Assembly (NCBI RefSeq): GCF_009674675.1
Contig: NZ_WKJC01000001.1
Location: 682,001-746,000, forward strand
DNA length: 64,000 nt
From: Kangiella sp. HZ709
GTDB taxonomy: Bacteria > Pseudomonadota > Gammaproteobacteria > Enterobacterales > Kangiellaceae
Reading direction: 5' to 3'
The notes under the pieces are model-generated. The model searched no databases. It saw nothing but the letters and a program-made list of their open reading frames with translations, and had not been told where the DNA came from. Made by a program: the position numbers and the translations under genes. This document shows positions 1 to 64,000 of this stretch, in pieces. Numbering within the stretch: position 1 is the stretch's first letter; every line of letters begins with the position of its first letter.

Positions 1-880
1 GGCTATAAACTAAGGCCAATCGATTAGTTATTTCGTCAATAGCCAAACGACTGATGCTATTAACCCCTAATTCTTTTAGATCTATAATTTCAACTTTTTG
101 CCCGGCATCCATTAAATACAGCTTCGAATCTTCTCCAAAGATGACTTCTTTTTCGCTAAGCCAGGCATAGTCTTGCACACCCTTAGGCAAAACGATTCCT
201 GTGTCGTGACTATCATGATTACCATCTAAAATATAAATACGGTGCTTGCCCTCTTCTTCTACCGTATAGCTGACTTTGTTTTCAGCTATACGATGAAACG
301 AACGTCCAATATTTTCTGCTAATACTGTAGGTTTTCGATTTGCGTTTGTAGGAAGTACTTGCAATGTCATGACATCACCTAAGACAAATACAGCGGCATT
401 TTTGTCGTCTAACCAAGCATGGTAACCAATCGGTTCAATTGCCGTAGTAAAGGTTTTTTGTTCACCTGCTTCTATAGATAGCTGATTAAGATATTGCTTG
501 CCATTGTCATCCGCGACTCCAATAATGGTCAGGAGTCCATCTTGATAAGGTGTTGGTGAATATTCACTAGAGTCTGGTGAGTTAGAGATATTTTTAAATG
601 ATTCTTGAGCGAAACTATAAGCCATAATATCAGTTTGCGACTTGCCACTCTCATTAGTGATACCACGAGTAAAATAAAGTACTTTTCCATCATTAGAAAA
701 CTTTGGCTGGTTGTCGTACCCATCCCTTTTAGTCAAAGGTTTAAAATCAACGGTTTTATTGTTGGCTTTGGAAATTAGTTTACCTAGATCCAAAATACCG
801 ATATCTGTTGTAGGTAATGAATGAACAGACAGGTTGTAAAACGCAAATACGAAAACGAGCAGTATTTTCAATAATGTCAT
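1..880 (-). CDS. Secreted beta-propeller-like (TolB/WD40-type) protein, C-terminus beyond the window
   Basis: The frame is open from an ATG at 880 to the window edge, giving at least 293 residues with no stop. The first 25 or so residues form a hydrophobic signal sequence (MTLLKILLVFVFAFYNLSVHS), so the protein is probably exported. After it come repeated short strand-like blocks such as QPKFSNDGKVLYFTRG and YSPTPYQDGLLTIIG, the pattern of TolB/PD40-type propeller blades in which each blade reports a value. I infer a periplasmic propeller; no catalytic motif is seen. The ATG overlaps the stop of the upstream cyclase gene by one base (TAATG), so the two should be translationally coupled and may act together, for instance as sensor and cyclase. 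The function is unknown and the partial end prevents a length check. Confidence 0.72.
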   Translation of the reverse strand, partial: MTLLKILLVFVFAFYNLSVHSLPTTDIGILDLGKLISKANNKTVDFKPLTKRDGYDNQPKFSNDGKVLYFTRGITNESGKSQTDIMAYSFAQESFKNISNSPDSSEYSPTPYQDGLLTIIGVADDNGKQYLNQLSIEAGEQKTFTTAIEPIGYHAWLDDKNAAVFVLGDVMTLQVLPTNANRKPTVLAENIGRSFHRIAENKVSYTVEEEGKHRIYILDGNHDSHDTGIVLPKGVQDYAWLSEKEVIFGEDSKLYLMDAGQKVEIIDLKELGVNSISRLAIDEITNRLALVYS

Positions 881-2670
881 TACTTTAAATCATCCGCACT
901 TTGTGCCATAAAGCAAACCACAATATCGCCTGCTTGGCGGTCACCAACCGACTTATTTAAAGGGATTCTGTGCTCTTTAAAAATGAACGGTGAATCACTT
1001 TGAATTGCATAATGCCTAACATTTTCTGAAACTAATACAGCTCCAGGCTCAGCCATGCTTTCTAAACGGGCAGCGAAATTCAAGGCATCGCCCTCAATAT
1101 CTAGCTGATCTGTAATTTCATTATGAGTAATTTTTACATCTCCAATATCCAAGCCAATTCTAACTACAAAGCCGGCCCCATGCAGAACTTTTTGCATCAT
1201 GGCTGCACAACCCAAGGCATGATTAACCGTAGAAAAGGTCGCTCTTAATGAGTCGCCTTCCATATTTGGATAACTTGCTTGCCATTGTTTCATTACGGGT
1301 TTTAATAATCCGCGGAATAAAGCAAGCTTTTCAGTTCGTTCGCGATTATCCCAATTTGAAAAACCTTTTAAGTCGGTAAATAGCACAGCCATACGGCGCA
1401 TTTTTGCATCACTGTCTTGCTCTGATAGCTCTAGTAGTTTTGGCCAATAACGATCTTTGATACCTTGCATCGATTCTCGAATTTCAGATTGAAGACGACG
1501 TTCCGATTGCAAGCTAATTTGGATGGACTGCAACTTATCCGCTTCAAGTTGTAGGCTTGATTCAAGCATTGAAGGATTCAAACCGCCAGTATCTTCTACC
1601 ACCATAACCACAATCGTATCGCCGGGCTCATTTCTTATTTCTCGAATACGTAATTTACAGCCCCAGAAACTTGCTTCTAAGTGCTCAATCAAAAATGGCA
1701 AGGTCGCTAAATCTTGATAAGATAAAAGTCTTTGGTAATAAAGCTGAAAGCTGATTTTATCAGCGAACAACTTTTCAAATTGATTGCGAGTATAGTGCGT
1801 ATATTCACGTCCTTTTTGATCCCAGCTAGCATGAGTACATTGAACGCCTCGAATAGACCAACCTTTTGTTTGCACTTGCCACAGCTTTGCTGAGCTCAAG
1901 TCAACCCCATCAAGTTTTGCTTTTGAAAGATTAGCCTCACGCAAATCAACGCCCTTCATTTCACTGCCCGAAAAATTAAAGTTAGTTAAATCTTGTTGAG
2001 ATAAATTACAATTATTCAAAATGCTTCTAGTAAAAATTGTACCATGTAATTCACAGCTAGAAAGATCAACGTCAGATAAATTAGCGCCGTCTAAGTTGGC
2101 GTCAATTAAATTGACATTGTCGAGGTTAGCGCCGATCAACTTAGCTCCACGCAAATCTATCCCCTCTAGATTTTGACGTCTTAAGTCAGCACCAGATAAG
2201 TTGGCATTTTTTAAATTCTGCCCTCGTAAGTCCTGCTCTTTAAAATCAACATTTGAAAAATCTGCCTGGTGGCACATTGCGGTCAAAAAATTAGCCTGTA
2301 AGACATTGGCATGACTTAAATTAGCTTGATAAAGATTGGCAGCAATTAGTTTTGCATTGGTCAAATTGCAATAGCATAGGTTAGCTTGTGTTAGATCAGC
2401 TGCAATCAAAATAGCATTCTTCAAATCAGAATAGGATAAATTACTTTTCTTAAAACTAACTTCAGACAAATCGTAATCGGATAAATCTAAGCCGCGAAGG
2501 TCTAAACCTTCTAAGTGCAATTTCTCTTTAGGGTGCTGTTGACGCCAGGCATTCCAATCCACTGCACTAGTCAATAAAATCTTACTTAGCTCTTCGCTAG
2601 TTAGCTGATCGTTTGAGTTGTTTTCTTGATCTTCATTCGCACCGAATGAACCGGAATCTTTAAGCTCCAT
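880..2670 (-). CDS. Pentapeptide-repeat protein with C-terminal class III nucleotide cyclase domain
   Basis: A 596-residue cytoplasmic protein with no signal peptide. Residues about 52-265 are a near-continuous run of A(D/N)LXX pentapeptide repeats, which fold as a right-handed quadrilateral beta-helix. A linker (about 290-420) with a predicted helical stretch leads into a class III adenylate/guanylate cyclase domain at about 425-590. Both metal-binding aspartates are visible (Asp433 in FTDLKGFS, Asp473 in EGDSL), as are the transition-state Asn531 and Arg535 in GDALNFAARLE, so it should be active. The position where adenylate cyclases usually carry the adenine-selecting Lys is Asn469, so whether it makes cAMP, cGMP or something else cannot be read from the sequence. 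The next gene overlaps its stop by one base. The repeat domain is probably a docking or sensing scaffold (inference). Confidence 0.88.
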   Translation of the reverse strand: MELKDSGSFGANEDQENNSNDQLTSEELSKILLTSAVDWNAWRQQHPKEKLHLEGLDLRGLDLSDYDLSEVSFKKSNLSYSDLKNAILIAADLTQANLCYCNLTNAKLIAANLYQANLSHANVLQANFLTAMCHQADFSNVDFKEQDLRGQNLKNANLSGADLRRQNLEGIDLRGAKLIGANLDNVNLIDANLDGANLSDVDLSSCELHGTIFTRSILNNCNLSQQDLTNFNFSGSEMKGVDLREANLSKAKLDGVDLSSAKLWQVQTKGWSIRGVQCTHASWDQKGREYTHYTRNQFEKLFADKISFQLYYQRLLSYQDLATLPFLIEHLEASFWGCKLRIREIRNEPGDTIVVMVVEDTGGLNPSMLESSLQLEADKLQSIQISLQSERRLQSEIRESMQGIKDRYWPKLLELSEQDSDAKMRRMAVLFTDLKGFSNWDNRERTEKLALFRGLLKPVMKQWQASYPNMEGDSLRATFSTVNHALGCAAMMQKVLHGAGFVVRIGLDIGDVKITHNEITDQLDIEGDALNFAARLESMAEPGAVLVSENVRHYAIQSDSPFIFKEHRIPLNKSVGDRQAGDIVVCFMAQSADDLK

Positions 2671-2750
2671 AAGACATACGTATTTTGATTTAACTATCCG
2701 CCATTTATAGCATAAAGTGGCTTATTTTACGAAATAACTTTATTAAAACA

Positions 2751-2779
2751 TTGACATAGCTGAGCAGCGAATCAACAAT
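2751..2779 (+). promoter_or_regulatory. Candidate sigma70 promoter for pheA
   Basis: A perfect -35 hexamer TTGACA (2751-2756) is followed after 17 bases by AACAAT (2774-2779, 4 of 6 matches to TATAAT). Transcription would begin near 2786, downstream of the ATG at 2783. This supports the internal ATG at 2825 as the pheA start. No leader peptide or attenuator hairpin was recognised. Confidence 0.45.
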
Positions 2780-2824
2780 CTAATGACTCTTGGCCACTTA
2801 TCATTTAAGCGCTTTTTACTTCTT

Positions 2825-3988
2825 ATGGATAATCAACAACTATTAATGCTCAGAGAAGCTATCGGTAAACTGGATAAGTCTTTACTGGATTTGTTTGCAC
2901 AAAGGCGGGCCTTAAGTCTGCAAGTCGCCGAAGAAAAATACAGTAAAAAGATGAGTATTCGCGATCAAGCGCAAGAGCAGAAATTATTAAAACGGTTGTT
3001 AGGCGATGCCAAACTTCTAGGGCTCGATACATCTACCACACTCAGCTTATTTCATAAGATTTTAGATGATTCAGTGCGAACTCAATATGATTACTTTCTG
3101 GCGCAAGAAACTGATTTCAAAGTTGATGGCAAACTGGCTGTTTTAGGAAGCAAAACCTCCTATTCAGCTATTGCTGCGAGGAACCACTTTTCCACAAAAC
3201 CCTACTCTTATGAGCTGCATTACTTCGATAATTTTCAAACAATTTTCTCTGCAATAAAAAACGGTGATTGCGACTACGGGATCATTCCTATTGAGAATAC
3301 TTTTTCAGGTAATATCCCAGAAATCCATGATTTGATCCGTGAGTTTGAGGTGAAAGTTATTGGTGAAGAAAAATTAAGAGTAAAGCATTGCTTAATAGGT
3401 TTAGCAGGGGCTCAACTTAAAGATATTACTGATGTTTACTCACACCCTCAAGCTATCATTCAGTCTAAAGATTTTTTAACAGAATATAGCCATCTGAATG
3501 CCCACATGCGCAATAGTACTAGTTCAGCATTAAAGTTCATAGAAGGACAAAAACAAAAGTCCTTAGCTGCCATCGCTAGTGAAGAAGCAGCATTGGATTC
3601 AGACTTACAAATTATTGCCAATGGTATAAATAATTATCAAGATAACTTTACTCGCTTTATCCTTATAGCTAAAGCCGCAATCCGCATTCCAGAAGCGGTA
3701 CCCGCAAAAACCAGCATCCTTATTACTACTCAGCAACAGGCAGGCTCACTAGCCGATTGTTTGAATATTCTCAAGCAGTACCAGATAAACATTACTAAAA
3801 TTGAATCCCGGCCTATTATTGGCAAGCCGTGGCAGGAACGTTTTTATATTGATTTTGAAGGTAATTCAGAATCAATGAAGGTAAAAAAAGCCATTCATGA
3901 GCTTGAGTTAATGACCCATGACTTACTTATTTTAGGCTGCTATCCGTTGCACGACATTTCTGCCACCAATCTCGAACAGTTGCCTTAA
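2825..3988 (+). CDS. pheA: Bifunctional chorismate mutase/prephenate dehydratase (P-protein)
   Basis: Converts chorismate to prephenate and then to phenylpyruvate, the committed steps to phenylalanine, in the cytoplasm. The order is the E. coli one: an AroQ-type chorismate mutase helix bundle (about 1-95, with LREAIGKLDKSLLDLFAQRR), a prephenate dehydratase domain (about 100-285, including the IPIENTFSG segment and the NFTRF motif) and a C-terminal ACT domain (about 290-375) containing ESRPI, the motif family linked to phenylalanine feedback binding. I chose the ATG at 2825 because it gives 387 residues, about the length of the E. coli enzyme, with an N-terminus that aligns. The earlier in-frame ATG at 2783 adds 14 non-matching residues and lies before the predicted transcription start. 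Neither start has a good Shine-Dalgarno. It is divergent from the cyclase operon. Confidence 0.95.
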   Translation: MDNQQLLMLREAIGKLDKSLLDLFAQRRALSLQVAEEKYSKKMSIRDQAQEQKLLKRLLGDAKLLGLDTSTTLSLFHKILDDSVRTQYDYFLAQETDFKVDGKLAVLGSKTSYSAIAARNHFSTKPYSYELHYFDNFQTIFSAIKNGDCDYGIIPIENTFSGNIPEIHDLIREFEVKVIGEEKLRVKHCLIGLAGAQLKDITDVYSHPQAIIQSKDFLTEYSHLNAHMRNSTSSALKFIEGQKQKSLAAIASEEAALDSDLQIIANGINNYQDNFTRFILIAKAAIRIPEAVPAKTSILITTQQQAGSLADCLNILKQYQINITKIESRPIIGKPWQERFYIDFEGNSESMKVKKAIHELELMTHDLLILGCYPLHDISATNLEQLP

Positions 3989-4100
3989 GGCTATCAGCCA
4001 ATAGCCTATTCCTATAGCTACGAATAAAGTTTACCTAGACTATTGGCAATAATTATTATCGGCAGTACAATCCGATTAACCTTTTTTAACACTTACAATT

Positions 4101-4460
4101 ATGCATCCTTTTGAAGAATTTAGAGCCAAGCGTTTAGCTGGCAATGAAGCCGCTTTAGACACTAACAGTCTTTTAGTTAAGCGCTTATTTGGACTGGATA
4201 AAACGGCTTATGGCGAAGGCGCTTTAGATAAAAAAACTAAAGAACTGCTAGGGTTGGTATCCTCAATGGTTCTGCGCTGCAACGACTGCATTGATTACCA
4301 CTTAGAGCAAGCGGTCAAATTGGAGTGGGATCGTGACGAGATTGATGAAGCCATGGGCGTAGCATTATTAGTCGGCGGCTCTATCGTGATTCCACATTTA
4401 CGTCATGCAAAAGAAAGCCTAGAGTTTTTGTTCAATGAAAAAGCTGCTGCTGAATCCTAA
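4101..4460 (+). CDS. Carboxymuconolactone decarboxylase (AhpD-like) family protein
   Basis: A 119-residue single-domain protein. It has the family's redox-type motif C-x2-C-x3-H (CNDCIDYH, about residues 54-61) after a helix typical of the CMD/AhpD fold, and a second helical half ending in the VALLVGGSIVIPH stretch. Members with this CxxC-H signature are small cytoplasmic peroxidase-associated or disulfide-reducing proteins, and the true decarboxylases are a minority. The substrate is therefore not assignable here. It is a lone gene between pheA and the converging hda, with only 15 bases to the hda stop and no clear terminator between. Confidence 0.85.
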   Translation: MHPFEEFRAKRLAGNEAALDTNSLLVKRLFGLDKTAYGEGALDKKTKELLGLVSSMVLRCNDCIDYHLEQAVKLEWDRDEIDEAMGVALLVGGSIVIPHLRHAKESLEFLFNEKAAAES

Positions 4461-4475
4461 CCTTTTAAAGTAGAG

Positions 4476-5171
4476 CTATAAGCCTAAAACTTCTTTAATA
4501 AAAGGCTTAGTAATTTTTCGTTGTGCTTGCAAGGATGCAGCATCTAATTTAATGATCGACTGGGTAAGGCTATTGAGATCTCTTTGCCCTTTCACCAAAA
4601 GGTAAGCAGCCAAATCTTCCGTTAGCATTAAGCCTTTTTCTTGAGCTTTTTTTTGTATGTAAGCCTTTTTACCTTCATCCGATAAAGGTTTTATCTCATG
4701 GATATACATGGAACTTAAGCGCGACTTTAAATCCTTTAACTGTATATCAATCCCGGTTGGAGCTTCATTTCCGGTAATGATGAGTGTTTTACTTTGATCT
4801 TTGAGTTGGTTATACAAGTGAAAAATAGCTTCCTGCCAATCGAGTGCATTAATTTGCTCTATGATAGAGCTGATGTCATCAAGACAAACACAATCAAACC
4901 CCACAAAACCGCTCAGTAATTCAGGTGTCAAACCTTCAGTATCTAGCGGTAAGTAAGCTAAGTTATAATCTTGGAAATCACTCGCTTGATGAGCGAGCGC
5001 TTGCAGTAAGTGCGTTTTGCCAGAACCTTTGATTCCATGGATGTAGATAAAGTCGTTTTTGGATTTTGATAGAGCCCGCAAAGCTGACAAAAGGATAGCA
5101 TTGTCCCCTGCCATAAAATTATCAAAGGTGGCGTTGACTTTTAATTCAAAGTCCAAAGGAATTTGTAGCAT
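4476..5171 (-). CDS. hda: DnaA regulatory inactivator Hda
   Basis: A DnaA-related AAA+ protein that, bound to the DNA-loaded sliding clamp, stimulates ATP hydrolysis by DnaA after initiation and so prevents re-replication. It has 231 residues, the usual Hda size. The N-terminus carries the clamp-binding peptide QIPLDF (residues 3-8), followed by Walker A GIKGSGKTHLL (46-56) and Walker B CVCLDDI (94-100). Hda lacks the DnaA DNA-binding domain IV, as expected. It is the last gene of a three-gene operon with the CDP-alcohol phosphatidyltransferase (3-base gap) and the DUF2066 protein, close to purM-purN. The same neighbours are common in gammaproteobacteria, which supports the name. Confidence 0.95.
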   Translation of the reverse strand: MLQIPLDFELKVNATFDNFMAGDNAILLSALRALSKSKNDFIYIHGIKGSGKTHLLQALAHQASDFQDYNLAYLPLDTEGLTPELLSGFVGFDCVCLDDISSIIEQINALDWQEAIFHLYNQLKDQSKTLIITGNEAPTGIDIQLKDLKSRLSSMYIHEIKPLSDEGKKAYIQKKAQEKGLMLTEDLAAYLLVKGQRDLNSLTQSIIKLDAASLQAQRKITKPFIKEVLGL

Positions 5172-5174
5172 GAG

Positions 5175-5744
5175 CTAGATACTATTGGTTGTTTGTTCAG
5201 ACTTTTTTGCAAGATAGGCCTGTCGGCCCAACCACAAATAGTGAGCTCCACTAACAATACAGGTTACGATAATGACCCATTCAAGTGCACTCAACAATTG
5301 CGCATCAATGGCATACCAAGCCATACTAACTAGAATCAATAGCACCAACAAAATCAATAAAGCCGTATTCCATTTAGAGATTAAAGAGGGTCGCATTTCA
5401 TAACGGCCGTAAGTGAAATGGAACCAAGTCGCACCGCTTATAATAATGATATCTCTTATGGTTGCGACCCAAAAAAGGCTCCAAGATATATGTCCTTTCA
5501 TCGCCAGTAATAACAAGGCAACAAATAGCAACATTTTATCCGCTAATGGGTCTGTAATTGAGCCAAATCGACTTTGCCACTTGAAACGCTTGGCAAGCAG
5601 TCCATCTAAGCCATCGGATGCCCCTGCTACTAGAAATATGATTAAGGCAAACTCATAGTTTCCTCGCAGTAAATACCATATAAAAGGCGCTATTAAGAGC
5701 ACTCTTAAAATAGTGATAAGGTTAGGGATTAGGCTTAAACTCAT
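5175..5744 (-). CDS. CDP-alcohol phosphatidyltransferase family membrane protein
   Basis: A 189-residue inner-membrane enzyme with about five hydrophobic segments. The catalytic signature DG-x2-A-x9-G-x3-D-x3-D is intact (residues about 45-68, DGLLAKRFKW then GSITDPLAD), with Lys where the consensus often has Arg. Enzymes of this family move a phosphatidyl group from CDP-diacylglycerol to an alcohol such as glycerol-3-phosphate or phosphatidylglycerol. The window has a second family member in the canonical pgsA position near uvrC, so this copy is more likely a paralogue with a different acceptor, for example a cardiolipin-synthase-type role (inference). It lies between the DUF2066 gene and hda in one operon. 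Confidence 0.88.
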   Translation of the reverse strand: MSLSLIPNLITILRVLLIAPFIWYLLRGNYEFALIIFLVAGASDGLDGLLAKRFKWQSRFGSITDPLADKMLLFVALLLLAMKGHISWSLFWVATIRDIIIISGATWFHFTYGRYEMRPSLISKWNTALLILLVLLILVSMAWYAIDAQLLSALEWVIIVTCIVSGAHYLWLGRQAYLAKKSEQTTNSI

Positions 5745-5778
5745 GCTTAATAATATTTATGTTGTTTTGTCGAAATCT

Positions 5779-6861
5779 TTAATCGCGCCAATTATACACT
5801 AAGGGCTGCAGATTAATGGACGATTCACCATCAGGATCAGCAGCAGTTCGGCGCAAATTATTACTCATTTGCAAAGCATCAATCAAGTATTGGGTCGAGG
5901 ATTGCAGTCCTAGCCTAAAAAGCACTTCATCTTCTTTGACTTCAATGGCGTCCACAGAGCTCACCATACTCAAATTCTTTAGGATATTTTGAGCTTTTGC
6001 ATAAGCTTCGATGCCAGTTAAGCCTTTAACTTTTAAGTAATCCGTTTCAATTTGGTTACTTAATACCACTGCCAACTTTAGTGCTAAACGATCAGCAACT
6101 CTATTCACCATTTTCGCCACCACTTGTTGGCTAGAGCTGCCGCTGGTGGTAAAGCTCATAGCATCATTACCAAAATCTACGCGCCAACTAGCCTGCCAAC
6201 CATTGCGACCTTGCGATAAAGCTCCCATCGCAATATAGTCTGCATCATAACGCCTTGAAGCACGTCTTACTGGTTCTGCAAATTTACCCCAAACATCAGC
6301 GGCGGAAACGGCTGATTGATCATCTAAATCCATCAAAGGCAATATCACAGGCAATCCCCGTTGGTAAGCTTCTTTACGCACAGCAATGGCAGCAGAGTCT
6401 TGTCCATCGGCAGATATACCGCGTTGACCGTTTACGTCTTTAGCAATCCAAAAAACGCCTAAAGGACGATTTTCATTCCATATTGGTTGAGCAGAATCTT
6501 TTAATAGATTAGTTACCGCGCCAGGCTCAAAGCTAACTTTCAACAATAAGGGTTTTCTATAGATTTTTTGTTCTTCTAAACTAAGCTTTTGATAGCTATA
6601 TAGGCGCATATAATCAGAAGCATTATCAATGCTAGCTTTTATCGAAGCAGAGTTAAGAACCTTCTCGTTACCACTAGCACGCACTAACACCTGCGCAAAC
6701 GCATTCCCTAAGGCTCGATTTCTAACTTCTGTGGTTTGGTCCTTTACTGGCCAACTGGCCGTGTATAAGTCTTTCATCACCTTTGCTTCAATCGGCATGC
6801 TCGCTAAAGCGACCAATAAACCGGCAACAAACACCCATATAAACTTCAAGCTTTTATCCAT
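5779..6861 (-). CDS. DUF2066 domain-containing exported protein
   Basis: A 360-residue protein with an N-terminal hydrophobic signal (about residues 5-25, ending near SMPIEA). It therefore acts in the periplasm or is membrane-anchored. The region following the signal, with YTASWPVKDQTTEVRNRAL and FAQVLVRASGN, is the recognisable start of DUF2066, a family of unknown biochemical function that is conserved upstream of hda and near purM in many gammaproteobacteria. No catalytic residues can be pointed to. It heads the operon with the phosphatidyltransferase and hda, and is divergent from the OmpA-type lipoprotein gene across about 240 bases of intergenic DNA. Confidence 0.88.
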   Translation of the reverse strand: MDKSLKFIWVFVAGLLVALASMPIEAKVMKDLYTASWPVKDQTTEVRNRALGNAFAQVLVRASGNEKVLNSASIKASIDNASDYMRLYSYQKLSLEEQKIYRKPLLLKVSFEPGAVTNLLKDSAQPIWNENRPLGVFWIAKDVNGQRGISADGQDSAAIAVRKEAYQRGLPVILPLMDLDDQSAVSAADVWGKFAEPVRRASRRYDADYIAMGALSQGRNGWQASWRVDFGNDAMSFTTSGSSSQQVVAKMVNRVADRLALKLAVVLSNQIETDYLKVKGLTGIEAYAKAQNILKNLSMVSSVDAIEVKEDEVLFRLGLQSSTQYLIDALQMSNNLRRTAADPDGESSINLQPLVYNWRD

Positions 6862-7099
6862 GAAGACCCTATCATTTATTAGCTTAGAAACATTGAATGA
6901 CGTTATTCTAACAGTTTTTTAATAAGACGCTAGAAATAGCTAGTAACTGCTATAAGTTAATGTAAACTTTGATTATGAATGTGAATTCTTTAGTGATTTC
7001 CTGAAAACCTTAAAATAAGCTATTCAGTGATTCAGTTCAGATAAAATTCAGATTTGCTTGCTTATAATTTGAAAAAAATGAAATACAAAGAGGAAAACC

Positions 7100-7774
7100 A
7101 TGAAAAACCTTAAGAAGCTAAAACCTATAGCCATTGCAACTAGCGTAGCAGTGACCCTTTCATTAACTTCTGGTTGTACGGTACTCGATCCTTACACAGG
7201 TGAAGAAAAAACCAGTAAAGCAGTAAAGTATGGCGCTATTGGCGCGGTTGTTTGTGGCATTATTGGTTCTACTCGCAATAGCAAATCTGCCAGAAACGCA
7301 GCACTTGGCTGTGGTGCTATTGGTGCAGGTGTTGGCGCTTATATGGATAATCAAGAAAAAGAGTTGCGCGATGAGCTTGCTGGTACTGGCGTTGGTGTTC
7401 AACGTGATGGCGACCAAATCAATCTAATTATGCCTGGCGATATCACCTTTGAAACTAATCGCTATGACATTAATGGTAATTTCTTACCTGTATTAGATTC
7501 GGTGTCTAAGGTTCTGTATAAATTCACTGATACCAAATTAGAAGTAGCAGGTTTTACCGACTCAACTGGCTCTGAAAGTTATAACCAAGAACTATCTGAA
7601 AGACGCGCCTCTAGCGTTTCTAACTACTTACGCAGTAGAGATGTTGCTGGCGAACGCTTAAAAAGCGTTGGCTTTGGTGAGGCCTACCCGGCCGCTTCTA
7701 ACGATACCGAATCAGGTCGCTCAAGAAATCGCCGTGTGGAGTTAACCATTATCCCGATTCAACCGGCTGGATAA
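7100..7774 (+). CDS. OmpA-family lipoprotein (YiaD-like)
   Basis: A 224-residue outer-membrane lipoprotein. The signal peptide ends in the lipobox LTSGC, with Cys26 as the lipidation site. Residues about 45-82 are Gly/Ala-rich (glycine-zipper pattern), and residues about 105-220 are an OmpA C-terminal peptidoglycan-binding domain with the TDSTGS and GRSRNRRVEL motifs. The family anchors the outer membrane to the cell wall. A good ribosome-binding site (AAAGAGGA) precedes the ATG, and an intrinsic terminator follows, so it is probably a single-gene unit. The architecture matches YiaD-type proteins more than Pal, because of the zipper region. Confidence 0.93.
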   Translation: MKNLKKLKPIAIATSVAVTLSLTSGCTVLDPYTGEEKTSKAVKYGAIGAVVCGIIGSTRNSKSARNAALGCGAIGAGVGAYMDNQEKELRDELAGTGVGVQRDGDQINLIMPGDITFETNRYDINGNFLPVLDSVSKVLYKFTDTKLEVAGFTDSTGSESYNQELSERRASSVSNYLRSRDVAGERLKSVGFGEAYPAASNDTESGRSRNRRVELTIIPIQPAG

Positions 7775-7832
7775 ATCGATTCGTAAAACAATATACCGTT
7801 TCATGATCGTTAAAATCTTTAATAGATGATTC

Positions 7833-7858
7833 AAAGAGCGCTTAAGGCGCTCTTTTTT
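7833..7858 (+). terminator. Intrinsic terminator after the OmpA-family lipoprotein gene
   Basis: A 9-bp perfect stem (AAAGAGCGC / GCGCTCTTT) with a 5-base loop is followed by a T run. It lies 58 bases after the lipoprotein stop and before the purM leader. Confidence 0.85.
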
Positions 7859-7962
7859 ATTGGAATTGCGCAGGGATTAGTGTCGACCTTATCCGCAACT
7901 TCTAGTAAAATTGCCAACCAATAGAGGTTCAGCCTTCAATTCAATCAAATAATGGAAATCCA

Positions 7963-9000
7963 ATGAGTGACAAACAATCTTTAAGCTATAAAGACGCTGG
8001 CGTAGATATTGATGCAGGAAATGCTTTAGTTGAACGTATTAAAGGGATCACAAAGAAAACTTACCGCCCTGAAGTGATGGGTAATATCGGTGGTTTTGGA
8101 GCTTTATTTGATTTGCCTACTGGTTATGAAGAACCTGCTCTAGTGGCTGGCACCGATGGCGTAGGTACCAAATTACGCTTAGCCTTGAACATGAAGAAAC
8201 ATGATACCGTTGGTATCGACTTAGTCGCCATGTGCGTTAATGATTTGATAGTGCAAGGTGCTGAACCACTATTCTTCCTCGATTACTATGCTACCGGCAA
8301 ATTAGATGTGGATGTGGCTGCGGATGTCGTTGCAGGCATTGGTGAAGGCTGCGTACAATCTGGCTGTGCCCTAATTGGCGGTGAAACTGCAGAAATGCCT
8401 GGCATGTACGAAGGTGACGATTATGACTTGGCTGGTTTTTGCGTAGGCATCGTCGATAAAAAGAAAATCATCGATGGTAGCAAGGTGAAATCTGGCGACG
8501 TATTGTTAGGTTTAGCTTCGTCTGGCCCTCATTCAAATGGCTATTCGCTGATTCGTAAGATTTTAGAAGTCTCCGGCGAAGACGTTAATCGCGAATTTGA
8601 AAATGGTAAAACTCTAGGTGAAACCTTATTAGAGCCTACTCGCATTTATGTAAAACCATTACTACGCCTATTCAAAGAAGTAGAAGTCAAAGCTATTTCG
8701 CACATTACTGGCGGCGGTTTACAAGAAAACTTGCCTCGCGTGATGCCAAAGACCAGTAAAGCCATTGTTGATACTAATGCTTGGAAAATGCCAAAAGTCT
8801 TCGAATGGTTGCAAGAAAAAGGTAATGTGGATCGCTTAGAAATGTACCGTACTTTCAACTGCGGTATTGGCATGATTTTGGTCGTTTCTGCAGAAAACGC
8901 TAACAATGCCAAAGATCTATTGGAAACTTTGGGCGAAACCGTTTATCGCGTTGGTGAAATTGCCAACCGAGATGGTGATGAAGAGCAAGTCATTCTTTAA
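7963..9000 (+). CDS. purM: Phosphoribosylformylglycinamidine cyclo-ligase (AIR synthetase)
   Basis: Fifth step of de novo purine synthesis: ATP-dependent ring closure of FGAM to 5-aminoimidazole ribotide in the cytoplasm. It has 345 residues, the same as the E. coli enzyme. Recognisable are the N-terminal [13 protein letters not shown], the glycine-rich GTDGVGTKL loop (about 65-73), [11 protein letters not shown] (about 140-150) and [10 protein letters not shown]. It is followed 32 bases later by purN, the usual purMN pair. No PurR-like operator could be recognised upstream. Confidence 0.98.
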
Positions 9001-9032
9001 TTCTCGTTTGTTTAGGTTAACTTAAAACAAAC

Positions 9033-9680
9033 ATGATATCTGTATCTGAAAAGTCCATTGTCGTCCTAATTTCCGGCAATGGCTCCAACCTTCAAGCCCT
9101 TATCGATGCGCAGTCGCAAAGGCTTTTTAATGGTAAAATCAAAGCTGTTATTTCTAATAAACCCAATGTTTATGGACTTGAACGAGCAGAAATGGCCAAT
9201 ATCGATGCGGTTTGTGTTGATCATACAGAATTTAACGATAAAGCTGGTTTTGAAGCCGAGTTGGTTAAAACCATTGATGCTTATCAACCCGATCTGGTGA
9301 TTCTTGCCGGGTTTATGAGAATTCTTAGTTCAGACTTGGTTCAGCATTACCTTGGCAAAATCATCAACATACACCCTTCTCTATTGCCGAAATATAAGGG
9401 ATTACATACCCACCGGCAGGTATTAGAGAATGGCGATAAAGAACATGGCACCAGCGTTCATTTTGTAACAGCAGAATTAGACGGTGGTCCAATTATTGCC
9501 CAGAGGCGAGTAAAGGTTGATGAAAATGATACTGAACAAACATTGGTGGAAAAAATCCAGCAGCAAGAGCACCAGCTTTACCCAGAAGTGGTGGCTTGGT
9601 TCTGTGCCGAAAAACTCACCTTCAAACTCTCAGAAGACTCAGCAGCAGCTCGAGCAGTATTCGATGGCAAGGTTTTATAA
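9033..9680 (+). CDS. purN: Phosphoribosylglycinamide formyltransferase (GART)
   Basis: Transfers a formyl group from 10-formyl-tetrahydrofolate to glycinamide ribonucleotide in purine synthesis. It has 215 residues. The phosphate loop ISGNGSNLQ and the catalytic triad are present: Asn112 and His114 in INIHPSLLP, and Asp150 in ELDGGPI. It is the second gene of purMN, and its last 17 bases overlap the start of the DUF3108 gene. Confidence 0.98.
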   Translation: MISVSEKSIVVLISGNGSNLQALIDAQSQRLFNGKIKAVISNKPNVYGLERAEMANIDAVCVDHTEFNDKAGFEAELVKTIDAYQPDLVILAGFMRILSSDLVQHYLGKIINIHPSLLPKYKGLHTHRQVLENGDKEHGTSVHFVTAELDGGPIIAQRRVKVDENDTEQTLVEKIQQQEHQLYPEVVAWFCAEKLTFKLSEDSAAARAVFDGKVL

Positions 9681-10392
9681 ACGTCTTATTTGGGTTCAAG
9701 TCGGCTTACTGATTTTATTATTCGGTATCCCAAAACTGATTGCGGCCGAAACAGTACAAGAACTAGCAATGCAACCTTATAATATTGAATATGACGTAAT
9801 AGCCAAAGGCGATAAAGTTGGTAACGCCTCGCAAAGCTTAGTCCAGTTGAATAATGGTCAATGGCAAATCGCCATGCAATCAAAGATCAAGTATTACTTC
9901 TTCAAAGATAAACGCCAAGAAACCAGCCGCTTTGATTTTATCGATGGTAAAATTTTTCCTGTTCAATACCAAAGACTGGCTGACAGCTCCTTTAAGGATT
10001 CAAACTTGCTGCAACAGTTTGACTGGCAAACAGGGCATGAAACCGGTTCCTATAAAGATAAAAACTGGGAGTTGGTTTTACAAGATGGCGTACTAGATCA
10101 GCTAACTCAACTGATCTCATTACGCAGCCAGTTAATGGCACAAAAACCTTTAAAGCCGATTGTTATCAGTTATCGAGGCGGTTTGAGAACACATCAATTT
10201 CAAGTGATTGGACAAGAAACGCTTAAAACTAAAATTGGTGACATCGAAACAGCCAAAATTCAATTGAACGAAAAAGGTGGAAAGCGCCAAACCAATTATT
10301 GGTTTGCGTTAGAAAAAAGTATGTTGCCAGTGCAAATTCAACGCATAAAAGAGGGAAAAGAAGAAGCGAAACTAGTCATTAGCAAGTGGTAA
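9664..10392 (+). CDS. DUF3108 domain-containing exported protein
   Basis: A 242-residue protein with a signal or anchor sequence at about residues 8-28 (a basic start, then VQVGLLILLFGIP). The body has the DUF3108 pattern of short beta-strands: YNIEYDVIAKGDKVGNA, FDFIDGKIFPVQYQR and the C-terminal NYWFALEKSMLPVQIQR. The function is unknown; it is a periplasmic or envelope protein often found next to purN in gammaproteobacteria. The reading frame extends upstream to 9517, but those 49 residues are purN sequence read in another frame. The ATG at 9664, right before a signal peptide, is the sensible start. A terminator follows. Confidence 0.88.
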   Translation: MARFYKRLIWVQVGLLILLFGIPKLIAAETVQELAMQPYNIEYDVIAKGDKVGNASQSLVQLNNGQWQIAMQSKIKYYFFKDKRQETSRFDFIDGKIFPVQYQRLADSSFKDSNLLQQFDWQTGHETGSYKDKNWELVLQDGVLDQLTQLISLRSQLMAQKPLKPIVISYRGGLRTHQFQVIGQETLKTKIGDIETAKIQLNEKGGKRQTNYWFALEKSMLPVQIQRIKEGKEEAKLVISKW

Positions 10393-10434
10393 CCCTAATA
10401 CCGCTACAGATAAAAGTGGTTTTTAGTAATCACT

Positions 10435-10461
10435 AAAAAGCCTGCAATAGCAGGCTTTTTT
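10435..10461. terminator. Bidirectional intrinsic terminator between DUF3108 gene and dcd
   Basis: An 11-bp stem AAAAAGCCTGC / GCAGGCTTTTT with a 4-base loop has U-runs in both directions. It serves the converging purMN-DUF3108 and apbC-dcd units. Confidence 0.92.
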
Positions 10462-10479
10462 ATGTACTTATAAAATGTT

Positions 10480-11046
10480 TTATGTCTTTGGTAAAGTTAC
10501 ACCAGTTTGCCCTTGATACTTACCGCCACGGTCACCGTACGAAGTCTCACAGATTTCATCCGATTCAAAAAACAACATTTGCGCAACACCTTCATTAGCA
10601 TATATTTTTGCTGGTAAAGGCGTGGTATTTGAAAACTCCAGAGTCACATGCCCTTCCCACTCTGGCTCAAGAGGCGTCACATTTACAATAATCCCACAGC
10701 GAGCGTATGTGGACTTACCCAAACAAACCGTTAGCACCGAGCGTGGAATTCGAAAGTATTCAACCGTTCTAGCTAGGGCAAAAGAGTTGGGGGGAATAAT
10801 GCAAACATCCGATTGAACATCAACAAAACTATTCTCATCAAAGTTTTTTGGATCTACCACACTCGAATGAACATTGGTAAAAATCTTAAACTCATTTGAG
10901 CAGCGAACATCGTAGCCATAACTTGAAGTACCATAAGAAACGATACGTTGATCATTTTGGTGGCGAACTTGACCTGGTTCAAACGGCTCAATCATGCCCT
11001 CATTTTCCGACATACGACGGATCCACTTATCTGATTTAATGCTCAT
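10480..11046 (-). CDS. dcd: dCTP deaminase
   Basis: Deaminates dCTP to dUTP, feeding thymidylate synthesis; it is a cytoplasmic trimer. It has 188 residues against 193 in E. coli. Seen are the N-terminal [12 protein letters not shown], the [22 protein letters not shown] block, the catalytic segment [18 protein letters not shown] with its active-site Glu, and the tail [13 protein letters not shown]. It is the last gene of apbC-hypothetical-dcd. Confidence 0.97.
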
Positions 11047-11086
11047 GTTTAATTCTCATGTTATTTTTCATAATTTATTATCTTGC

Positions 11087-11398
11087 TTAATCTACCCAAT
11101 GCTCTTTAGAGATTAGCTTGCTATTTTTAAATTTCAAATCACAGCCGGCAAATGTCATCACTCCGCTGCTTAAATATAGTCCTGCCGAAGTTTGCTCTTT
11201 ATTCATCACAAAACCACTTTCAAATTTTTGCCCTTCCGCCTCAATCATTCCTATTGATGCGCCAATTTCAAATCTTTCACAAAACATTGCCGTTTTACGC
11301 TGTGCATCATCCAAATAATAATAGATCCCAATAAAGCCTGTAATAAAAATCATGGCAAAGAATAAAGTCCAATAAAATACCTTTAATGTTTTATTCAT
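11087..11398 (-). CDS. Small membrane-anchored hypothetical protein
   Basis: 103 residues. One transmembrane segment lies at about 8-29, followed by a soluble domain of about 70 residues with two cysteines (in AMFCERFEIG and FAGCDLKF) that could form a disulfide if the domain is periplasmic. I do not recognise the family. It sits 7 bases after apbC and 40 bases before dcd on the same strand, so it is probably co-transcribed. Coding is supported by the tight packing and plausible composition. Confidence 0.7.
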   Translation of the reverse strand: MNKTLKVFYWTLFFAMIFITGFIGIYYYLDDAQRKTAMFCERFEIGASIGMIEAEGQKFESGFVMNKEQTSAGLYLSSGVMTFAGCDLKFKNSKLISKEHWVD

Positions 11399-11405
11399 TG
11401 AATGA

Positions 11406-12494
11406 CTAGCTGTTTTCTATAGTTATCGTCGGGAAATCCGCTCTAAACTCTTTTTCTTGCAATGAAAGTTTTGCTGTAAGTTTCAAGGCTATCTTTTTGT
11501 ATTTATTAGATATTTCACTTTCTGAGTCTTTAACTAAACTAGGCTGTCCCTCATCAGTATCTTTGCGTATCGCTAATGCCAATGGCAAACTTCCCAACAG
11601 TTCAACACCAATTTCATTCGCTAGTTTTTCGCCGCCACCAGCTCCAAAAATATGCTCTTCATGCTGGCAATTGGTACAAGTGTGCATTGCCATATTTTCA
11701 ACTACGCCTAACACTGGCACCGAAACTTTGTTAAACATGCTAACAGCCTTGCGAGCATCCGCTAATGCAATATCTTGCGGCGTTGTAACAACTACGGCAG
11801 CCGTAACTGGTATTTTCTGCGCCATAGTCAATTGAATGTCACCTGTACCCGGCGGCAAGTCGACAATCAAATAGTCTAAATCTTGCCATTGCGTATCATT
11901 GACTAGCTGTTGCAAGGCGCCGGATGCCATAGGCCCACGCCAAACCATCGCTTGCTCAGGTTTTACTAAATACCCAATCGACATGGATTGAACACCATGA
12001 GCTTCAACAGGATAGATGGTTTTCTTATCTGTTGATTCAGGGTGCTTTCCTTGAGCACCAAGCATAATAGGCATACTAGGGCCATAAATGTCCGCATCAA
12101 GGATCCCAACTGTCGCGCCTAAATTTTTTAATGCCAAAGCAAGATTCACGCTAGTGGTTGATTTGCCTACACCGCCCTTGCCAGAAGCTACTGCGATAAT
12201 GTTTTTTACACTCGGCATTGCTTGTACTTTAGCAGGATGCGAGTGAGCATCAATATTAATGCTACAGGTCAATTTATAGTCTAATTGGTCACTTGTATCA
12301 GCTAGATAGGTTGAGATTTCATCGAGTAACAAACTCTCATAAGCACCTAGGGGAAAGCCAAAACGCAGCTCTATCGTTACAGAGTTATCTTTAATTTCGA
12401 TTGTTCGAATATTTTTCGGCTGGATATGAATATAACCAAAAAGCTCGGATTTGAAATTATGTAGTTGCTCGGAAATTTGTGTTTGCTCGACCAT
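11406..12494 (-). CDS. apbC: Iron-sulfur cluster carrier protein ApbC (Mrp/NBP35-type P-loop ATPase)
   Basis: Carries and delivers Fe-S clusters to apoproteins in the cytoplasm. It has 362 residues: an N-terminal MIP18/DUF59-like domain (about 5-90) and a ParA/Mrp ATPase domain with the deviant Walker A GKGGVGKST (105-113). The cluster-binding CxxC (CTNC) is in the C-terminal third. The gene is divergent from metG across about 175 bases, the same arrangement as E. coli mrp/metG, and it heads the unit ending with dcd. Confidence 0.95.
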   Translation of the reverse strand: MVEQTQISEQLHNFKSELFGYIHIQPKNIRTIEIKDNSVTIELRFGFPLGAYESLLLDEISTYLADTSDQLDYKLTCSINIDAHSHPAKVQAMPSVKNIIAVASGKGGVGKSTTSVNLALALKNLGATVGILDADIYGPSMPIMLGAQGKHPESTDKKTIYPVEAHGVQSMSIGYLVKPEQAMVWRGPMASGALQQLVNDTQWQDLDYLIVDLPPGTGDIQLTMAQKIPVTAAVVVTTPQDIALADARKAVSMFNKVSVPVLGVVENMAMHTCTNCQHEEHIFGAGGGEKLANEIGVELLGSLPLALAIRKDTDEGQPSLVKDSESEISNKYKKIALKLTAKLSLQEKEFRADFPTITIENS

Positions 12495-12668
12495 TAAACT
12501 TTATGGGAAATAATTATCGCTTGATGGCACAAAGTCTAAGTCTTTTGCCCTTGAAAACCAAGTTGCTTTACAGTATTTCACCAATTAATTAATGAAAAAA
12601 ATAGCAAAAACCAGTATATTTGCCGCTATTGCACTCATAAAAGCTAAATCGCTAATAAAGCTCAGAAT

Positions 12669-14705
12669 ATGACCACACAAAATCAACGGAAAATCCTTGT
12701 GACCAGCGCTCTACCCTATGCCAATGGCGATATCCATATTGGGCATTTACTTGAGTATGTTCAAACCGATATTTGGGTAAGGTTTCAAAAGTCACGTGGG
12801 CATGAGTGCTATTATGTTTGTGCCGATGACACCCATGGAACGCCAGTCATGTTGCGCGCACAAAAAGAAGGTAAAACACCTGAAGACTTTATTGCTGAGC
12901 AACAAGCCAACCATGAGCGTGATTTTGCAGGGGCATTAATTGAGTTTGATAACTTTCACTCTACTCATAGTTCTGAATCGAAAGAATTAACTCAAGGCAT
13001 TTACCTGAAGCTTAAAGAAAATGGTCATATTAGCTCTAAAACAATCAATCAGCTGTATGATCCTGAAAAAAACATGTTCTTGCCGGATCGTTTCGTTAAA
13101 GGCACTTGCCCAAAATGTGATTCAGAAAATCAGTATGGTGATAATTGCGATAATTGTGGAGCAACCTATAACCCAACGGATTTGAAAAATCCTAAATCGG
13201 CAGTATCCGGCGCAACTCCAGTACTAAAAGAGTCAGAGCACTTCTTTTTCGACTTAAAAGGCTTTGAGTCCTTTTTACGAGAGTGGCTCTCTAGCGATGG
13301 ACATGTTCAATCTGAAGTCCAAAATAAGATGAACGAGTGGTTAGATGATTTACGCCAATGGGATATTTCGCGCGATGCGCCCTATTTCGGTTGGGAAATC
13401 CCAGGTGAAGAAGGAAAATATTTCTACGTTTGGTTAGATGCGCCGATTGGTTATATGGCGAGTTTTAAAAACCTCTGTGATAAAACAGATGGTTTAAACT
13501 TTGATGACTATTGGCAACAAGGCTCTGATGCTGAGATTTATCACTTCATTGGAAAAGATATTATTTACTTCCATACTCTATTCTGGCCTTCGGTTTTAAA
13601 AGGCGCGGGCTATAGAACCCCTACCGCGGTTTGGGCTCATGGGTTTGTGACGGTTAATGGTCAAAAGATGTCTAAATCAAAAGGCACTTTTATTAAAGCT
13701 AAAACTTATCTAGAGCACCTGAATCCTGAGTATCTTCGTTATTATTATGCCGCTAAATTATCCAGCAAGATTGATGACTTTGATCTAAATCTTGAAGACT
13801 TTGCGCAAAGAGTAAACTCTGACTTAGTAGGCAAACTCGTCAATATCGCGAGTCGTTGTTCTGGTTTTATCACGAAACAATTTGATAGCAAACTCAGCTC
13901 AGAAACCATTGAGCCAGCATTGCTTAAAGAGTTCACAGATTCCTCGGAACAAATTGCCAAACATTATGAAGCTCGTGACTTCGGTAAAGCTATCAAATTG
14001 ATCATGGCGCTTGCAGATAAAGCTAACGCTTATATTGCTGAAAAAGAGCCATGGAAACTTGTTAAAAATGAAGCCACTAAAGCCGAAGCACATTTAGTCT
14101 GTAGTTTGGGTATTAACCTATTTAAAGTGCTTGTGACTTACTTAAACCCTGTTTTGCCGGCACTAGCAGATAAAGTGCAAGACTTCTTGCAATTAGACAA
14201 TATGAACTGGGATAGTGCGCAAGAAGTTTTAACCGATTATGAAATCAATAAATTCAAGCCAATGATGCAGCGCATTGAAATGAAGTCTGTAGAGAAGATG
14301 GTTGAAAACTCTAAAGAAGATTTAGAGGCTGAAGTTGAACAACCCTCTAAATCAAAATTATCTGATCCGATTAAAGATGAAATTCAATTTGGCGATTTCG
14401 ATAAAATTGATTTGCGAATTGCTAAAATTGCTAAAGCTGAACATGTTGAAGGCGCCGATAAACTGCTTAAATTATTACTAGATTTGGGCGAAGGCGTTAC
14501 TAAGCAAGTATTTGCGGGCATTAAATCAGCATATAGCCCTGAAGATTTAGAAGGCAAGTTAACTGTTATGGTGGCAAATTTAGCTCCTAGAAAAATGAAG
14601 TTTGGCATGTCTGAAGGTATGGTTTTAGCGGCAGGTCCGGGTGGCAAAGAATTATGGATTTTAAATCCTGAAGATGGCGCTCAACCTGGTATGCGTGTTA
14701 AATAA
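12669..14705 (+). CDS. metG: Methionyl-tRNA synthetase
   Basis: Charges initiator and elongator tRNA-Met. It has 678 residues, the E. coli-type long form: Rossmann catalytic domain with HIGH (residues 23-26), a zinc-binding insert with CPKC and CDNC at about 143-160, KMSKS at about 333-337, an anticodon-binding helical region, and a C-terminal EMAP/Trbp111-like dimerising tRNA-binding domain from about 575. A charged linker ([15 protein letters not shown]) joins the last two. It is followed 30 bases later by a small membrane protein gene. Confidence 0.98.
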
Positions 14706-14735
14706 CTATAAATAAAAAGAGTTAAAAGAGAACAT

Positions 14736-15221
14736 ATGACAGCAACTACCCCACTACAAACTGCACCAGTGCAAACCGCTGGAAGTAATGAAGTGACTCA
14801 AGAGCTAGTCACCCAGATTCCTAATTATGGTCTTACTTGGGCGCTCTACATAGGCCTAACTTTTTTAATGGTTGCTATTATTTGGTACCTTATTCGCAAG
14901 TGGCACTTTGTCATTAAATGGTTTATGGCTTCGACCATCTTTGCTGGTGCGCTAACTCCTGCCCATCCAGCTGAAGGAGTCGCTAGTTACTCTCCATTAA
15001 TTCTTAATGCTGTAGTTAATTTGTTTGACGGCTATAAAACAGAATTTATTGATAGTATTAAAACGCTAAGTATCGTTTGGGCTACCATCTTTGCTATTGG
15101 AATAGCCGTATGGATATTAATAAAAAAATTGAAGAGTCCAAAAGTGGAAAAGCCGACCAACTTAGACGCTGTAATGGCAACTCCTATAGAGCCAACCATA
15201 GACGATTCGAAAAAAGATTAG
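14736..15221 (+). CDS. Membrane protein of unknown function
   Basis: 161 residues with three likely membrane segments (about 35-55, 65-80 and 108-130) and a charged C-terminal tail. I do not recognise a family. It starts 30 bases after metG on the same strand and is probably transcribed with it. Its TAG stop overlaps, on the opposite strand, the stop of the converging anchor-protein gene (bases 15218-15221), so the two transcripts share a 3-prime end with no terminator between them. Confidence 0.7.
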   Translation: MTATTPLQTAPVQTAGSNEVTQELVTQIPNYGLTWALYIGLTFLMVAIIWYLIRKWHFVIKWFMASTIFAGALTPAHPAEGVASYSPLILNAVVNLFDGYKTEFIDSIKTLSIVWATIFAIGIAVWILIKKLKSPKVEKPTNLDAVMATPIEPTIDDSKKD

Positions 15222-15781
15222 TTTACTAATCCTCTTAATTGATAAACCCCTTGAGTTTTAAGAGTAATTACAATTTTTCGCTCACCATTGTTTTTGAAAT
15301 ACCAACCATGAGTACCGGCGAAAGGGACTGTAATAGTTCCTTCTGATTGACTTGCTGAAGCTATCGTATAACTTTCAAAATAACCGCTATCATCATTGGC
15401 TGGTTCGCCATGGAAATCAAAATAAATTTCGCCTTGGTTAACTGTCCACTGGTAAGTCAATGATTGATACTGTTCTAAATAAAATTTATATTCCAAGCCA
15501 CTGCCCGGATCAACCTCTAACCTGATTTCATTAGACTGAAAACCGGTTTGGTCCCCCTCTTGATTGTTAGCTTTTTGTTTATTGGCATTGGAAACTGTAC
15601 TTGGTTCACCTATATCGGCTAACTCTGTCAGGCCTAGCCGCTTTCCAATTCCTAAAGGATCAATGTTGTATTCAGCTGGCAGTATCATCGTAACAAGCAA
15701 AACAATAGAAAGCATTATAGCTATTATAATAGCCTTTAATAAGCCTTTTCGGGATAAAGTATCTGTAGTGTCTTGTGTCAT
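15218..15781 (-). CDS. Transmembrane-anchored periplasmic protein, HupE-linked
   Basis: 187 residues: a short cytoplasmic start, one transmembrane segment (about 15-35), a low-complexity linker (about 60-85) and a C-terminal beta-rich domain containing YTIASASQSEGTITVPFAGTHGWYFKN. I recall similar proteins being annotated as transmembrane anchor proteins and found beside HupE/UreJ-like genes. The biochemical role is unknown. It is the last gene of the sulfurylase-ggt-hupE unit, 12 bases downstream of the HupE-like gene. Confidence 0.75.
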   Translation of the reverse strand: MTQDTTDTLSRKGLLKAIIIAIMLSIVLLVTMILPAEYNIDPLGIGKRLGLTELADIGEPSTVSNANKQKANNQEGDQTGFQSNEIRLEVDPGSGLEYKFYLEQYQSLTYQWTVNQGEIYFDFHGEPANDDSGYFESYTIASASQSEGTITVPFAGTHGWYFKNNGERKIVITLKTQGVYQLRGLVN

Positions 15782-15793
15782 ACTAAACCTAAA

Positions 15794-16477
15794 TTAATTA
15801 ATAACGTAGCCGGTTAATTGAAAGCCCACGAGCATAAACCCAAAGCTCATTAAGAGAGTATTCGAAAAGTTTGACCAGCGTTGAAAAGAGCTAAATTGTC
15901 GCCAATAACTAATGGCAATTAAAATAAAAGCCAATGCAAAAAACTGACCAAATTCAACGCCAACATTGAAAGCCAGTAAATTACTCAGCAATCCATTTTC
16001 TGGCAAAGAAAATTCTTGCAGCTTGGTTGCTAATCCAAATCCGTGAAAGAGTCCAAAAATTAAAACTGCAACTTTAGTATTAGGTTGAACTGAAAATAGT
16101 GTTTTAAATCCACCTAAATTTTCAAAAGCTTTATAAACAATCGATAACCCTATAATAGCATCGATAAGATAAGCATTTACTTGTATCTTAAAAAGAACAC
16201 CAAAGATCAAAGTTACGCTGTGGCCGATTGTAAAAAACGTAACGTAGAGCAGTATGTCTTTAGGCTTAAATAAAAAGAAAATCACTCCAAATAAAAAAAG
16301 CAAATGATCGTAACCAGTAACCATATGCTTTGCGCCAATATAAAATAAAGGGATAATTGCAGGCCCATCTAGATCACTTAAAAACTTTTGCGTGTTATCG
16401 TCAACTCCATGGGCTAGAACATCTAAAGATGATATCAATAACAGTAAAACACAAAGTGTTTTGAATATTTTTAACAT
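15794..16477 (-). CDS. HupE/UreJ-family membrane protein
   Basis: 227 residues: a signal-like first segment and then about six transmembrane helices. The family hallmarks are present: HGVDD near the mature N-terminus, GYDHLLFLFGVIFFL and FTIGHSVTL, with histidines inside the membrane that suggest metal transport. HupE/UreJ relatives are implicated in nickel or cobalt uptake, but no hydrogenase or urease gene is nearby, so the ion is undetermined. I chose the ATG at 16477, which overlaps the ggt stop (TGATG); one TTG codon lies in frame just before it. Confidence 0.85.
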   Translation of the reverse strand: MLKIFKTLCVLLLLISSLDVLAHGVDDNTQKFLSDLDGPAIIPLFYIGAKHMVTGYDHLLFLFGVIFFLFKPKDILLYVTFFTIGHSVTLIFGVLFKIQVNAYLIDAIIGLSIVYKAFENLGGFKTLFSVQPNTKVAVLIFGLFHGFGLATKLQEFSLPENGLLSNLLAFNVGVEFGQFFALAFILIAISYWRQFSSFQRWSNFSNTLLMSFGFMLVGFQLTGYVIN

Positions 16478-18189
16478 CAATAGCCTTCAGCTTTAGCATT
16501 CGGTCTGCGAGGATCAGGCGAACCATAAATATAATCCTCTACTTGTATCGATTGAGTGGAGCCCATTGTGCTCGACTGCCTTATCTTATGACCTTTTGTT
16601 TCAAGCAACTTTATCGTGTCTTGATTAATACTAGGTTCTACAAACAACACATCGGGTAACCATTGGTGATGGATTCGAGCTGTATGAGTAGCTTCTGCAA
16701 CATTCATATCATGATCAATAAAGTTCACAATTAATTGCAATACAGTCGTGATAATCCTGCTGCCGCCAGGACTACCTGTGACCAGCTTTAGTTCACCATC
16801 TTTCAAAAGCATGGTTGGTGTCATGGAACTTAGCGGCCTCTTATTGGCTTGAATTGAGTTAGCTTCTCCACCAATCAAGCCATAAGCATTTGGAGTTCCG
16901 GGTTTCGCTGAGAAGTCATCCATCTCGTTGTTTAACAAAATACCAGTACCCTCAGCTACGATGCCGGAGCCGTAAGAAAAGTTTAACGTATAAGTATTAG
17001 ATACCGCATTACCCCACTTATCCACCACAGAATAGTGAGTCGTATCAGGGCTTTCATAAACTGGTACAGAACCAGCTTCGATTTCTGCCGACGGCGTTGC
17101 CTTTTTAAGGTTTACTTTTGCAGCTAATTGCTTGGCGTATTTTTTACTGAGCAACCAGTCGGTTGGCACTGGAAAAAAATCTGTATCACCTAAATGTTTA
17201 CTTCTATCAGCATAAGCCAGCTTCATTACTTCAGACAAAAGATGAATTTCGTCTGCTGTGTTAGAGCCTAATTCCGTTACAGGAAAATTCTCTAAGATAT
17301 TCAACATCTGCACTAAATGGATTCCGCCTGAGCTTGGCGGCGGCATGGTGAAAATTTCATAGCCTCGATAAGTTCCTTTAACCGCAGCTCTAACTTTTGG
17401 CTTATAGGCTACTAAATCTTGCATACTAATTATGCCACCATTACTCTCCATATCAGCGACTAAGCGTTTAGCGATCTCACCTTCATAGAATGCTTTTTTG
17501 CCATGTTTTTTTAGCTGCTTTAAAGACCAAGCTAGATCAGGTTGTTTAAAAATTTCACCTTTATGATAATAGCCGCCATCAGCTTTATAAAATGCCTTGC
17601 GTGTGGCTGGAGATTGCAAACGTGAATCTCTTCTTTGCAGGTTACGAGCAAGATCCCAGCTTACTTCAAAACCTTCTTCGGCCAATTTAATAGCTGGAGC
17701 AATAACTTGCTCCCAACTCATAGTTCCATATTCTTGCAGAGCTAAATCTAGACCGGCCACAGTCCCTGGAACACCCGCTGATAAATGACTAAAACGAGCT
17801 TTACGATTATCCACATTACCGTCAGCATCTAAAAATAAATTACGATGAGCTTTTGCAGGCGCCATCTCACGATAATCAATGGCGATATATTCTTTTTTAT
17901 CTTTCAGGTAAACCAGCATAAAGCCACCACCACCAAGGTTACCAGCGCGAGGGAGCACCACCGCCAAGGCTAAGCCAGTAGCCACTGCTGCATCAATCGC
18001 ATTACCACCTTGCTGTAAAATATCTCGGCCCACCCTACTGGCAATGTATTGTTGGGAGACGACCATACCATTTTCCGCAACTAAAGGGTGATGGATAGAC
18101 TTATAATCAATAATACTTGGGGTTTGCTGTTCTGCTCCTATGGCAAGCATTGGTAGCACACAAAAGATACTAAAAATAATTTTTTTCAT
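16477..18189 (-). CDS. ggt: Gamma-glutamyltransferase (gamma-glutamyltranspeptidase)
   Basis: A periplasmic Ntn-hydrolase that cleaves or transfers the gamma-glutamyl group of glutathione and related amides. It has 570 residues with a signal peptide at 1-19. The autoproteolysis site and nucleophile are visible: Thr384 in the TTHYSVVD segment. The C-terminal small subunit carries LLNNEMDDFS, KRPLSSMTPT and the oxyanion-region motif TGSPGGSRI. Length and motifs match E. coli Ggt closely. It starts on the last base of the sulfurylase/kinase gene and overlaps the HupE gene, so it is translationally linked to both. Confidence 0.96.
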   Translation of the reverse strand: MKKIIFSIFCVLPMLAIGAEQQTPSIIDYKSIHHPLVAENGMVVSQQYIASRVGRDILQQGGNAIDAAVATGLALAVVLPRAGNLGGGGFMLVYLKDKKEYIAIDYREMAPAKAHRNLFLDADGNVDNRKARFSHLSAGVPGTVAGLDLALQEYGTMSWEQVIAPAIKLAEEGFEVSWDLARNLQRRDSRLQSPATRKAFYKADGGYYHKGEIFKQPDLAWSLKQLKKHGKKAFYEGEIAKRLVADMESNGGIISMQDLVAYKPKVRAAVKGTYRGYEIFTMPPPSSGGIHLVQMLNILENFPVTELGSNTADEIHLLSEVMKLAYADRSKHLGDTDFFPVPTDWLLSKKYAKQLAAKVNLKKATPSAEIEAGSVPVYESPDTTHYSVVDKWGNAVSNTYTLNFSYGSGIVAEGTGILLNNEMDDFSAKPGTPNAYGLIGGEANSIQANKRPLSSMTPTMLLKDGELKLVTGSPGGSRIITTVLQLIVNFIDHDMNVAEATHTARIHHQWLPDVLFVEPSINQDTIKLLETKGHKIRQSSTMGSTQSIQVEDYIYGSPDPRRPNAKAEGY

Positions 18190-19898
18190 TATTTGATATA
18201 TCCTAGCTGTTCGAGTTTCAAAATGACCTTATGGGCAGCATTATCAGGACTGGTTTCTAAGGTCGGGATCACTAATTCTGGCTCATCTGGAATTTCATAT
18301 GGGTCACTTATGCCTGTAAACTCTTTAATAATTCCAGCTCGGGCTTTAGCATAAAGTCCCTTTCGATCCCTACGTTCACATTCTTCTAAAGGTGTATTCA
18401 CGAAGACTTCTATGTAGCCTCCATAACCATTGATCAATTCTCTGACCTGTCTGCGAGTTTTTTCATAAGGTGCAATCGGTGCACAAATTGCAATACCGCG
18501 ATTTTTGGTGATTTCAGAAGCAACAAATCCAATTCTTTCGATATTCAAATTTCTGTGCTCTTTAGAGAAACCCAGCTCACTAGAAAGATTTTTCCTAACA
18601 ATATCGCCATCCAATAAAGTTACAGGCCTATCACCCATTTCAAGAAGCTTCACCAATAAGGCATTAGCAATGGTAGATTTTCCAGAACCAGAAAGCCCTG
18701 TAAAAAAAACTGTAAACCCTTGTTTATGTCTTGCCGGTTTTGTTTTTCTGAGCTCCTTTATTACTTCAGGGTAAGAAAACCAAGTTGGTATTTCCAATCC
18801 CTGACGCAACCTTCTTTTCAATTCTGTACCAGAAATATCCTCTGTGGCCATTTCAGGAGAAATTTCATTGGAAGGCAGATATTCACTTTTCTCAGGAACA
18901 TAAGAAACCTTTTGAAACGGTATCATCTTTATACCCAATTCGGATTGGTGCTTTTTAAATAACTCTTGCGCATCATATGGCCCGTAAAAGTCTTTTCCTT
19001 CAGAATTTTTCCCTGGTCCAGCATGATCGCGTCCGATAATAATATGGCTACAGCCATAATTTTTACGGATTATTGCATGCAAAAGTGCTTCACGAGGGCC
19101 AGCCATTCTCATTGCCATCGGCAACAGACTCAAAGCCGTAGTTTGTTCAGGATAGTATTTCAATACATGCTCATAACAACGTACTCTAGAGTAATGGTCG
19201 ATATCACCAGGTTTAGTCATGCCTACCACAGGGTGAATCAATAGATTTGCTTGAGCATCTTTAGCAGCTCTAAAGGTTAACTCTTGGTGTGCTTTATGTA
19301 GCGGATTGCGAGTTTGAAATGCAACGATGTTTTGCCATCCTACTTTTTCAAATTTATCTCGTAATTGTTTTGGTGTATCTCTAAGCGCTTTATAATCATA
19401 GTGAGTTGGTAATTCGATGCCTTTAATGTGACCACCAAGATACCAGTCACCGGCTTTGTTAAACAAATAATCCACCGCAGGGTGAACCTCATCCGTCGTT
19501 CCAAAAACTTTTTGCGCTTCAACCTCTTTGTCAGGCATCCACTTACTATTAATCTCCAAAATAGCCAGCACTACACCTTCAGGATCGCGCAATGCTATCG
19601 AGTCCCCTAACGTAATTTTTTTGGCAAACTCATCAGTAATATCCAAGCAAATAGGTAATGGCCATAAAACTCCATTAGAAAGAGCCATATTAGTTACGAC
19701 ACTTAGATAATCAGCTTCTGACATAAAGCCTTGTAAGGGAGAAAATGCTCCATTCAATAGCAATTCCAAATCGCAGACTTGTCTTGCTGTTAAGTCCCAG
19801 TCCAGTAAGTTTGCGGATTGCTTTTTTAGATAATGCTTCTGGTTAACATCAATTAGATTAACCAACTCATTTTGATAAGGAAGATTTAAATGACTCAT
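18189..19898 (-). CDS. Bifunctional ATP sulfurylase / adenylylsulfate (APS) kinase
   Basis: Activates sulfate to APS and phosphorylates it to PAPS in the cytoplasm. It has 569 residues from the ATG at 19898. The N-terminal Sat-type sulfurylase (about 1-385) has QTRNPLHKAH (195-204) and GRDHAGPG (289-296). The C-terminal APS kinase (about 392-569) has P-loop GLSGSGKST (401-409) and LDGD (429-432). The kinase P-loop is intact, so this domain should be catalytic and not an allosteric remnant. The frame extends to 20000, but the extra 34 residues do not resemble the family. It is the first gene of an operon with ggt, the HupE-like gene and the anchor gene. PAPS could serve sulfate assimilation or sulfotransfer. 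Confidence 0.94.
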   Translation of the reverse strand: MSHLNLPYQNELVNLIDVNQKHYLKKQSANLLDWDLTARQVCDLELLLNGAFSPLQGFMSEADYLSVVTNMALSNGVLWPLPICLDITDEFAKKITLGDSIALRDPEGVVLAILEINSKWMPDKEVEAQKVFGTTDEVHPAVDYLFNKAGDWYLGGHIKGIELPTHYDYKALRDTPKQLRDKFEKVGWQNIVAFQTRNPLHKAHQELTFRAAKDAQANLLIHPVVGMTKPGDIDHYSRVRCYEHVLKYYPEQTTALSLLPMAMRMAGPREALLHAIIRKNYGCSHIIIGRDHAGPGKNSEGKDFYGPYDAQELFKKHQSELGIKMIPFQKVSYVPEKSEYLPSNEISPEMATEDISGTELKRRLRQGLEIPTWFSYPEVIKELRKTKPARHKQGFTVFFTGLSGSGKSTIANALLVKLLEMGDRPVTLLDGDIVRKNLSSELGFSKEHRNLNIERIGFVASEITKNRGIAICAPIAPYEKTRRQVRELINGYGGYIEVFVNTPLEECERRDRKGLYAKARAGIIKEFTGISDPYEIPDEPELVIPTLETSPDNAAHKVILKLEQLGYIK

Positions 19899-20097
19899 AA
19901 TTATAATATTCTTTAAAGACAAAAGTATCTTACCAGTATTTATGTGTCTAAAGTAATGATAATTTAAGCAAGTTAAAGCTCTTATAACAGGTTGTTTCAC
20001 AAAGCCCTATCAAGCATAATAGCGACTATCATTTGTGGCTTTCATTTAATTCAGAAAGTCCACAAAAAATCGATTAAAAACAAATGATTAGATTTCA

Positions 20098-20679
20098 ATG
20101 AGCGAATACCTATTACTTTTTATTGGCACTGTTTTGGTCAATAATTTTGTGCTGGTGAAGTTTCTAGGGTTATGTCCTTTTATGGGCGTATCCGGCAAGC
20201 TTGAGACCGCCATAGGAATGTCCGTCGCCACGACTTTCGTGCTTACCCTAGCCTCTGCTTCAAGCTATATCGTCAATACCTATATTTTAATCCCCCTTGA
20301 ACTAGAGTATTTACAAACACTTTCCTTTATTTTGGTTATCGCCGTGATGGTTCAATTAACTGAAATGATTATTCATAAAACGAGCCCAATTCTGTATCGC
20401 CTTCTTGGAATTTTTTTGCCATTAATCACAACCAACTGTGCAGTTCTTGGTGTTGCGCTGCTAAACGTCAATGAAAGCCATAATTTCATTGAATCGATTA
20501 TTTATGGTTTCGGCGCTGCAGTTGGCTTTTCTTTGGTTTTAATTCTGTTTGCCGCCATGCGCGAGCGCCTAGCTGCGGCAGATGTACCCATGCCATTTAA
20601 AGGCTCAGCCATCGCAATGATCACTGCGGGTTTAATGTCGCTTGCTTTTATGGGCTTCACTGGCTTGGTTAAGTTGTAG
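20098..20679 (+). CDS. rsxA: Electron transport complex subunit RsxA/RnfA
   Basis: An integral membrane subunit of the six-protein Rnf/Rsx complex, which couples electron flow between NADH and ferredoxin to ion movement or, in E. coli, keeps SoxR reduced. It has 193 residues with six hydrophobic segments. The signature [15 protein letters not shown] (with a conserved membrane cysteine) and the second half-repeat cysteine in [10 protein letters not shown] are present. It is the first gene of the operon A-B-C-D-G-E. Confidence 0.97.
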
Positions 20680-20687
20680 GTGGGTAA

Positions 20688-21248
20688 GTGGATTTAATAA
20701 CTGCCATTATTGTGTTTGCCGTATTAGCTCTAATTTTTGGCGCGGTATTAGGCTTTGCAGCAGTGAAGTTCAAAGTTGAAGGTGATCCAATCGTTGATCA
20801 GATCAATGATGTTCTACCGCAAACGCAGTGCGGTCAATGCGGCTACCCTGGCTGTAAACCCTATGCCGAAGCCATCGCAAATGGTGATGAAATCAATAAA
20901 TGTCCACCAGGTGGTGAAGCGGGAGTAAAAGCATTAGCTGATCTGCTTGGGCGTGAAGCTATCCCGCTGGATGAAGAACGTGGTGAAGAAAAGCCTCCTC
21001 GAATAGCCTATATTCGTGAAGATGAATGTATCGGCTGCACCAAGTGTATCCAAGCTTGTCCCGTCGATGCCATATTAGGCGCACCCAAGCTCATGCATAC
21101 CGTAATTGTCGATGAGTGTACTGGTTGCGATCTTTGTGTTGAGCCTTGCCCTGTCGATTGTATTGATATGCTGGAAGTCCCGCAAACCATCTCTACTTGG
21201 AAATGGCAGCAACCTGAGTTAGACATCAATTTCAAGGAGGTAAGCTAA
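20688..21248 (+). CDS. rsxB: Electron transport complex subunit RsxB/RnfB (Fe-S protein)
   Basis: A membrane-anchored ferredoxin-like subunit that carries electrons inside the Rnf complex. It has 186 residues: an N-terminal anchor (about 3-25), a first cluster motif in [15 protein letters not shown] (plus the Cys of NKCPPGG), then two CxxCxxCxxxCP [4Fe-4S] motifs ([12 protein letters not shown] and [12 protein letters not shown]). It uses a GTG start 8 bases after rsxA, preceded by AGGTGGG. Its stop overlaps the rsxC start (TAATG). Confidence 0.97.
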
Positions 21249-22843
21249 TGGAGCGTTCTAGTTATCCTTCTGAAATACCCATTTTTGAGTTTCCTGGTGG
21301 GATACACCCTCAAGAAAATAAACAGCTTTCTAACCGATCACCAATAGCAAAGCTGCCCTTAGCCAAAGAACTGGTTATCAACTTAAAAGGGCAAGCCGGT
21401 AACCGATCGATTCCTTGCGTAGCAGTTGGCGAGCAAGTTTTAAAGGGTCAATTAATTGCAAAAAGTGATGGTATTTTTAGCAGTTATCAACATGCCCCAA
21501 CCTCTGGCAAAATCATTGCTATTGAAAAAAGACCGATTGCACACACTTCAGGCTTAGAAGATTTGTGCATAGTTCTTAGCGCTGATGGCGATGAGCGGTG
21601 GGTTGAATTAAGCCCAGCCGAAGACTTCACAGCCTTATGTAGAAAACAAATCCTAGCCAGAATATTTGAATCAGGAATTGTTGGCTTAGGCGGCGCTTCT
21701 TTTCCTAGTCATATCAAACTACAACGTGAAGATGGCATCGACACCTTGATTATCAATGCGGCAGAATGCGAACCCTATATAAGCTGTGACGATCGCTTAC
21801 TACAAGATAATACTGATGAAGTTTTAAAAGGCGCGCAAATTATCTCGCATCTTTATAAAGATTTAAACATCATAGTAGGCATAGAGGATAATAAGCCTAG
21901 TGCTATTGAAGCGCTAAAAGCTGCACGAACAAAACTAAGGATGACCTTTGATATTGCCGTAGTCCCGACTAAGTACCCGAGTGGTGGAGAAAAACAATTA
22001 ATTCAATTAATTGCTGGCAAAGAAGTTACCCATGGTAAGTTACCCGCCGACCTAGGCTTAGTGATGCATAATGTCGCGACTTGTTTTGCTATCTATGAAG
22101 CTATTATCCAAGACAAACCGATTACTGATCGAGTGGTGACTCTTACTGGTAAGGCTTGCGGTAAACCGGGAAATTATCGAATCCCGATTGGTACCCCAAT
22201 AAAACATTTGTTAGAAAGCACGCAAACCCTAAAGAGCCAAAAACTAATTATGGGCGGCCCCATGATGGGTTTTGAAATTCAGTCCATTAATGCAGGTATA
22301 GTCAAAGCTACTAATTGCATTATCATGGCTGATAGCAATGAATTAAAACCCGAGCAAACCTCTTTGCCCTGTATTCGCTGTGGCGAATGCATGAACGCAT
22401 GCCCTGCTTCACTGTTACCACAACAGCTTTATTGGCACGCAAAAGCAGACGAATTTGATAAAACTGAAGAGTATAACTTATTCGACTGTATTGAGTGTGG
22501 CGCCTGTGCTTACGTCTGTCCTAGCGATATTCCTTTAGTACAGTTTTATCGCTACGCAAAGTCCAATATTCGTAATAATCGGGTAGAAAAAATAAAAGCT
22601 GATAATGCCCGCGAACGTCATGAAGCGCGTTTAGATAGAATTGAAAGAGTTAAACTTGAAAAAGCTGAGAAGCATCGCAAAGCTGCGGAGGCAAGACGTA
22701 AAGCGGCTGAAGCCTCTGGGCAAGCTGATGCGAAAAAAGCTGCAGTAGCCGCAGCTTTGGCTAGAGTTCAAGCAAAGAAAGAAGCCAATCATGAAGCTAG
22801 TAATTCTCATCAGGCAGATAAAACCAAGGAGCCAAAGGCGTGA
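21248..22843 (+). CDS. rsxC: Electron transport complex subunit RsxC/RnfC (NADH/FMN and Fe-S subunit)
   Basis: The peripheral subunit that accepts electrons through an NADH/FMN-binding region and two [4Fe-4S] clusters. It has 531 residues. The N-terminus has the FPGGIHPQENK start. The central part contains the flavin-binding INAAECEPYISCDDRL segment and KYPSGGEKQLI. Two cluster motifs follow, CIRCGECMNACP and CIECGACAYVCP. The last 80 or so residues are an Ala/Lys/Glu-rich helical tail, shorter than the E. coli one. Confidence 0.97.
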   Translation: MERSSYPSEIPIFEFPGGIHPQENKQLSNRSPIAKLPLAKELVINLKGQAGNRSIPCVAVGEQVLKGQLIAKSDGIFSSYQHAPTSGKIIAIEKRPIAHTSGLEDLCIVLSADGDERWVELSPAEDFTALCRKQILARIFESGIVGLGGASFPSHIKLQREDGIDTLIINAAECEPYISCDDRLLQDNTDEVLKGAQIISHLYKDLNIIVGIEDNKPSAIEALKAARTKLRMTFDIAVVPTKYPSGGEKQLIQLIAGKEVTHGKLPADLGLVMHNVATCFAIYEAIIQDKPITDRVVTLTGKACGKPGNYRIPIGTPIKHLLESTQTLKSQKLIMGGPMMGFEIQSINAGIVKATNCIIMADSNELKPEQTSLPCIRCGECMNACPASLLPQQLYWHAKADEFDKTEEYNLFDCIECGACAYVCPSDIPLVQFYRYAKSNIRNNRVEKIKADNARERHEARLDRIERVKLEKAEKHRKAAEARRKAAEASGQADAKKAAVAAALARVQAKKEANHEASNSHQADKTKEPKA

Positions 22844-23904
22844 TCTTATCTTCACCTTTTGCTAAAAAGCCAAACTCAGTCACTGCTGTAATGCTCTGGG
22901 TTATTGTCGCATCATTACCAGGACTTGCCGCGTTAATTTACTTTTTTGGCATTGGAGTCTTAATCAATATTAGCATTGCTTCTATAACGGCTTTAGCGAC
23001 AGAGGCTATAATATTACGCATTCGAAAACGTCCAGTTAGCGCGACTTTAATCGATGGTAGCGCATTGTTAACTGCTTGGTTAATAGGCTTAGCACTGCCG
23101 CCACTACTTCCTTGGTGGATGACAATCTTAGGAACCTCTTTTGCAATTGTTTTCGCCAAACAGGTTTACGGTGGCTTAGGAAATAACCTATTTAATCCAG
23201 CAATGGTAGCTTACGTTTTACTATTAATCTCTTTTCCAGTTGAGATGACTGCTTGGATACCACCTACAGAATTAGCTGGGCAAAGTTTAAGCCTCGCCGA
23301 TACTTTTTCATATATATTTACCGGCACTAGCAGCCAAGGCTATGACATCAACTTTATTCGGCAAGGGGTTGATGGTTTTACTATGGCAACGCCTCTTGAC
23401 CATGTGAAAACAGAGTTATCCCAAGGATACAGAATTCAAGAAATCAAAGTCCATGAAATGATGACGGGATTATCGGGCATCGGCTGGCAGTGGGTCAACT
23501 TGGGATTTTTATTTGGCGGTGTCATCTTATTATTCAGGAAGGTGGCTGCTTGGCAGATCCCAGCTGGTGTCTTGCTAGGCATCTTAAGCATGAGCTTGAT
23601 TTTAAATGTGCTTAATCCTGACGCTTATCTTAGCCCTGCATTTCACTGGTTTGCTGGTGCAACTATGATGGGCGCTTTCTTTATAGCAACCGATCCAGTT
23701 ACCGCTTCGACCACAAAAAAAGGTCGCTGGCTATTCGGTTTAGGCATCGGAGTCATCACGGTCTTGATCCGCACATTTGGCGGCTATCCTGACGCTATCG
23801 CTTTTGCAGTTTTGCTGATGAATATGACGGTACCGATGCTCGACTACTACACCCAACCTAGAACTTATGGACATACCAAAACAAAAGGAGTGTCCAATGA
23901 GTAA
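22840..23904 (+). CDS. rsxD: Electron transport complex subunit RsxD/RnfD
   Basis: A polytopic membrane subunit with a covalently bound FMN. It has 354 residues and about nine to ten hydrophobic segments. The flavinylation motif D-x2-T-x-A-T is seen as DGFTMATPL, with Thr184 as the likely attachment residue. It uses a GTG start whose bases overlap the rsxC stop by four, and its end overlaps rsxG by eight bases. Confidence 0.96.
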   Translation: MILSSPFAKKPNSVTAVMLWVIVASLPGLAALIYFFGIGVLINISIASITALATEAIILRIRKRPVSATLIDGSALLTAWLIGLALPPLLPWWMTILGTSFAIVFAKQVYGGLGNNLFNPAMVAYVLLLISFPVEMTAWIPPTELAGQSLSLADTFSYIFTGTSSQGYDINFIRQGVDGFTMATPLDHVKTELSQGYRIQEIKVHEMMTGLSGIGWQWVNLGFLFGGVILLFRKVAAWQIPAGVLLGILSMSLILNVLNPDAYLSPAFHWFAGATMMGAFFIATDPVTASTTKKGRWLFGLGIGVITVLIRTFGGYPDAIAFAVLLMNMTVPMLDYYTQPRTYGHTKTKGVSNE

Positions 23905-24556
23905 CTCTAGTTTACTGGGTAAAATGATAACTCAAAATGGCTTCATCCTAGCTGTGTTTGCAACTGTTTGCGTCGGGTTGATAGCAACCACCTATTCCAT
24001 CACTAAAGATACGATTGCTGGCGAGATGAAATCGGCTCTGGCAAGAACTCTGAACGAACTGGTTGACGCAACGCAATATGATAACGATGTCTATCATGAC
24101 TGTATATTGATACCAGGAAGCGAATTACTTGGCTCAAGCGAGCCCTTGATGGCTTATAGAATGCGCAAAGATTCACGACCTGTTGCCATTATACTGGAGT
24201 CTATCGCACCTAACGGCTATAGCGGAAAAATAAAAATGGTGGTGGGTGTTTTTTACGATGGCTCCATTGCAGGAGTAAGAGTGACCGCCCACAAAGAAAC
24301 TCCCGGACTTGGTGATAAAATTGATATCTCAAAAAGTGACTGGATAACTTCTTTTAATGGTTTATCTCTTGGTAATACATCGATATCACAGTGGAAGGTA
24401 GCAAAAGACGGCGGTCAATTCGACGCCTTCACCGGAGCAACCATTACCCCAAGAGCAGTTGTGAATCAAATTGCAAAGACTCTTGAATTTTACCAAGAGA
24501 ATAAAAGCTGGCTTTTTAATCAGCAACAAAGTTGTAATTCAAAGGATAGCAAATGA
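23897..24556 (+). CDS. rsxG: Electron transport complex subunit RsxG/RnfG (FMN-binding)
   Basis: A periplasm-facing subunit with covalent FMN. It has 219 residues: an N-terminal membrane anchor (about 12-32) and an FMN-binding domain with the [11 protein letters not shown] motif (Thr182 as attachment site) and [12 protein letters not shown] chose the ATG at 23897, which follows AGGAG at good spacing. The frame opens 30 bases earlier inside rsxD, but those residues are not family-like. Confidence 0.96.
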
Positions 24557-25254
24557 TTCCAGAGTCACAACAAATCATCAAAAATGGTTTATGGTCAAAT
24601 AACCCGGCACTAGTTCAATTACTAGGTCTATGCCCTCTCCTAGCAGTCAGTAATACCTTTATTAATGGCTTGGGACTCGGCATCGCAACGACTATGGTTC
24701 TGGCAGGCTCTAACGGTTCAGTATCATTAATCAGAAACTTTATCCCAAAAGAAATCCGCATCCCTATTTTCGTCATGATGATCGCTAGTTTTGTGACTAA
24801 CATCAGTCTATTAATGAATGCCTATACCTATGACTTATTTTTAACCTTAGGTATTTTCATTCCCTTGATCGTGACCAACTGTGCAATCATTGGACGCGCA
24901 GAATCATTTGCCTCGAAGAATAAATTTCTCCCTTCACTACTAGATGGACTGATGCAAGGGCTAGGGTTCACAGCGGTATTGTGTCTACTAGGCGTTGCTC
25001 GAGAATTGGTAGGACAAGGCACACTATTTTATGGTGCAGAGCAATTATTTGGCGAATGGGCAAAGAACTTAACCCTATCCTTTTACCTAACAGACTCTAA
25101 GTTCTTATTCGCCATACTACCGCCGGGGGCTTTTGTCTTTTTAGGTTTAATTATTGCCTGGAAAAATAGCATTGATGCTAAGTCAGAAAAAACCAAAAAG
25201 GCTTCAAAGCAGCAGTCAGTAGAGCAGGCTTCTGAGGTTTTACTCAATGAATAA
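24553..25254 (+). CDS. rsxE: Electron transport complex subunit RsxE/RnfE
   Basis: An integral membrane subunit homologous to RsxA. It has 233 residues and six hydrophobic segments, with the paired membrane cysteines in [12 protein letters not shown] and [14 protein letters not shown] Lys/Ser-rich cytoplasmic tail follows. It overlaps rsxG by four bases and nth by eight, keeping nth in the same unit, as in many gammaproteobacteria. Confidence 0.97.
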
Positions 25255-25882
25255 ACAAAAACGACAAGAAATTTTTGAACGTCTAAGAACACAAAACCCA
25301 AACCCTGAAACGGAACTAGAGTACAGCTCAACTTTTGAATTATTAATTGCCGTCATCTTATCAGCGCAGGCCACAGATGTTGGAGTTAATAAAGCTACTC
25401 GAAAATTGTTTCCGGTGGCAAACACTCCAGAAACAATCTATTCGCTAGGAGAAGACGGGTTAAAAGAATATATAAAAACCATCGGACTGTTTAATAGCAA
25501 AGCTAAAAATGTTATTTCATGCTGTAAAGACTTGATTGAAAAACATAACTCTACTGTTCCGGACACACGAGAAGAGCTAGTCGCATTGGCAGGTGTGGGT
25601 AGGAAAACTGCCAATGTAGTATTGAATACAGCCTTTAGGCAAGTTGCCATGGCCGTTGATACTCACATAGATAGAGTTTCAAATAGAACAAAAATTGCAC
25701 CAGGCAAAACTGTTCGAAAAGTTGAAGATGCCCTTTTGAAATTTGTTCCAAAAGAATTCTTATTAGATGCTCACCACTGGCTAATTCTACATGGACGGTA
25801 CACCTGCATAGCTCGTAAGCCTAGGTGTGGCTCCTGCATAATTGAAGATTTATGTGAGTTTAAAAATAAAAATATAGACTAA
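25247..25882 (+). CDS. nth: Endonuclease III (DNA glycosylase/AP lyase)
   Basis: Removes oxidised pyrimidines and cleaves the resulting abasic site. It has 211 residues. The helix-hairpin-helix [12 protein letters not shown] holds the nucleophile Lys120, and the catalytic Asp138 is in VDTHIDR. The [4Fe-4S] loop cysteines are at 187, 194, 197 and 203. All of these match E. coli numbering. It is the last gene of the rsx operon. Confidence 0.98.
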
Positions 25883-25991
25883 ATAAATTGTTACTATTAC
25901 GTCATCATTAAGAAACATTCATTTAATATACTCTTTGAAAGGTTACAGAGACTTTCACCCCATTTAATAGAAAATATAAAGAGATTAAACA

Positions 25992-26186
25992 ATGAACAAT
26001 ATTAAGGTAAAAGCAGTAGCAGCTATTTTCATTACAGCATTAAGTTCTGGATGTAGCTTCCACGTAGATAAAGGTAGCAACGCCGATACAATTCATGAGA
26101 ATACACGCACTGCAGTAGATGTATGTGGCGGCAGTGATCGAGTTAAATCTGTATCGTTAGAAGGTTATACGTGTAAAGCTGAATAA
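25992..26186 (+). CDS. Small lipoprotein of unknown function
   Basis: 64 residues. A signal peptide with lipobox LSSGC gives lipidation at Cys21 and leaves a mature peptide of 44 residues. The mature part has two cysteines (DVCGGS and YTCKAE) that could pair in the periplasm. A Shine-Dalgarno-like AAAGAG precedes the ATG and a strong terminator follows, so the gene is credible despite its size. I do not recognise the family. Confidence 0.75.
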   Translation: MNNIKVKAVAAIFITALSSGCSFHVDKGSNADTIHENTRTAVDVCGGSDRVKSVSLEGYTCKAE

Positions 26187-26205
26187 ATTGCCATGTTAAC
26201 TATAC

Positions 26206-26247
26206 AGATATAAAAAATGCCGCTAAAAAGCGGCATTTTTTATATCT
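26206..26247. terminator. Bidirectional intrinsic terminator (small lipoprotein gene / tRNA-Val)
   Basis: A perfect 18-bp inverted repeat with a 6-base loop. Its core is ATGCCGC / GCGGCAT, with A/T runs on both sides giving U-runs in either direction. On the minus strand it ends tRNA-Val and, because no hairpin was seen between 26324 and 26371, probably also the polysaccharide operon. Confidence 0.92.
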
Positions 26248-26323
26248 GGTAGTCGCGAGTGAATTCGAATCACCGACCCCCACCATGTCAAGGTGGTGCT
26301 CTAACCAGCTGAGCTACGCGACT
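26247..26323 (-). tRNA. tRNA-Val (anticodon GAC)
   Basis: A 77-base cloverleaf with encoded CCA. Acceptor stem AGTCGCG pairs with CGCGACT. The anticodon loop TTGACAT in a CCACC/GGTGG stem gives GAC, and GGTTAGAGC and GATTCGAAT are the D- and T-arm signatures. The D, anticodon and variable regions closely resemble the E. coli valine tRNAs. Confidence 0.97.
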
Positions 26324-26338
26324 ATATTTGAGGTCGTG

Positions 26339-26366
26339 ATTCTAGCATAAATACTTTTTTTCACAA
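26339..26366 (-). promoter_or_regulatory. Candidate promoter for tRNA-Val
   Basis: On the minus strand, TTGTGA (26361-26366), a 16-base spacer and TAGAAT (26339-26344) end 15 bases before the tRNA 5-prime end. Confidence 0.45.
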
Positions 26367-26371
26367 TATTC

Positions 26372-27592
26372 TTATACTAATTTCTCAAGAATTTTAATCA
26401 TTTTTGAAGCAAGCACCTTACGATCATATTGCTTTGCCGACTCATATGAAGCACTCTCAAATATAGCATAGGATTCATTGTCATTAGCCAAAGTGGTAAT
26501 AGCGTCAGCAATCTGAATTTCATTTTCAGCAGCGACTACTAATCCAGAGTTTGCCTTTTGAACAATTTCCGTAGCCTCTCCAGGAGGAGCAGCTATTATC
26601 ATTGGCAAACCCATTCCCATAGATTCAAATATTTTAGAGGGAATCACAGTTTTAAAAAGAGGAGTATCTTTCAAGCTTATTATAGAGGCATCACATAAGC
26701 TCCAGAGTTTTGGCATAAGATCCTTTGGCTGACGAGGTATCATAACGATATTATTTAACTGGCTTTCAGCGACTAATTGCTCAATACGAGGTCTATCAGC
26801 TCCACCGCCTGCAAATAGTACGCGAATATCATCTCGATCTTTCAGTAAACTTGCAGCATCAACTAACTTATCTAAAGCATGGGCTAGCCCATGAGTACCA
26901 ACATACCCAGCGACAAACTTACCTTCTAAGTTAAACTCTTTAGCAAATATAGGGTCTTTTATTTTTCTAGGAGAATATTGTGCTAAATCAACGCCATTTA
27001 AGACAACATGAATTTTATCAATATCAACTCCCCTTTCGATTAATTCAGATTTAAAGCTATGAGTTACTGAAATAATAGCGTCTGCTTGACGATATAAAAA
27101 CATTTCTATTCTTTCTAGAATGTTTATTACCTTACTTTTTTTCATAGCCCCAACGGCAGTTATCGAGGCTGGCCAAATATCCCTTAACTCGAAAACAAAA
27201 GGGACGCGCTTGAACTTAGCCAAAGCCCAAGCAGAAATCACAGTAAAAAATTGTGGCGAAGTACCCACGACAATATCAATTTTTTTACTAAACAACCCAA
27301 AGAAAAAGCTACTTATCATAAAAGAAACGAAGTCAAGAGTGCGCTTTAAAAAGCCTTCATTTGCAGTGATATAGGTTTTTACTCGCCATATTTCTATACC
27401 TTCTATTGACTCTTTTGATAACCATTTGTTTTTATACTGTGGAAATACTTTTCCATCAGGAAAATTAGGAGCACAAGTAATCACGGTTACTTTATGCCCT
27501 TCCTTTACCCACTCTCTTACATGCTCATAAGTCCGACTTGCTGGGGCATTACCCTCAGGAGGAAAGTTATCGGTCAAAAATAATATATGCAC
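26372..27592 (-). CDS. Glycosyltransferase family 4 (WbuB-like)
   Basis: 406 residues, a GT-B retaining glycosyltransferase expected at the cytoplasmic membrane face. The N-terminal acceptor domain starts with HILFLTDNFPPEGNAPA. The C-terminal nucleotide-sugar domain has the family pattern, including FAGYVGTHGLAHALD and the E-x7-E region near PSKIFESMGMGLPMI. It resembles WbuB-type transferases of O-antigen and colanic-acid-like loci. The sugar is not predictable. It has a GTG start one base after the stop of the heparinase-fold gene and is the last gene of the polysaccharide operon. Confidence 0.9.
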   Translation of the reverse strand: MHILFLTDNFPPEGNAPASRTYEHVREWVKEGHKVTVITCAPNFPDGKVFPQYKNKWLSKESIEGIEIWRVKTYITANEGFLKRTLDFVSFMISSFFFGLFSKKIDIVVGTSPQFFTVISAWALAKFKRVPFVFELRDIWPASITAVGAMKKSKVINILERIEMFLYRQADAIISVTHSFKSELIERGVDIDKIHVVLNGVDLAQYSPRKIKDPIFAKEFNLEGKFVAGYVGTHGLAHALDKLVDAASLLKDRDDIRVLFAGGGADRPRIEQLVAESQLNNIVMIPRQPKDLMPKLWSLCDASIISLKDTPLFKTVIPSKIFESMGMGLPMIIAAPPGEATEIVQKANSGLVVAAENEIQIADAITTLANDNESYAIFESASYESAKQYDRKVLASKMIKILEKLV

Positions 27593-27593
27593 T

Positions 27594-29225
27594 TTACTTT
27601 AATACCCAACAAAAATTAATTTCTGACTTTGGACTTGTAAATTCAACCTCTAGTACTTTATTCTCAATCGATTGTCCAAATTCGGGTGACCAGAACGCGC
27701 TTTTCAAAAGAGCCTTTGTTTTAGATACGTCACACTCTAACTGAAATCTATCGCCAATTATTAGTAGTTTGTTATCTTCTAAAGACACATCCAACCTAGG
27801 GTGTATAAAAAATCTAGCCACAGCGTTATTAAATGCTCCATCAAGCTCGTCAAAAACAGTTAGTCCATTCGGGTTTAAAATAAGTCCTCTTTTATGAAAG
27901 CAACCAGAAAAAATCGACTTATAGCCATTATGAGAAGCCTCGAAGACTATAGCCCCTTCTTTACTATATGCTTTTCTATTGGATACCCTTGCTCGCTTTG
28001 CAACACGAAAGCCACTCCATACTTGCGAAGAGTCCTCGCCATTAACTTCCACAGTATTATGCGAGCAAGTTTTACGCTGTAAAAGTCGGTTTGAACTTAA
28101 GCCGTATTCCGAGGTACCAGTATTCACAAACACACGCTCTTTACCGATTGACAACTCGAAAGACAAGGTATCCGCGTGAGCATGACCAGGAATATAATCT
28201 GGACCTACATTGGCAGCATCAAAAATAACTTTAGCCCCATTATTGGTAGCAACCATATAACCGCTTTTTTTACTATCTACATGATTTAATTGATTGATAT
28301 CTAGAGATTTACATTTAAAACCCAATTTGTTGGCATAGACTTTTATTCGCTCAATGCATGGGGCAATAGCATTAGCTGAATCATTAAAAAAGGAAACTTC
28401 TTCATCAGGGTGCTTCATCAATTCCATAAACTGAAGCATTTTAGGAATATACAACTCTAAAAGATATAGAATTTTTGGGCTGATTTTAGCAGGATAAGAT
28501 TGATATAAATTATACATATCTAACATATCAACAAGTATGAGAGAGTGATACATCGGGCTCAGCTCAAAGTTTGCTCCATCCTCTAGAATTTGCTCGGGTA
28601 TTTCAGCAATTAGTCCCTCCTCAGCAATTTTTAGCCATCTCTGGTTATCCAAAACAACGCCTGCGAAAAGAAGGGCTTTAAGGTTTACAAAATAGTGGTT
28701 TCCTAATAAATGCTTTTCTAAGTCATTCGACAAATAGCTCGCCTGTTCAAAAACGCTTTTAAAAATATTGCTATCTAGCGGCAGTCCAGCCAACCAAGCT
28801 TTTAATATATTAGCCACACGTAATGAAGTAGGGTAAGGCTCCCAACCATTGCCAAAACCTGTAGGGTTTTCGGCAATCCAGCGCTGCAACAACTCTATAT
28901 GAAATTGATTCTTTTCTAGGCCGTTTACTGCTAGCAAATCTTCAAAATAATGAAGGTTATAAACCCATAGTTTGCTTGGGCTTTCATTGTTCCAATCTCT
29001 AGGCAGTTGCAGCTTTTTTGTTTTATTTAAAAAAGTTGCCTCAAAATTATGATTGATTTTTTCTTCGTACAATCCTACATGTATCCATTGCTTAGCTTGG
29101 GTCATGTCCCTTATCGAAAAAAGATCAGTAACTTTAGGCTTGCTAAACTTTCGCAATATTCGGTGATAAAGTTGCTGCCATTTCAAATACTTAAGAGTAT
29201 TCAATAGTAATAAAAACTTATGCAT
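27594..29225 (-). CDS. Heparinase II/III-family protein (polysaccharide-lyase fold)
   Basis: 543 residues from the ATG at 29225. The first half is the alpha-helical toroid (HYFEDLLAVNG, GNGWEPYPTSLRVANILKAWL, GNHYFVNLKALLFAG). The second is the heparinase II/III beta domain with the His-rich PGHAHADTLSFEL motif at about 345-357. Family members eliminate glycosidic bonds next to uronic acids. No signal peptide was recognised, only a weakly hydrophobic start, so the location is unclear. Inside a biosynthetic operon a glycan-trimming or editing role is likelier than catabolism (inference). A TTG at 29243 is also in frame, but it lies inside a hairpin with poor ribosome-site spacing. Confidence 0.88.
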   Translation of the reverse strand: MHKFLLLLNTLKYLKWQQLYHRILRKFSKPKVTDLFSIRDMTQAKQWIHVGLYEEKINHNFEATFLNKTKKLQLPRDWNNESPSKLWVYNLHYFEDLLAVNGLEKNQFHIELLQRWIAENPTGFGNGWEPYPTSLRVANILKAWLAGLPLDSNIFKSVFEQASYLSNDLEKHLLGNHYFVNLKALLFAGVVLDNQRWLKIAEEGLIAEIPEQILEDGANFELSPMYHSLILVDMLDMYNLYQSYPAKISPKILYLLELYIPKMLQFMELMKHPDEEVSFFNDSANAIAPCIERIKVYANKLGFKCKSLDINQLNHVDSKKSGYMVATNNGAKVIFDAANVGPDYIPGHAHADTLSFELSIGKERVFVNTGTSEYGLSSNRLLQRKTCSHNTVEVNGEDSSQVWSGFRVAKRARVSNRKAYSKEGAIVFEASHNGYKSIFSGCFHKRGLILNPNGLTVFDELDGAFNNAVARFFIHPRLDVSLEDNKLLIIGDRFQLECDVSKTKALLKSAFWSPEFGQSIENKVLEVEFTSPKSEINFCWVLK

Positions 29226-29252
29226 AAAAATATAGGGAGTCAAGCTCCCTAT
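29225..29252 (-). terminator. Terminator-like hairpin inside the polysaccharide operon
   Basis: A perfect 8-bp stem ATAGGGAG / CTCCCTAT with a 5-base loop is followed, after one A, by five Ts on the minus strand. It lies between the bi-domain oxidoreductase stop and the heparinase-fold ATG. It could be a partial terminator, or it could hide the upstream TTG start. Confidence 0.5.
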
Positions 29253-29260
29253 TCCCTTTA

Positions 29261-31366
29261 TTATCTCAGTAATTCTGCTATATCGACCGAAGCCCTAGCC
29301 ACCTCAAAAATTTCTTCTTGTGGTATAGGGCTTTGCCCACCGTTTTTAACAGCATCCATAAATGCTTTAGTACAATTAGATTGACCTTTATCTTGCGACC
29401 AAAGGTTCATTTTTGTAAAACCATTCCAGCCAAATCCAGTGAGCTTTCTAAAGTTATCAAGCTGTAAAGCAGCATGATCACAAAACACTTCAACTCGTTC
29501 TTTAGGGAAACTTTTACCGCCGTTAGCAAAGTAGTGTATTGAGCCAACTGAGCCGTCCTCAAAAGATAGGGTGATAATCGCTTTATCTTCTGTGATATCG
29601 ATAAAGTCATTCTCCCCCATTTTTATTGCTTGAAAAGATTTAATCTTAGAGCCAGCTAAAAATCTCATTAAATCAATATAGTGACATGCCTCCCCTATTA
29701 TTCGACCACCACCAACCACCGGATCTTGGGTCCAATGTTCTTTAGGTATATCCCCGGCATTCATTGTCATAATAAATGTCTTGGGACAAGCTTTTGTATC
29801 AAGTAATGACTTCATCTGCTGAACTTGTGGTGAAAATCTCCGGTTATATCCAACCATCATCATAGTCTGAGAGCGCTCTTGAGCAGCTTCAATAGCATTA
29901 ATTTCATCATGAGTCAGCGCCAAAGGTTTTTCTACAAATACATGCTTATCCTTTTCTAAAGCTGCTATAGCTTGAGGCGCGTGCAGATTATGCTGAGTGG
30001 CAATAACTACTGTATCAGTATTGCCATCTAGCGCCTTATCAATATCAGTAGAAGCATTTGCGAAACCATTTTTCTTTCCATGATGAACAGCACTAACCCC
30101 TCCGCTAGTGACTAGGCTTGTCAAGTTTGCACCGGCTTGTTTAAATGCTGGAATTAATACACGAGAGGCATAATTACCACCGCCAATAAAAGCTACATTC
30201 CCTTTTGAGCCTTCAAAATTAGCAGCCTTGATAAGTTGAACAGTGTCTTCAGTTAAGTCACCATCCGATTCAGTATAGTCAAGCACGATACCTAATGAGG
30301 AGCGGTCATCTAATTTTTCATACGCTGCTTTAGCATCATCTATAGCAAAACGGTGACTAATTAAAGGTTGAACATCAATCGTACCTGATGACATTAAATC
30401 AAGAATAGCCTCAAAATTACGCTGTTCCGTCCAACGAACAAAGGCAAATGGGTAGTCTTTCCCTTTATCTTCATACTCTTCATCATAGCGACCAGGCCCA
30501 TAGGAACAAGATACTTGGAAAGTTAGTTCTTTTTCATAAAAATCTGCACGACTTAGTTCAAGACCAACAACTCCCACAAGCACTATTCTGCCGCGCTTAC
30601 GGCTCATTGTTGCGGCTTGATGCATAATATCGTTACTTTTCGAGCTGGCAGTGATCAAAACCGCATCAACACCTCTACCTCTTGAAAAGGCATCTGCAGC
30701 TACCAAAGGATCTTCACCTTTAGATAAATCAACGACTTCTGCACCAAACTGCTTAGCTAACTCACACTTTGCGGAATCAAAGTCTATACCTAAAACTCTA
30801 CAACCATTGGCTTTTAAAATTTGTACTGCTAATAGTCCGATTAAGCCTAGCCCCGTAACAACAACGGTTTCCCCTATAGTCGGGTTAATTAAGCGTATAC
30901 CCTGCATAGCAATTGAGCCTAAAACTGTAAATGAAGCTGATTCATCATCAACATTATCAGGTACAATAGCCACTAAGTTTTGCGGGACACGGACCACCTC
31001 AGCATGATTACCATTAGAAACAACACGAGTTCCATTCTCAAAGCCTGTATCACTTCCATCAAGTACAATCCCAACGTTACAATAGCCTAAAGGTAGTGGT
31101 TGATCTAATTTTGATTTAACAGCGTCATAAGTAGCCGAAAGTCCGTCAGTTTTAGCTTTTTCTAAAACCATTTTTACTTTATCAGGCTGTGAACGAGCTT
31201 TCTCAATCCAACCAGCCTTACCGAAATCTACTAGCATTCGCTCTGTGCCAATAGATACTAAAGTTTTGTTAGTCTTGATATTGACATGCCCTGATTGTAC
31301 TTTTGGGTACGGGATTTCATTAAGTTGCATCTCACCCGTTTTGAGATCTTGGAATATTTGCCGCAT
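29261..31366 (-). CDS. Bi-domain oxidoreductase: zinc-type alcohol dehydrogenase fused to Gfo/Idh/MocA dehydrogenase
   Basis: 701 residues. Residues about 1-350 are a medium-chain dehydrogenase/reductase with a nucleotide loop VVVTGLGLIGLLAVQ at about 167-181. Residues about 375-700 are a Gfo/Idh/MocA enzyme with GGGNYASRVLIPAF and the EKPLALT motif. Such fusions recur in capsule and O-antigen loci beside heparinase-fold proteins and probably modify a nucleotide- or lipid-linked sugar; the substrate is unknown. Its ATG overlaps the stop of the next upstream Gfo/Idh gene by one base. Confidence 0.92.
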   Translation of the reverse strand: MRQIFQDLKTGEMQLNEIPYPKVQSGHVNIKTNKTLVSIGTERMLVDFGKAGWIEKARSQPDKVKMVLEKAKTDGLSATYDAVKSKLDQPLPLGYCNVGIVLDGSDTGFENGTRVVSNGNHAEVVRVPQNLVAIVPDNVDDESASFTVLGSIAMQGIRLINPTIGETVVVTGLGLIGLLAVQILKANGCRVLGIDFDSAKCELAKQFGAEVVDLSKGEDPLVAADAFSRGRGVDAVLITASSKSNDIMHQAATMSRKRGRIVLVGVVGLELSRADFYEKELTFQVSCSYGPGRYDEEYEDKGKDYPFAFVRWTEQRNFEAILDLMSSGTIDVQPLISHRFAIDDAKAAYEKLDDRSSLGIVLDYTESDGDLTEDTVQLIKAANFEGSKGNVAFIGGGNYASRVLIPAFKQAGANLTSLVTSGGVSAVHHGKKNGFANASTDIDKALDGNTDTVVIATQHNLHAPQAIAALEKDKHVFVEKPLALTHDEINAIEAAQERSQTMMMVGYNRRFSPQVQQMKSLLDTKACPKTFIMTMNAGDIPKEHWTQDPVVGGGRIIGEACHYIDLMRFLAGSKIKSFQAIKMGENDFIDITEDKAIITLSFEDGSVGSIHYFANGGKSFPKERVEVFCDHAALQLDNFRKLTGFGWNGFTKMNLWSQDKGQSNCTKAFMDAVKNGGQSPIPQEEIFEVARASVDIAELLR

Positions 31367-32505
31367 TAGAGTCTATTCTCACAGTGAACAATTGAATTAG
31401 TATCAAGAGCTTCTTTAATTTTTAACACCAGAAGTCCTGTTCCTCGGATGTACTCAAGTGATTCACCTGAAGTATCATTTTTATGTGCATTATATGAATG
31501 TGTAATATTTGCGCTATGACCGTGGTCACGGTGGAATAATTTTCGATATTGCTTTTTGTCTACAATATCCAAACTTAGATTTTCAAAGTCACGTAACGAT
31601 GCAAGTAAGTCCCCTTTATGCACATTGAGGTACTCTCTAACACCTTCAAAAGTATGTCCCTTTGCAGAAAAAGTTAAAGCTGCCTGAGAGCCATCGGCAA
31701 AAGTTATTGATATCGCAAAGTTAGATTTAGCTTCATTAGCAATTGCCGGACTAATAGTACACGGGAAAGCATTTTCTAAACCAACCAAGTGAATACATAA
31801 ATCTGACCAATGACACAAATTGCCCATGACTCTTCCGCCTTCAGCTTCAGAAAAGTACCAATGATTATCGTCGATCTCGTGACCAGCTATAAACCAGTTC
31901 ATCATTATATTGCCTGGCTGCAGCTTTATTTCATGTAAAAGCTTTTCAAACAGCTTACTTTTCGGCCTATTAAAACCCATGAAAACGCGGCTCTCTGGGT
32001 GGGCTAACATTGCTTTTTCCAGCCGAACTAGTTGCTCATAATTAACAATATGAGGTTTTTCTATATGTACATCCTTCCCTTTTTCTATTGCCTGAATAGC
32101 GTATTCAGCATGAGTAGAGTGGTTTGATGCTATGTAAACCACTTTGATACCAGAGTCATTAAGAACTTCATCGTATCTAGCTGTGGCGCAATAAGCACCG
32201 TACTCTTTTGCTAGAGATAAAGCTTTAGCCTTATCGGTATCCAGCGTATATTTAATCTTGCCTTCAGTTTTTTTGCTTACATAATGAGCAATTGTAGAAA
32301 ATGCAAAATTACCACAACCTATTATGGCGACATCTCCGTCTTTGCTACCCTTTTCATTTATCCACCTTTCACCATCAAATGATGGGCTTGCCTTCATATG
32401 GTACTGTGAGCGAACCTTCTTGAAAGTTCTCTCTAAACCATACATTGATACGTACCTAGTAACTTTTTTCAGTTTAAAAAGTAATGGTTCTTTTGTGTAG
32501 TCCAT
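31366..32505 (-). CDS. Gfo/Idh/MocA-family oxidoreductase
   Basis: 379 residues. A Rossmann NAD(P)-binding start is preceded by about 55 extra residues (nucleotide motif VAIIGCGNFAFSTI at about 54-67), followed by YIASNHSTHAEYA and the catalytic-region motif HIEKPHIV, whose Lys is the usual catalytic lysine. These enzymes oxidise, reduce or epimerise sugars. Pairing with the downstream bi-domain enzyme suggests successive steps on one sugar. It follows the GT4 gene by 9 bases. Confidence 0.9.
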   Translation of the reverse strand: MDYTKEPLLFKLKKVTRYVSMYGLERTFKKVRSQYHMKASPSFDGERWINEKGSKDGDVAIIGCGNFAFSTIAHYVSKKTEGKIKYTLDTDKAKALSLAKEYGAYCATARYDEVLNDSGIKVVYIASNHSTHAEYAIQAIEKGKDVHIEKPHIVNYEQLVRLEKAMLAHPESRVFMGFNRPKSKLFEKLLHEIKLQPGNIMMNWFIAGHEIDDNHWYFSEAEGGRVMGNLCHWSDLCIHLVGLENAFPCTISPAIANEAKSNFAISITFADGSQAALTFSAKGHTFEGVREYLNVHKGDLLASLRDFENLSLDIVDKKQYRKLFHRDHGHSANITHSYNAHKNDTSGESLEYIRGTGLLVLKIKEALDTNSIVHCENRL

Positions 32506-32514
32506 CTCGATACC

Positions 32515-33618
32515 TTATAGATTCTTAAATACTTGTATTGTTTCTGCTTTAACTTTTTCCCAACTATAGCTATCTTCAAATAGTGTCCGTGCTTTTTGAC
32601 ACATATCTAAATAACTACTCGGCTCAGAACAGATAGTTGAAATAGTTTCAACGATAGCTTCAGCATCACCGTAAGCTGTAACCACACCGCACCCAACAGA
32701 CTCAACAGGTTGCGAAACCTTAGCTTCGCTATTGATAATAACTGGACGTCCAACAGCAAGGGATTCGGCCAATTTGTTAGGTGCTGCAAAAATATTAATA
32801 ATCCGATGAGGGCTGTAATGGGCAAAAACAAAATCGCACTGCGCTGTTAAATCTAAAACCTGATAGTGATTTAAAAAACCGTGATATATACAATTTTTAT
32901 GCTCGGCTATTTTTGCCATTATATCTGGACTACCTTCACCTGCTATATGAACTTCATAATTATCATTGTTATTAGCTATATCTAATAATGTACCGATCCC
33001 CCTTCCTTCATCCAGCCAACCTGCAAATACAACCTTTATCTTGGAACAGTTTAAGCCGCTATGCTTCTGCTGACCTGGGTCTACAGGTGTGTTTTTAATA
33101 ACCGTTATCTTACTTCGGCAAAACGCGGGTAAAGCATCTGCTCTAAACTGCTCTGGGACTAAAGTTGAGGTAGCATATTTTACAATCAACCCTTCAAAGA
33201 AGTTAAGTATTTTATTAAAAAAAGATGGTAACGGATATCTCTGTCCAAAGTTATCATGGATATTATACAGGGTCGATATTTTATTAAATAGACCATAAAC
33301 GAATACCGCGAAAAAAGACTCCACATCAGAAAAGTGTATAACTTCGGGCCTCTCTTTTTTTAACGTTTTATAGGCCCCTATATTATAGCGAATCACGCCT
33401 TTTAGATAAGTGAATAAGCCAGCGCCATTAAGCATCGGGTAATATTTACCTACACGTTTTACCTTCAGACCATCCCATTCATCTTTTTCATCCAACCCTT
33501 CATCGCGGTAAGCGCCAACGAATAGTGTCTCAAAACCCAACTCTTCGGCAACTAAAGCCATTCGCTTAACCCTGGGGATTGGTTTACTTGAAGTTCTCAG
33601 TAACAAAATTTTTTTCAT
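32515..33618 (-). CDS. Glycosyltransferase family 4
   Basis: 367 residues with the GT-B two-domain pattern: an N-terminal KKILLLRTSSKPIPR start and a C-terminal nucleotide-sugar-binding half with KVVFAGWLDEGRGIGTLLDIA and the NKLAESLAVGRPVI motif around the conserved Glu. It is cytoplasmic or membrane-associated and adds a sugar to the lipid-linked repeat unit; donor and linkage are unknown. Its start overlaps the end of the Wzx-like gene by four bases. Confidence 0.88.
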   Translation of the reverse strand: MKKILLLRTSSKPIPRVKRMALVAEELGFETLFVGAYRDEGLDEKDEWDGLKVKRVGKYYPMLNGAGLFTYLKGVIRYNIGAYKTLKKERPEVIHFSDVESFFAVFVYGLFNKISTLYNIHDNFGQRYPLPSFFNKILNFFEGLIVKYATSTLVPEQFRADALPAFCRSKITVIKNTPVDPGQQKHSGLNCSKIKVVFAGWLDEGRGIGTLLDIANNNDNYEVHIAGEGSPDIMAKIAEHKNCIYHGFLNHYQVLDLTAQCDFVFAHYSPHRIINIFAAPNKLAESLAVGRPVIINSEAKVSQPVESVGCGVVTAYGDAEAIVETISTICSEPSSYLDMCQKARTLFEDSYSWEKVKAETIQVFKNL

Positions 33619-34751
33619 TGCTTTACCTTAAGAGACAACATAGAAAGAAGAAAAACTACTAACGATGTAATCATTATAGATGTATAAATTGTAAAGCCCG
33701 TAAAGTTAAGAGTAAACATTGTAATTATACCCACTAAATACGTGGCTCCTTCCAAGTATGGTTTATTAAACTTATAGAAATTTGCAAATAAAATAGATGA
33801 GAAGAAGAACACACCTACTTTTACTGATTTTAAATATACCTCAGCTAAATCATAACTATAACTGTACAACGCGGTTATTATTGGCAACAGCAAGATATCG
33901 CTAAAATAAAAAAGAATATTGACGGATACAACTATTAAAAGTAACTTCTTGAAACTCTCGCTAATGTTTACTCTTGCTAACTCAATATATGAAGCAAAAA
34001 GAGTATTGAATAAAACACCAAACACTGGCACTAGTGAAAAAGAAACTAAAAATATATTATCGCTTTCACTTCCCACATCGACTAACCACCTTGGTAGAAC
34101 GACTAAAAATGCACAAAGACTGGCTGAAATAGAGAAAGGGAAAAGGATCTTGATTCTACTCTTATAACCATTGAAAAGTTTCTTTTCAGTGACTCTTGGA
34201 AATTTATAGTAGAAAGTAAAAGTAACTACTAAAAGAAATATTATGGAGGACACGCCAATCAAATACCATACATATGACTCATTAAGGCCCACAAAATAAT
34301 AAAGGCTAGTCATTAAAGCTAAAAGCAGCATAAACCGTACAAAACTTAGTTTAAAAAAACTGCGAGCACCTTTTTTAAAACCATAAGTATGATTAAAATA
34401 GCCATACAAGTAATCAAGCAAGGACTCACTTAGCTTGATAGTGATGGAAAAAAAAGCAACATAAAAAGCCACTTCATAATACTTCAAAAGCATTAAAGAG
34501 AGGGCTGATGCAACAACAACATTTTTTAGTCTAAATTTTATGTCGCCTCTAATGTCATTACCTATTGGCCCATAAATATTTACATATTGCCTTTGCGCCA
34601 TGTATGAAACTGAAAAAAGCACACTGACAATAGCAAATGACTGGGATAATAAAGCGGCCAAACTTAAGTTTGTTAAAGAAAGTAGCTGTATAACCAACAC
34701 AGGTAAAAATGCCAAGCAGGCCTGCCCGACAAAAGCACTTAATCTACTCAT
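33615..34751 (-). CDS. Polytopic membrane protein, probable polysaccharide flippase (Wzx-like)
   Basis: 378 residues with about ten hydrophobic segments throughout, few charged residues and no soluble domain. The pattern and the position directly after a polymerase-like gene fit a Wzx/MATE-type flippase moving the undecaprenyl-linked repeat across the inner membrane. It is shorter than most Wzx proteins, and I see no diagnostic motif, so the call is by topology and context. The region looks more AT-rich than its flanks, which is common for serotype-specific wzx/wzy genes. Confidence 0.65.
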   Translation of the reverse strand: MSRLSAFVGQACLAFLPVLVIQLLSLTNLSLAALLSQSFAIVSVLFSVSYMAQRQYVNIYGPIGNDIRGDIKFRLKNVVVASALSLMLLKYYEVAFYVAFFSITIKLSESLLDYLYGYFNHTYGFKKGARSFFKLSFVRFMLLLALMTSLYYFVGLNESYVWYLIGVSSIIFLLVVTFTFYYKFPRVTEKKLFNGYKSRIKILFPFSISASLCAFLVVLPRWLVDVGSESDNIFLVSFSLVPVFGVLFNTLFASYIELARVNISESFKKLLLIVVSVNILFYFSDILLLPIITALYSYSYDLAEVYLKSVKVGVFFFSSILFANFYKFNKPYLEGATYLVGIITMFTLNFTGFTIYTSIMITSLVVFLLSMLSLKVKQ

Positions 34752-34814
34752 AGATACCTTATTATTTTAATACTTAAATAAACGTTATATTCAGTCGGCT
34801 CTAGTTTAACTTGC

Positions 34815-36098
34815 TTAGCATTCATGTTTATGATTCTGCTTCCTAATTATTAGAAGGTTATATAAGGCATAAAAGACAATCAAAAGCCCTCCATTCAAAA
34901 GAAATAAGTAAAAAGAATAATTGAATGGCATATAACAGAACACAACTATAAAAATTGATACTGAAAAAGGATTAGGTTTAGAAATTATCATTCTTTGCAA
35001 AAAACTTAAAAATATAAATGCCAACGCTGGAACAATTACGAGACCGCCGTAGCCTGCATTTACATAGATATCTAAAGGAGCTCCGAGTACAGCGTTTCCC
35101 TGTTTTGAGCCGCCTAGTAAAGAGTGGAACTGATTTGAAAAACCTTCCTGTGTTCCTGGTAATAAAATGGACAAATCGGATAACCACAAACTAAAAGGGT
35201 CTAGATCAATATTCTGCAAATAATCTATTAAGTGTACATTTTCGCCAGGCACCGTCGTGAATATACGAGTAGTAATATTTAATATCAGATCAATAAATGA
35301 CTCCAACAAGCCACTATCTTCATTTGTTCGCCCTAATAATAAATTTATGCCAAATAAAATAAATAGCAACGCTACAAAAAAGATAACAATGTATTTACTA
35401 GAGATGCTTTTACCGATTGACTTATACTTAAAATAAAAGCCTAATGCTGTAGATATGAACAAAACTAAAATGGGCATTCTCTGCCCACCCATTACCATAG
35501 AGAATAAAATAACAGCGAACACAACAAATACATACTTATACCTGTTGGGACTGTTAAAGCAAAGTGTCAACCAAACAATAAAAGCTGGCGCATAAATATC
35601 TCTTATCTGCTTTATTAAACCAGGTGCAAAATAACCAGCTTCACCGGAAGAAATTGTTTTTCTTATATCAAGAAGAGCAAAGGCTCCTGCAAAGTGTCCT
35701 TGTACAATCCTTGTGTACACTAAGTAAACAAAAGCCAAATTAATTAACAACAAGAAAACAGTGGAAAAATTTGCAAAGGTTTTGTTTTTACTTTCTAAAC
35801 TAGAAAGACTAAAAATTTTCAGCCCTGAATTTGAGACGTTTCTTGCTATAGCCCAAATAAAAAAGACCGCAATAAAATTTATTATTGAAATTTCCAATAA
35901 AAGCAGCTCAGAATCTTGCATGGATATTGAGCAAAGAAGGAATGCGCCAATAGTGTATATAGCAATGCCAATAAAGTAAGAGTCATAAAGAAAAATGCCT
36001 TTATTTGTCGTTTTGATTATTACCAGAATAGCAAGAACTATAATCGTTAGTATAATTGCACTAACAAGCAAGAACAAAAATAAGTTACTTGATAACAA
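34815..36098 (-). CDS. Polytopic membrane protein, probable repeat-unit polymerase (Wzy-like)
   Basis: 427 residues with about 11-12 hydrophobic segments and a larger loop in the second half (about 265-340, containing TTRIFTTVPGENVHLIDYLQ), the layout of O-antigen/capsule polymerases. Wzy proteins share little sequence, so topology and context are the basis. The start is a TTG overlapping the previous gene's end by 14 bases; no closer ATG exists without losing the first membrane segment. A 63-base gap separates it from the flippase-like gene. Confidence 0.68.
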   Translation of the reverse strand: MLSSNLFLFLLVSAIILTIIVLAILVIIKTTNKGIFLYDSYFIGIAIYTIGAFLLCSISMQDSELLLLEISIINFIAVFFIWAIARNVSNSGLKIFSLSSLESKNKTFANFSTVFLLLINLAFVYLVYTRIVQGHFAGAFALLDIRKTISSGEAGYFAPGLIKQIRDIYAPAFIVWLTLCFNSPNRYKYVFVVFAVILFSMVMGGQRMPILVLFISTALGFYFKYKSIGKSISSKYIVIFFVALLFILFGINLLLGRTNEDSGLLESFIDLILNITTRIFTTVPGENVHLIDYLQNIDLDPFSLWLSDLSILLPGTQEGFSNQFHSLLGGSKQGNAVLGAPLDIYVNAGYGGLVIVPALAFIFLSFLQRMIISKPNPFSVSIFIVVFCYMPFNYSFYLFLLNGGLLIVFYALYNLLIIRKQNHKHEC

Positions 36099-37848
36099 AA
36101 TCCAGGCTGCCTTCGTTTTTCAAATTTAACATTAGCTTATTTAATTCAGTACCAGATTTATTGCCGTAATCTTCTATCAAACAGCTTTGTTCTTTCTTAA
36201 TATTATCTAAATTCAAAATATCACTTTCGGCATATGGACTTAGATATAGTGTAAATAACAAACCTTTTTCGGCCTTCCAACTATCGTGAATGGTTAAACC
36301 CGCCTCGGTTAAACAAAAGCGTCTTTGATGAGTAATATCTCTATCTTTATAAAGTAAAGATACACTACTAAGCTCTTGCTCTAGTAAGCTACACTCTCCC
36401 ATTTCTACAGTTCTGAAAACTGAGCCGCTTTTAAAATCAGCTCGTGTTCCTGAATTGTTCATTATCACATTATGTGATAATGAACTTAAATATTCCTCTC
36501 TCAGCCTAATATCTGATGTGTAAGGCGCACAACCTCTCTCCAAAACAATATCGTCACCGCCCTTAAACAACCAGAAAGAAAGCATATCATCATGATCATG
36601 TGGGGCTCGCTCCTTCAAGCCAGCTTTTCCGTATCTAATAACGGCTTTATAGGAATCTTTTGTCATTATTAGAAAAGGATAAAGCTCTTGGAAAGGTTTC
36701 TGACTTGGCTCTTCCGTTAGTTTTGGTATAGCTCTCATCCCTATTTGCTCAAGCACTGCGGAATAAATTGTATGAGCGGTTTCCTTTGACCTCCAATCAA
36801 AATATAAGTTACAACTACGAGAAGACTGTCCAAAATTTAATACTTGCCCACTATCTGAATCACCAAAAATTGGTAGTAAACCCTTTTTACTCGATATTAA
36901 AGAAAGAGAATTAACTAAACGATTTATCCGTTCACTAACTTCTTTTTCCATATCGTCAAAACTGATAAATAAATATCCTATTACAGCCAAGTCAACACAT
37001 AATCGATGATACACAGTGCTATATTCTAACTGTACTCCATCATTTGGAAATTGTTGAATAAGCAATTCATTAAAAACCTTCTCTGAATAACTTTGCTGTT
37101 TTAAATAACTAACAACAATTTTACCCACTTCAGTAGCCAAATAATGATTACCAGGGATATCACTAATTTCTGGATATAGCTCCAGATAAACATCATGTTT
37201 TGCAATTAACTGTTCTAATAAAGAATTCAAGTCATGATGTTCGTTAGCTTTAACTAAAAGGTATACAAAAGCGAGATTCACTAACCGAATAGCCACCTCC
37301 ATTGAACTAATCCAGTTAACGCCTTTTAAAAATGTATTTTGGTCACTCCATAGCTTTAAATGACTATAAACATCATTTATATCCCACTCACCATTTGTGC
37401 AAAGTAAAGCTTTTTCTACCAACCATTGTAAACGACTTTTTTCCCAAGGAACTTTTACATCGCAAGTTATGTTCGACAAAACAAAGTCGATATCAAACGA
37501 ATTGGCGTTAGAATTCCACTTATAGTCATGAATAGAATCATAGTGAAATGTCTCATCTGACTGTATATCCACATTACCATATCCTAAACAAGGATAACCT
37601 TTATCTTTATAAGCATTAACTCTTGTCAGTAAATAAGACAATTGCTCATTACTTAATACTGGGTTAATAGAAGAACTTTGTTTGCTTTGAAGCGAAATTT
37701 CAGCCTTATTTAGTTTTGCTTTTAATAAAGCGCTTCCAGCACGATATAAAACTTTCTTGTTAAGCTCGACATTAATCTTCTTTAATAAAAAATCAAAGGG
37801 CGACTCTGTCACCCTTTTCACTAAATACTTAACCCTAGAGATATTCAC
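36085..37848 (-). CDS. Heparinase II/III-family protein (second copy, polysaccharide-lyase fold)
   Basis: 587 residues, with helical toroid motifs (WISSMEVAIRLVNLAFVYLL, IPGNHYLATEVGKIV) and then the beta domain with RAPHDHDDMLSFWLFKGGDD, the equivalent of the family's HxHxD block. Little similarity to the other heparinase-fold gene in the operon is evident outside the motifs, so they are paralogues with probably different specificity. No signal peptide is apparent. It has a GTG start with GGGA 7 bases upstream, and lies between wecC and the polymerase-like gene. Confidence 0.85.
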   Translation of the reverse strand: MNISRVKYLVKRVTESPFDFLLKKINVELNKKVLYRAGSALLKAKLNKAEISLQSKQSSSINPVLSNEQLSYLLTRVNAYKDKGYPCLGYGNVDIQSDETFHYDSIHDYKWNSNANSFDIDFVLSNITCDVKVPWEKSRLQWLVEKALLCTNGEWDINDVYSHLKLWSDQNTFLKGVNWISSMEVAIRLVNLAFVYLLVKANEHHDLNSLLEQLIAKHDVYLELYPEISDIPGNHYLATEVGKIVVSYLKQQSYSEKVFNELLIQQFPNDGVQLEYSTVYHRLCVDLAVIGYLFISFDDMEKEVSERINRLVNSLSLISSKKGLLPIFGDSDSGQVLNFGQSSRSCNLYFDWRSKETAHTIYSAVLEQIGMRAIPKLTEEPSQKPFQELYPFLIMTKDSYKAVIRYGKAGLKERAPHDHDDMLSFWLFKGGDDIVLERGCAPYTSDIRLREEYLSSLSHNVIMNNSGTRADFKSGSVFRTVEMGECSLLEQELSSVSLLYKDRDITHQRRFCLTEAGLTIHDSWKAEKGLLFTLYLSPYAESDILNLDNIKKEQSCLIEDYGNKSGTELNKLMLNLKNEGSLDFVIK

Positions 37849-37869
37849 TCATTAATCCCGATTGTACTA

Positions 37870-39132
37870 TTACCAGATACCTTTTGTATCAATTATAAAA
37901 TCTATGTTAGGCCGGTCAATTTCTTTAAACTCTTTATGATCTACCAACATTACAGCTATATCAGCTATTTGCTCTGATTCCTGTATATTAGATAGCACAA
38001 ATTTCTCATTAACATTTAAGTTATCTATATTTGGCTCTACCGCAATAACTTTACCAACATGTAACTCTGAAAGTTTACGTGTAATTGACATAGCAGGACT
38101 TTCGCGAAGATCATCTATATCAGGTTTAAACGCGAGACCAAAACAAGCAATAATAACATCAGCTGCACTTTTGCTTGGGTTTTTAAGTAAAAAATCAGCA
38201 ATAGCAAGCTTTACTTTATTAATTACCCAGTCAGGTTTTGTATCGTTAATTCTCCGTGCGGTATGAATAATTTGTGCTTCTGATGGAGTTTTGCTTACGA
38301 TAAACCATGGGTCTACTGCAATGCAATGGCCCCCAACTCCAGGACCTGGTTGTAAGATATTTATCCTAGGGTGTCGGTTAGCAAGAGAAATTAGTTCCCA
38401 CACATTAATATCTAATTTATCACAAATAATAGAAAGTTCATTTGCAAAAGCTATTTGCACATCTCGACACGAATTTTCAGTTAGTTTTGCCATTTCAGCA
38501 GTACGCGCATTGGTAGTTACACACTCACCCTCAACAAAAATTTTATACAGCTCAATAGCTCTGCTGGAGCACTGGGCCGTCATTCCACCTATTACGCGAT
38601 CATTTTCAACTAACTCGCGAACAACATGACCAGGCAAGACACGCTCAGGACAGTGAGCAACATTGATATCTGCATCCTCACCTTTATGCTGGGGAAAAGA
38701 AAGGTCCTCTCTAGCAACAGCTAACCACTCTGCCATTTGTTCTGTTGCACCCACTGGCGAAGTTGATTCTAGAATAACTAGGTCACCTTTTTTCAATACA
38801 GGGGCAATAGCATTAGCAGCTGATCGAATATAGCTTAAATCAGGCTCAGGAATTTCACTGTTAGAATCTTTAAAAGGCGTTGGAACGGCGATTAAAAAGG
38901 CATCAGCTGGCTCAGGTTGAGTTATAGCCTTTAGATAACCTTCTGTGACTGCTACATGAACAATCATGTCAAGCTGAGGTTCAACAATATGAATTTCACC
39001 TCTATTAATTGTATCAACTGCATGCTGATTAACATCAACACCAACAACTTGCTTTTTACGTGAAGCAAACATAGCTGCTGTTGGTAAGCCTATATAGCCA
39101 AGTCCGATTACGGAAATAGTGTTAAATGACAT
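37870..39132 (-). CDS. wecC: UDP-N-acetyl-D-mannosamine dehydrogenase
   Basis: Oxidises UDP-ManNAc twice with NAD to UDP-ManNAcA in the cytoplasm. It has 420 residues: the nucleotide motif GLGYIGLPTA (10-19), the catalytic Cys270 in GVGGHCIAVDPWF, and the three-domain UDP-sugar dehydrogenase order. ManNAc rather than glucose specificity is inferred from overall resemblance to WecC and from wecB next to it (10-base gap). Confidence 0.93.
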   Translation of the reverse strand: MSFNTISVIGLGYIGLPTAAMFASRKKQVVGVDVNQHAVDTINRGEIHIVEPQLDMIVHVAVTEGYLKAITQPEPADAFLIAVPTPFKDSNSEIPEPDLSYIRSAANAIAPVLKKGDLVILESTSPVGATEQMAEWLAVAREDLSFPQHKGEDADINVAHCPERVLPGHVVRELVENDRVIGGMTAQCSSRAIELYKIFVEGECVTTNARTAEMAKLTENSCRDVQIAFANELSIICDKLDINVWELISLANRHPRINILQPGPGVGGHCIAVDPWFIVSKTPSEAQIIHTARRINDTKPDWVINKVKLAIADFLLKNPSKSAADVIIACFGLAFKPDIDDLRESPAMSITRKLSELHVGKVIAVEPNIDNLNVNEKFVLSNIQESEQIADIAVMLVDHKEFKEIDRPNIDFIIDTKGIW

Positions 39133-39142
39133 TAGAGATTCC

Positions 39143-40264
39143 TTAAAATTTATTTGCTAGCGCATTCAATATTCTTTCACAAGCTTTGCCATCACCGTAC
39201 GGATTATGTGCATAGCTCATTTTGTTATATTCATCTTGTGATGTTAACAAAGCATCCAGTGCATCCCTTATAAGACTCGTATCTGTTCCAACAAGCTTTA
39301 CAGTTCCGGCTTCGACAGCCTCAGGCCTTTCTGTGGTATCCCTCATAACTAGAACTGGTTTACCTAGACTAGGAGCTTCTTCCTGAATGCCGCCAGAGTC
39401 TGTTAAGATAATATAAGAACGATTCATCAAATAAATGAAAGGCAAGTACTGCTGAGGTTCAATTAATTTAATATTGTCAACGCCCTCTAAAATACGGTTT
39501 ACGGGCTCTTGAACATTAGGGTTAAGATGTACAGGATAAACTATTTGAATATCCTCATGCTTTTTAGCAGCATCAACCAACGCTTCACAGATTCGTTCAA
39601 AACCACCACCAAAACTTTCTCTACGGTGTCCCGTAACAAGTATCAATTTTTTATTTTTATCTAAAAAAGGAAATTTCTCAGCCAGCTCTGAAGATAGCAC
39701 AGTATCATTATCAAGCTTATCTTTTATCATGAACAATGCATCAATTACTGTATTGCCTGTAACAATGATTGATTCATTATCATAGTTTTCATTTACTAAA
39801 TTATTCTTACTCGTGTCTGTAGGAGCAAAATGAAATTGAGTGATAGCACCTGTCAATTTACGGTTAGCCTCTTCTGGCCAAGGAGAATATATATTCCCGG
39901 TTCTAAGGCCCGCCTCTACGTGACCAACCGCAACTTGCTCATAATAAGAAGCCAAGCTGGCAGCAAAGGTTGTAGCTGTATCACCATGTACCAGTACTAT
40001 ATCTGGCTTAAACTCTTTTAGTACCGGAGTAAGCTCTAGTAATATTCTAGATGTGACCTCCGGTAGGGTTTGTCCTGCTTTCATAAGGTCAAGGTCATAA
40101 TCTGGAGTTATTTCAAAAAGCTCCAAAACTTGATCCAACATTTCTCGATGTTGTGCTGTTACACATACTTTTGCATTAAACCGCTTATCATTAGCAAAAG
40201 CATGAACTAAAGGCGCCATTTTAATAGCTTCGGGACGCGTGCCGAAGACTGTTAAGACTTTCAT
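39143..40264 (-). CDS. wecB: UDP-N-acetylglucosamine 2-epimerase (non-hydrolysing)
   Basis: Interconverts UDP-GlcNAc and UDP-ManNAc in the cytoplasm. It has 373 residues: start motif [15 protein letters not shown] (6-20), HGDT (93-96), HVEAGLRTG with the conserved Glu117, [11 protein letters not shown] and the C-terminal [20 protein letters not shown] segment. It feeds wecC downstream and is preceded by wecA. Confidence 0.96.
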
Positions 40265-40273
40265 AGGAAGTAT

Positions 40274-41293
40274 TTATTTCTTTTTAAACCTGTGTCGGAG
40301 GGATAATAAGTAGTTATAGATAAAAAATGTTAGACTTATCATGATAAGGCTCAAATACTCAGGTAACTCTTGAACTGTCATGACGTAACCTATAAAACAA
40401 AAAGCCAAACTAATGATAGATATAAATATAAGAGCTTGTCTTGAGTTTAAACCGATATCCATAAATACATGGTGCAAGTGCTCTCGATCAGCAACCAAAG
40501 GGGATTGGCCACGTCGTAATCGCCTAAACATAACCGCCAACATATCTATTAGAGGAACGGCAATAAACCATAAAGCATGCGCTGGTGGTATCAAAGACTG
40601 TCCCTCGGGTTGACTAAACACAATCAGTAACCAAGAAACAGTTAGCCCAAGCATCATACTTCCAGCATCTCCCATAAAAACTTTATTTTTGTTGGTAAAA
40701 AAACTTAAATTAAAAAACAAGAAAACCACTATTGCAGCAGACATCGCTCCAGTAAGTAATATAAAGTCAGGGCTTTTAATTAGGAGACCTATGGCTATTA
40801 AACTAATGAGCGCTAATGTGCCTGCTAGACCATCAATACCATCGGTCATATTAAATGCATTAATCCCTGCAACAATTGCAAGTATTGAGATAACTCCAGA
40901 TAAAGAGCCCGTCATTATCACTCCAGAGCCAAACAAATCCCCGAGAGAAGCGATATGTATTCCTGTACCAAAAACCAAGATTGAAGCTATTAATATTTGA
41001 GCAACGAGTCTTATTTTTGCACTTAAGTCATAACGATCATCTAAAGCACCAATTAAGACAATTAGGGATACAGATACTAAAATCAAATTAATATGTTGGC
41101 TACTTTCCAGATATAAACTGACAGATGTCATTGTTGCAAGGTAAATTGCCAACCCGCCAACCAAAGGAACATTGCCTGTGTGCTTTTTGCGATTATCTGG
41201 CGTATCTACCAAGCCCCAATTTACAGCTATTGGTCTTAATGCCAAAACAGCAAAAAAACATACAACTGTAGCAACCATCCAACTTATATGCAT
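40274..41293 (-). CDS. wecA: Undecaprenyl-phosphate N-acetylhexosamine-1-phosphate transferase (WecA-type)
   Basis: An integral membrane enzyme of the MraY/WecA family that starts the lipid-linked glycan by moving a sugar-1-phosphate, usually GlcNAc-1-P, onto undecaprenyl phosphate. It has 339 residues and about ten membrane segments. Signature motifs are DDRYDL (about 86-91), AFNMTDGIDGLAG (about 147-159), the MGDAGSMMLG loop (about 207-216) and the HLHHVFMDIGL segment near the C-terminal third. The exact sugar is inferred. Confidence 0.9.
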   Translation of the reverse strand: MHISWMVATVVCFFAVLALRPIAVNWGLVDTPDNRKKHTGNVPLVGGLAIYLATMTSVSLYLESSQHINLILVSVSLIVLIGALDDRYDLSAKIRLVAQILIASILVFGTGIHIASLGDLFGSGVIMTGSLSGVISILAIVAGINAFNMTDGIDGLAGTLALISLIAIGLLIKSPDFILLTGAMSAAIVVFLFFNLSFFTNKNKVFMGDAGSMMLGLTVSWLLIVFSQPEGQSLIPPAHALWFIAVPLIDMLAVMFRRLRRGQSPLVADREHLHHVFMDIGLNSRQALIFISIISLAFCFIGYVMTVQELPEYLSLIMISLTFFIYNYLLSLRHRFKKK

Positions 41294-41306
41294 AAATCCA
41301 ATCCTT

Positions 41307-42266
41307 CTACTTTTTGCTATCCTTAAAGTAATTTAGCATTAATACTAACAAAACTGATAAGAAAAGCCCCAAAACAAAGCCTAGTACAACTATTAATGCT
41401 CTTTTTGGCTTAACCTTCTCTTCTGGTACTTTTGCACTACTTACTGTCTTAAAAATATACTCGTCTGAAACTTGTGCTAGCATTTTTGTTTTATGTTGCT
41501 CTTGAATCAGCTCACTAAAGACTGTTCTAATTTCAGCAATTGATGTTTGACTGATTTGTTTCTCCAAATATTCAATACTTTGATTGGCATCATTAAGTGC
41601 GCGTACTTTCATAAAGTTGTTAAGGTCTTGAATTATTAAGTCTGTCCATTGTTTTGCGATTATCGGAGAATAGTGAGTTATAGCGATATTGATCAATCCC
41701 GACTCTTTATCTTTACTTATACTTAAGCGCTTTTTAAACTCTTCATATAACTCCCAGCTTGTAGGCTCTACAGTTTTACCTTTAGGTGCTTTGCGGACCC
41801 ACTTATGTTCGGCTTCGTTATATAGACCTTGATCGTAAACTAATTCATTAGTTGATTGTTCCCATTTGGTAGCTGCAAATAATGGAATTGCCAAGTTATG
41901 TTTGCTAATAAAATTTTCAACAAAGCCCCAACTTTTCATAACTTCCATGGCAATAACAGCATCAGTTGACTCATTTCCACCAATGTTGATCCCTGCTAAA
42001 GAAGCGAGACCTCCAAACTGTCCAGCCAATGAAGCCAATTTCCCGCCGCTACCACTACTGTTATTAGGTTGAACTACAGCTGAAGCTTTATACTCATTGG
42101 GTAAGTATAAGGCCAATGCTACAGACGCCATTGTACAAAATAGTGTTATTGCAATGACGATCCATTTACCCTTCAAAATAATAGAAAATAGCTCTCTCAA
42201 ATCAATTTCATCATCTTGATAAGACTGCTGGGCTTGATTGAAAGGTTTATTGTATTCGTTATTCAT
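41307..42266 (-). CDS. Wzz-family chain-length determinant protein, no kinase domain
   Basis: 319 residues. Two membrane segments (about 33-55 and 288-312) bracket a periplasmic domain, the polysaccharide co-polymerase layout, with the Pro-rich VPEEKVKPKRALI before the second segment. A Gly/Ser-rich stretch at about 70-96 is unusual. It sets polymer length together with the polymerase. No tyrosine-kinase (Wzc C-terminal) domain is present here or elsewhere in the window. Confidence 0.9.
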   Translation of the reverse strand: MNNEYNKPFNQAQQSYQDDEIDLRELFSIILKGKWIVIAITLFCTMASVALALYLPNEYKASAVVQPNNSSGSGGKLASLAGQFGGLASLAGINIGGNESTDAVIAMEVMKSWGFVENFISKHNLAIPLFAATKWEQSTNELVYDQGLYNEAEHKWVRKAPKGKTVEPTSWELYEEFKKRLSISKDKESGLINIAITHYSPIIAKQWTDLIIQDLNNFMKVRALNDANQSIEYLEKQISQTSIAEIRTVFSELIQEQHKTKMLAQVSDEYIFKTVSSAKVPEEKVKPKRALIVVLGFVLGLFLSVLLVLMLNYFKDSKK

Positions 42267-42276
42267 GGATAGTTTG

Positions 42277-43725
42277 TTAAATCTCCATAGTCAAAGACAA
42301 ACTAAGATTATATTTGTCTTTTTGGTTGCCGAAACTGTCGACAGTTTCATTTTTTGCTTCGATTTGCAGTCCAATCAACCCATACTTTGTGGGCTTTTGA
42401 TATTGAAGCTCAAATTGATTAAAGTTGATATTTCGATTATTGATGCTATGGATGCCAAAGCCGTCACTATTTAAATCAATTTTAGCTAAACGAAATTTAT
42501 AACGGTCACCATTTTTATGGGTAACTAATAATCCGAACGCCAAACTTTGCGTATCATTATCATAAGTAGAGCCTATACTTCGCCCATCCGTACGATAGCC
42601 TGTTTGATAAATACTATTATTGTATGTCACATTTGGGGCAAATTCATTTTCAGAATCTGCGTACTCTAAATAAGACTTTATAAAATATTCGCCAAAGAAA
42701 AAATTTCTGCTATAACCGAATTGATAAACTTTTCTTGAAGGTAAATAACCAGCCTCATCCTCGCCAATCAGCTGTCCATATACTGAGCCTAATTTATTTG
42801 GTAAGCGCCATTTAAAATCTACTCCAGCCAACTGATTCCCCGGCTCATTACTCCTATCCGAGCCGCAGCCGCCAGATAATTCATCACAGTTATCCCTTCC
42901 GATTAGTAAATCAAAAAAATTACCCAGATCATTAGGTCTCCCTTGACCAGCCCATTGAGCAGTTCTTCTCAACACAATTTCCAAAGAGTCTATGGGCTTA
43001 AAATTAACACTCATTCCTAATAGTTTTGCATGGGGAATAAAACGGTCACTTTCTAACTGCCCCGCAAACGCATTGAAAGTCCATGGGCCGATCCAGGACA
43101 GCCATTCGCTTTCAAATGGATCTGAGTAATTTCTTTGGACAGAGATTGCTGGAACGGGCCTTGCATTATTCGAAAGTATTAAAGAAGAATCCCAGCCAGG
43201 ACCCCACCACCTTTCTTGAGCTCCAAGCGAGACAACCCAATTACCCCAGATACCTGCAACGTAAGAGTTATCTAAGCGTTGTTCTTCTCCATCTATAGGG
43301 TCTAGTGTTCGAGTAGCTTCAATATTCCAAGCAAAGTTTTTCCTAACACCCGTAGTCTTAGAAGTGATTTCAGCTTTTTCGCGTCTATCATCACCAAAGT
43401 GACGTAAGATTTTTCCTTGATTACCTGCTTTTAAACTCAAGTAGCTGTGCGTATCTAGCTTGGTTTCAAATCGACCTTTACGTTTTACCCGCTTAAAAAC
43501 TCTTAGTTGAGCTTCAGTTAGGTTATCAACATTAGCATTATTCAAATCATTTAGAATTGGTGCCCACATTAACGGCCATGTAGAAACAGGGACTCTAATA
43601 ACTCCAATATCCGATAAATATTCAATATCAGCTCGAAGCCAAGCATCACGAGTATCAAGCCAAGGCTCAGATTTAATCTGACCTGTTAGCAAAAGCAATA
43701 ATGTAATAACTAGAAATTTATTCAT
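42277..43725 (-). CDS. Capsule assembly Wzi-family outer-membrane protein
   Basis: 482 residues with a signal peptide at 1-19 and a beta-barrel-like pattern of alternating strands to the C-terminus. Segments such as EPWLDTRDAWLRADIEYLSDIGVI and NWVVSLGAQERWWGPGWDSSLILSNNARPVP are characteristic of the Wzi family. Wzi binds capsule polymer at the cell surface, so the operon product is at least partly surface-retained (inference). Its ATG overlaps the upstream SLBB-gene stop by one base. Confidence 0.93.
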   Translation of the reverse strand: MNKFLVITLLLLLTGQIKSEPWLDTRDAWLRADIEYLSDIGVIRVPVSTWPLMWAPILNDLNNANVDNLTEAQLRVFKRVKRKGRFETKLDTHSYLSLKAGNQGKILRHFGDDRREKAEITSKTTGVRKNFAWNIEATRTLDPIDGEEQRLDNSYVAGIWGNWVVSLGAQERWWGPGWDSSLILSNNARPVPAISVQRNYSDPFESEWLSWIGPWTFNAFAGQLESDRFIPHAKLLGMSVNFKPIDSLEIVLRRTAQWAGQGRPNDLGNFFDLLIGRDNCDELSGGCGSDRSNEPGNQLAGVDFKWRLPNKLGSVYGQLIGEDEAGYLPSRKVYQFGYSRNFFFGEYFIKSYLEYADSENEFAPNVTYNNSIYQTGYRTDGRSIGSTYDNDTQSLAFGLLVTHKNGDRYKFRLAKIDLNSDGFGIHSINNRNINFNQFELQYQKPTKYGLIGLQIEAKNETVDSFGNQKDKYNLSLSLTMEI

Positions 43726-46328
43726 TAGAAACTATTTACCGCCGCGGCACCTAAAGCTAGCTGATAAACAATAGAGCTTACTTTCGACCAAAGCTCTAAA
43801 TTATCCACACGAGAAGTATCCAGAGGAACAACAATTGTATCTCCAGCTTCCATATTAAAATCTGAATGATTTAACCAATTATTTGCATTCGGTAAAACAA
43901 CAGAACCATCTGCTTTAACAATATAAATAGCATCAGAATTAGAAGTTTCTTTTTCACCACCACTCCTTTCAATATAATCATCAAAATCTAATTTTCTATC
44001 GTATAAGTGGGAGGTAGGAACCTGTACTTCACCAACAACCGTGACCTCCTGGCGATGGCTAGGAATAAATAAAGAATCGCCATCTTTTAATGCCACATCT
44101 TCTATATTACCCTCAAGTAAACCTGGAAGATTAACTACTAAACGACCGGTTGCTTCTGTAGTATCCAGAACATCAATCAAAGACTGAGCAGATGCACCAC
44201 TTGTAGATTTACCTATATTAGTATTTTCTAGCTCTGCTGTAGCAATATCTTGTCGCAACCTTTCCTTTAACTTTCGAAGTTCTTTTTCTTCGTATTCACG
44301 TAACTCTTTTCTAGAAAAAACCGCAGCTTTTAATGATCCATATTGATTAATTCCACCAGCTCTTTCAATTAATTGAGTTAAAGTTTCCCCTCGTTGGATT
44401 CTGTATGTGCCAGGAAATTTTACTTCACCAGAAATTTCAACATTTGAGAAGTCTCGGTATTCAGGAGTAACTTTTATTTGCAACTGGTCATGAGGTTGCA
44501 GCTTATAACTTACAGCTCCTAGAAATTCTTGCTGTAGATCTATAGTGATATGATTAATCTTTGCTTCTAAGGGATCATTTAAGTCATACCGAGTTACTTC
44601 TGCCTCGATGGCATAGGCTGATTCAACTAAACCACCTGCAGCATGGATTAAATCTACTGAAGTCATTTCTAAGGTTAGCGGGTATTCTCCAGGAAACTTC
44701 ACTGCCCCAGATATAGTCACCACTTGTGCTGGCAAGTTTAAATTAGACTGAGCTTGAAGCTGAGTTACAATATTCGCGATATATTCATTCCTAATTTCGA
44801 TGGCCACTTCATCTTTATTAATTTTGACGTTTTTTGCTTGCTGCGAGATATTCTTTGCTTGACTTAATTCTTTTTGCTCAAGCTGAATTTGCTTGATTTT
44901 TTCTTCAGTCGCTAATTCATCAACAGCATTACTCAATACAATAATCACATCACGAGGCTGCAATAATATATTTTCATCAGCGCTCTTATCATTGAATATT
45001 TCTAATAAACTTACTTTTAATGGCATAAGAGCTTTGGTATTTTCTTTTTCTCGTATCAATAATGCAAAATTTAAATTAGCATTAGCCTTCAATACATTTG
45101 CTGACGGTATTACGTCTGAAACTCGAATACCTTGTTTCCAACTCTGCATTCCGCCACGATAAACATGCCCCTTAAGCTCAACAATATTCTCTTGCTTCTC
45201 AAGAACAGGATAAATTTTAATCAAGTCTCCATTGCGAACTTTTTGATTCTTTCCCTGACTAACCTTTAGGTTAACATCAACCACTGTCATAGAACCATTA
45301 GCATCAACTCTTTGCACTCGGGTTGCTTCTTCTGCCGCATTAGGTAATAAGCCACCAGCTAAAGCCACCAATTCAGCTATTGTGTGCTCATTCTTTAACT
45401 CATAAATAGCTGGGCGAACAACCTCGCCAGAAACCGAAGCAGTCTTTTTTACTGAAGGTATGAATATGACATCTCCGGCTTGTAAACGACGGTCACGGCG
45501 AGTATCACCCTTTAACAACAGATCATATAAATCGATGGTACTAATCAACTGACCATTCCGTTTAAGTTGAATATTTCGTAAAGAGCCAATTTCTTTGATG
45601 CCGCCACTAACATAAAGCGCATTTAAAATAGTAGATAACGACGATACGGTATAAGCTCCTGGCTTATATGCCTCACCCAGTACAAAAACTTGAATAGAAC
45701 GCAGCTCACCCATCGAAATATTGGCTTGAACACCAATGATTTGCTCTTGGATTTGACTGTTTACATTATTCTTTAGTTCTGTATAACTCAGCCCCGCCAC
45801 ATAGATAGGACCTAGATTAGGAAATTGAATTGCTCCTTGTCTACCTACTTGCAATTCATAACTTGAGTTTTCCTTACCGTAAAGCTGCACTTTAACCATA
45901 TCTCCTGGACCAACAATATAGTTAGCCGGTACAGGAATGTTGCCAACAGGTGTATAAGTTGTCGGCTCACCAGCAAATAAGTCATAGCCAAACTTTTTTA
46001 AAGGCTGATCGACTTTTGCTAGTTGTTCATTGGTTTTTTGAAGCTTGTTTTTCTTTAAGCCAATCGAGTTCTCGCCTTGAGTGCTTCGAGGTAAAACTGC
46101 TGGCGTCTGTACGTCCAATAAAGTTTTATCGGTATCAGTTTGCTGCTTAAGGGATGCACATAAAGAATCCACATCATAGCCTGCAGCTCTAGCAGCTTGC
46201 CTTTGCGCTTCAGTTGCGCCTTCACATAATCGTTTAGCTTGTGATAAATCTGGACTATTAGCTATCACAAACTGTGACGATATGGTAATCGCTAATATGG
46301 TGATTTTTATTAAACACTTCATTGTCAT
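43725..46328 (-). CDS. SLBB-domain polysaccharide export protein (large Wza-like)
   Basis: 867 residues, about twice the size of E. coli Wza. The signal peptide ends around residue 24. A polysaccharide export (Poly_export) domain at about 130-200 contains YIVGPGDMVKVQLYG. At least four SLBB-type repeats follow (for instance the segments starting RSIQVFVLGEAYKPG, KTASVSGEVVRP, QVVTISGAVKFPGEY and SNVEISGEVKFPGTY), with a Lys/Glu-rich coiled-coil insert near about 690-720. It should form the periplasmic/outer-membrane export channel. No lipobox cysteine is obvious, unlike classical Wza. Confidence 0.92.
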   Translation of the reverse strand: MTMKCLIKITILAITISSQFVIANSPDLSQAKRLCEGATEAQRQAARAAGYDVDSLCASLKQQTDTDKTLLDVQTPAVLPRSTQGENSIGLKKNKLQKTNEQLAKVDQPLKKFGYDLFAGEPTTYTPVGNIPVPANYIVGPGDMVKVQLYGKENSSYELQVGRQGAIQFPNLGPIYVAGLSYTELKNNVNSQIQEQIIGVQANISMGELRSIQVFVLGEAYKPGAYTVSSLSTILNALYVSGGIKEIGSLRNIQLKRNGQLISTIDLYDLLLKGDTRRDRRLQAGDVIFIPSVKKTASVSGEVVRPAIYELKNEHTIAELVALAGGLLPNAAEEATRVQRVDANGSMTVVDVNLKVSQGKNQKVRNGDLIKIYPVLEKQENIVELKGHVYRGGMQSWKQGIRVSDVIPSANVLKANANLNFALLIREKENTKALMPLKVSLLEIFNDKSADENILLQPRDVIIVLSNAVDELATEEKIKQIQLEQKELSQAKNISQQAKNVKINKDEVAIEIRNEYIANIVTQLQAQSNLNLPAQVVTISGAVKFPGEYPLTLEMTSVDLIHAAGGLVESAYAIEAEVTRYDLNDPLEAKINHITIDLQQEFLGAVSYKLQPHDQLQIKVTPEYRDFSNVEISGEVKFPGTYRIQRGETLTQLIERAGGINQYGSLKAAVFSRKELREYEEKELRKLKERLRQDIATAELENTNIGKSTSGASAQSLIDVLDTTEATGRLVVNLPGLLEGNIEDVALKDGDSLFIPSHRQEVTVVGEVQVPTSHLYDRKLDFDDYIERSGGEKETSNSDAIYIVKADGSVVLPNANNWLNHSDFNMEAGDTIVVPLDTSRVDNLELWSKVSSIVYQLALGAAAVNSF

Positions 46329-46335
46329 TCTACCC

Positions 46336-47133
46336 CTAAAACCCTTTCACTATAAAATACGGATTGAGTAATGATTCTTTTTGGTTGTACATTAATTCTT
46401 TATTGGTTTCATAATTTAGGCATTCACCGCCAGCATATTTTACGACAGCATGAGCCGCTGCAGTATCCCACTCAGAAGTAGGTCCTAATCTAGGATAAAT
46501 ATCTGCTTTGCCTTCAGCAATAAGACAAAGCTTTAAAGATGATCCCATTGAAGCTAACTCATAAGGTTCAAGTTGCTGTATATAACTCTTAAATTCCTGA
46601 GATTGATGAGAGCGGCTACCCATAACCTTTAAAACCGTACCTGTAAAATTCTTTTTTACTTGAATACTGAAACACTCATCATTACTCTGCTGCTTCCAAG
46701 AACCCATTTCTTGAGCGCCATAATAGCAAGTTTCTAACACTGGTGCATACACTACTCCAAGAATGGGAACGCCATCAGAGATTAGCGCGATATTTACCGT
46801 AAACTCGCCATTCTTCTTAATAAACTCTTTAGTTCCATCCAGCGGATCAATTAACCAGTACTTATTCCATTTTGAGCGTACTTCCCATTCAATATCACAG
46901 GACTCTTCTGAGATGATTGGGATATCAGGGGTAAGACTTTTTAACTTACTGCAAATTAATTTATGCGAAGCGAGGTCCGCTTCAGTCAATGGAGAAGAGT
47001 CTGATTTAGTTTCAACAGAGAAATCTTGCTGATAAATATTTAAAATCTCTTTACCTGCAGACTTTGAAATTGCAATTACTTCTGTAAGAAGTAATTGGAT
47101 ATGAGGCGAAGATGCTGAGCTTTTCAAATCCAT
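46336..47133 (-). CDS. cysQ: 3'(2'),5'-bisphosphate nucleotidase
   Basis: Hydrolyses PAP, the by-product of PAPS-using reactions, to AMP. It has 265 residues. The inositol-monophosphatase-superfamily metal site is complete: ISEES (74-78), IDPLDGTKEF (95-104) and EWDTAAAHAV (221-230). It is the first gene of the polysaccharide operon, directly after the ops element, 7 bases before the export gene, so it is expressed with glycan synthesis although no sulfotransferase is visible. Confidence 0.94.
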   Translation of the reverse strand: MDLKSSASSPHIQLLLTEVIAISKSAGKEILNIYQQDFSVETKSDSSPLTEADLASHKLICSKLKSLTPDIPIISEESCDIEWEVRSKWNKYWLIDPLDGTKEFIKKNGEFTVNIALISDGVPILGVVYAPVLETCYYGAQEMGSWKQQSNDECFSIQVKKNFTGTVLKVMGSRSHQSQEFKSYIQQLEPYELASMGSSLKLCLIAEGKADIYPRLGPTSEWDTAAAHAVVKYAGGECLNYETNKELMYNQKESLLNPYFIVKGF

Positions 47134-47150
47134 CGTTATTATAGTTTAAG

Positions 47151-47163
47151 GTACGCTACCGCC
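47151..47163 (-). promoter_or_regulatory. ops element (RfaH recruitment site) in a JUMPstart-like leader
   Basis: The minus strand reads GGCGGTAGCGTAC, containing the full conserved ops core GGCGGTAG-x2-T. Flanking bases (AAG before, CTTAAACTAT after) resemble JUMPstart leaders. It begins about 60 bases after the predicted transcription start and ends 17 bases before the cysQ ATG, the right place to load RfaH on polymerase. rfaH itself is the adjacent gene. Confidence 0.9.
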
Positions 47164-47229
47164 CTTAGGTTATGGCTCCCAAATGCCCAAGTAGAAATGC
47201 ATATTACGATGCACGCAAATTTTTCGATT

Positions 47230-47258
47230 ATTATAGAGGGTTATAGATCCATATGAAA
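47230..47258 (-). promoter_or_regulatory. Candidate promoter of the polysaccharide operon
   Basis: On the minus strand a perfect -10 TATAAT (47230-47235) lies 17 bases after a weak -35 TTTCAT. A TTGACA further upstream (47279-47284) is too far to pair with it. Transcription would start near 47223. Confidence 0.45.
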
Positions 47259-47292
47259 CCTAACTTCTGTCATAAATTTGTCAAATAAGCAT

Positions 47293-47796
47293 TTATTTTT
47301 CAACTTTCATGACATCTTGGTTGGCGACTTCAAGTTTGATGGTTTTACTAAGGATATTCAACAGGATAATTGAGCGCTCTTCATCACTAGGGGATTGGTA
47401 AATACCTTCAAATTCCTTAAAGGCACCCTTAGTGATAATAACCTTATCCCCTTCTCGTGGAGCATTGGTTTCGAGCATATTACTATCAATAATTCCAGTA
47501 TCAAACTTCAACTGCTGGACCAGCTGCTCAGGGACTTTAGCAACATCAATGCCAAACCTTACAAAGTCTCTCACACCTCGAGTAGAACGTATTTTGCTCC
47601 AATTAATATCCTCATCATCTAGTTTGATAAAAATGTAATTGCTGAATAATGGCTCATTGACCATTTGACGCCTTCCTCTAACTATTTTTTCTAACTCAAT
47701 AGTTGGGTAGAAACACTCTACATCTTGATTTTCCAGATTTTCCTTAGCCCTTAATTGCTGCTTAGGTTTGGCTTGAATAAGATACCAGTAGCTCAC
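47293..47796 (-). CDS. rfaH: Transcription antitermination factor RfaH
   Basis: A NusG paralogue that binds RNA polymerase paused at ops and suppresses termination over long surface-polysaccharide operons, also recruiting ribosomes. It has 167 residues: NusG N-terminal domain (1-100) with LEKIVRGRR (36-43 region) and EPLFSNYIF (48-56), linker, and C-terminal KOW domain with GDKVIITKGAFKEFEG (117-131). The match to E. coli RfaH, including TRGVRDFVRFG, is clear and better than to NusG. GTG start overlapping the MlaC-like stop. Its target ops lies about 130 bases downstream. Confidence 0.97.
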   Translation of the reverse strand: MSYWYLIQAKPKQQLRAKENLENQDVECFYPTIELEKIVRGRRQMVNEPLFSNYIFIKLDDEDINWSKIRSTRGVRDFVRFGIDVAKVPEQLVQQLKFDTGIIDSNMLETNAPREGDKVIITKGAFKEFEGIYQSPSDEERSIILLNILSKTIKLEVANQDVMKVEK

Positions 47797-48443
47797 GGTT
47801 CAACATCCAACTGTTTTAAAAATTCTTGGTATTTCCCTTCTAGTAAACTTATTAGTTGTTGAACTCCTTGCTCTTCGACCAAGTTTCGATACTCATTTTG
47901 TTTTAATCTAATAAAGCTTATCCCTTTAAATCTAAAGTCATAGATAACCCATTGTTTTTTATGAAAATAAATTTTCAAATCAAGATAAATATTAGGAAAG
48001 TTATCGATTACCAATTGAACCGTAAGCCAGCCTTTATTTTGCTTTTTATTAAGCTGAACTTTGCTTGCTAACGGCTTTTGACCGTTATATTGTTGGAATG
48101 ACTCAAACAGGTAACGTTTCATAGTAATAAAATAAGCATTAATCAGTTGCTGCTTTTGATCTGCATCTACAGATTTCCACAGTTCTTTGCCTAAAATTGA
48201 ACGAATGGTTAACTCTGCAGACCAGCGTGACATCAATTCTTTATCTATGAACTCCATTAAAATATCGGTTTTAATCGGTTGTGGATTACTTTTAGCAAAA
48301 GCTTCAATTTTGTTAAACTCGCCCTGAAATTCTTGAATAATTTGCTTTTCTAGGGTTTCTGAAAACGCAATAGAATGGTTTGCAAACATCAGCAACAAGG
48401 CTAAAAGGCTGGTTTTTGTCAATTTTAATAATAGTTTCATCAT
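47793..48443 (-). CDS. MlaC/Ttg2D-family periplasmic substrate-binding protein, orphan
   Basis: 216 residues with a signal peptide at 1-28. The body fits the MlaC (toluene-tolerance Ttg2) family of periplasmic phospholipid carriers: [16 protein letters not shown], a central [19 protein letters not shown] helix and [17 protein letters not shown]. No MlaA, B, D, E or F partner gene is in the window, so it is an orphan paralogue. It overlaps the uvrB stop and rfaH start by four bases each, so all three are one unit. Confidence 0.85.
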
Positions 48444-50434
48444 GAATTCCTGATGCTCAACTCTCGCAATTTTGCGATCTTGTCACGAGTTTGCGCAGCT
48501 TTTTCAAATTCTAAATCTTTAGCAAAACCAAGCATTTGGATCTCTAACTCACCAATTTCTTTAACAATTTCGCTCATCGACTTAGCGGCATAATGTGCTT
48601 CCTTCTCAGCTACTTTACGAGAAACAGCTGCATCACGCCCTGTATCCATCACATCGGTGATTTTCTTAGAAACACCTTTTGGTGTAATGCCATGCTCTTG
48701 ATTAAACTCTTCTTGAATCTTACGACGACGGTTAGTTTCCCCAATAGCCCTTTCCATAGAACCTGTAATTCGATCAGCATATAAAATGGCTTTACCTTTT
48801 AAATTACGGGCTGCACGGCCAATGGTTTGTATCAAGGAACGTTCAGAGCGTAGAAAACCTTCTTTATCGGCATCTAAAATGGCTACCAAGGATACTTCAG
48901 GCATATCCAAACCTTCACGTAATAAGTTGATACCAACCAAAACGTCAAACTCCCCGATACGTAAGTCACGAATAATTTCCATTCTTTCGACCGTATCAAT
49001 ATCGGAATGCAAATATCTGACTCGAACGCCATGCTCGGATAGGTAATCAGTTAGATCTTCAGACATTCGTTTGGTTAGTGTAGTTATCAACACTCGTTCA
49101 TTAACCGCTGTACGCAGAGTAATTTCTGATAGTACATCATCAATCTGAGTAGTAACTGGCCGGATTTCGATTTCAGGATCAATCAGACCTGTAGGCCTAA
49201 CTAATTGCTCTACAATTTGTCCATTATGCTCTTCTTCATACTTCCCAGGTGTTGCCGAAACAAAAATCGTTTGCGGGGTTATCCGCTCGAACTCCTCAAA
49301 CCGCAAAGGTCGATTATCCAATGCAGAAGGTAGTCTAAAACCAAACTCTACTAAGGTTTCTTTTCGCGAGCGGTCACCTTTATACATAGCACCAATTTGC
49401 GAAACTGTAACGTGCGACTCATCAATAATCATCAAAGCATCAGGTGGCAAATAATCCAGTAAACACGGCGGCGGCTCACCTGGTTTTGCTCCAGATAAAA
49501 AGCGCGAATAATTTTCTATCCCAGAGCAATAACCCAACTCTTGCATCATCTCGATATCAAATTTCACCCTTTGCTCTAAACGTTGAGCTTCAACCAACTT
49601 ATTCATCTCATATAACTGAGCTAGACGTTCTTTTAATTCTTCTTTTATTTCCTCGACCGCGTCTAAAATAGTTTGTCGAGACGTCACATAGTGACTTTTC
49701 GGGAAAATGGTTACCCTAGATAAATTTTTTAGAACCTCGCCCGTTAATGGATCAAAGGTTTGAATAGATTCAACTTCATCATCAAATAACTCTATTCTTA
49801 TAGCATTTTGCTCAGATTCGGCAGGATAAACATCAATTAAATCACCCCGCACTCGATAAGTTGCACGCTCTAAATCAAATTCGTTACGGGTATATTGCAG
49901 TTCAGCTAGGCGTCTTAAAATAAAACGCTGATCAATTTGATCACCTATCTTTAAATGCATCACCATACTATGAAACGCTTTAGGGTCACCAAGACCATAA
50001 ATAGCTGAAACAGAAGCGACAATAATGGCATCTCTTCGCTCTAATAAAGCTCGCGTAGCAGATAGCCGCATCTGCTCAATATGCTCATTGATTGAAGAAT
50101 CTTTTTCAATAAAAGTATCCGAAGAAGGAACATAGGCTTCTGGTTGGTAATAATCATAATAAGAAACAAAGTATTCAATGGCGTTATGCGGGAAAAATTC
50201 TTTCATCTCACCATATAATTGAGCGGCCAAGGTTTTATTGGGAGCCATGATAATAGCTGGCCGTCCTGATTGAGCAATGACATTAGCAATGGTATAGGTT
50301 TTACCTGAGCCAGTTACCCCAAGTAGAGTTTGATGTGATAAACCATCTTCTAAGCCCTCCAACAATTGCGCGATCGCTTTAGGTTGATCGCCTGCGGGTT
50401 CAAAAGGTGACTCAATTTTAAAATCTTGACTCAT
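48440..50434 (-). CDS. uvrB: Excinuclease ABC subunit UvrB
   Basis: The damage-verifying helicase-like subunit of nucleotide-excision repair. It has 664 residues: Walker [15 protein letters not shown] (39-52), the damage-probing beta-hairpin segment [18 protein letters not shown] (about 90-107), helicase motifs through [20 protein letters not shown] and QTIGRAARN, and the C-terminal UVR motif (about 625-660) that contacts UvrC. It heads the unit uvrB, MlaC-like, rfaH. uvrC is also in this window. Confidence 0.98.
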
Positions 50435-50558
50435 AGCTTATTTTGGCTTGGGTGCAACACTAACTTGGAGTATGATTGGCGCTATTGTCGCACATTGTTT
50501 GGCGGCATAGAAAACTATTTACTTTTTTTGACATTAGTTATTATTTTGAGGACTTATC

Positions 50559-51737
50559 GTGACCATTAAGCTTTCTGATCGCGTTCAACTAGTAAAACCA
50601 TCCCCTACTCTAGCCGTAGCCGCTAAAGCTAAAGAACTAAAACGCCAAGGGCGAGATATTGTGGGCTTAGGCACAGGAGAGCCTGATTTCGATACTCCTC
50701 AGCATATTAAAGATGCAGCAGTTGAAGCGATTGGCAATGGCGCCACAAAGTATACGCCAGTAGATGGTACCATTGAATTAAAAGCTGCGATTATCGATAA
50801 GTTCAAGCGCGATAATAACTTAAATTATGAGCCCAATCAGATTCTAGTATCTTGTGGCGGCAAGCAAAGCTTCTACAACCTTTGCCAAGCATTATTAAAT
50901 GAAGGCGATGAGGTTATCATCCCTGCTCCTTATTGGGTGTCATACCCTGACATGGCAATCTTAGCCGGCGGTAAACCAGTCATCATTGAAACCTCCATAG
51001 AACAACATTTAAAAATTACTCCCCAGCAATTAGAAGCGAATATAACTGATCAAACGCGCTTATTTGTTATAAACAGCCCAAGTAATCCTACTGGTGTTGC
51101 ATATACTCAATCTGAGCTGAAAGATTTGGCTGATGTTTTATTGAAGTATCCTGATATTTTAATTGCTACTGATGACATGTACGAGCATATCCTATGGAGT
51201 GATGAGCCATTTGCGAACATTTTAAATGCCTGTCCAGAGCTTTATGAGCGAACCATAGTCTTAAACGGCGTCTCTAAAGCTTATGCCATGACCGGCTGGA
51301 GAATTGGTTATGCCGGAGGGCCTGTGAACTTAGTTGGAGCCATGAAAAAGATTCAATCGCAAAGCACCTCTAATCCTGCAGCACCAAGCCAGGCTGCCGC
51401 TGCTGCAGCACTAGCTGGCGATCAATCCTGCATAATACCCATGCTTACTGAGTTCAAGAAACGTCATGATTATTTAGTTGCAGCTTTAAACAATATAGAA
51501 GGTGTAACTTGTTTGCCGAGTGATGGTACTTTCTATGCTTTCCCAAATGTTCAGGGTCTCATTAATAAGCATAACTGCGAATCGGATTTAGACTTAGCTG
51601 AACTGTTGATTGAAGAAGTAGACTTAGCGTTAGTTCCAGGCTCTGCCTTCGGCGCACCTGGTCATATGCGTTTATCCTATGCTGCCAGTATGGAGACTTT
51701 AGAAGAAGCTGTGGCTCGATTGAAAAAAATGGCCTAA
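50559..51737 (+). CDS. Class I PLP-dependent aminotransferase (aspartate aminotransferase type Ib)
   Basis: 392 residues. The PLP-binding Lys is in NGVSKAYAMTGWRIGYAGG (about 234-252), with NSPSNPTG (about 170-177) and ATDDMYEH for cofactor binding, typical of the subgroup Ib aspartate/prephenate aminotransferases. It catalyses amino-group transfer between an amino acid and 2-oxoglutarate; the substrate is inferred to be aspartate. It has a GTG start preceded by GAGGA at 6 bases. It is a single-gene unit divergent from uvrB and followed by tRNA-Asn. Confidence 0.92.
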   Translation: MTIKLSDRVQLVKPSPTLAVAAKAKELKRQGRDIVGLGTGEPDFDTPQHIKDAAVEAIGNGATKYTPVDGTIELKAAIIDKFKRDNNLNYEPNQILVSCGGKQSFYNLCQALLNEGDEVIIPAPYWVSYPDMAILAGGKPVIIETSIEQHLKITPQQLEANITDQTRLFVINSPSNPTGVAYTQSELKDLADVLLKYPDILIATDDMYEHILWSDEPFANILNACPELYERTIVLNGVSKAYAMTGWRIGYAGGPVNLVGAMKKIQSQSTSNPAAPSQAAAAAALAGDQSCIIPMLTEFKKRHDYLVAALNNIEGVTCLPSDGTFYAFPNVQGLINKHNCESDLDLAELLIEEVDLALVPGSAFGAPGHMRLSYAASMETLEEAVARLKKMA

Positions 51738-51763
51738 AAAGCAAAAAAATTCATAATAAAGTA

Positions 51764-51792
51764 TTGACCAAAACCCGAAATATGTCTATTAT
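51764..51792 (+). promoter_or_regulatory. Promoter of tRNA-Asn
   Basis: TTGACC (51764-51769), a 17-base spacer and TATTAT (51787-51792) are followed by a GC-rich discriminator (CTCGCCCCG), the pattern of strong, growth-rate-controlled stable-RNA promoters. Confidence 0.8.
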
Positions 51793-51848
51793 CTCGCCCC
51801 GTTCAGAACTTATTATGTATAACGTAAAAGTCTGACAAACGACATAAT

Positions 51849-51924
51849 TCCCCTTTAGTTCAGTTGGTAGAACGGTGGACTGTTAATCCATATGTCGCTG
51901 GTTCAAGTCCAGCAAGGGGAGCCA
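51849..51924 (+). tRNA. tRNA-Asn (anticodon GTT)
   Basis: A 76-base cloverleaf with encoded CCA. Acceptor TCCCCTT pairs with AAGGGGA. The anticodon loop CTGTTAA gives GTT, with GTTGGTAGAACG and GGTTCAAGTCC in the D and T arms. Confidence 0.97.
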
Positions 51925-51930
51925 TATTTT

Positions 51931-51961
51931 AAAGGCCTTACAGCAATGTGAGGCCTTTTTT
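51931..51961 (+). terminator. Intrinsic terminator after tRNA-Asn
   Basis: A 12-bp stem (AAAGGCCTTACA / TGTGAGGCCTTT, one wobble pair) has a GCAA loop and T run, and begins 7 bases after the tRNA CCA. Confidence 0.92.
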
Positions 51962-51999
51962 ATTGCTTTTATTAAATACCTAACTCATTGAATAGTCTT

Positions 52000-53994
52000 T
52001 TATAACCCTCTGCTAGCTTTTATAAGAGCCAGCTGGTTTTGATATTTTGCTGCAGAGTCATGTTTCCCAATACCTTTAAGCATACTAATGATTTTTTCAT
52101 AAGAATTAACATAAGCGGGATGAACCTCTATATTTTTCTGTAAATAATCAATAGCTCTTTGTTTTTGATTAATTTTAAACGCCGCTACTGACATATTGTC
52201 AAGAGTTTCAGGCTTCATCGATAATAGCCCAAACTTCTCTTTATCTAAGCCATTCAAGATAGCCCCTAATTTTTCCGCTCGCTGCAACTCTGTTTCTAAA
52301 ATTAGTTCATTATAATAAGAGCGGTAATATCCTGGCGGCTCAAACTCACGAACTTTTAGAATTAACTCTGATGCCTCTTTAAAACGTTTTAGCTTTATCA
52401 ATCCATAAATTTTATTATTAATCAACACAGCATCCGTAGGAGCAAGAGGTAAGTAGCTGTTGGCAACTTTAACTGCACTGCCAGGTTTTGAATACATATA
52501 CTCTCGAGATACTCGCTGTGAAAACCATTTAAACATTGGGTGATGTCCAAAGGATCCTGAACCAAAGTTAATTTCTTGCTTCCAATCATTTGCTTTAACC
52601 TTACTATTAAATTCAGACAGTTTAGAATTCCATTTAAGATTTAAACTAATAACTACTAGTGCTACAACCGAGCTTAGTCCAAGCAAACCGATATTTATAT
52701 TTTTAGGTAGCACATAAGGCTTAGCAGAAGCCAATATGATAGCAATATAAGTCGTAATGATTAAAATAGGCGTTTGTAGTTGCAAGGGGAAACTGAACAT
52801 GCTGGTAATTGCCATACCGCCAATAGCAATAATTAATGATAGCTCCTTAAGCCCGGTCCACCCTTCTTTAAACAAAAATCTAAAAAATAGAAAGCCAAGC
52901 AAAATCCAGGAACTTATCATTAAGATAGAACTAGAAAACCCCAGCTCAGCTAGAGTTTGCAGGTAATCATTATGTGACGAGCGAATAGTATGTGTTCTAC
53001 CATTGGAAAAGCTAGCTGAGTGATGGTAGTAATTACCCAAACCAATGCCATAAACGGGTCTAGATTTAGCCATTTCAAGAGTGCCATCCCAGAGTTGAAA
53101 ACGAATAGTAGATTGCTCACCTTCTATATTCGAAGCTCTAGTAACAACTTTATCTGCGCCTTGCTGAATTTTCTCCCAAAATGGTTTGACTCCATCATTA
53201 CTGACATTGATTAATACCAACAAAATAATTATCGCAATAACACCATGTTTCTTGTGCTGCTTAGAAAGTGTTGGCACGTCTTTTTTCACAACCTTTAAAA
53301 GCAAAAAAACCAAGCTTAATAGTAATAATTGACCAATAACTGATAACCAAGCGGCTTGTGTTTGCGTATAAAATATAAAGACCAATAATAATGAGCTGGT
53401 TATCGCATTAAGAAATAGCCATTTGCTGTTTTTTGCCGTATCAGTAACAAATAAATACACTCCTATGGGCCATGTTAAGACGGCGATCTGAGCAGCCATA
53501 TTTTTATTAGCAAAAGTTGACGCTGGCTTAGCAGCTTGTTTGACAATATCAACCTGTAATAGATACTGAATAATACCTATAGAAGCTAACAACAATGCTC
53601 CCACTACAAACAACTGTAAAATTAATCGTTGGTTTGACTTATCCCTAATTTGAAATACTAAAAAAGCAAGAGTAAGCCCAGCGCTCCACTTCGCTAATTG
53701 ATTAATGGCAAAACCATGATTATCAGACCAGAACGTACTAGCGAAACCAAGCATAAAAGTAATATAGAGTATTATTGCTAATGGATGTAATGAGACTCTT
53801 AAGCTATTTTTGCGATTTAGTAATAGGTAAGCAGCTGCTCCTAAAACAATCAGAATCTGAGCAGCAAAAGCTTTGGTAAACATATGCTCTGCAAGATTGG
53901 CCTGATTAGAAGGTGCTAGAATCACAGCCAAAGGTAATAATAAACCTATAAAGTAAGCCCAATATTTCTCTTTATTATTAAGTGATTGGCTCAA
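52000..53994 (-). CDS. O-antigen ligase/polymerase-family membrane protein with TPR-like tail
   Basis: 664 residues. About ten to twelve membrane segments fill residues about 15-435. The large periplasmic loop of the Wzy_C family (about 300-350) has VYGIGLGNYYHH and TIRSSHNDYLQTLAELG, including conserved His and Asn positions. Residues about 520-650 are TPR-like helices. The family includes WaaL ligases (lipid A core acceptor) and PglL-type protein O-oligosaccharyltransferases; the TPR-like tail fits the latter somewhat better, but the acceptor is unresolved. It has a TTG start with AGGGG six bases upstream and is not part of the main polysaccharide operon. Confidence 0.88.
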   Translation of the reverse strand: MSQSLNNKEKYWAYFIGLLLPLAVILAPSNQANLAEHMFTKAFAAQILIVLGAAAYLLLNRKNSLRVSLHPLAIILYITFMLGFASTFWSDNHGFAINQLAKWSAGLTLAFLVFQIRDKSNQRLILQLFVVGALLLASIGIIQYLLQVDIVKQAAKPASTFANKNMAAQIAVLTWPIGVYLFVTDTAKNSKWLFLNAITSSLLLVFIFYTQTQAAWLSVIGQLLLLSLVFLLLKVVKKDVPTLSKQHKKHGVIAIIILLVLINVSNDGVKPFWEKIQQGADKVVTRASNIEGEQSTIRFQLWDGTLEMAKSRPVYGIGLGNYYHHSASFSNGRTHTIRSSHNDYLQTLAELGFSSSILMISSWILLGFLFFRFLFKEGWTGLKELSLIIAIGGMAITSMFSFPLQLQTPILIITTYIAIILASAKPYVLPKNINIGLLGLSSVVALVVISLNLKWNSKLSEFNSKVKANDWKQEINFGSGSFGHHPMFKWFSQRVSREYMYSKPGSAVKVANSYLPLAPTDAVLINNKIYGLIKLKRFKEASELILKVREFEPPGYYRSYYNELILETELQRAEKLGAILNGLDKEKFGLLSMKPETLDNMSVAAFKINQKQRAIDYLQKNIEVHPAYVNSYEKIISMLKGIGKHDSAAKYQNQLALIKASRGL

Positions 53995-54153
53995 TTAGTG
54001 CCCCTAAATATGTCAGTTAGTATGAAAAAGAGCTTAACAAAGCTAGCCATAATAATTAAGCGCTTTTTAATAGGTATCAAATTAAGTATATAAAAAGTGG
54101 GAACACTAGGAGTATAAAATGATATATTTTTTATCTTAAGCTCTTTAATAAAA

Positions 54154-56265
54154 TTAATACTTATATTTGACTCCAACCGTCAAATTGCGCTCTTCCCCTG
54201 GAAAGTAACGTTCGTTACCAAAGGCAAAATCGGCACGAGTTGCATAGCGTTTATCAGTAATATTTCTGACTGTTAAAAAGAATTTGAGTTCAGGCTTTGG
54301 TTCCCAATTTAGGCGTAAATTAGATATTGTGTGTCCTTGATAAAAATTACTATTAGCAGCATCGGTGTAATAATCATCCACATGAACTAGTTCCAATTCG
54401 GTTTGCAAATTCGAATTTATATCCCAAAGTAATCTACTGTTAAGCAGCCAACGTGGAGCAGTATCAATATCATTGCCAGCCACAATCACTTCACTATCTC
54501 GCATAACCTCTCGATCAAAGTCGTATTGATGCAATCCATAACTGACAGAGGTTTGCCAATTCAGTGCATCATGCACATCTATTGCTGTCGCAATTTCTAT
54601 CCCTCGATGGGAAGTTTTACCATTCGTGACGTTGAAACCATCAGCGTCACGGAAGAAAAAATTTCTCTTGTACATGGTGTAAGCAGTAACTTCAAACTGA
54701 TAGTTGTTTTTAATATGGCGCCAACCAACCTCGAGACTATCCAAGGTTTCTCCATCGGCTTCACCTACGGTTTGGTTTCTTTGTAATCGGTATAAATCTG
54801 TGGTTTGAGGTGCTCTAGCCCCCCGCGCCAATGAAGCAAACAGGAAATCAGCCTGAGTTGCCTTATAAATTGCAGCTAATTTACTGGTCACTGTAGTGAA
54901 GTCATCCACTCGATCTGCTGGTCGCAAAAAGCGGCCAATAATATCAGAATCGGTTTTGTTGTCATAACGATACCGGCTATGATTTATTCGAACTCCCGCT
55001 TGCAATTGCCAATCTTGAGCAGGTTGCCACCTTAGGCGCGCGAAAGGCGCAACTTCATTCGAAGTAACTCTATAGTCGTAATGTAAGCCTTGAGTAAAAC
55101 TAAACACATCTGGAATTGATTGAGTTTCAGTTAAGCTACCATCGGAGTATTCCCAATCAAGACCAACTAGCAGCTCTAAACGCTCATTAAGACTTCTTCG
55201 AAACTGACTCAAAAAGCCTATTGATGAGTGATTATTTTCTTCTAATGCTTTTGAAGGCAAAAAGTGCATTAAAAAACTCATTTCAGCCCAACGTGCATAA
55301 GGTGTAATGATGGCCTGCCAAGCTCCGAAATTATGAATATCGAACTCAGCGCTTATTAGAGCGTGTTCCAAATCACGAAAGGCCTCCGGATTCGGGTTAG
55401 TACGACGCAGCAACTCATTTTCAAGGGCGTTATCACCAATTACGAAGCCTGCTGTTTCTTGCTCCAAATGATGTAATGACAAACGAAGCCTCATATCGTA
55501 TTCAGGAGTAGAATAGCCATAACCGAACTGCCCTTTTACTTGAGCGACTTCAGATTCGTCCCGATAGCCTCCATCTTGAAAAACCTGCAGCCCGGCAATG
55601 ATTCCGCTGTCTGTATTTGCTTTACCTGCTTGCCAAGAAAAATCGTAGCGATCAAACTCTGATAAAAACAAGTTAACTGAATTATCATGAATCTTTAGAG
55701 GGTCTGCTGTAAGTACATTAAAAATACCGTGAATAGCATTCGAACCATAAGTCACATCACCAGGGCCTCGCACCACTTCAATTTGTTTAGCAAGCCCAAC
55801 TTGGGCATCAAGTAAACCATTCACGTTCGCAAATCCGGCACTACGCAACGGAATTCCATCTTGGAGATATAAAAATGAACCAGCACCAGCTCCTCCAGTA
55901 AACACAGGAGAGCGTATAGCCGTCAAATGTTCTTGTCCCGAGCCTTGCTGTACGAAAACATTTGGCAAACGATTCAATAAATTTGCTGGATGCAAAGCAT
56001 CCAGCCGTTCCAACTCTAGCTCGGTTAAATGACTTATTGAAACCGCTTGCGATGTTTTTTTCGACGGATTTCTTTCTACAGTTACGATGATAATATTAGT
56101 CTCATTATCTTGCTCACTAGTTTTTTCAATAGCGCTAGATTCACTCTCACCATCATTTTGCGGAGAAGATTTAACTGACGCAGTGGTGCCAATTAGAAAA
56201 ATTGCAAATAAACTATATAAGAAAGTTACCGATTTAGATTTAAGCTGAGATATAAAAGTATCCAA
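54154..56265 (-). CDS. TonB-dependent outer-membrane receptor
   Basis: 703 residues with a signal peptide at 1-34 or so, then a plug domain (about 75-185: IDVARG-type region seen as QIEVVRGPGDVTYGSNAIHGIFNVLT) and a 22-strand-type barrel ending in ERNLTVGVKYKY with the expected aromatic last residue. A TonB-box-like TNIIIVTVE precedes the plug. It imports a large ligand such as a siderophore, cobalamin or glycan with TonB energy; nothing nearby identifies it. It has a TTG start, with no ATG before the signal peptide. The gene ends about 160 bases before the ligase gene. Confidence 0.93.
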   Translation of the reverse strand: MDTFISQLKSKSVTFLYSLFAIFLIGTTASVKSSPQNDGESESSAIEKTSEQDNETNIIIVTVERNPSKKTSQAVSISHLTELELERLDALHPANLLNRLPNVFVQQGSGQEHLTAIRSPVFTGGAGAGSFLYLQDGIPLRSAGFANVNGLLDAQVGLAKQIEVVRGPGDVTYGSNAIHGIFNVLTADPLKIHDNSVNLFLSEFDRYDFSWQAGKANTDSGIIAGLQVFQDGGYRDESEVAQVKGQFGYGYSTPEYDMRLRLSLHHLEQETAGFVIGDNALENELLRRTNPNPEAFRDLEHALISAEFDIHNFGAWQAIITPYARWAEMSFLMHFLPSKALEENNHSSIGFLSQFRRSLNERLELLVGLDWEYSDGSLTETQSIPDVFSFTQGLHYDYRVTSNEVAPFARLRWQPAQDWQLQAGVRINHSRYRYDNKTDSDIIGRFLRPADRVDDFTTVTSKLAAIYKATQADFLFASLARGARAPQTTDLYRLQRNQTVGEADGETLDSLEVGWRHIKNNYQFEVTAYTMYKRNFFFRDADGFNVTNGKTSHRGIEIATAIDVHDALNWQTSVSYGLHQYDFDREVMRDSEVIVAGNDIDTAPRWLLNSRLLWDINSNLQTELELVHVDDYYTDAANSNFYQGHTISNLRLNWEPKPELKFFLTVRNITDKRYATRADFAFGNERYFPGEERNLTVGVKYKY

Positions 56266-56426
56266 ACAATATGACCTAGAGATTAATTAGATAAGCTACA
56301 GATAAAATATAATAACAGAGAGACAATTGATACGACGAATAAATTCAAATTAGTAGTTTTTAAACTAGATATGGCAAATAAATAACCATGTTAATTACTT
56401 TAAAAAGTCAATTGAAATCATATGGA

Positions 56427-56456
56427 CAAAAAAAAGCCTCGCTTAAGCGAGGCTTT
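56427..56456 (-). terminator. Intrinsic terminator after tRNA-Leu
   Basis: On the minus strand a palindromic stem AAGCCTCGC / GCGAGGCTT with a 4-base TTAA loop is followed by eight Ts. It starts 8 bases after the tRNA CCA and closes the tRNA cluster. Confidence 0.9.
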
Positions 56457-56464
56457 GTTCATAA

Positions 56465-56551
56465 TGGTGCCCAGGGACGGACTCGAACCGTCACGGTGTT
56501 GCCACCGGGGGATTTTAAGTCCCCTGCGTCTACCAATTTCGCCACCTGGGC
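56465..56551 (-). tRNA. tRNA-Leu (anticodon TAA)
   Basis: An 87-base class II tRNA with encoded CCA. Acceptor GCCCAGG pairs with CCTGGGC. The anticodon loop is ACTTAAAAT (TAA) in a GGGGA-type stem, with a long variable arm (CGGTGGCAACACCG region). It is the counterpart of E. coli leuZ, the last of the Gly-Cys-Leu tRNAs after pgsA. Confidence 0.96.
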
Positions 56552-56584
56552 ATCAGATGACTGGTTCATATCAGTTTTTTAAAG

Positions 56585-56658
56585 TGGAGGCTGAGGCCGG
56601 AGTCGAACCGACGTCCACGGATTTGCAATCCGCTGTATAGCCACTCTACCACTCAGCC
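56585..56658 (-). tRNA. tRNA-Cys (anticodon GCA)
   Basis: 74 bases with encoded CCA. Acceptor GGCTGAG pairs with CTCAGCC. The anticodon loop TTGCAAA gives GCA. Same length and position as E. coli cysT. Confidence 0.96.
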
Positions 56659-56703
56659 ACTCAGCCTAAATCTACTTCATTGCTTCAAAGGAAGCGCTGA
56701 TAT

Positions 56704-56736
56704 AAAAAACCTCGGTCAATTAGCACCGAGGTTTTT
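56704..56736 (-). terminator. Terminator-like hairpin between tRNA-Gly and tRNA-Cys
   Basis: On the minus strand a 12-bp stem AAAAACCTCGGT / ACCGAGGTTTTT has an 8-base loop and continues into Ts. It lies 6 bases after the tRNA-Gly CCA, within the cluster, and would separate tRNA-Gly from the two following tRNAs unless readthrough or processing occurs. Confidence 0.75.
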
Positions 56737-56741
56737 GAATA

Positions 56742-56817
56742 TGGAGCGAGAAAGGAGGTTCGAACTCCCGACCCCAACCTTGGCAAGGTTGTGCTCTACC
56801 AGCTGAGCTATTCTCGC
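56742..56817 (-). tRNA. tRNA-Gly (anticodon GCC)
   Basis: 76 bases with encoded CCA. Acceptor GCGAGAA pairs with TTCTCGC. The anticodon loop TTGCCAA gives GCC. It is the counterpart of E. coli glyW. Confidence 0.97.
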
Positions 56818-56832
56818 GTCTTTGTGGCGTGC

Positions 56833-56860
56833 ATTTTACTGCGAAATCATATTCTGTCAA
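56833..56860 (-). promoter_or_regulatory. Promoter of the tRNA-Gly-Cys-Leu cluster
   Basis: On the minus strand, a perfect TTGACA (56855-56860), a 16-base spacer and TAAAAT (56833-56838) are followed by GCACGCC, a GC-rich stable-RNA discriminator. It ends 15 bases before tRNA-Gly. The tRNAs thus have their own promoter downstream of pgsA. Confidence 0.8.
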
Positions 56861-56975
56861 CACAAAAAAGCAGTTTTTTTAGCACTTTTTTTATTGCTTC
56901 AACAAGACTAACTAAATCATTGAAATTAATGATTAAAAGTTGTCCGTTTGAGGTGCTAGCAACAAAGAGAAGCTA

Positions 56976-57542
56976 TTATCCGTCTTTCTTTTCGCTTGTC
57001 AAGTGAGGCCATGCAGCTCTCAAATAAGTTACCATAGACCATAGTGTCAATAATGCTGCAATCCACATAAACAAGTAACCCGCTTGTTTAGGTACATTGA
57101 AAATATCTGGTGAAGACAGTAGTAATAAGAAAATAGCGAATAACTGGCATACTGTTTTGAGCTTACCAACCCATGAAACTTGCACCACTGCTCTACTACC
57201 CATTTCAGCCATCCATTCTCGTAGAGCTGATACCGTAATCTCACGACCAATAATTACCATCGCAGGAATGGCTAGCAGCACAGTTGCTTCTCTCTCAACT
57301 AATAATATCAATGTGATAGCAACCATTAATTTATCCGCGACAGGATCTAAAAAAGCGCCAAATGGTGATTCTATTTTTAATCGGCGCGCTAAAAAGCCAT
57401 CAAAAAAATCGGTAGCAGAGGCGATACAGAAAATGGATAAGGTTATCCAGCGCGCTTCAATAGTGTCGATGTAGAAAAACATGACAAATAAAGGCAGTAA
57501 AGCGATTCTAAATGCTGTTAAAATATTAGGCAGATTCCACAC
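56976..57542 (-). CDS. pgsA: CDP-diacylglycerol--glycerol-3-phosphate 3-phosphatidyltransferase
   Basis: A membrane enzyme for the committed step to phosphatidylglycerol. It has 188 residues with about four to five hydrophobic segments and the full CDP-alcohol motif DG-x2-A-R-x8-G-x3-D-x3-D (DGFLARRLKI then GAFLDPVAD, about 48-70). The start MWNLPNILTAFRI is typical of PgsA, with GTG as start codon. It lies 63 bases after uvrC and before the tRNA cluster, exactly the E. coli order. Confidence 0.95.
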   Translation of the reverse strand: MWNLPNILTAFRIALLPLFVMFFYIDTIEARWITLSIFCIASATDFFDGFLARRLKIESPFGAFLDPVADKLMVAITLILLVEREATVLLAIPAMVIIGREITVSALREWMAEMGSRAVVQVSWVGKLKTVCQLFAIFLLLLSSPDIFNVPKQAGYLFMWIAALLTLWSMVTYLRAAWPHLTSEKKDG

Positions 57543-57605
57543 TGCAAAAACCTCAAAATTGAAAGTCGGCCTGGCTATTCTAACTCATTGATTCTCAATA
57601 TAAAG

Positions 57606-59438
57606 CTAACCATGCAAATAATCGTAAATATTTTGCGCTATTGACTCACTAATGCCAGGAGCTTTAGCAATATCTTTTACGCTAGCCTTTTCAACTTCTT
57701 GCCATCCTCCAAAGTGCTTTAGTAAACTTTGGCGTCTCTTTGCGCCCACACCCGGGATTTCTTCTAATAAAGATTTAGTAGCTGACTTTTTACGTTGCAG
57801 CCTGTGTTTACTAATAGCGAACCGATGAGCTTCATCGCGTATATGCTGGATAATGTGTAACGCTTTACTTGACTCAGGCAGTACCGTGGGGCGATGTTCA
57901 CCTACAAACCATAATTGCTCCATGCCCGCTTTTCTATCACTGCCTTTTGAAACCCCCAGTAACAATGATGTATCAATACCCAGCTCATTGAATACTTCCT
58001 CTGCTTGAGATAGTTGTCCTTTACCACCATCAACAATCACTAAATCGGGGAATGTTTTACTTTCAACTAACAACCTTTGATAGCGCCGGGTTAAAGCCTG
58101 TTTCATTGCAGCGTAATCGTCGCCGCCAGTAATACCTGAAATATTAAAAATCCTATAATCTGCACGTTTTGGTCCTGCATCATCGAAGACCACGCAGGAT
58201 GCGACCGTTTGATTGCCTTGGGTGTGGCTAATATCAAAACATTCCAGTCGTTTTGGTAACTTCGATAAACCTAGTGCTTGCTGTAGCTCAGACAATCGTT
58301 CAAACATATTGGTTTTACTGTTAAGTTTCGATCGCAAAGCATGAATTGCATTTTTCTTAGCAAATGTGACCCACTCTTTTAACTGGCCTCTATGTGGTGT
58401 TTTGAAGATTATTTTTCGATCATGCTCTTGGGTTAACACCGATTGCAGCAGTTGATAATCTTCATGACTATTTTGCACAAGAACGGTATTAGGAACTTCT
58501 GCGCCAGATAAATAATATTGACGCAAAAAATTTTGTTCAATTTCTGCTAAATCAGTGCCCTTAGGAATTTTAGGGAAATAACTTTTATTGCCAACTATTG
58601 TCCCTTGTCTAATAAACAAGACCAAGGCACAAGCTACGCCCGATGCGTACTCAACTGCTACAGCATCCAAATCTGATGAGTTACCGCTTATAACTTGTTT
58701 TTGAATGACATGTCTTAAATTCTTAATTTGATCTCGATATCTTGCAGCTTCTTCAAACTCCAAATTTTCAGAAGCCAAATCCATTTGGCCTTGCAACTTT
58801 TGGATAATAACTTCACTTTTTCCTTGATAAAACTGACGTATGCTATGGATATCTTCGGCGTAATTTTCTTTTGAAATATAGTTTACGCAAGGTGCACTGC
58901 AGCGCTTTATTTGATACTGCAAACAGGGTCGAGTTCGATTGGCAAAATAACTATCTTCGCATTGCCTAATACGAAAAGTTTTTTGCACTAACGATAAACT
59001 CTGCCTAACTGCCGCCGGGTTTGGGAAAGGGCCAAAATAATCACCTTTTTGTTTTTTAGCACCTCTATGATAGACCAGTTTTGGATAATCTTCTTTTGAA
59101 AGAAAAATATACGGATAAGACTTATCATCCCTAAATAAAATATTAAACCTAGGTTTATGTTTTTTAATCAGGTTGTTTTCAAGAATTAAAGCTTCAGTTT
59201 CTGTTTCACAAATTGTAGTTGTAATATCATCTATCAGTGTTACTAATAGTTGAGTCTTTAAAGAACTGTGATTCTTTACAAAGTAGCTTTTAACACGGTT
59301 ATTAAGATTCTTTGCCTTACCCACATAGATAACTTGACTATCAGAATCAAGCATACGATATACACCAGGCTTAGTGCTTAAGTGTTGTAGGATTTTTAAT
59401 ATTTTTTCAGGGATGAGATGAGTCGTTTTATCTGGCAT
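57606..59438 (-). CDS. uvrC: Excinuclease ABC subunit UvrC
   Basis: The nuclease of nucleotide-excision repair, making both incisions. It has 610 residues: N-terminal GIY-YIG domain (about 15-95, with GVYRML and VIYVGKAKNLNNRV), a UvrB-contacting UVR motif (about 203-238), the C-terminal RNase H-like nuclease (about 390-540, with FDISHTQGNQTVASCV and VIVDGGKGQL carrying catalytic Asp) and a terminal double helix-hairpin-helix (about 560-608). It sits 17 bases after uvrY on the same strand. Confidence 0.98.
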   Translation of the reverse strand: MPDKTTHLIPEKILKILQHLSTKPGVYRMLDSDSQVIYVGKAKNLNNRVKSYFVKNHSSLKTQLLVTLIDDITTTICETETEALILENNLIKKHKPRFNILFRDDKSYPYIFLSKEDYPKLVYHRGAKKQKGDYFGPFPNPAAVRQSLSLVQKTFRIRQCEDSYFANRTRPCLQYQIKRCSAPCVNYISKENYAEDIHSIRQFYQGKSEVIIQKLQGQMDLASENLEFEEAARYRDQIKNLRHVIQKQVISGNSSDLDAVAVEYASGVACALVLFIRQGTIVGNKSYFPKIPKGTDLAEIEQNFLRQYYLSGAEVPNTVLVQNSHEDYQLLQSVLTQEHDRKIIFKTPHRGQLKEWVTFAKKNAIHALRSKLNSKTNMFERLSELQQALGLSKLPKRLECFDISHTQGNQTVASCVVFDDAGPKRADYRIFNISGITGGDDYAAMKQALTRRYQRLLVESKTFPDLVIVDGGKGQLSQAEEVFNELGIDTSLLLGVSKGSDRKAGMEQLWFVGEHRPTVLPESSKALHIIQHIRDEAHRFAISKHRLQRKKSATKSLLEEIPGVGAKRRQSLLKHFGGWQEVEKASVKDIAKAPGISESIAQNIYDYLHG

Positions 59439-59455
59439 AAATTTGCCAATGCTTT

Positions 59456-60097
59456 TTATACTTGCGGTTCAATAATTTTATAGCGTAACGCCAAATGTGT
59501 TAAGCAAACATCATTATCCACATCCAACTTTTCAAATAATCGATACCGGTAACTGTTAACTGTTTTGGGGCTAAGGTGAAGTTTCTCAGATATCTCTTGT
59601 ACTTTCTCTCCACGAGTAATCATAAGCATCACTTGCATCTCGCGATCGGATAGTTGATTAAAGGGGTTTTCATCTTTTTGCTTGAATTGTGATAGTGCCA
59701 TTTCTTGGGCAACTTCTGGGGCTAGATATACTTTGCCACGGCTAACTGAGCGAACAGCTTTAATCATTTCATCTATATCGCCACCTTTAGTCAAATACCC
59801 CATGGCACCAGCGTTTAAAAATTGAGTTGGATAAGGCTCAGAAATATGAGCTGTTAGAGCAATGATTTTGACATCAGGATCAAAGCGTAGCATTCTGCGC
59901 GTTGCTTCTAAACCACCAATACCTGGCATGTTAGCATCCATAAGTACTACTGATGGTTGAAACTCTCTTTGCTTTTTTAATGCTTCTTCGCCTGTTTCAG
60001 CTTCAGCAATCACATCTATCCCGTCTTGATCGGCCAATAACCGTCCCAAACCCATGCGGACTAAATCGTGATCATCGACTAACATTAATTTGATCAT
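59456..60097 (-). CDS. uvrY: Two-component response regulator UvrY/GacA
   Basis: A FixJ/NarL-type regulator partnering the BarA/GacS kinase (kinase not in the window) to control small RNAs of the Csr/Rsm system. It has 213 residues: receiver domain with phospho-acceptor Asp54 in VLMDANMPG and acidic pair VDDHD (7-11), and a LuxR-type HTH at about 148-206 (LSDREMQVMLMITRG, SPKTVNSYRYRLFEKL). I chose the ATG at 60097, which gives the family length and the MIKLMLVDDHDL start. The frame continues to 60157, but that part is intergenic leader. Confidence 0.95.
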   Translation of the reverse strand: MIKLMLVDDHDLVRMGLGRLLADQDGIDVIAEAETGEEALKKQREFQPSVVLMDANMPGIGGLEATRRMLRFDPDVKIIALTAHISEPYPTQFLNAGAMGYLTKGGDIDEMIKAVRSVSRGKVYLAPEVAQEMALSQFKQKDENPFNQLSDREMQVMLMITRGEKVQEISEKLHLSPKTVNSYRYRLFEKLDVDNDVCLTHLALRYKIIEPQV

Positions 60098-60166
60098 ATA
60101 GTGCTTGCCATAAAACTTGATTGTTAGTAGATTACTGAAAATAGTATTCTCAATCAAGCCGTATTC

Positions 60167-60616
60167 ATGAAAGCATATTTATTCGCTGCTTCAACTCTTT
60201 TTTTTAGTCTCCACGTTTCTGCAGAAAGAACCGTACAAGAATGCATGGATGTAAAAGACAATGCTAAAAGATTAGCTTGTTATGATTCTTTTTTTAAAAA
60301 ACAATCATTAACTCTTCCAACAGAAAATACTAAAAAAGCACCTCAAAAAACTGAATCTTTATTTGGTTTAGAGCAACAAATAGCTGCTAGGCAACCTAAC
60401 CAACTAAATTTCAAATTGCAGGGGAAATTTAAACGCTGGAAAAAAGGAATGAAATTAAATACTGCAGAGGGGCAAATATGGCTAATAAAAGGTAGGCATA
60501 ATATTTATTACCCGATAGAAGACCCAAAAATAATTATTAGAAAAGGAAGTCTTGGCTCTTACTTAATGAACATTGAAGGCCTTAATACTACTTTCAAAGT
60601 TAAGAGAGTTAAATAA
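60167..60616 (+). CDS. Small exported protein of unknown function
   Basis: 149 residues with a signal peptide at 1-19. The mature N-terminus has two cysteines in CMDVKDNAKRLACYDSFF. This C-x11-C pattern ending in LACYD also occurs in other short periplasmic proteins, including some linked to type VI secretion (TagO/VasL-like). The rest is a Lys-rich, beta-strand-containing domain. No type VI genes are nearby, so the function is unassigned. It is divergent from uvrY (69 bases between starts). Confidence 0.75.
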   Translation: MKAYLFAASTLFFSLHVSAERTVQECMDVKDNAKRLACYDSFFKKQSLTLPTENTKKAPQKTESLFGLEQQIAARQPNQLNFKLQGKFKRWKKGMKLNTAEGQIWLIKGRHNIYYPIEDPKIIIRKGSLGSYLMNIEGLNTTFKVKRVK

Positions 60617-60617
60617 T

Positions 60618-61571
60618 TTAAGGAGTTACTGACCAGGTTCCTGTTACGATATAAGTGACAGTGCCACCACTAGCAACATCTATTGTCTCATTTATAGAGC
60701 CTGCCCCACTATCAGTAGCGTTTGCAGTCCCACTGATACATGAACTGTCTGTTGTAGCTGAGCAAGACCAAGTAACACTGGTTAAGTTTGTAGGAATAGC
60801 ATCCTCAACCAGTACACCATTTACATCAACTCCCCCATCATTAGAAACAACGATCGTATAAGTAGTTGTTTCGCCAGGCGTATAAGTTGTGCCTGTATCG
60901 GATTTTGAAACAGCAATATCAGCTCCACAATTAACTAAGATTGCCCAACGAGTTGTATTATCACTGTTTTTAATTGCCCCTGTGTTAGTTCTTGAGATGC
61001 TATCAAAACGCCCGGTAAATTGGATGGTTCCAGCTCCTTCTAACTCATTAATACCGGGTATCGAGACATCTGGAGTAGGACCTGTTGAAAACTGAGAGGT
61101 AGATCCCATGTCACACCCTGTTAAGACATTACCTACTAACGAGCCACTACATAATGTCGCAGGACCAGTACCTGAATCTGTCGTTTTACCAAAATCACTT
61201 TCAATTAAGCTCATGCTTTGACCAGTACCTAAATTAAAAGTCAGGGTGTTAAGGTCAAGTTGATAAAATAAAATAATTGGATCGGTTACCGTTTCAGAAA
61301 AAGTAAAGCTGCCTGTTAATGCTCGTCCGGACTGGCGAACATAACTATAACCTGGTGCAACTCCAAATTCAGTACCAAAAATTTCAGGGTGAATAAAAGT
61401 ACCATCATTAGCAGCACTAAAATTTGTTGCCGCAACACTCATGGCGGCTGTAACCGTTATACTTCCATTACATGCCGTCCCTGAAGTGCCTGATGTCCAA
61501 ATGACATCCTCATACTCTGCCATTAGTGAAAAACTTGCCAGCAATAAGCAAGCGGCAAAACACTTTTTCAT
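60618..61571 (-). CDS. Secreted protein with DUF11 repeat domain, short C-terminus
   Basis: 317 residues with a signal peptide at 1-18. Residues about 25-210 form a beta-rich domain of unknown family with Ser/Thr/Gly-rich segments (GSFTFSETVTDPIILFYQL). Residues about 215-315 are a DUF11-type immunoglobulin-like repeat (ADIAVSKSDTGTTYTPGETTTYTIVVSNDG, VEDAIPTNLTSVTWSCS). The protein stops at WSVTP within or right at the end of the single repeat, whereas DUF11 proteins usually carry several, so a truncation is possible. It is coupled to the upstream barrel gene by TAATG. Its 3-prime end is one base from the converging small-protein gene. Confidence 0.8.
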   Translation of the reverse strand: MKKCFAACLLLASFSLMAEYEDVIWTSGTSGTACNGSITVTAAMSVAATNFSAANDGTFIHPEIFGTEFGVAPGYSYVRQSGRALTGSFTFSETVTDPIILFYQLDLNTLTFNLGTGQSMSLIESDFGKTTDSGTGPATLCSGSLVGNVLTGCDMGSTSQFSTGPTPDVSIPGINELEGAGTIQFTGRFDSISRTNTGAIKNSDNTTRWAILVNCGADIAVSKSDTGTTYTPGETTTYTIVVSNDGGVDVNGVLVEDAIPTNLTSVTWSCSATTDSSCISGTANATDSGAGSINETIDVASGGTVTYIVTGTWSVTP

Positions 61572-64000
61572 TAGTATTTACCAACGAAATTGATAAACCA
61601 ACCATCATATTCAAAATCGAGATTAGATAAGTCATCACTAAAGTCAGTAAAGTTATAACCTAAGCCTACTTTGAAGTTTTCTGTTAAGTGATAATCTGCA
61701 CCAATCAACCAACCTTGACGTTGATCTCTATTCTCTTTGGATTTTAATAGGCGGTATTCTGCTAAGGCATCCCACTCTTTGATTAAGTGATAGCGCGCTT
61801 GTAATGCATATAAGTCTACCGTGCTTGAGAACCATGGCCCTGTACCTCTTCCTTGTCTAACCTCACCTTGACGATGAGCCACTTTGGCCGCTAACTCCCA
61901 CTCAGGGCTAATACGATAAAGGCCTTCTAAAGCAACAATGTTAGAGCGCTGATCTGAACCTGCTGTTGTTTGCGCCAATGTGCGTAGGTCATACAAATAA
62001 GTATACTTACCCAGAAGTGCCCATTTATTATTATTAACTGGACGATAGGCAAACCCTAGGTTTGCCTCCGTAAATTCAGCGTTTTGAGCTGGATCATTTA
62101 AATCTTCTGTATCAGAGTAATTAACTCGAGCGGCTAATCGCCAATCTTGATCTAAGCGATAAGAAATTCGATTAGTAGTAAGCCATTGCTCTCTATTTTC
62201 AGCACCAGAGTCTTCTCTATACTCAAGTCTAGAAGTCCAATCAAGATCTGGGGAACGATAACTACCGCTTATTGAACCAGCTTGACGATCTATCACCCCA
62301 CCATTGATATTTTCCAGCTCACCATCTTGTAGATTAAAACCGATATTCCAACCCGTACTAGGAATAAAATCCACCCCAAATGTGTGGGCCAATCCAGTTT
62401 CCTGTGGTGCTTTCAGATGTTGGCTTTCATTGTAAATAGTTACCTGATTCGATACACGCCATCTTTGTCCTAAAGTAATTCCATCAGTAATACTAGGTCC
62501 AAAAACACTGTTAGTGGTATCGGTTGAGTAAGTATAACGTCCGTAGATACTATAATCATTATTCACAAAGTAATCAGCGGTTAAACTTGCCGCATCACCT
62601 CGGTGACCAGAACTGTACTCGGCGCCAATGGAGGAGCGCTGACCAAACAAGTAGCGAGTACCTACCGTAATCAAGTCATTGTTATCGTATGTTCCACCGT
62701 CATTTTCTAAGGTAAATTGGCCAGTAGTATATAGATCCCAAGTTTCACCAATTCTATGGTTATAACGTAATGCTCCTAGCATTGCTGAAGTTGAAGTGCC
62801 GGCAATGGTTTCTTCCAGCTGACGAACTTCGGCAGTTAATTGAGACTTCGGAGTTATTTTATAATCCAAATTCACTTGCGCCTGCTCTAACTTATTATTA
62901 GCACCACGCTCATATTCACTAGCTCGAGCAGATAAAGTTAAGTCTTTGGTAATTTGACCAGTAACTTCTGCACCAGTCTCAATGGTTTCTTCGTTTAATG
63001 TTCGACGAGCTACCGAGAAACCAGCTTCGGTTTCACGATGCCAAGCGCCAGCAGTAAATTCATTCTCACTCCAACCTAACTCTTTAAAGTTAGCTCTAGC
63101 CTCAACCGAATAGGCATCGCCCTTTTTACCAGAAACCTCATCAATAGGATCTGGTGAAATAGGAGCGAAACTAAAACCACCATTATCCGAGAAAAAGCTC
63201 GCGGCTTGATTCGCTGTAGTAGATGCATTTTCTAATTTTAAATAAGTACCTCGACCTGCTTGTAAAGTAACATCTATACCTTGCAATTCGTAATCATCGC
63301 CCGCGCGATTTTCATCAACAAAAGTACCGCCAATAGCAACATGTTCACCTAGCCATACTTTTGCTCGACCACCAACCGTAGTGTCATCCGGATTAAAGCC
63401 GGTTGGCAAATATTCATAGTCGACTAATAAAATATTATCGAAACCGTCGAGTGGCTCATCACGAATAATAGTATCTATATTTTGACGCGAAATTTGGCTA
63501 AGAGGGCGTGTTAAAATAATCCGCCCCTGAATTTCATCAATCTCGTAATCCGCACCTCTTTGTAGGGTCACAGAACTTTCTACTCGGCCAGTTGTGTTAT
63601 CATGAATTTCTAAAACAACTCGGTCTGAACCTGGCAAAATATCGCTATTTCGTAGGTAATAAAGACTACCCCCGGTACCTAAGAATTCATTATGACCGAA
63701 TGCAGTTTGAGCTTCTGATGCAAAAGCTTTTAGCTGAGTCTTAGACTCGCCTAGTTCTGTTGTCTCTATCGAGCGCCAATTAATGGCAGCACCATAAAGT
63801 GAGCGTGAATATTGAGAGAACTCATTTCCAGTAATGCCGGTATTAAAATTACCCCAAATGGCCTGACTCTTATCCCAATCAACACGAATATAGAATTTAC
63901 CTTGGGTATCAACATCACGATAAACGTTGGAATCATCACCATATACAGGGTAATAACGATCAGGATCTAGGCGTCGGAAAACGTCTTGTGGGTCTTTATC
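61571..64000 (-). CDS. Very large beta-barrel outer-membrane-like protein, N-terminus beyond the window
   Basis: The frame is open from the stop at 61571 to the window edge, at least 809 residues with no stop. An internal TTG at 63637 is not the real start, because upstream codons continue a family-like sequence (DPDRYYPVYGDDS, then GGSLYYLRNSDILPGSDRV). The N-terminal visible part is a surface domain. From about 250 residues in, there are repeated amphipathic strands (GAEYSSGHRGDAASLTADYFVN, YSIYGRYTYSTD) ending in an aromatic residue (FINFVGKY), as in outer-membrane barrels. Family members often carry DUF11 or Ig-like domains, consistent with the coupled DUF11 gene. I infer a cell-surface or appendage-anchoring role. 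Confidence 0.85.
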   Translation of the reverse strand, partial: DKDPQDVFRRLDPDRYYPVYGDDSNVYRDVDTQGKFYIRVDWDKSQAIWGNFNTGITGNEFSQYSRSLYGAAINWRSIETTELGESKTQLKAFASEAQTAFGHNEFLGTGGSLYYLRNSDILPGSDRVVLEIHDNTTGRVESSVTLQRGADYEIDEIQGRIILTRPLSQISRQNIDTIIRDEPLDGFDNILLVDYEYLPTGFNPDDTTVGGRAKVWLGEHVAIGGTFVDENRAGDDYELQGIDVTLQAGRGTYLKLENASTTANQAASFFSDNGGFSFAPISPDPIDEVSGKKGDAYSVEARANFKELGWSENEFTAGAWHRETEAGFSVARRTLNEETIETGAEVTGQITKDLTLSARASEYERGANNKLEQAQVNLDYKITPKSQLTAEVRQLEETIAGTSTSAMLGALRYNHRIGETWDLYTTGQFTLENDGGTYDNNDLITVGTRYLFGQRSSIGAEYSSGHRGDAASLTADYFVNNDYSIYGRYTYSTDTTNSVFGPSITDGITLGQRWRVSNQVTIYNESQHLKAPQETGLAHTFGVDFIPSTGWNIGFNLQDGELENINGGVIDRQAGSISGSYRSPDLDWTSRLEYREDSGAENREQWLTTNRISYRLDQDWRLAARVNYSDTEDLNDPAQNAEFTEANLGFAYRPVNNNKWALLGKYTYLYDLRTLAQTTAGSDQRSNIVALEGLYRISPEWELAAKVAHRQGEVRQGRGTGPWFSSTVDLYALQARYHLIKEWDALAEYRLLKSKENRDQRQGWLIGADYHLTENFKVGLGYNFTDFSDDLSNLDFEYDGWFINFVGKY

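Follow-up and report, generated by a model that had tools for sequence, protein, structure and literature searches.

In the window, i.e., the whole 64,000-nucleotide stretch of the Kangiella sp. HZ709 genome analyzed here, the gene of the anti-terminator RfaH lies directly ahead of an ops element and a long polysaccharide operon, all on the minus strand, and this adjacency of rfaH and ops is kept across the genus and recurs often in several further families of the order and the class. The locus is best explained as a cis-organized RfaH–ops regulon of a single operon, that is, ordinary ops-dependent control by RfaH of the neighboring operon, a reading to which we assign a probability of roughly 0.85. 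In such a regulon, RfaH recruited at ops would exclude NusG and Rho, and would aid translation along the 21 kb of the operon. That all 15 genes of the operon depend on RfaH may reasonably be predicted, and is likely.

The rfaH–ops locus and its protein

Read along the minus strand, the left flank of the locus consists of uvrB (48440-50434) and an mlaC-like gene (47793-48443), which overlap by 4 nt, and the end of the latter overlaps by 4 nt, in turn, with rfaH (47796-47293), which has a GTG start and encodes 167 amino acids. The stop codon of rfaH is followed by a gap of 129 nt, the ops element GGCGGTAGCGTAC (47163-47151), which is an exact 13-mer and the sole exact copy in the window, a spacer of 17 nt, and cysQ (46336..47133, with its ATG at 47133), the first gene of the operon, which is recognized by TIGR01331 at 329.1 bits (cut-off 228.8). 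The initial annotation had placed the 13-base element in the operon leader, 17 bases ahead of cysQ, with rfaH ending some 130 bases upstream, and these coordinates agree with the present measurements. The rest of the operon, delimited by its open reading frames and gaps, comprises 14 ORFs (26372..46328), and all 15 ORFs from 47133 to 26372 lie on the minus strand, with a largest intergenic gap of 63 nt. The 14 ORFs are named as SLBB/polysaccharide export, Wzi, Wzz, a GT4 glycosyltransferase, WecB/WecC-like, polymerase/flippase-like, glycosyltransferases, oxidoreductases, and others; five have Pfam support, and the other names are putative readings of the sequence. A link to the SOS response through uvrB was considered and rejected: three CTG-N10-CAG sites, the E. 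coli-type LexA/SOS box, are present in the window, none of them near uvrB, and this box may not be the one used by the LexA of the host. No clear Shine-Dalgarno sequence is present in the 17-nt spacer ahead of cysQ (47134-47150), and such a sequence is frequently missing in RfaH-controlled operons (PMC13015549).

The exact 11-mer GGCGGTAGCGT has one site in the 2.41-Mb genome, the one described here, and its reversed control has three matches, so the count is uninformative and it is the position that carries the significance. The genome scan proposed along with the initial annotation does not discriminate either when run with the degenerate pattern GGCGGTAGNNT, which is not enriched (13 sites, versus 25 for the reversed control). 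A second match to this pattern in the window (25114-25124) lies within an ORF on the opposite strand, and is probably due to chance. The ops site is above chance through its placement, being exact, situated within a JUMPstart match in a polysaccharide operon leader, and conserved behind rfaH.

The JUMPstart match (RF01707, 47182-47153) has an E-value of 3.7e-5 in a search of 601 bases, and its 31.7 bits miss the gathering threshold of 35; a scan of the whole window against Rfam at the gathering thresholds recovers five tRNAs and no JUMPstart. Of the 18 congeners with an RF01707 match behind rfaH, 17 score between 36.0 and 47.7 bits, and the nearest relative (G011) also scores 31.7, so that the site may be regarded as JUMPstart-like through homology with its congeners, rather than through its own score. 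It is the single RF01707 match in this genome at E-values up to 1, and the stem that lies directly upstream of GGCGGTAGCGT in RF01707 is present in the window (helix S2 below, with two G-U pairs). A search of plasmids with the leader returned zero matches.

The protein is a member of the RfaH family, scoring 190.7 bits against the NCBIfam equivalog TIGR01955 (cut-off 144.5) and 197.2 bits against NF006534 (cut-off 124). The nearest solved structures are those of E. coli RfaH (E 1.9e-40), and this is the one RfaH of the genome over the cut-off, the runner-up being NusG-like, at 53.9 bits. A search of genome contigs for related loci recovered one relative (L074), whose RfaH is 88% identical. Both R138 and L142 take part in the interdomain lock of RfaH. 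In the numbering of the E. coli protein, the RfaH of the window retains K10, R16, Q24, E48, F56, T72, R73, R138, and L142, and differs by H20N, R23N, T68K, N70R, I93V, F130Y, and the replacement of the HTT motif by NWS. The DNA contacts are made by K10, R16, T72, and R73, and E48 belongs to the interdomain lock (PMC5995543, PMC2871177, PMC7593976, PMC13015549); the residues of autoinhibition are kept at E48, R138, and L142, and changed by I93V and F130Y. The Rho-binding loop of NusG (I164-F165-G166), with the roles given in PMC7593976, is lost, and I-L-S is found at RfaH positions 145-147.

The side chains that contact ops are those of K10, H20, R23, and R73 (PMC5995543), of which K10 and R73 are kept and H20 and R23 are both replaced by Asn; the mutant H20A is strongly defective, and R23A mildly so (PMC2871177). 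The element is unchanged beside N20/N23 proteins in 18 of the 19 congeners, which suggests that the Asn pair still reads ops, or that another residue substitutes for it. The AlphaFold2 model of the RfaH of the window, made from two sequences (its own and that of one relative), has a mean pLDDT of 49, with about 25-45 in the C-terminal region, which is too poor to judge the fold and autoinhibition of the KOW domain.

Conservation in Kangiella and in other families

Among 20 Kangiella genomes, that of the window included, an RfaH over the cut-off is found in 19, the exception being a genome that is 55% complete. All 19 loci have ops behind rfaH, 129-184 nt past its stop codon, in exact form in 18 and as GGCGGTAGCAT in the other (L023), and all share the order mlaC-like gene, rfaH, TATAAT, ops, and cysQ, preceded by uvrB in 17 (the 1.5-kb flanks of L024 and L026 show no uvrB). 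The proximity of regulator and target, noted in the initial annotation, is thus maintained in the relatives of this genome, rather than being peculiar to it, and the proposed comparison across related genomes recovers ops in all 19 Kangiella loci. Of the 14 congener stretches fetched, eleven begin at rfaH, and these contain cysQ and wzi in all cases (11/11) and slbb and wzz in most (9/11), followed by differing genes, so that rfaH marks the start of a locus whose content varies.

At the other end of the operon, a tRNA-Val(GAC) gene (26247-26323) lies on the same strand, 48 nt past the last polysaccharide gene. Two of the three relatives checked (G011, L082, and G010, L077) also have it downstream in the same orientation, but the stretch from G018 (L085) does not; this gene may mark the right-hand limit of the variable locus. 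In G010 (L232) and G018 (L233), a second JUMPstart-like match, with the changed ops core AGCGGTAGCTT, follows rfaH in the same orientation at a distance of 24-28 kb, and perhaps represents a second operon with an altered ops.

Beyond the genus, a census of 79 rfaH loci was compiled from a class sample (41 loci, all of the matches except the window) and from family and order samples (38 loci, about one per genus outside the family of the window, with second copies dropped); it leaves out the window and its congeners, and many of its stretches are short where contigs end. The exact 11-mer is found on the same strand within 6 kb downstream of rfaH in 34 of the 79 loci, versus two loci with a site upstream on the same strand (within 2 kb), two antisense, and five for the reversed control, in approximately 409 kb of downstream and 152 kb of upstream sequence. 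The other 45 loci lack an exact downstream ops, in part through contig ends, and the exact pattern overlooks variants such as GGCGGAAGCGT, found behind rfaH in L043. None of the nine loci with the HTT motif has a downstream ops, as against 34 of the 70 others, in 31 of which it lies within 1.5 kb. In L182 (G045), the exact 11-mer is antisense, approximately 1.2 kb before the start of rfaH, i.e., divergent from it. In the same census, with relatedness ignored, R73 occurs without R23 in 31 loci, R23 without R73 in 27, both in 16, and neither in five, so that the two ops-contacting arginines look partly interchangeable.

In a sample of 197 genomes of the order (rfaH at E-values up to 1e-30, RF01707 at up to 1e-3, with stricter filters), 40 of the 97 rfaH genes among the matches listed are followed within 2 kb by a JUMPstart match on the same strand, and one has it in another orientation. 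The adjacency is mostly all-or-none per family, being found in 14/14, 11/12, 5/5, 4/7, 3/3, 2/2, and 1/1 of the loci in seven families, and in none of those in four others (0/12, 0/12, 0/11, and 0/8) or in seven small families taken together (0/10). In 31 of the 40 adjacent loci, the JUMPstart match is the only one in the genome at these thresholds. The genome G050 (family f15) has 15 JUMPstart matches at E-values up to 1 (ten at 1e-3), one of them behind rfaH, and would appear to combine cis and trans targets.

Crossing helices in the leader RNA

The RNA upstream of ops (47164..47187, minus strand) is marked out by its RF01707 match and by covariation. The Rfam model as printed shares with it the stem immediately upstream of ops and has this one stem of 5 bp (S2, alignment columns 20-24/34-38), whereas in the present alignments a second helix, supported by covariation (S1, columns 14-16/26-28), crosses it. 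In the window, S1 pairs 47187-47185 (GGC) with 47176-47174 (GCC), in a register shifted by one relative to the alignment, and S2 pairs 47183-47178 (UUUGGG) with 47169-47164 (CCUAAG), including two G-U pairs. The JUMPstart leader apparently forms an H-type pseudoknot, if both of these helices form at once. The loops (2-3, 1, and 3-5 nt, with the first being 1-2 nt in the window) would just permit both helices simultaneously, and two alternating hairpins would yield the same covariation.

The first set of leaders (34 sequences) consists of 18 of the 19 Kangiella leaders (L031 was left out, its stretch being identical to that of L027) and all 16 of the family and order census loci with a downstream match. 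In this set, 93.0% of the cells of S1 and S2 pair, versus at most 61.7% when the helices are slid, and for S1 alone, 95.1% pair, versus at most 52.9%. The cell counts in shuffle tests can be inflated by relatedness alone, and in these terms S1 and S2 have 32 double-changed cells, versus 8.4 in shuffles, and S1 alone has seven, versus 1.7 (reached by 0/500 shuffles in both cases); the number of S1 pairs with a double change is matched by 73/500. The second set (37 leaders from 50 loci, after the removal of seven duplicates and six loci without the anchor motif, and with a few weak matches) is biased in that all but L234 were found with the Rfam model, the consensus of which already holds CAGC and GCUG. 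Here, 87.4% of the cells of S1 and S2 pair (at most 54.2% when slid), and 86.5% of those of S1 alone (at most 62.9%), with eight double-changed cells, versus 2.6 (0/500); the S1 pairs with a double change are reached by 342/500 shuffles and the pair types by 179/500, and S1 slid by -1 has nine double-changed cells, versus eight in register.

Mutual information calculated without any assumed structure over all 71 leaders places column pairs 24-34 (S2), 14-28 (S1), and 20-38 (S2) as the top three of 1225. Against a phylogeny-aware null of 150 alignments, in which the substitutions of each branch are replayed at random columns, in the manner of R-scape, on a tree drawn from the same short alignment, the values for 24-34 and 14-28 lie above all of the null maxima and that for 20-38 does not (39/150 reach it). 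One pair of S1 and one of S2 are thus individually significant, and the other S1 pairs are near-invariant or non-significant.

A full-text search of the literature found no description of a pseudoknot in JUMPstart, its scope being the text of papers rather than early leader drawings, the additional file of Weinberg, or the Rfam web annotation, any of which may note one, and no paper with both RfaH and a pseudoknot is among the matches listed. A conserved stem-loop among JUMPstart elements is described in PMC2864571, by title the one paper on bacterial leaders among those listed, of which the passages on pseudoknots concern other motifs, and the word JUMPstart is absent from PMC11001881, a recent structural paper on ops complexes.

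Given that S2 ends 0-2 nt before G1 of ops, it lies 11-13 nt before U11, at which the polymerase pauses (PMC11001881). The spacing of the hairpin is 11 nt for the his pause, with 11-13 nt being common (PMC10268239), and the distance from S2 to U11 is, by analogy, that of a pause hairpin. The helix of the his leader likewise ends at such a distance before the 3' end of the pause (PMC10268239), whereas the helix here belongs to a putative pseudoknot and is found at a pause for which a backtracked (PMC7797061) or a pre-translocated (PMC11001881) state has been described. In the class-level leaders (17 of the 18 loci with a downstream match, with L164, at 2.8 kb, being left out), a different hairpin ends no more than 1 nt before ops in 14 of the 17, versus 34% of shuffles, so that a helix abutting ops seems to be general, and its sequence not. 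The energies of these hairpins are mostly unremarkable (3/17 below a z of -2), and the argument is thus carried by position and covariation. Several leaders from outside the order (L139, L145-L148, L151, and L175) have a distinct hairpin, with UGCGG and CUGCA as its arms, which is spaced in the same way directly ahead of ops.

A function for the pseudoknot may be proposed tentatively, at somewhat less than even odds. As the polymerase reaches ops, the JUMPstart pseudoknot would complete its folding where the RNA emerges from the exit channel, 11-13 nt behind the 3' end, and would form, together with the ops DNA hairpin, a two-part landing signal. The knotted RNA would keep the pause in register and prevent the polymerase from sliding back during the loading of RfaH. 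Several families of the Gammaproteobacteria would have this signal fused to its own rfaH as a one-operon anti-termination module.

The predicted operon start, alternative readings, and related systems

The initial annotation also predicted a promoter just past the rfaH stop codon, and proposed that read-through from rfaH could link the transcription of the regulator to ops. The predicted promoter (47230..47258, minus strand) has a TATAAT (47235-47230) with a weak -35-like sequence (TTTCAT/TTCATA) 16-17 nt upstream, and is the sole promoter-like site listed in the rfaH–ops gap, with a score of 10/12. The scan of the region as a whole is not above chance, with eight promoter-like sites versus 12.4 in shuffles, and the prediction relies on the conservation of TATAAT, which is present in all 19 Kangiella gaps, against 2.37 expected by mononucleotide shuffling. 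Its distance to ops is 72-97 nt in 18 gaps and larger in L040. This conservation suggests that the operon has a promoter of its own downstream of rfaH. A terminator-like site was looked for between rfaH and ops and none was found, so that read-through can occur, and it is possible, but not required. It is unlikely that this read-through is a regulatory loop, in which much of the transcription of the operon starts upstream of rfaH and crosses ops, and the RfaH translated from this transcript governs its continuation into the operon. The missing terminator and the end-to-end overlap of uvrB, the mlaC-like gene, and rfaH, through which the rfaH transcript may start far upstream, are in keeping with such a loop, whereas the conserved TATAAT argues for a separate start of the operon, and RfaH recruited at ops cannot raise the transcription of rfaH, because ops lies downstream of this gene.

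The cis-organized regulon is supported by the equivalog score, the contact and lock residues that are kept, the exact ops within a JUMPstart, the adjacency in all 19 Kangiella loci, and the 34 of 79 census loci with a downstream site. Points that count against it are H20N, R23N, T68K, N70R, and NWS for HTT, the sub-threshold JUMPstart score, and the 45 census loci without an exact downstream ops. Some of these points would fit a monomorphic, constitutively active RfaH that acts in cis without ops, with the element being a relic or a mere pause. A 2026 preprint (PMC13015549), which distinguishes metamorphic RfaHs (trans-acting and ops-dependent) from monomorphic ones (cis-acting and ops-independent), reports the latter beside long operons and without a few of the ops-binding residues; the RfaH of the window likewise has H20 and R23 replaced, and its gene adjoins the operon. 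This alternative is nonetheless improbable, as E48, R138, and L142 are kept, 17 of 212 metamorphic RfaHs also adjoin operons (PMC13015549, Table 1), and the leader around ops has diverged among the 19 Kangiella loci while ops itself has stayed exact in 18 of them, which is unexpected for a relic. It is more improbable still that the adjacency is incidental, with rfaH placed by history and serving mainly unlinked targets, as in E. coli. The second JUMPstart-like matches of G010 and G018, the one mixed family of the order sample (4/7), and the several families without adjacency lean in this direction, but the genome has no second exact ops and one RF01707 match at E-values up to 1, and the adjacency is fixed or nearly so in some families (14/14, 11/12, 5/5, and 3/3) and absent in others (0/11, 0/12, 0/12, and 0/8).

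The RfaH of E. coli is the textbook example of a trans-acting anti-terminator recruited by ops. Its gene is unlinked to its targets and serves several operons (PMC7593976), and the systems share the RfaH family protein, the exact ops, the JUMPstart-type leader, and a long polysaccharide operon; here, in contrast, there is one exact ops in the genome, 129 nt behind rfaH, and H20, R23, and HTT differ. The CL7 RfaHs of Shewanella, UpxY of Bacteroides, TaA of Myxococcus, and the plasmid-borne NusG paralogs (PMC7593976) resemble the present case in that the paralog is encoded within its established or presumed target operon, or next to it. The recruitment of paralogs encoded in their operons is called unknown in that paper, whereas in the window a canonical ops separates the regulator gene from the operon. 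The monomorphic RfaHs of Idiomarina and Pseudidiomarina are also encoded next to a long envelope operon, and are reported as active without ops and predicted to be beta-only (PMC13015549), whereas the RfaH of the window keeps E48, R138, and L142, with a perfect ops behind it. A cis-acting RfaH is thus already known, and what is new is the family-wide order of rfaH, promoter, JUMPstart, and operon, with the main interdomain residues kept; no description of such an arrangement beyond PMC7593976 and PMC13015549 was found among the matches listed in a literature search. The cis-acting RfaHs have been proposed to be independent of ops (PMC13015549), and the family-wide combination of a cis location with a canonical ops and these residues implies that ops dependence and cis organization need not be alternatives.

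With the regulator gene at the head of a polysaccharide locus in which the sugar genes vary among species, one dedicated anti-terminator would serve whichever cassette lies behind it. The adjacency of rfaH and ops predicts, cheaply, the operon controlled by each such RfaH. The crossing helix in the landing signal is the more surprising part of the finding, and its covariation would give a definite structure to the long-known JUMPstart RNA, along with a role at the ops pause that can be tested.
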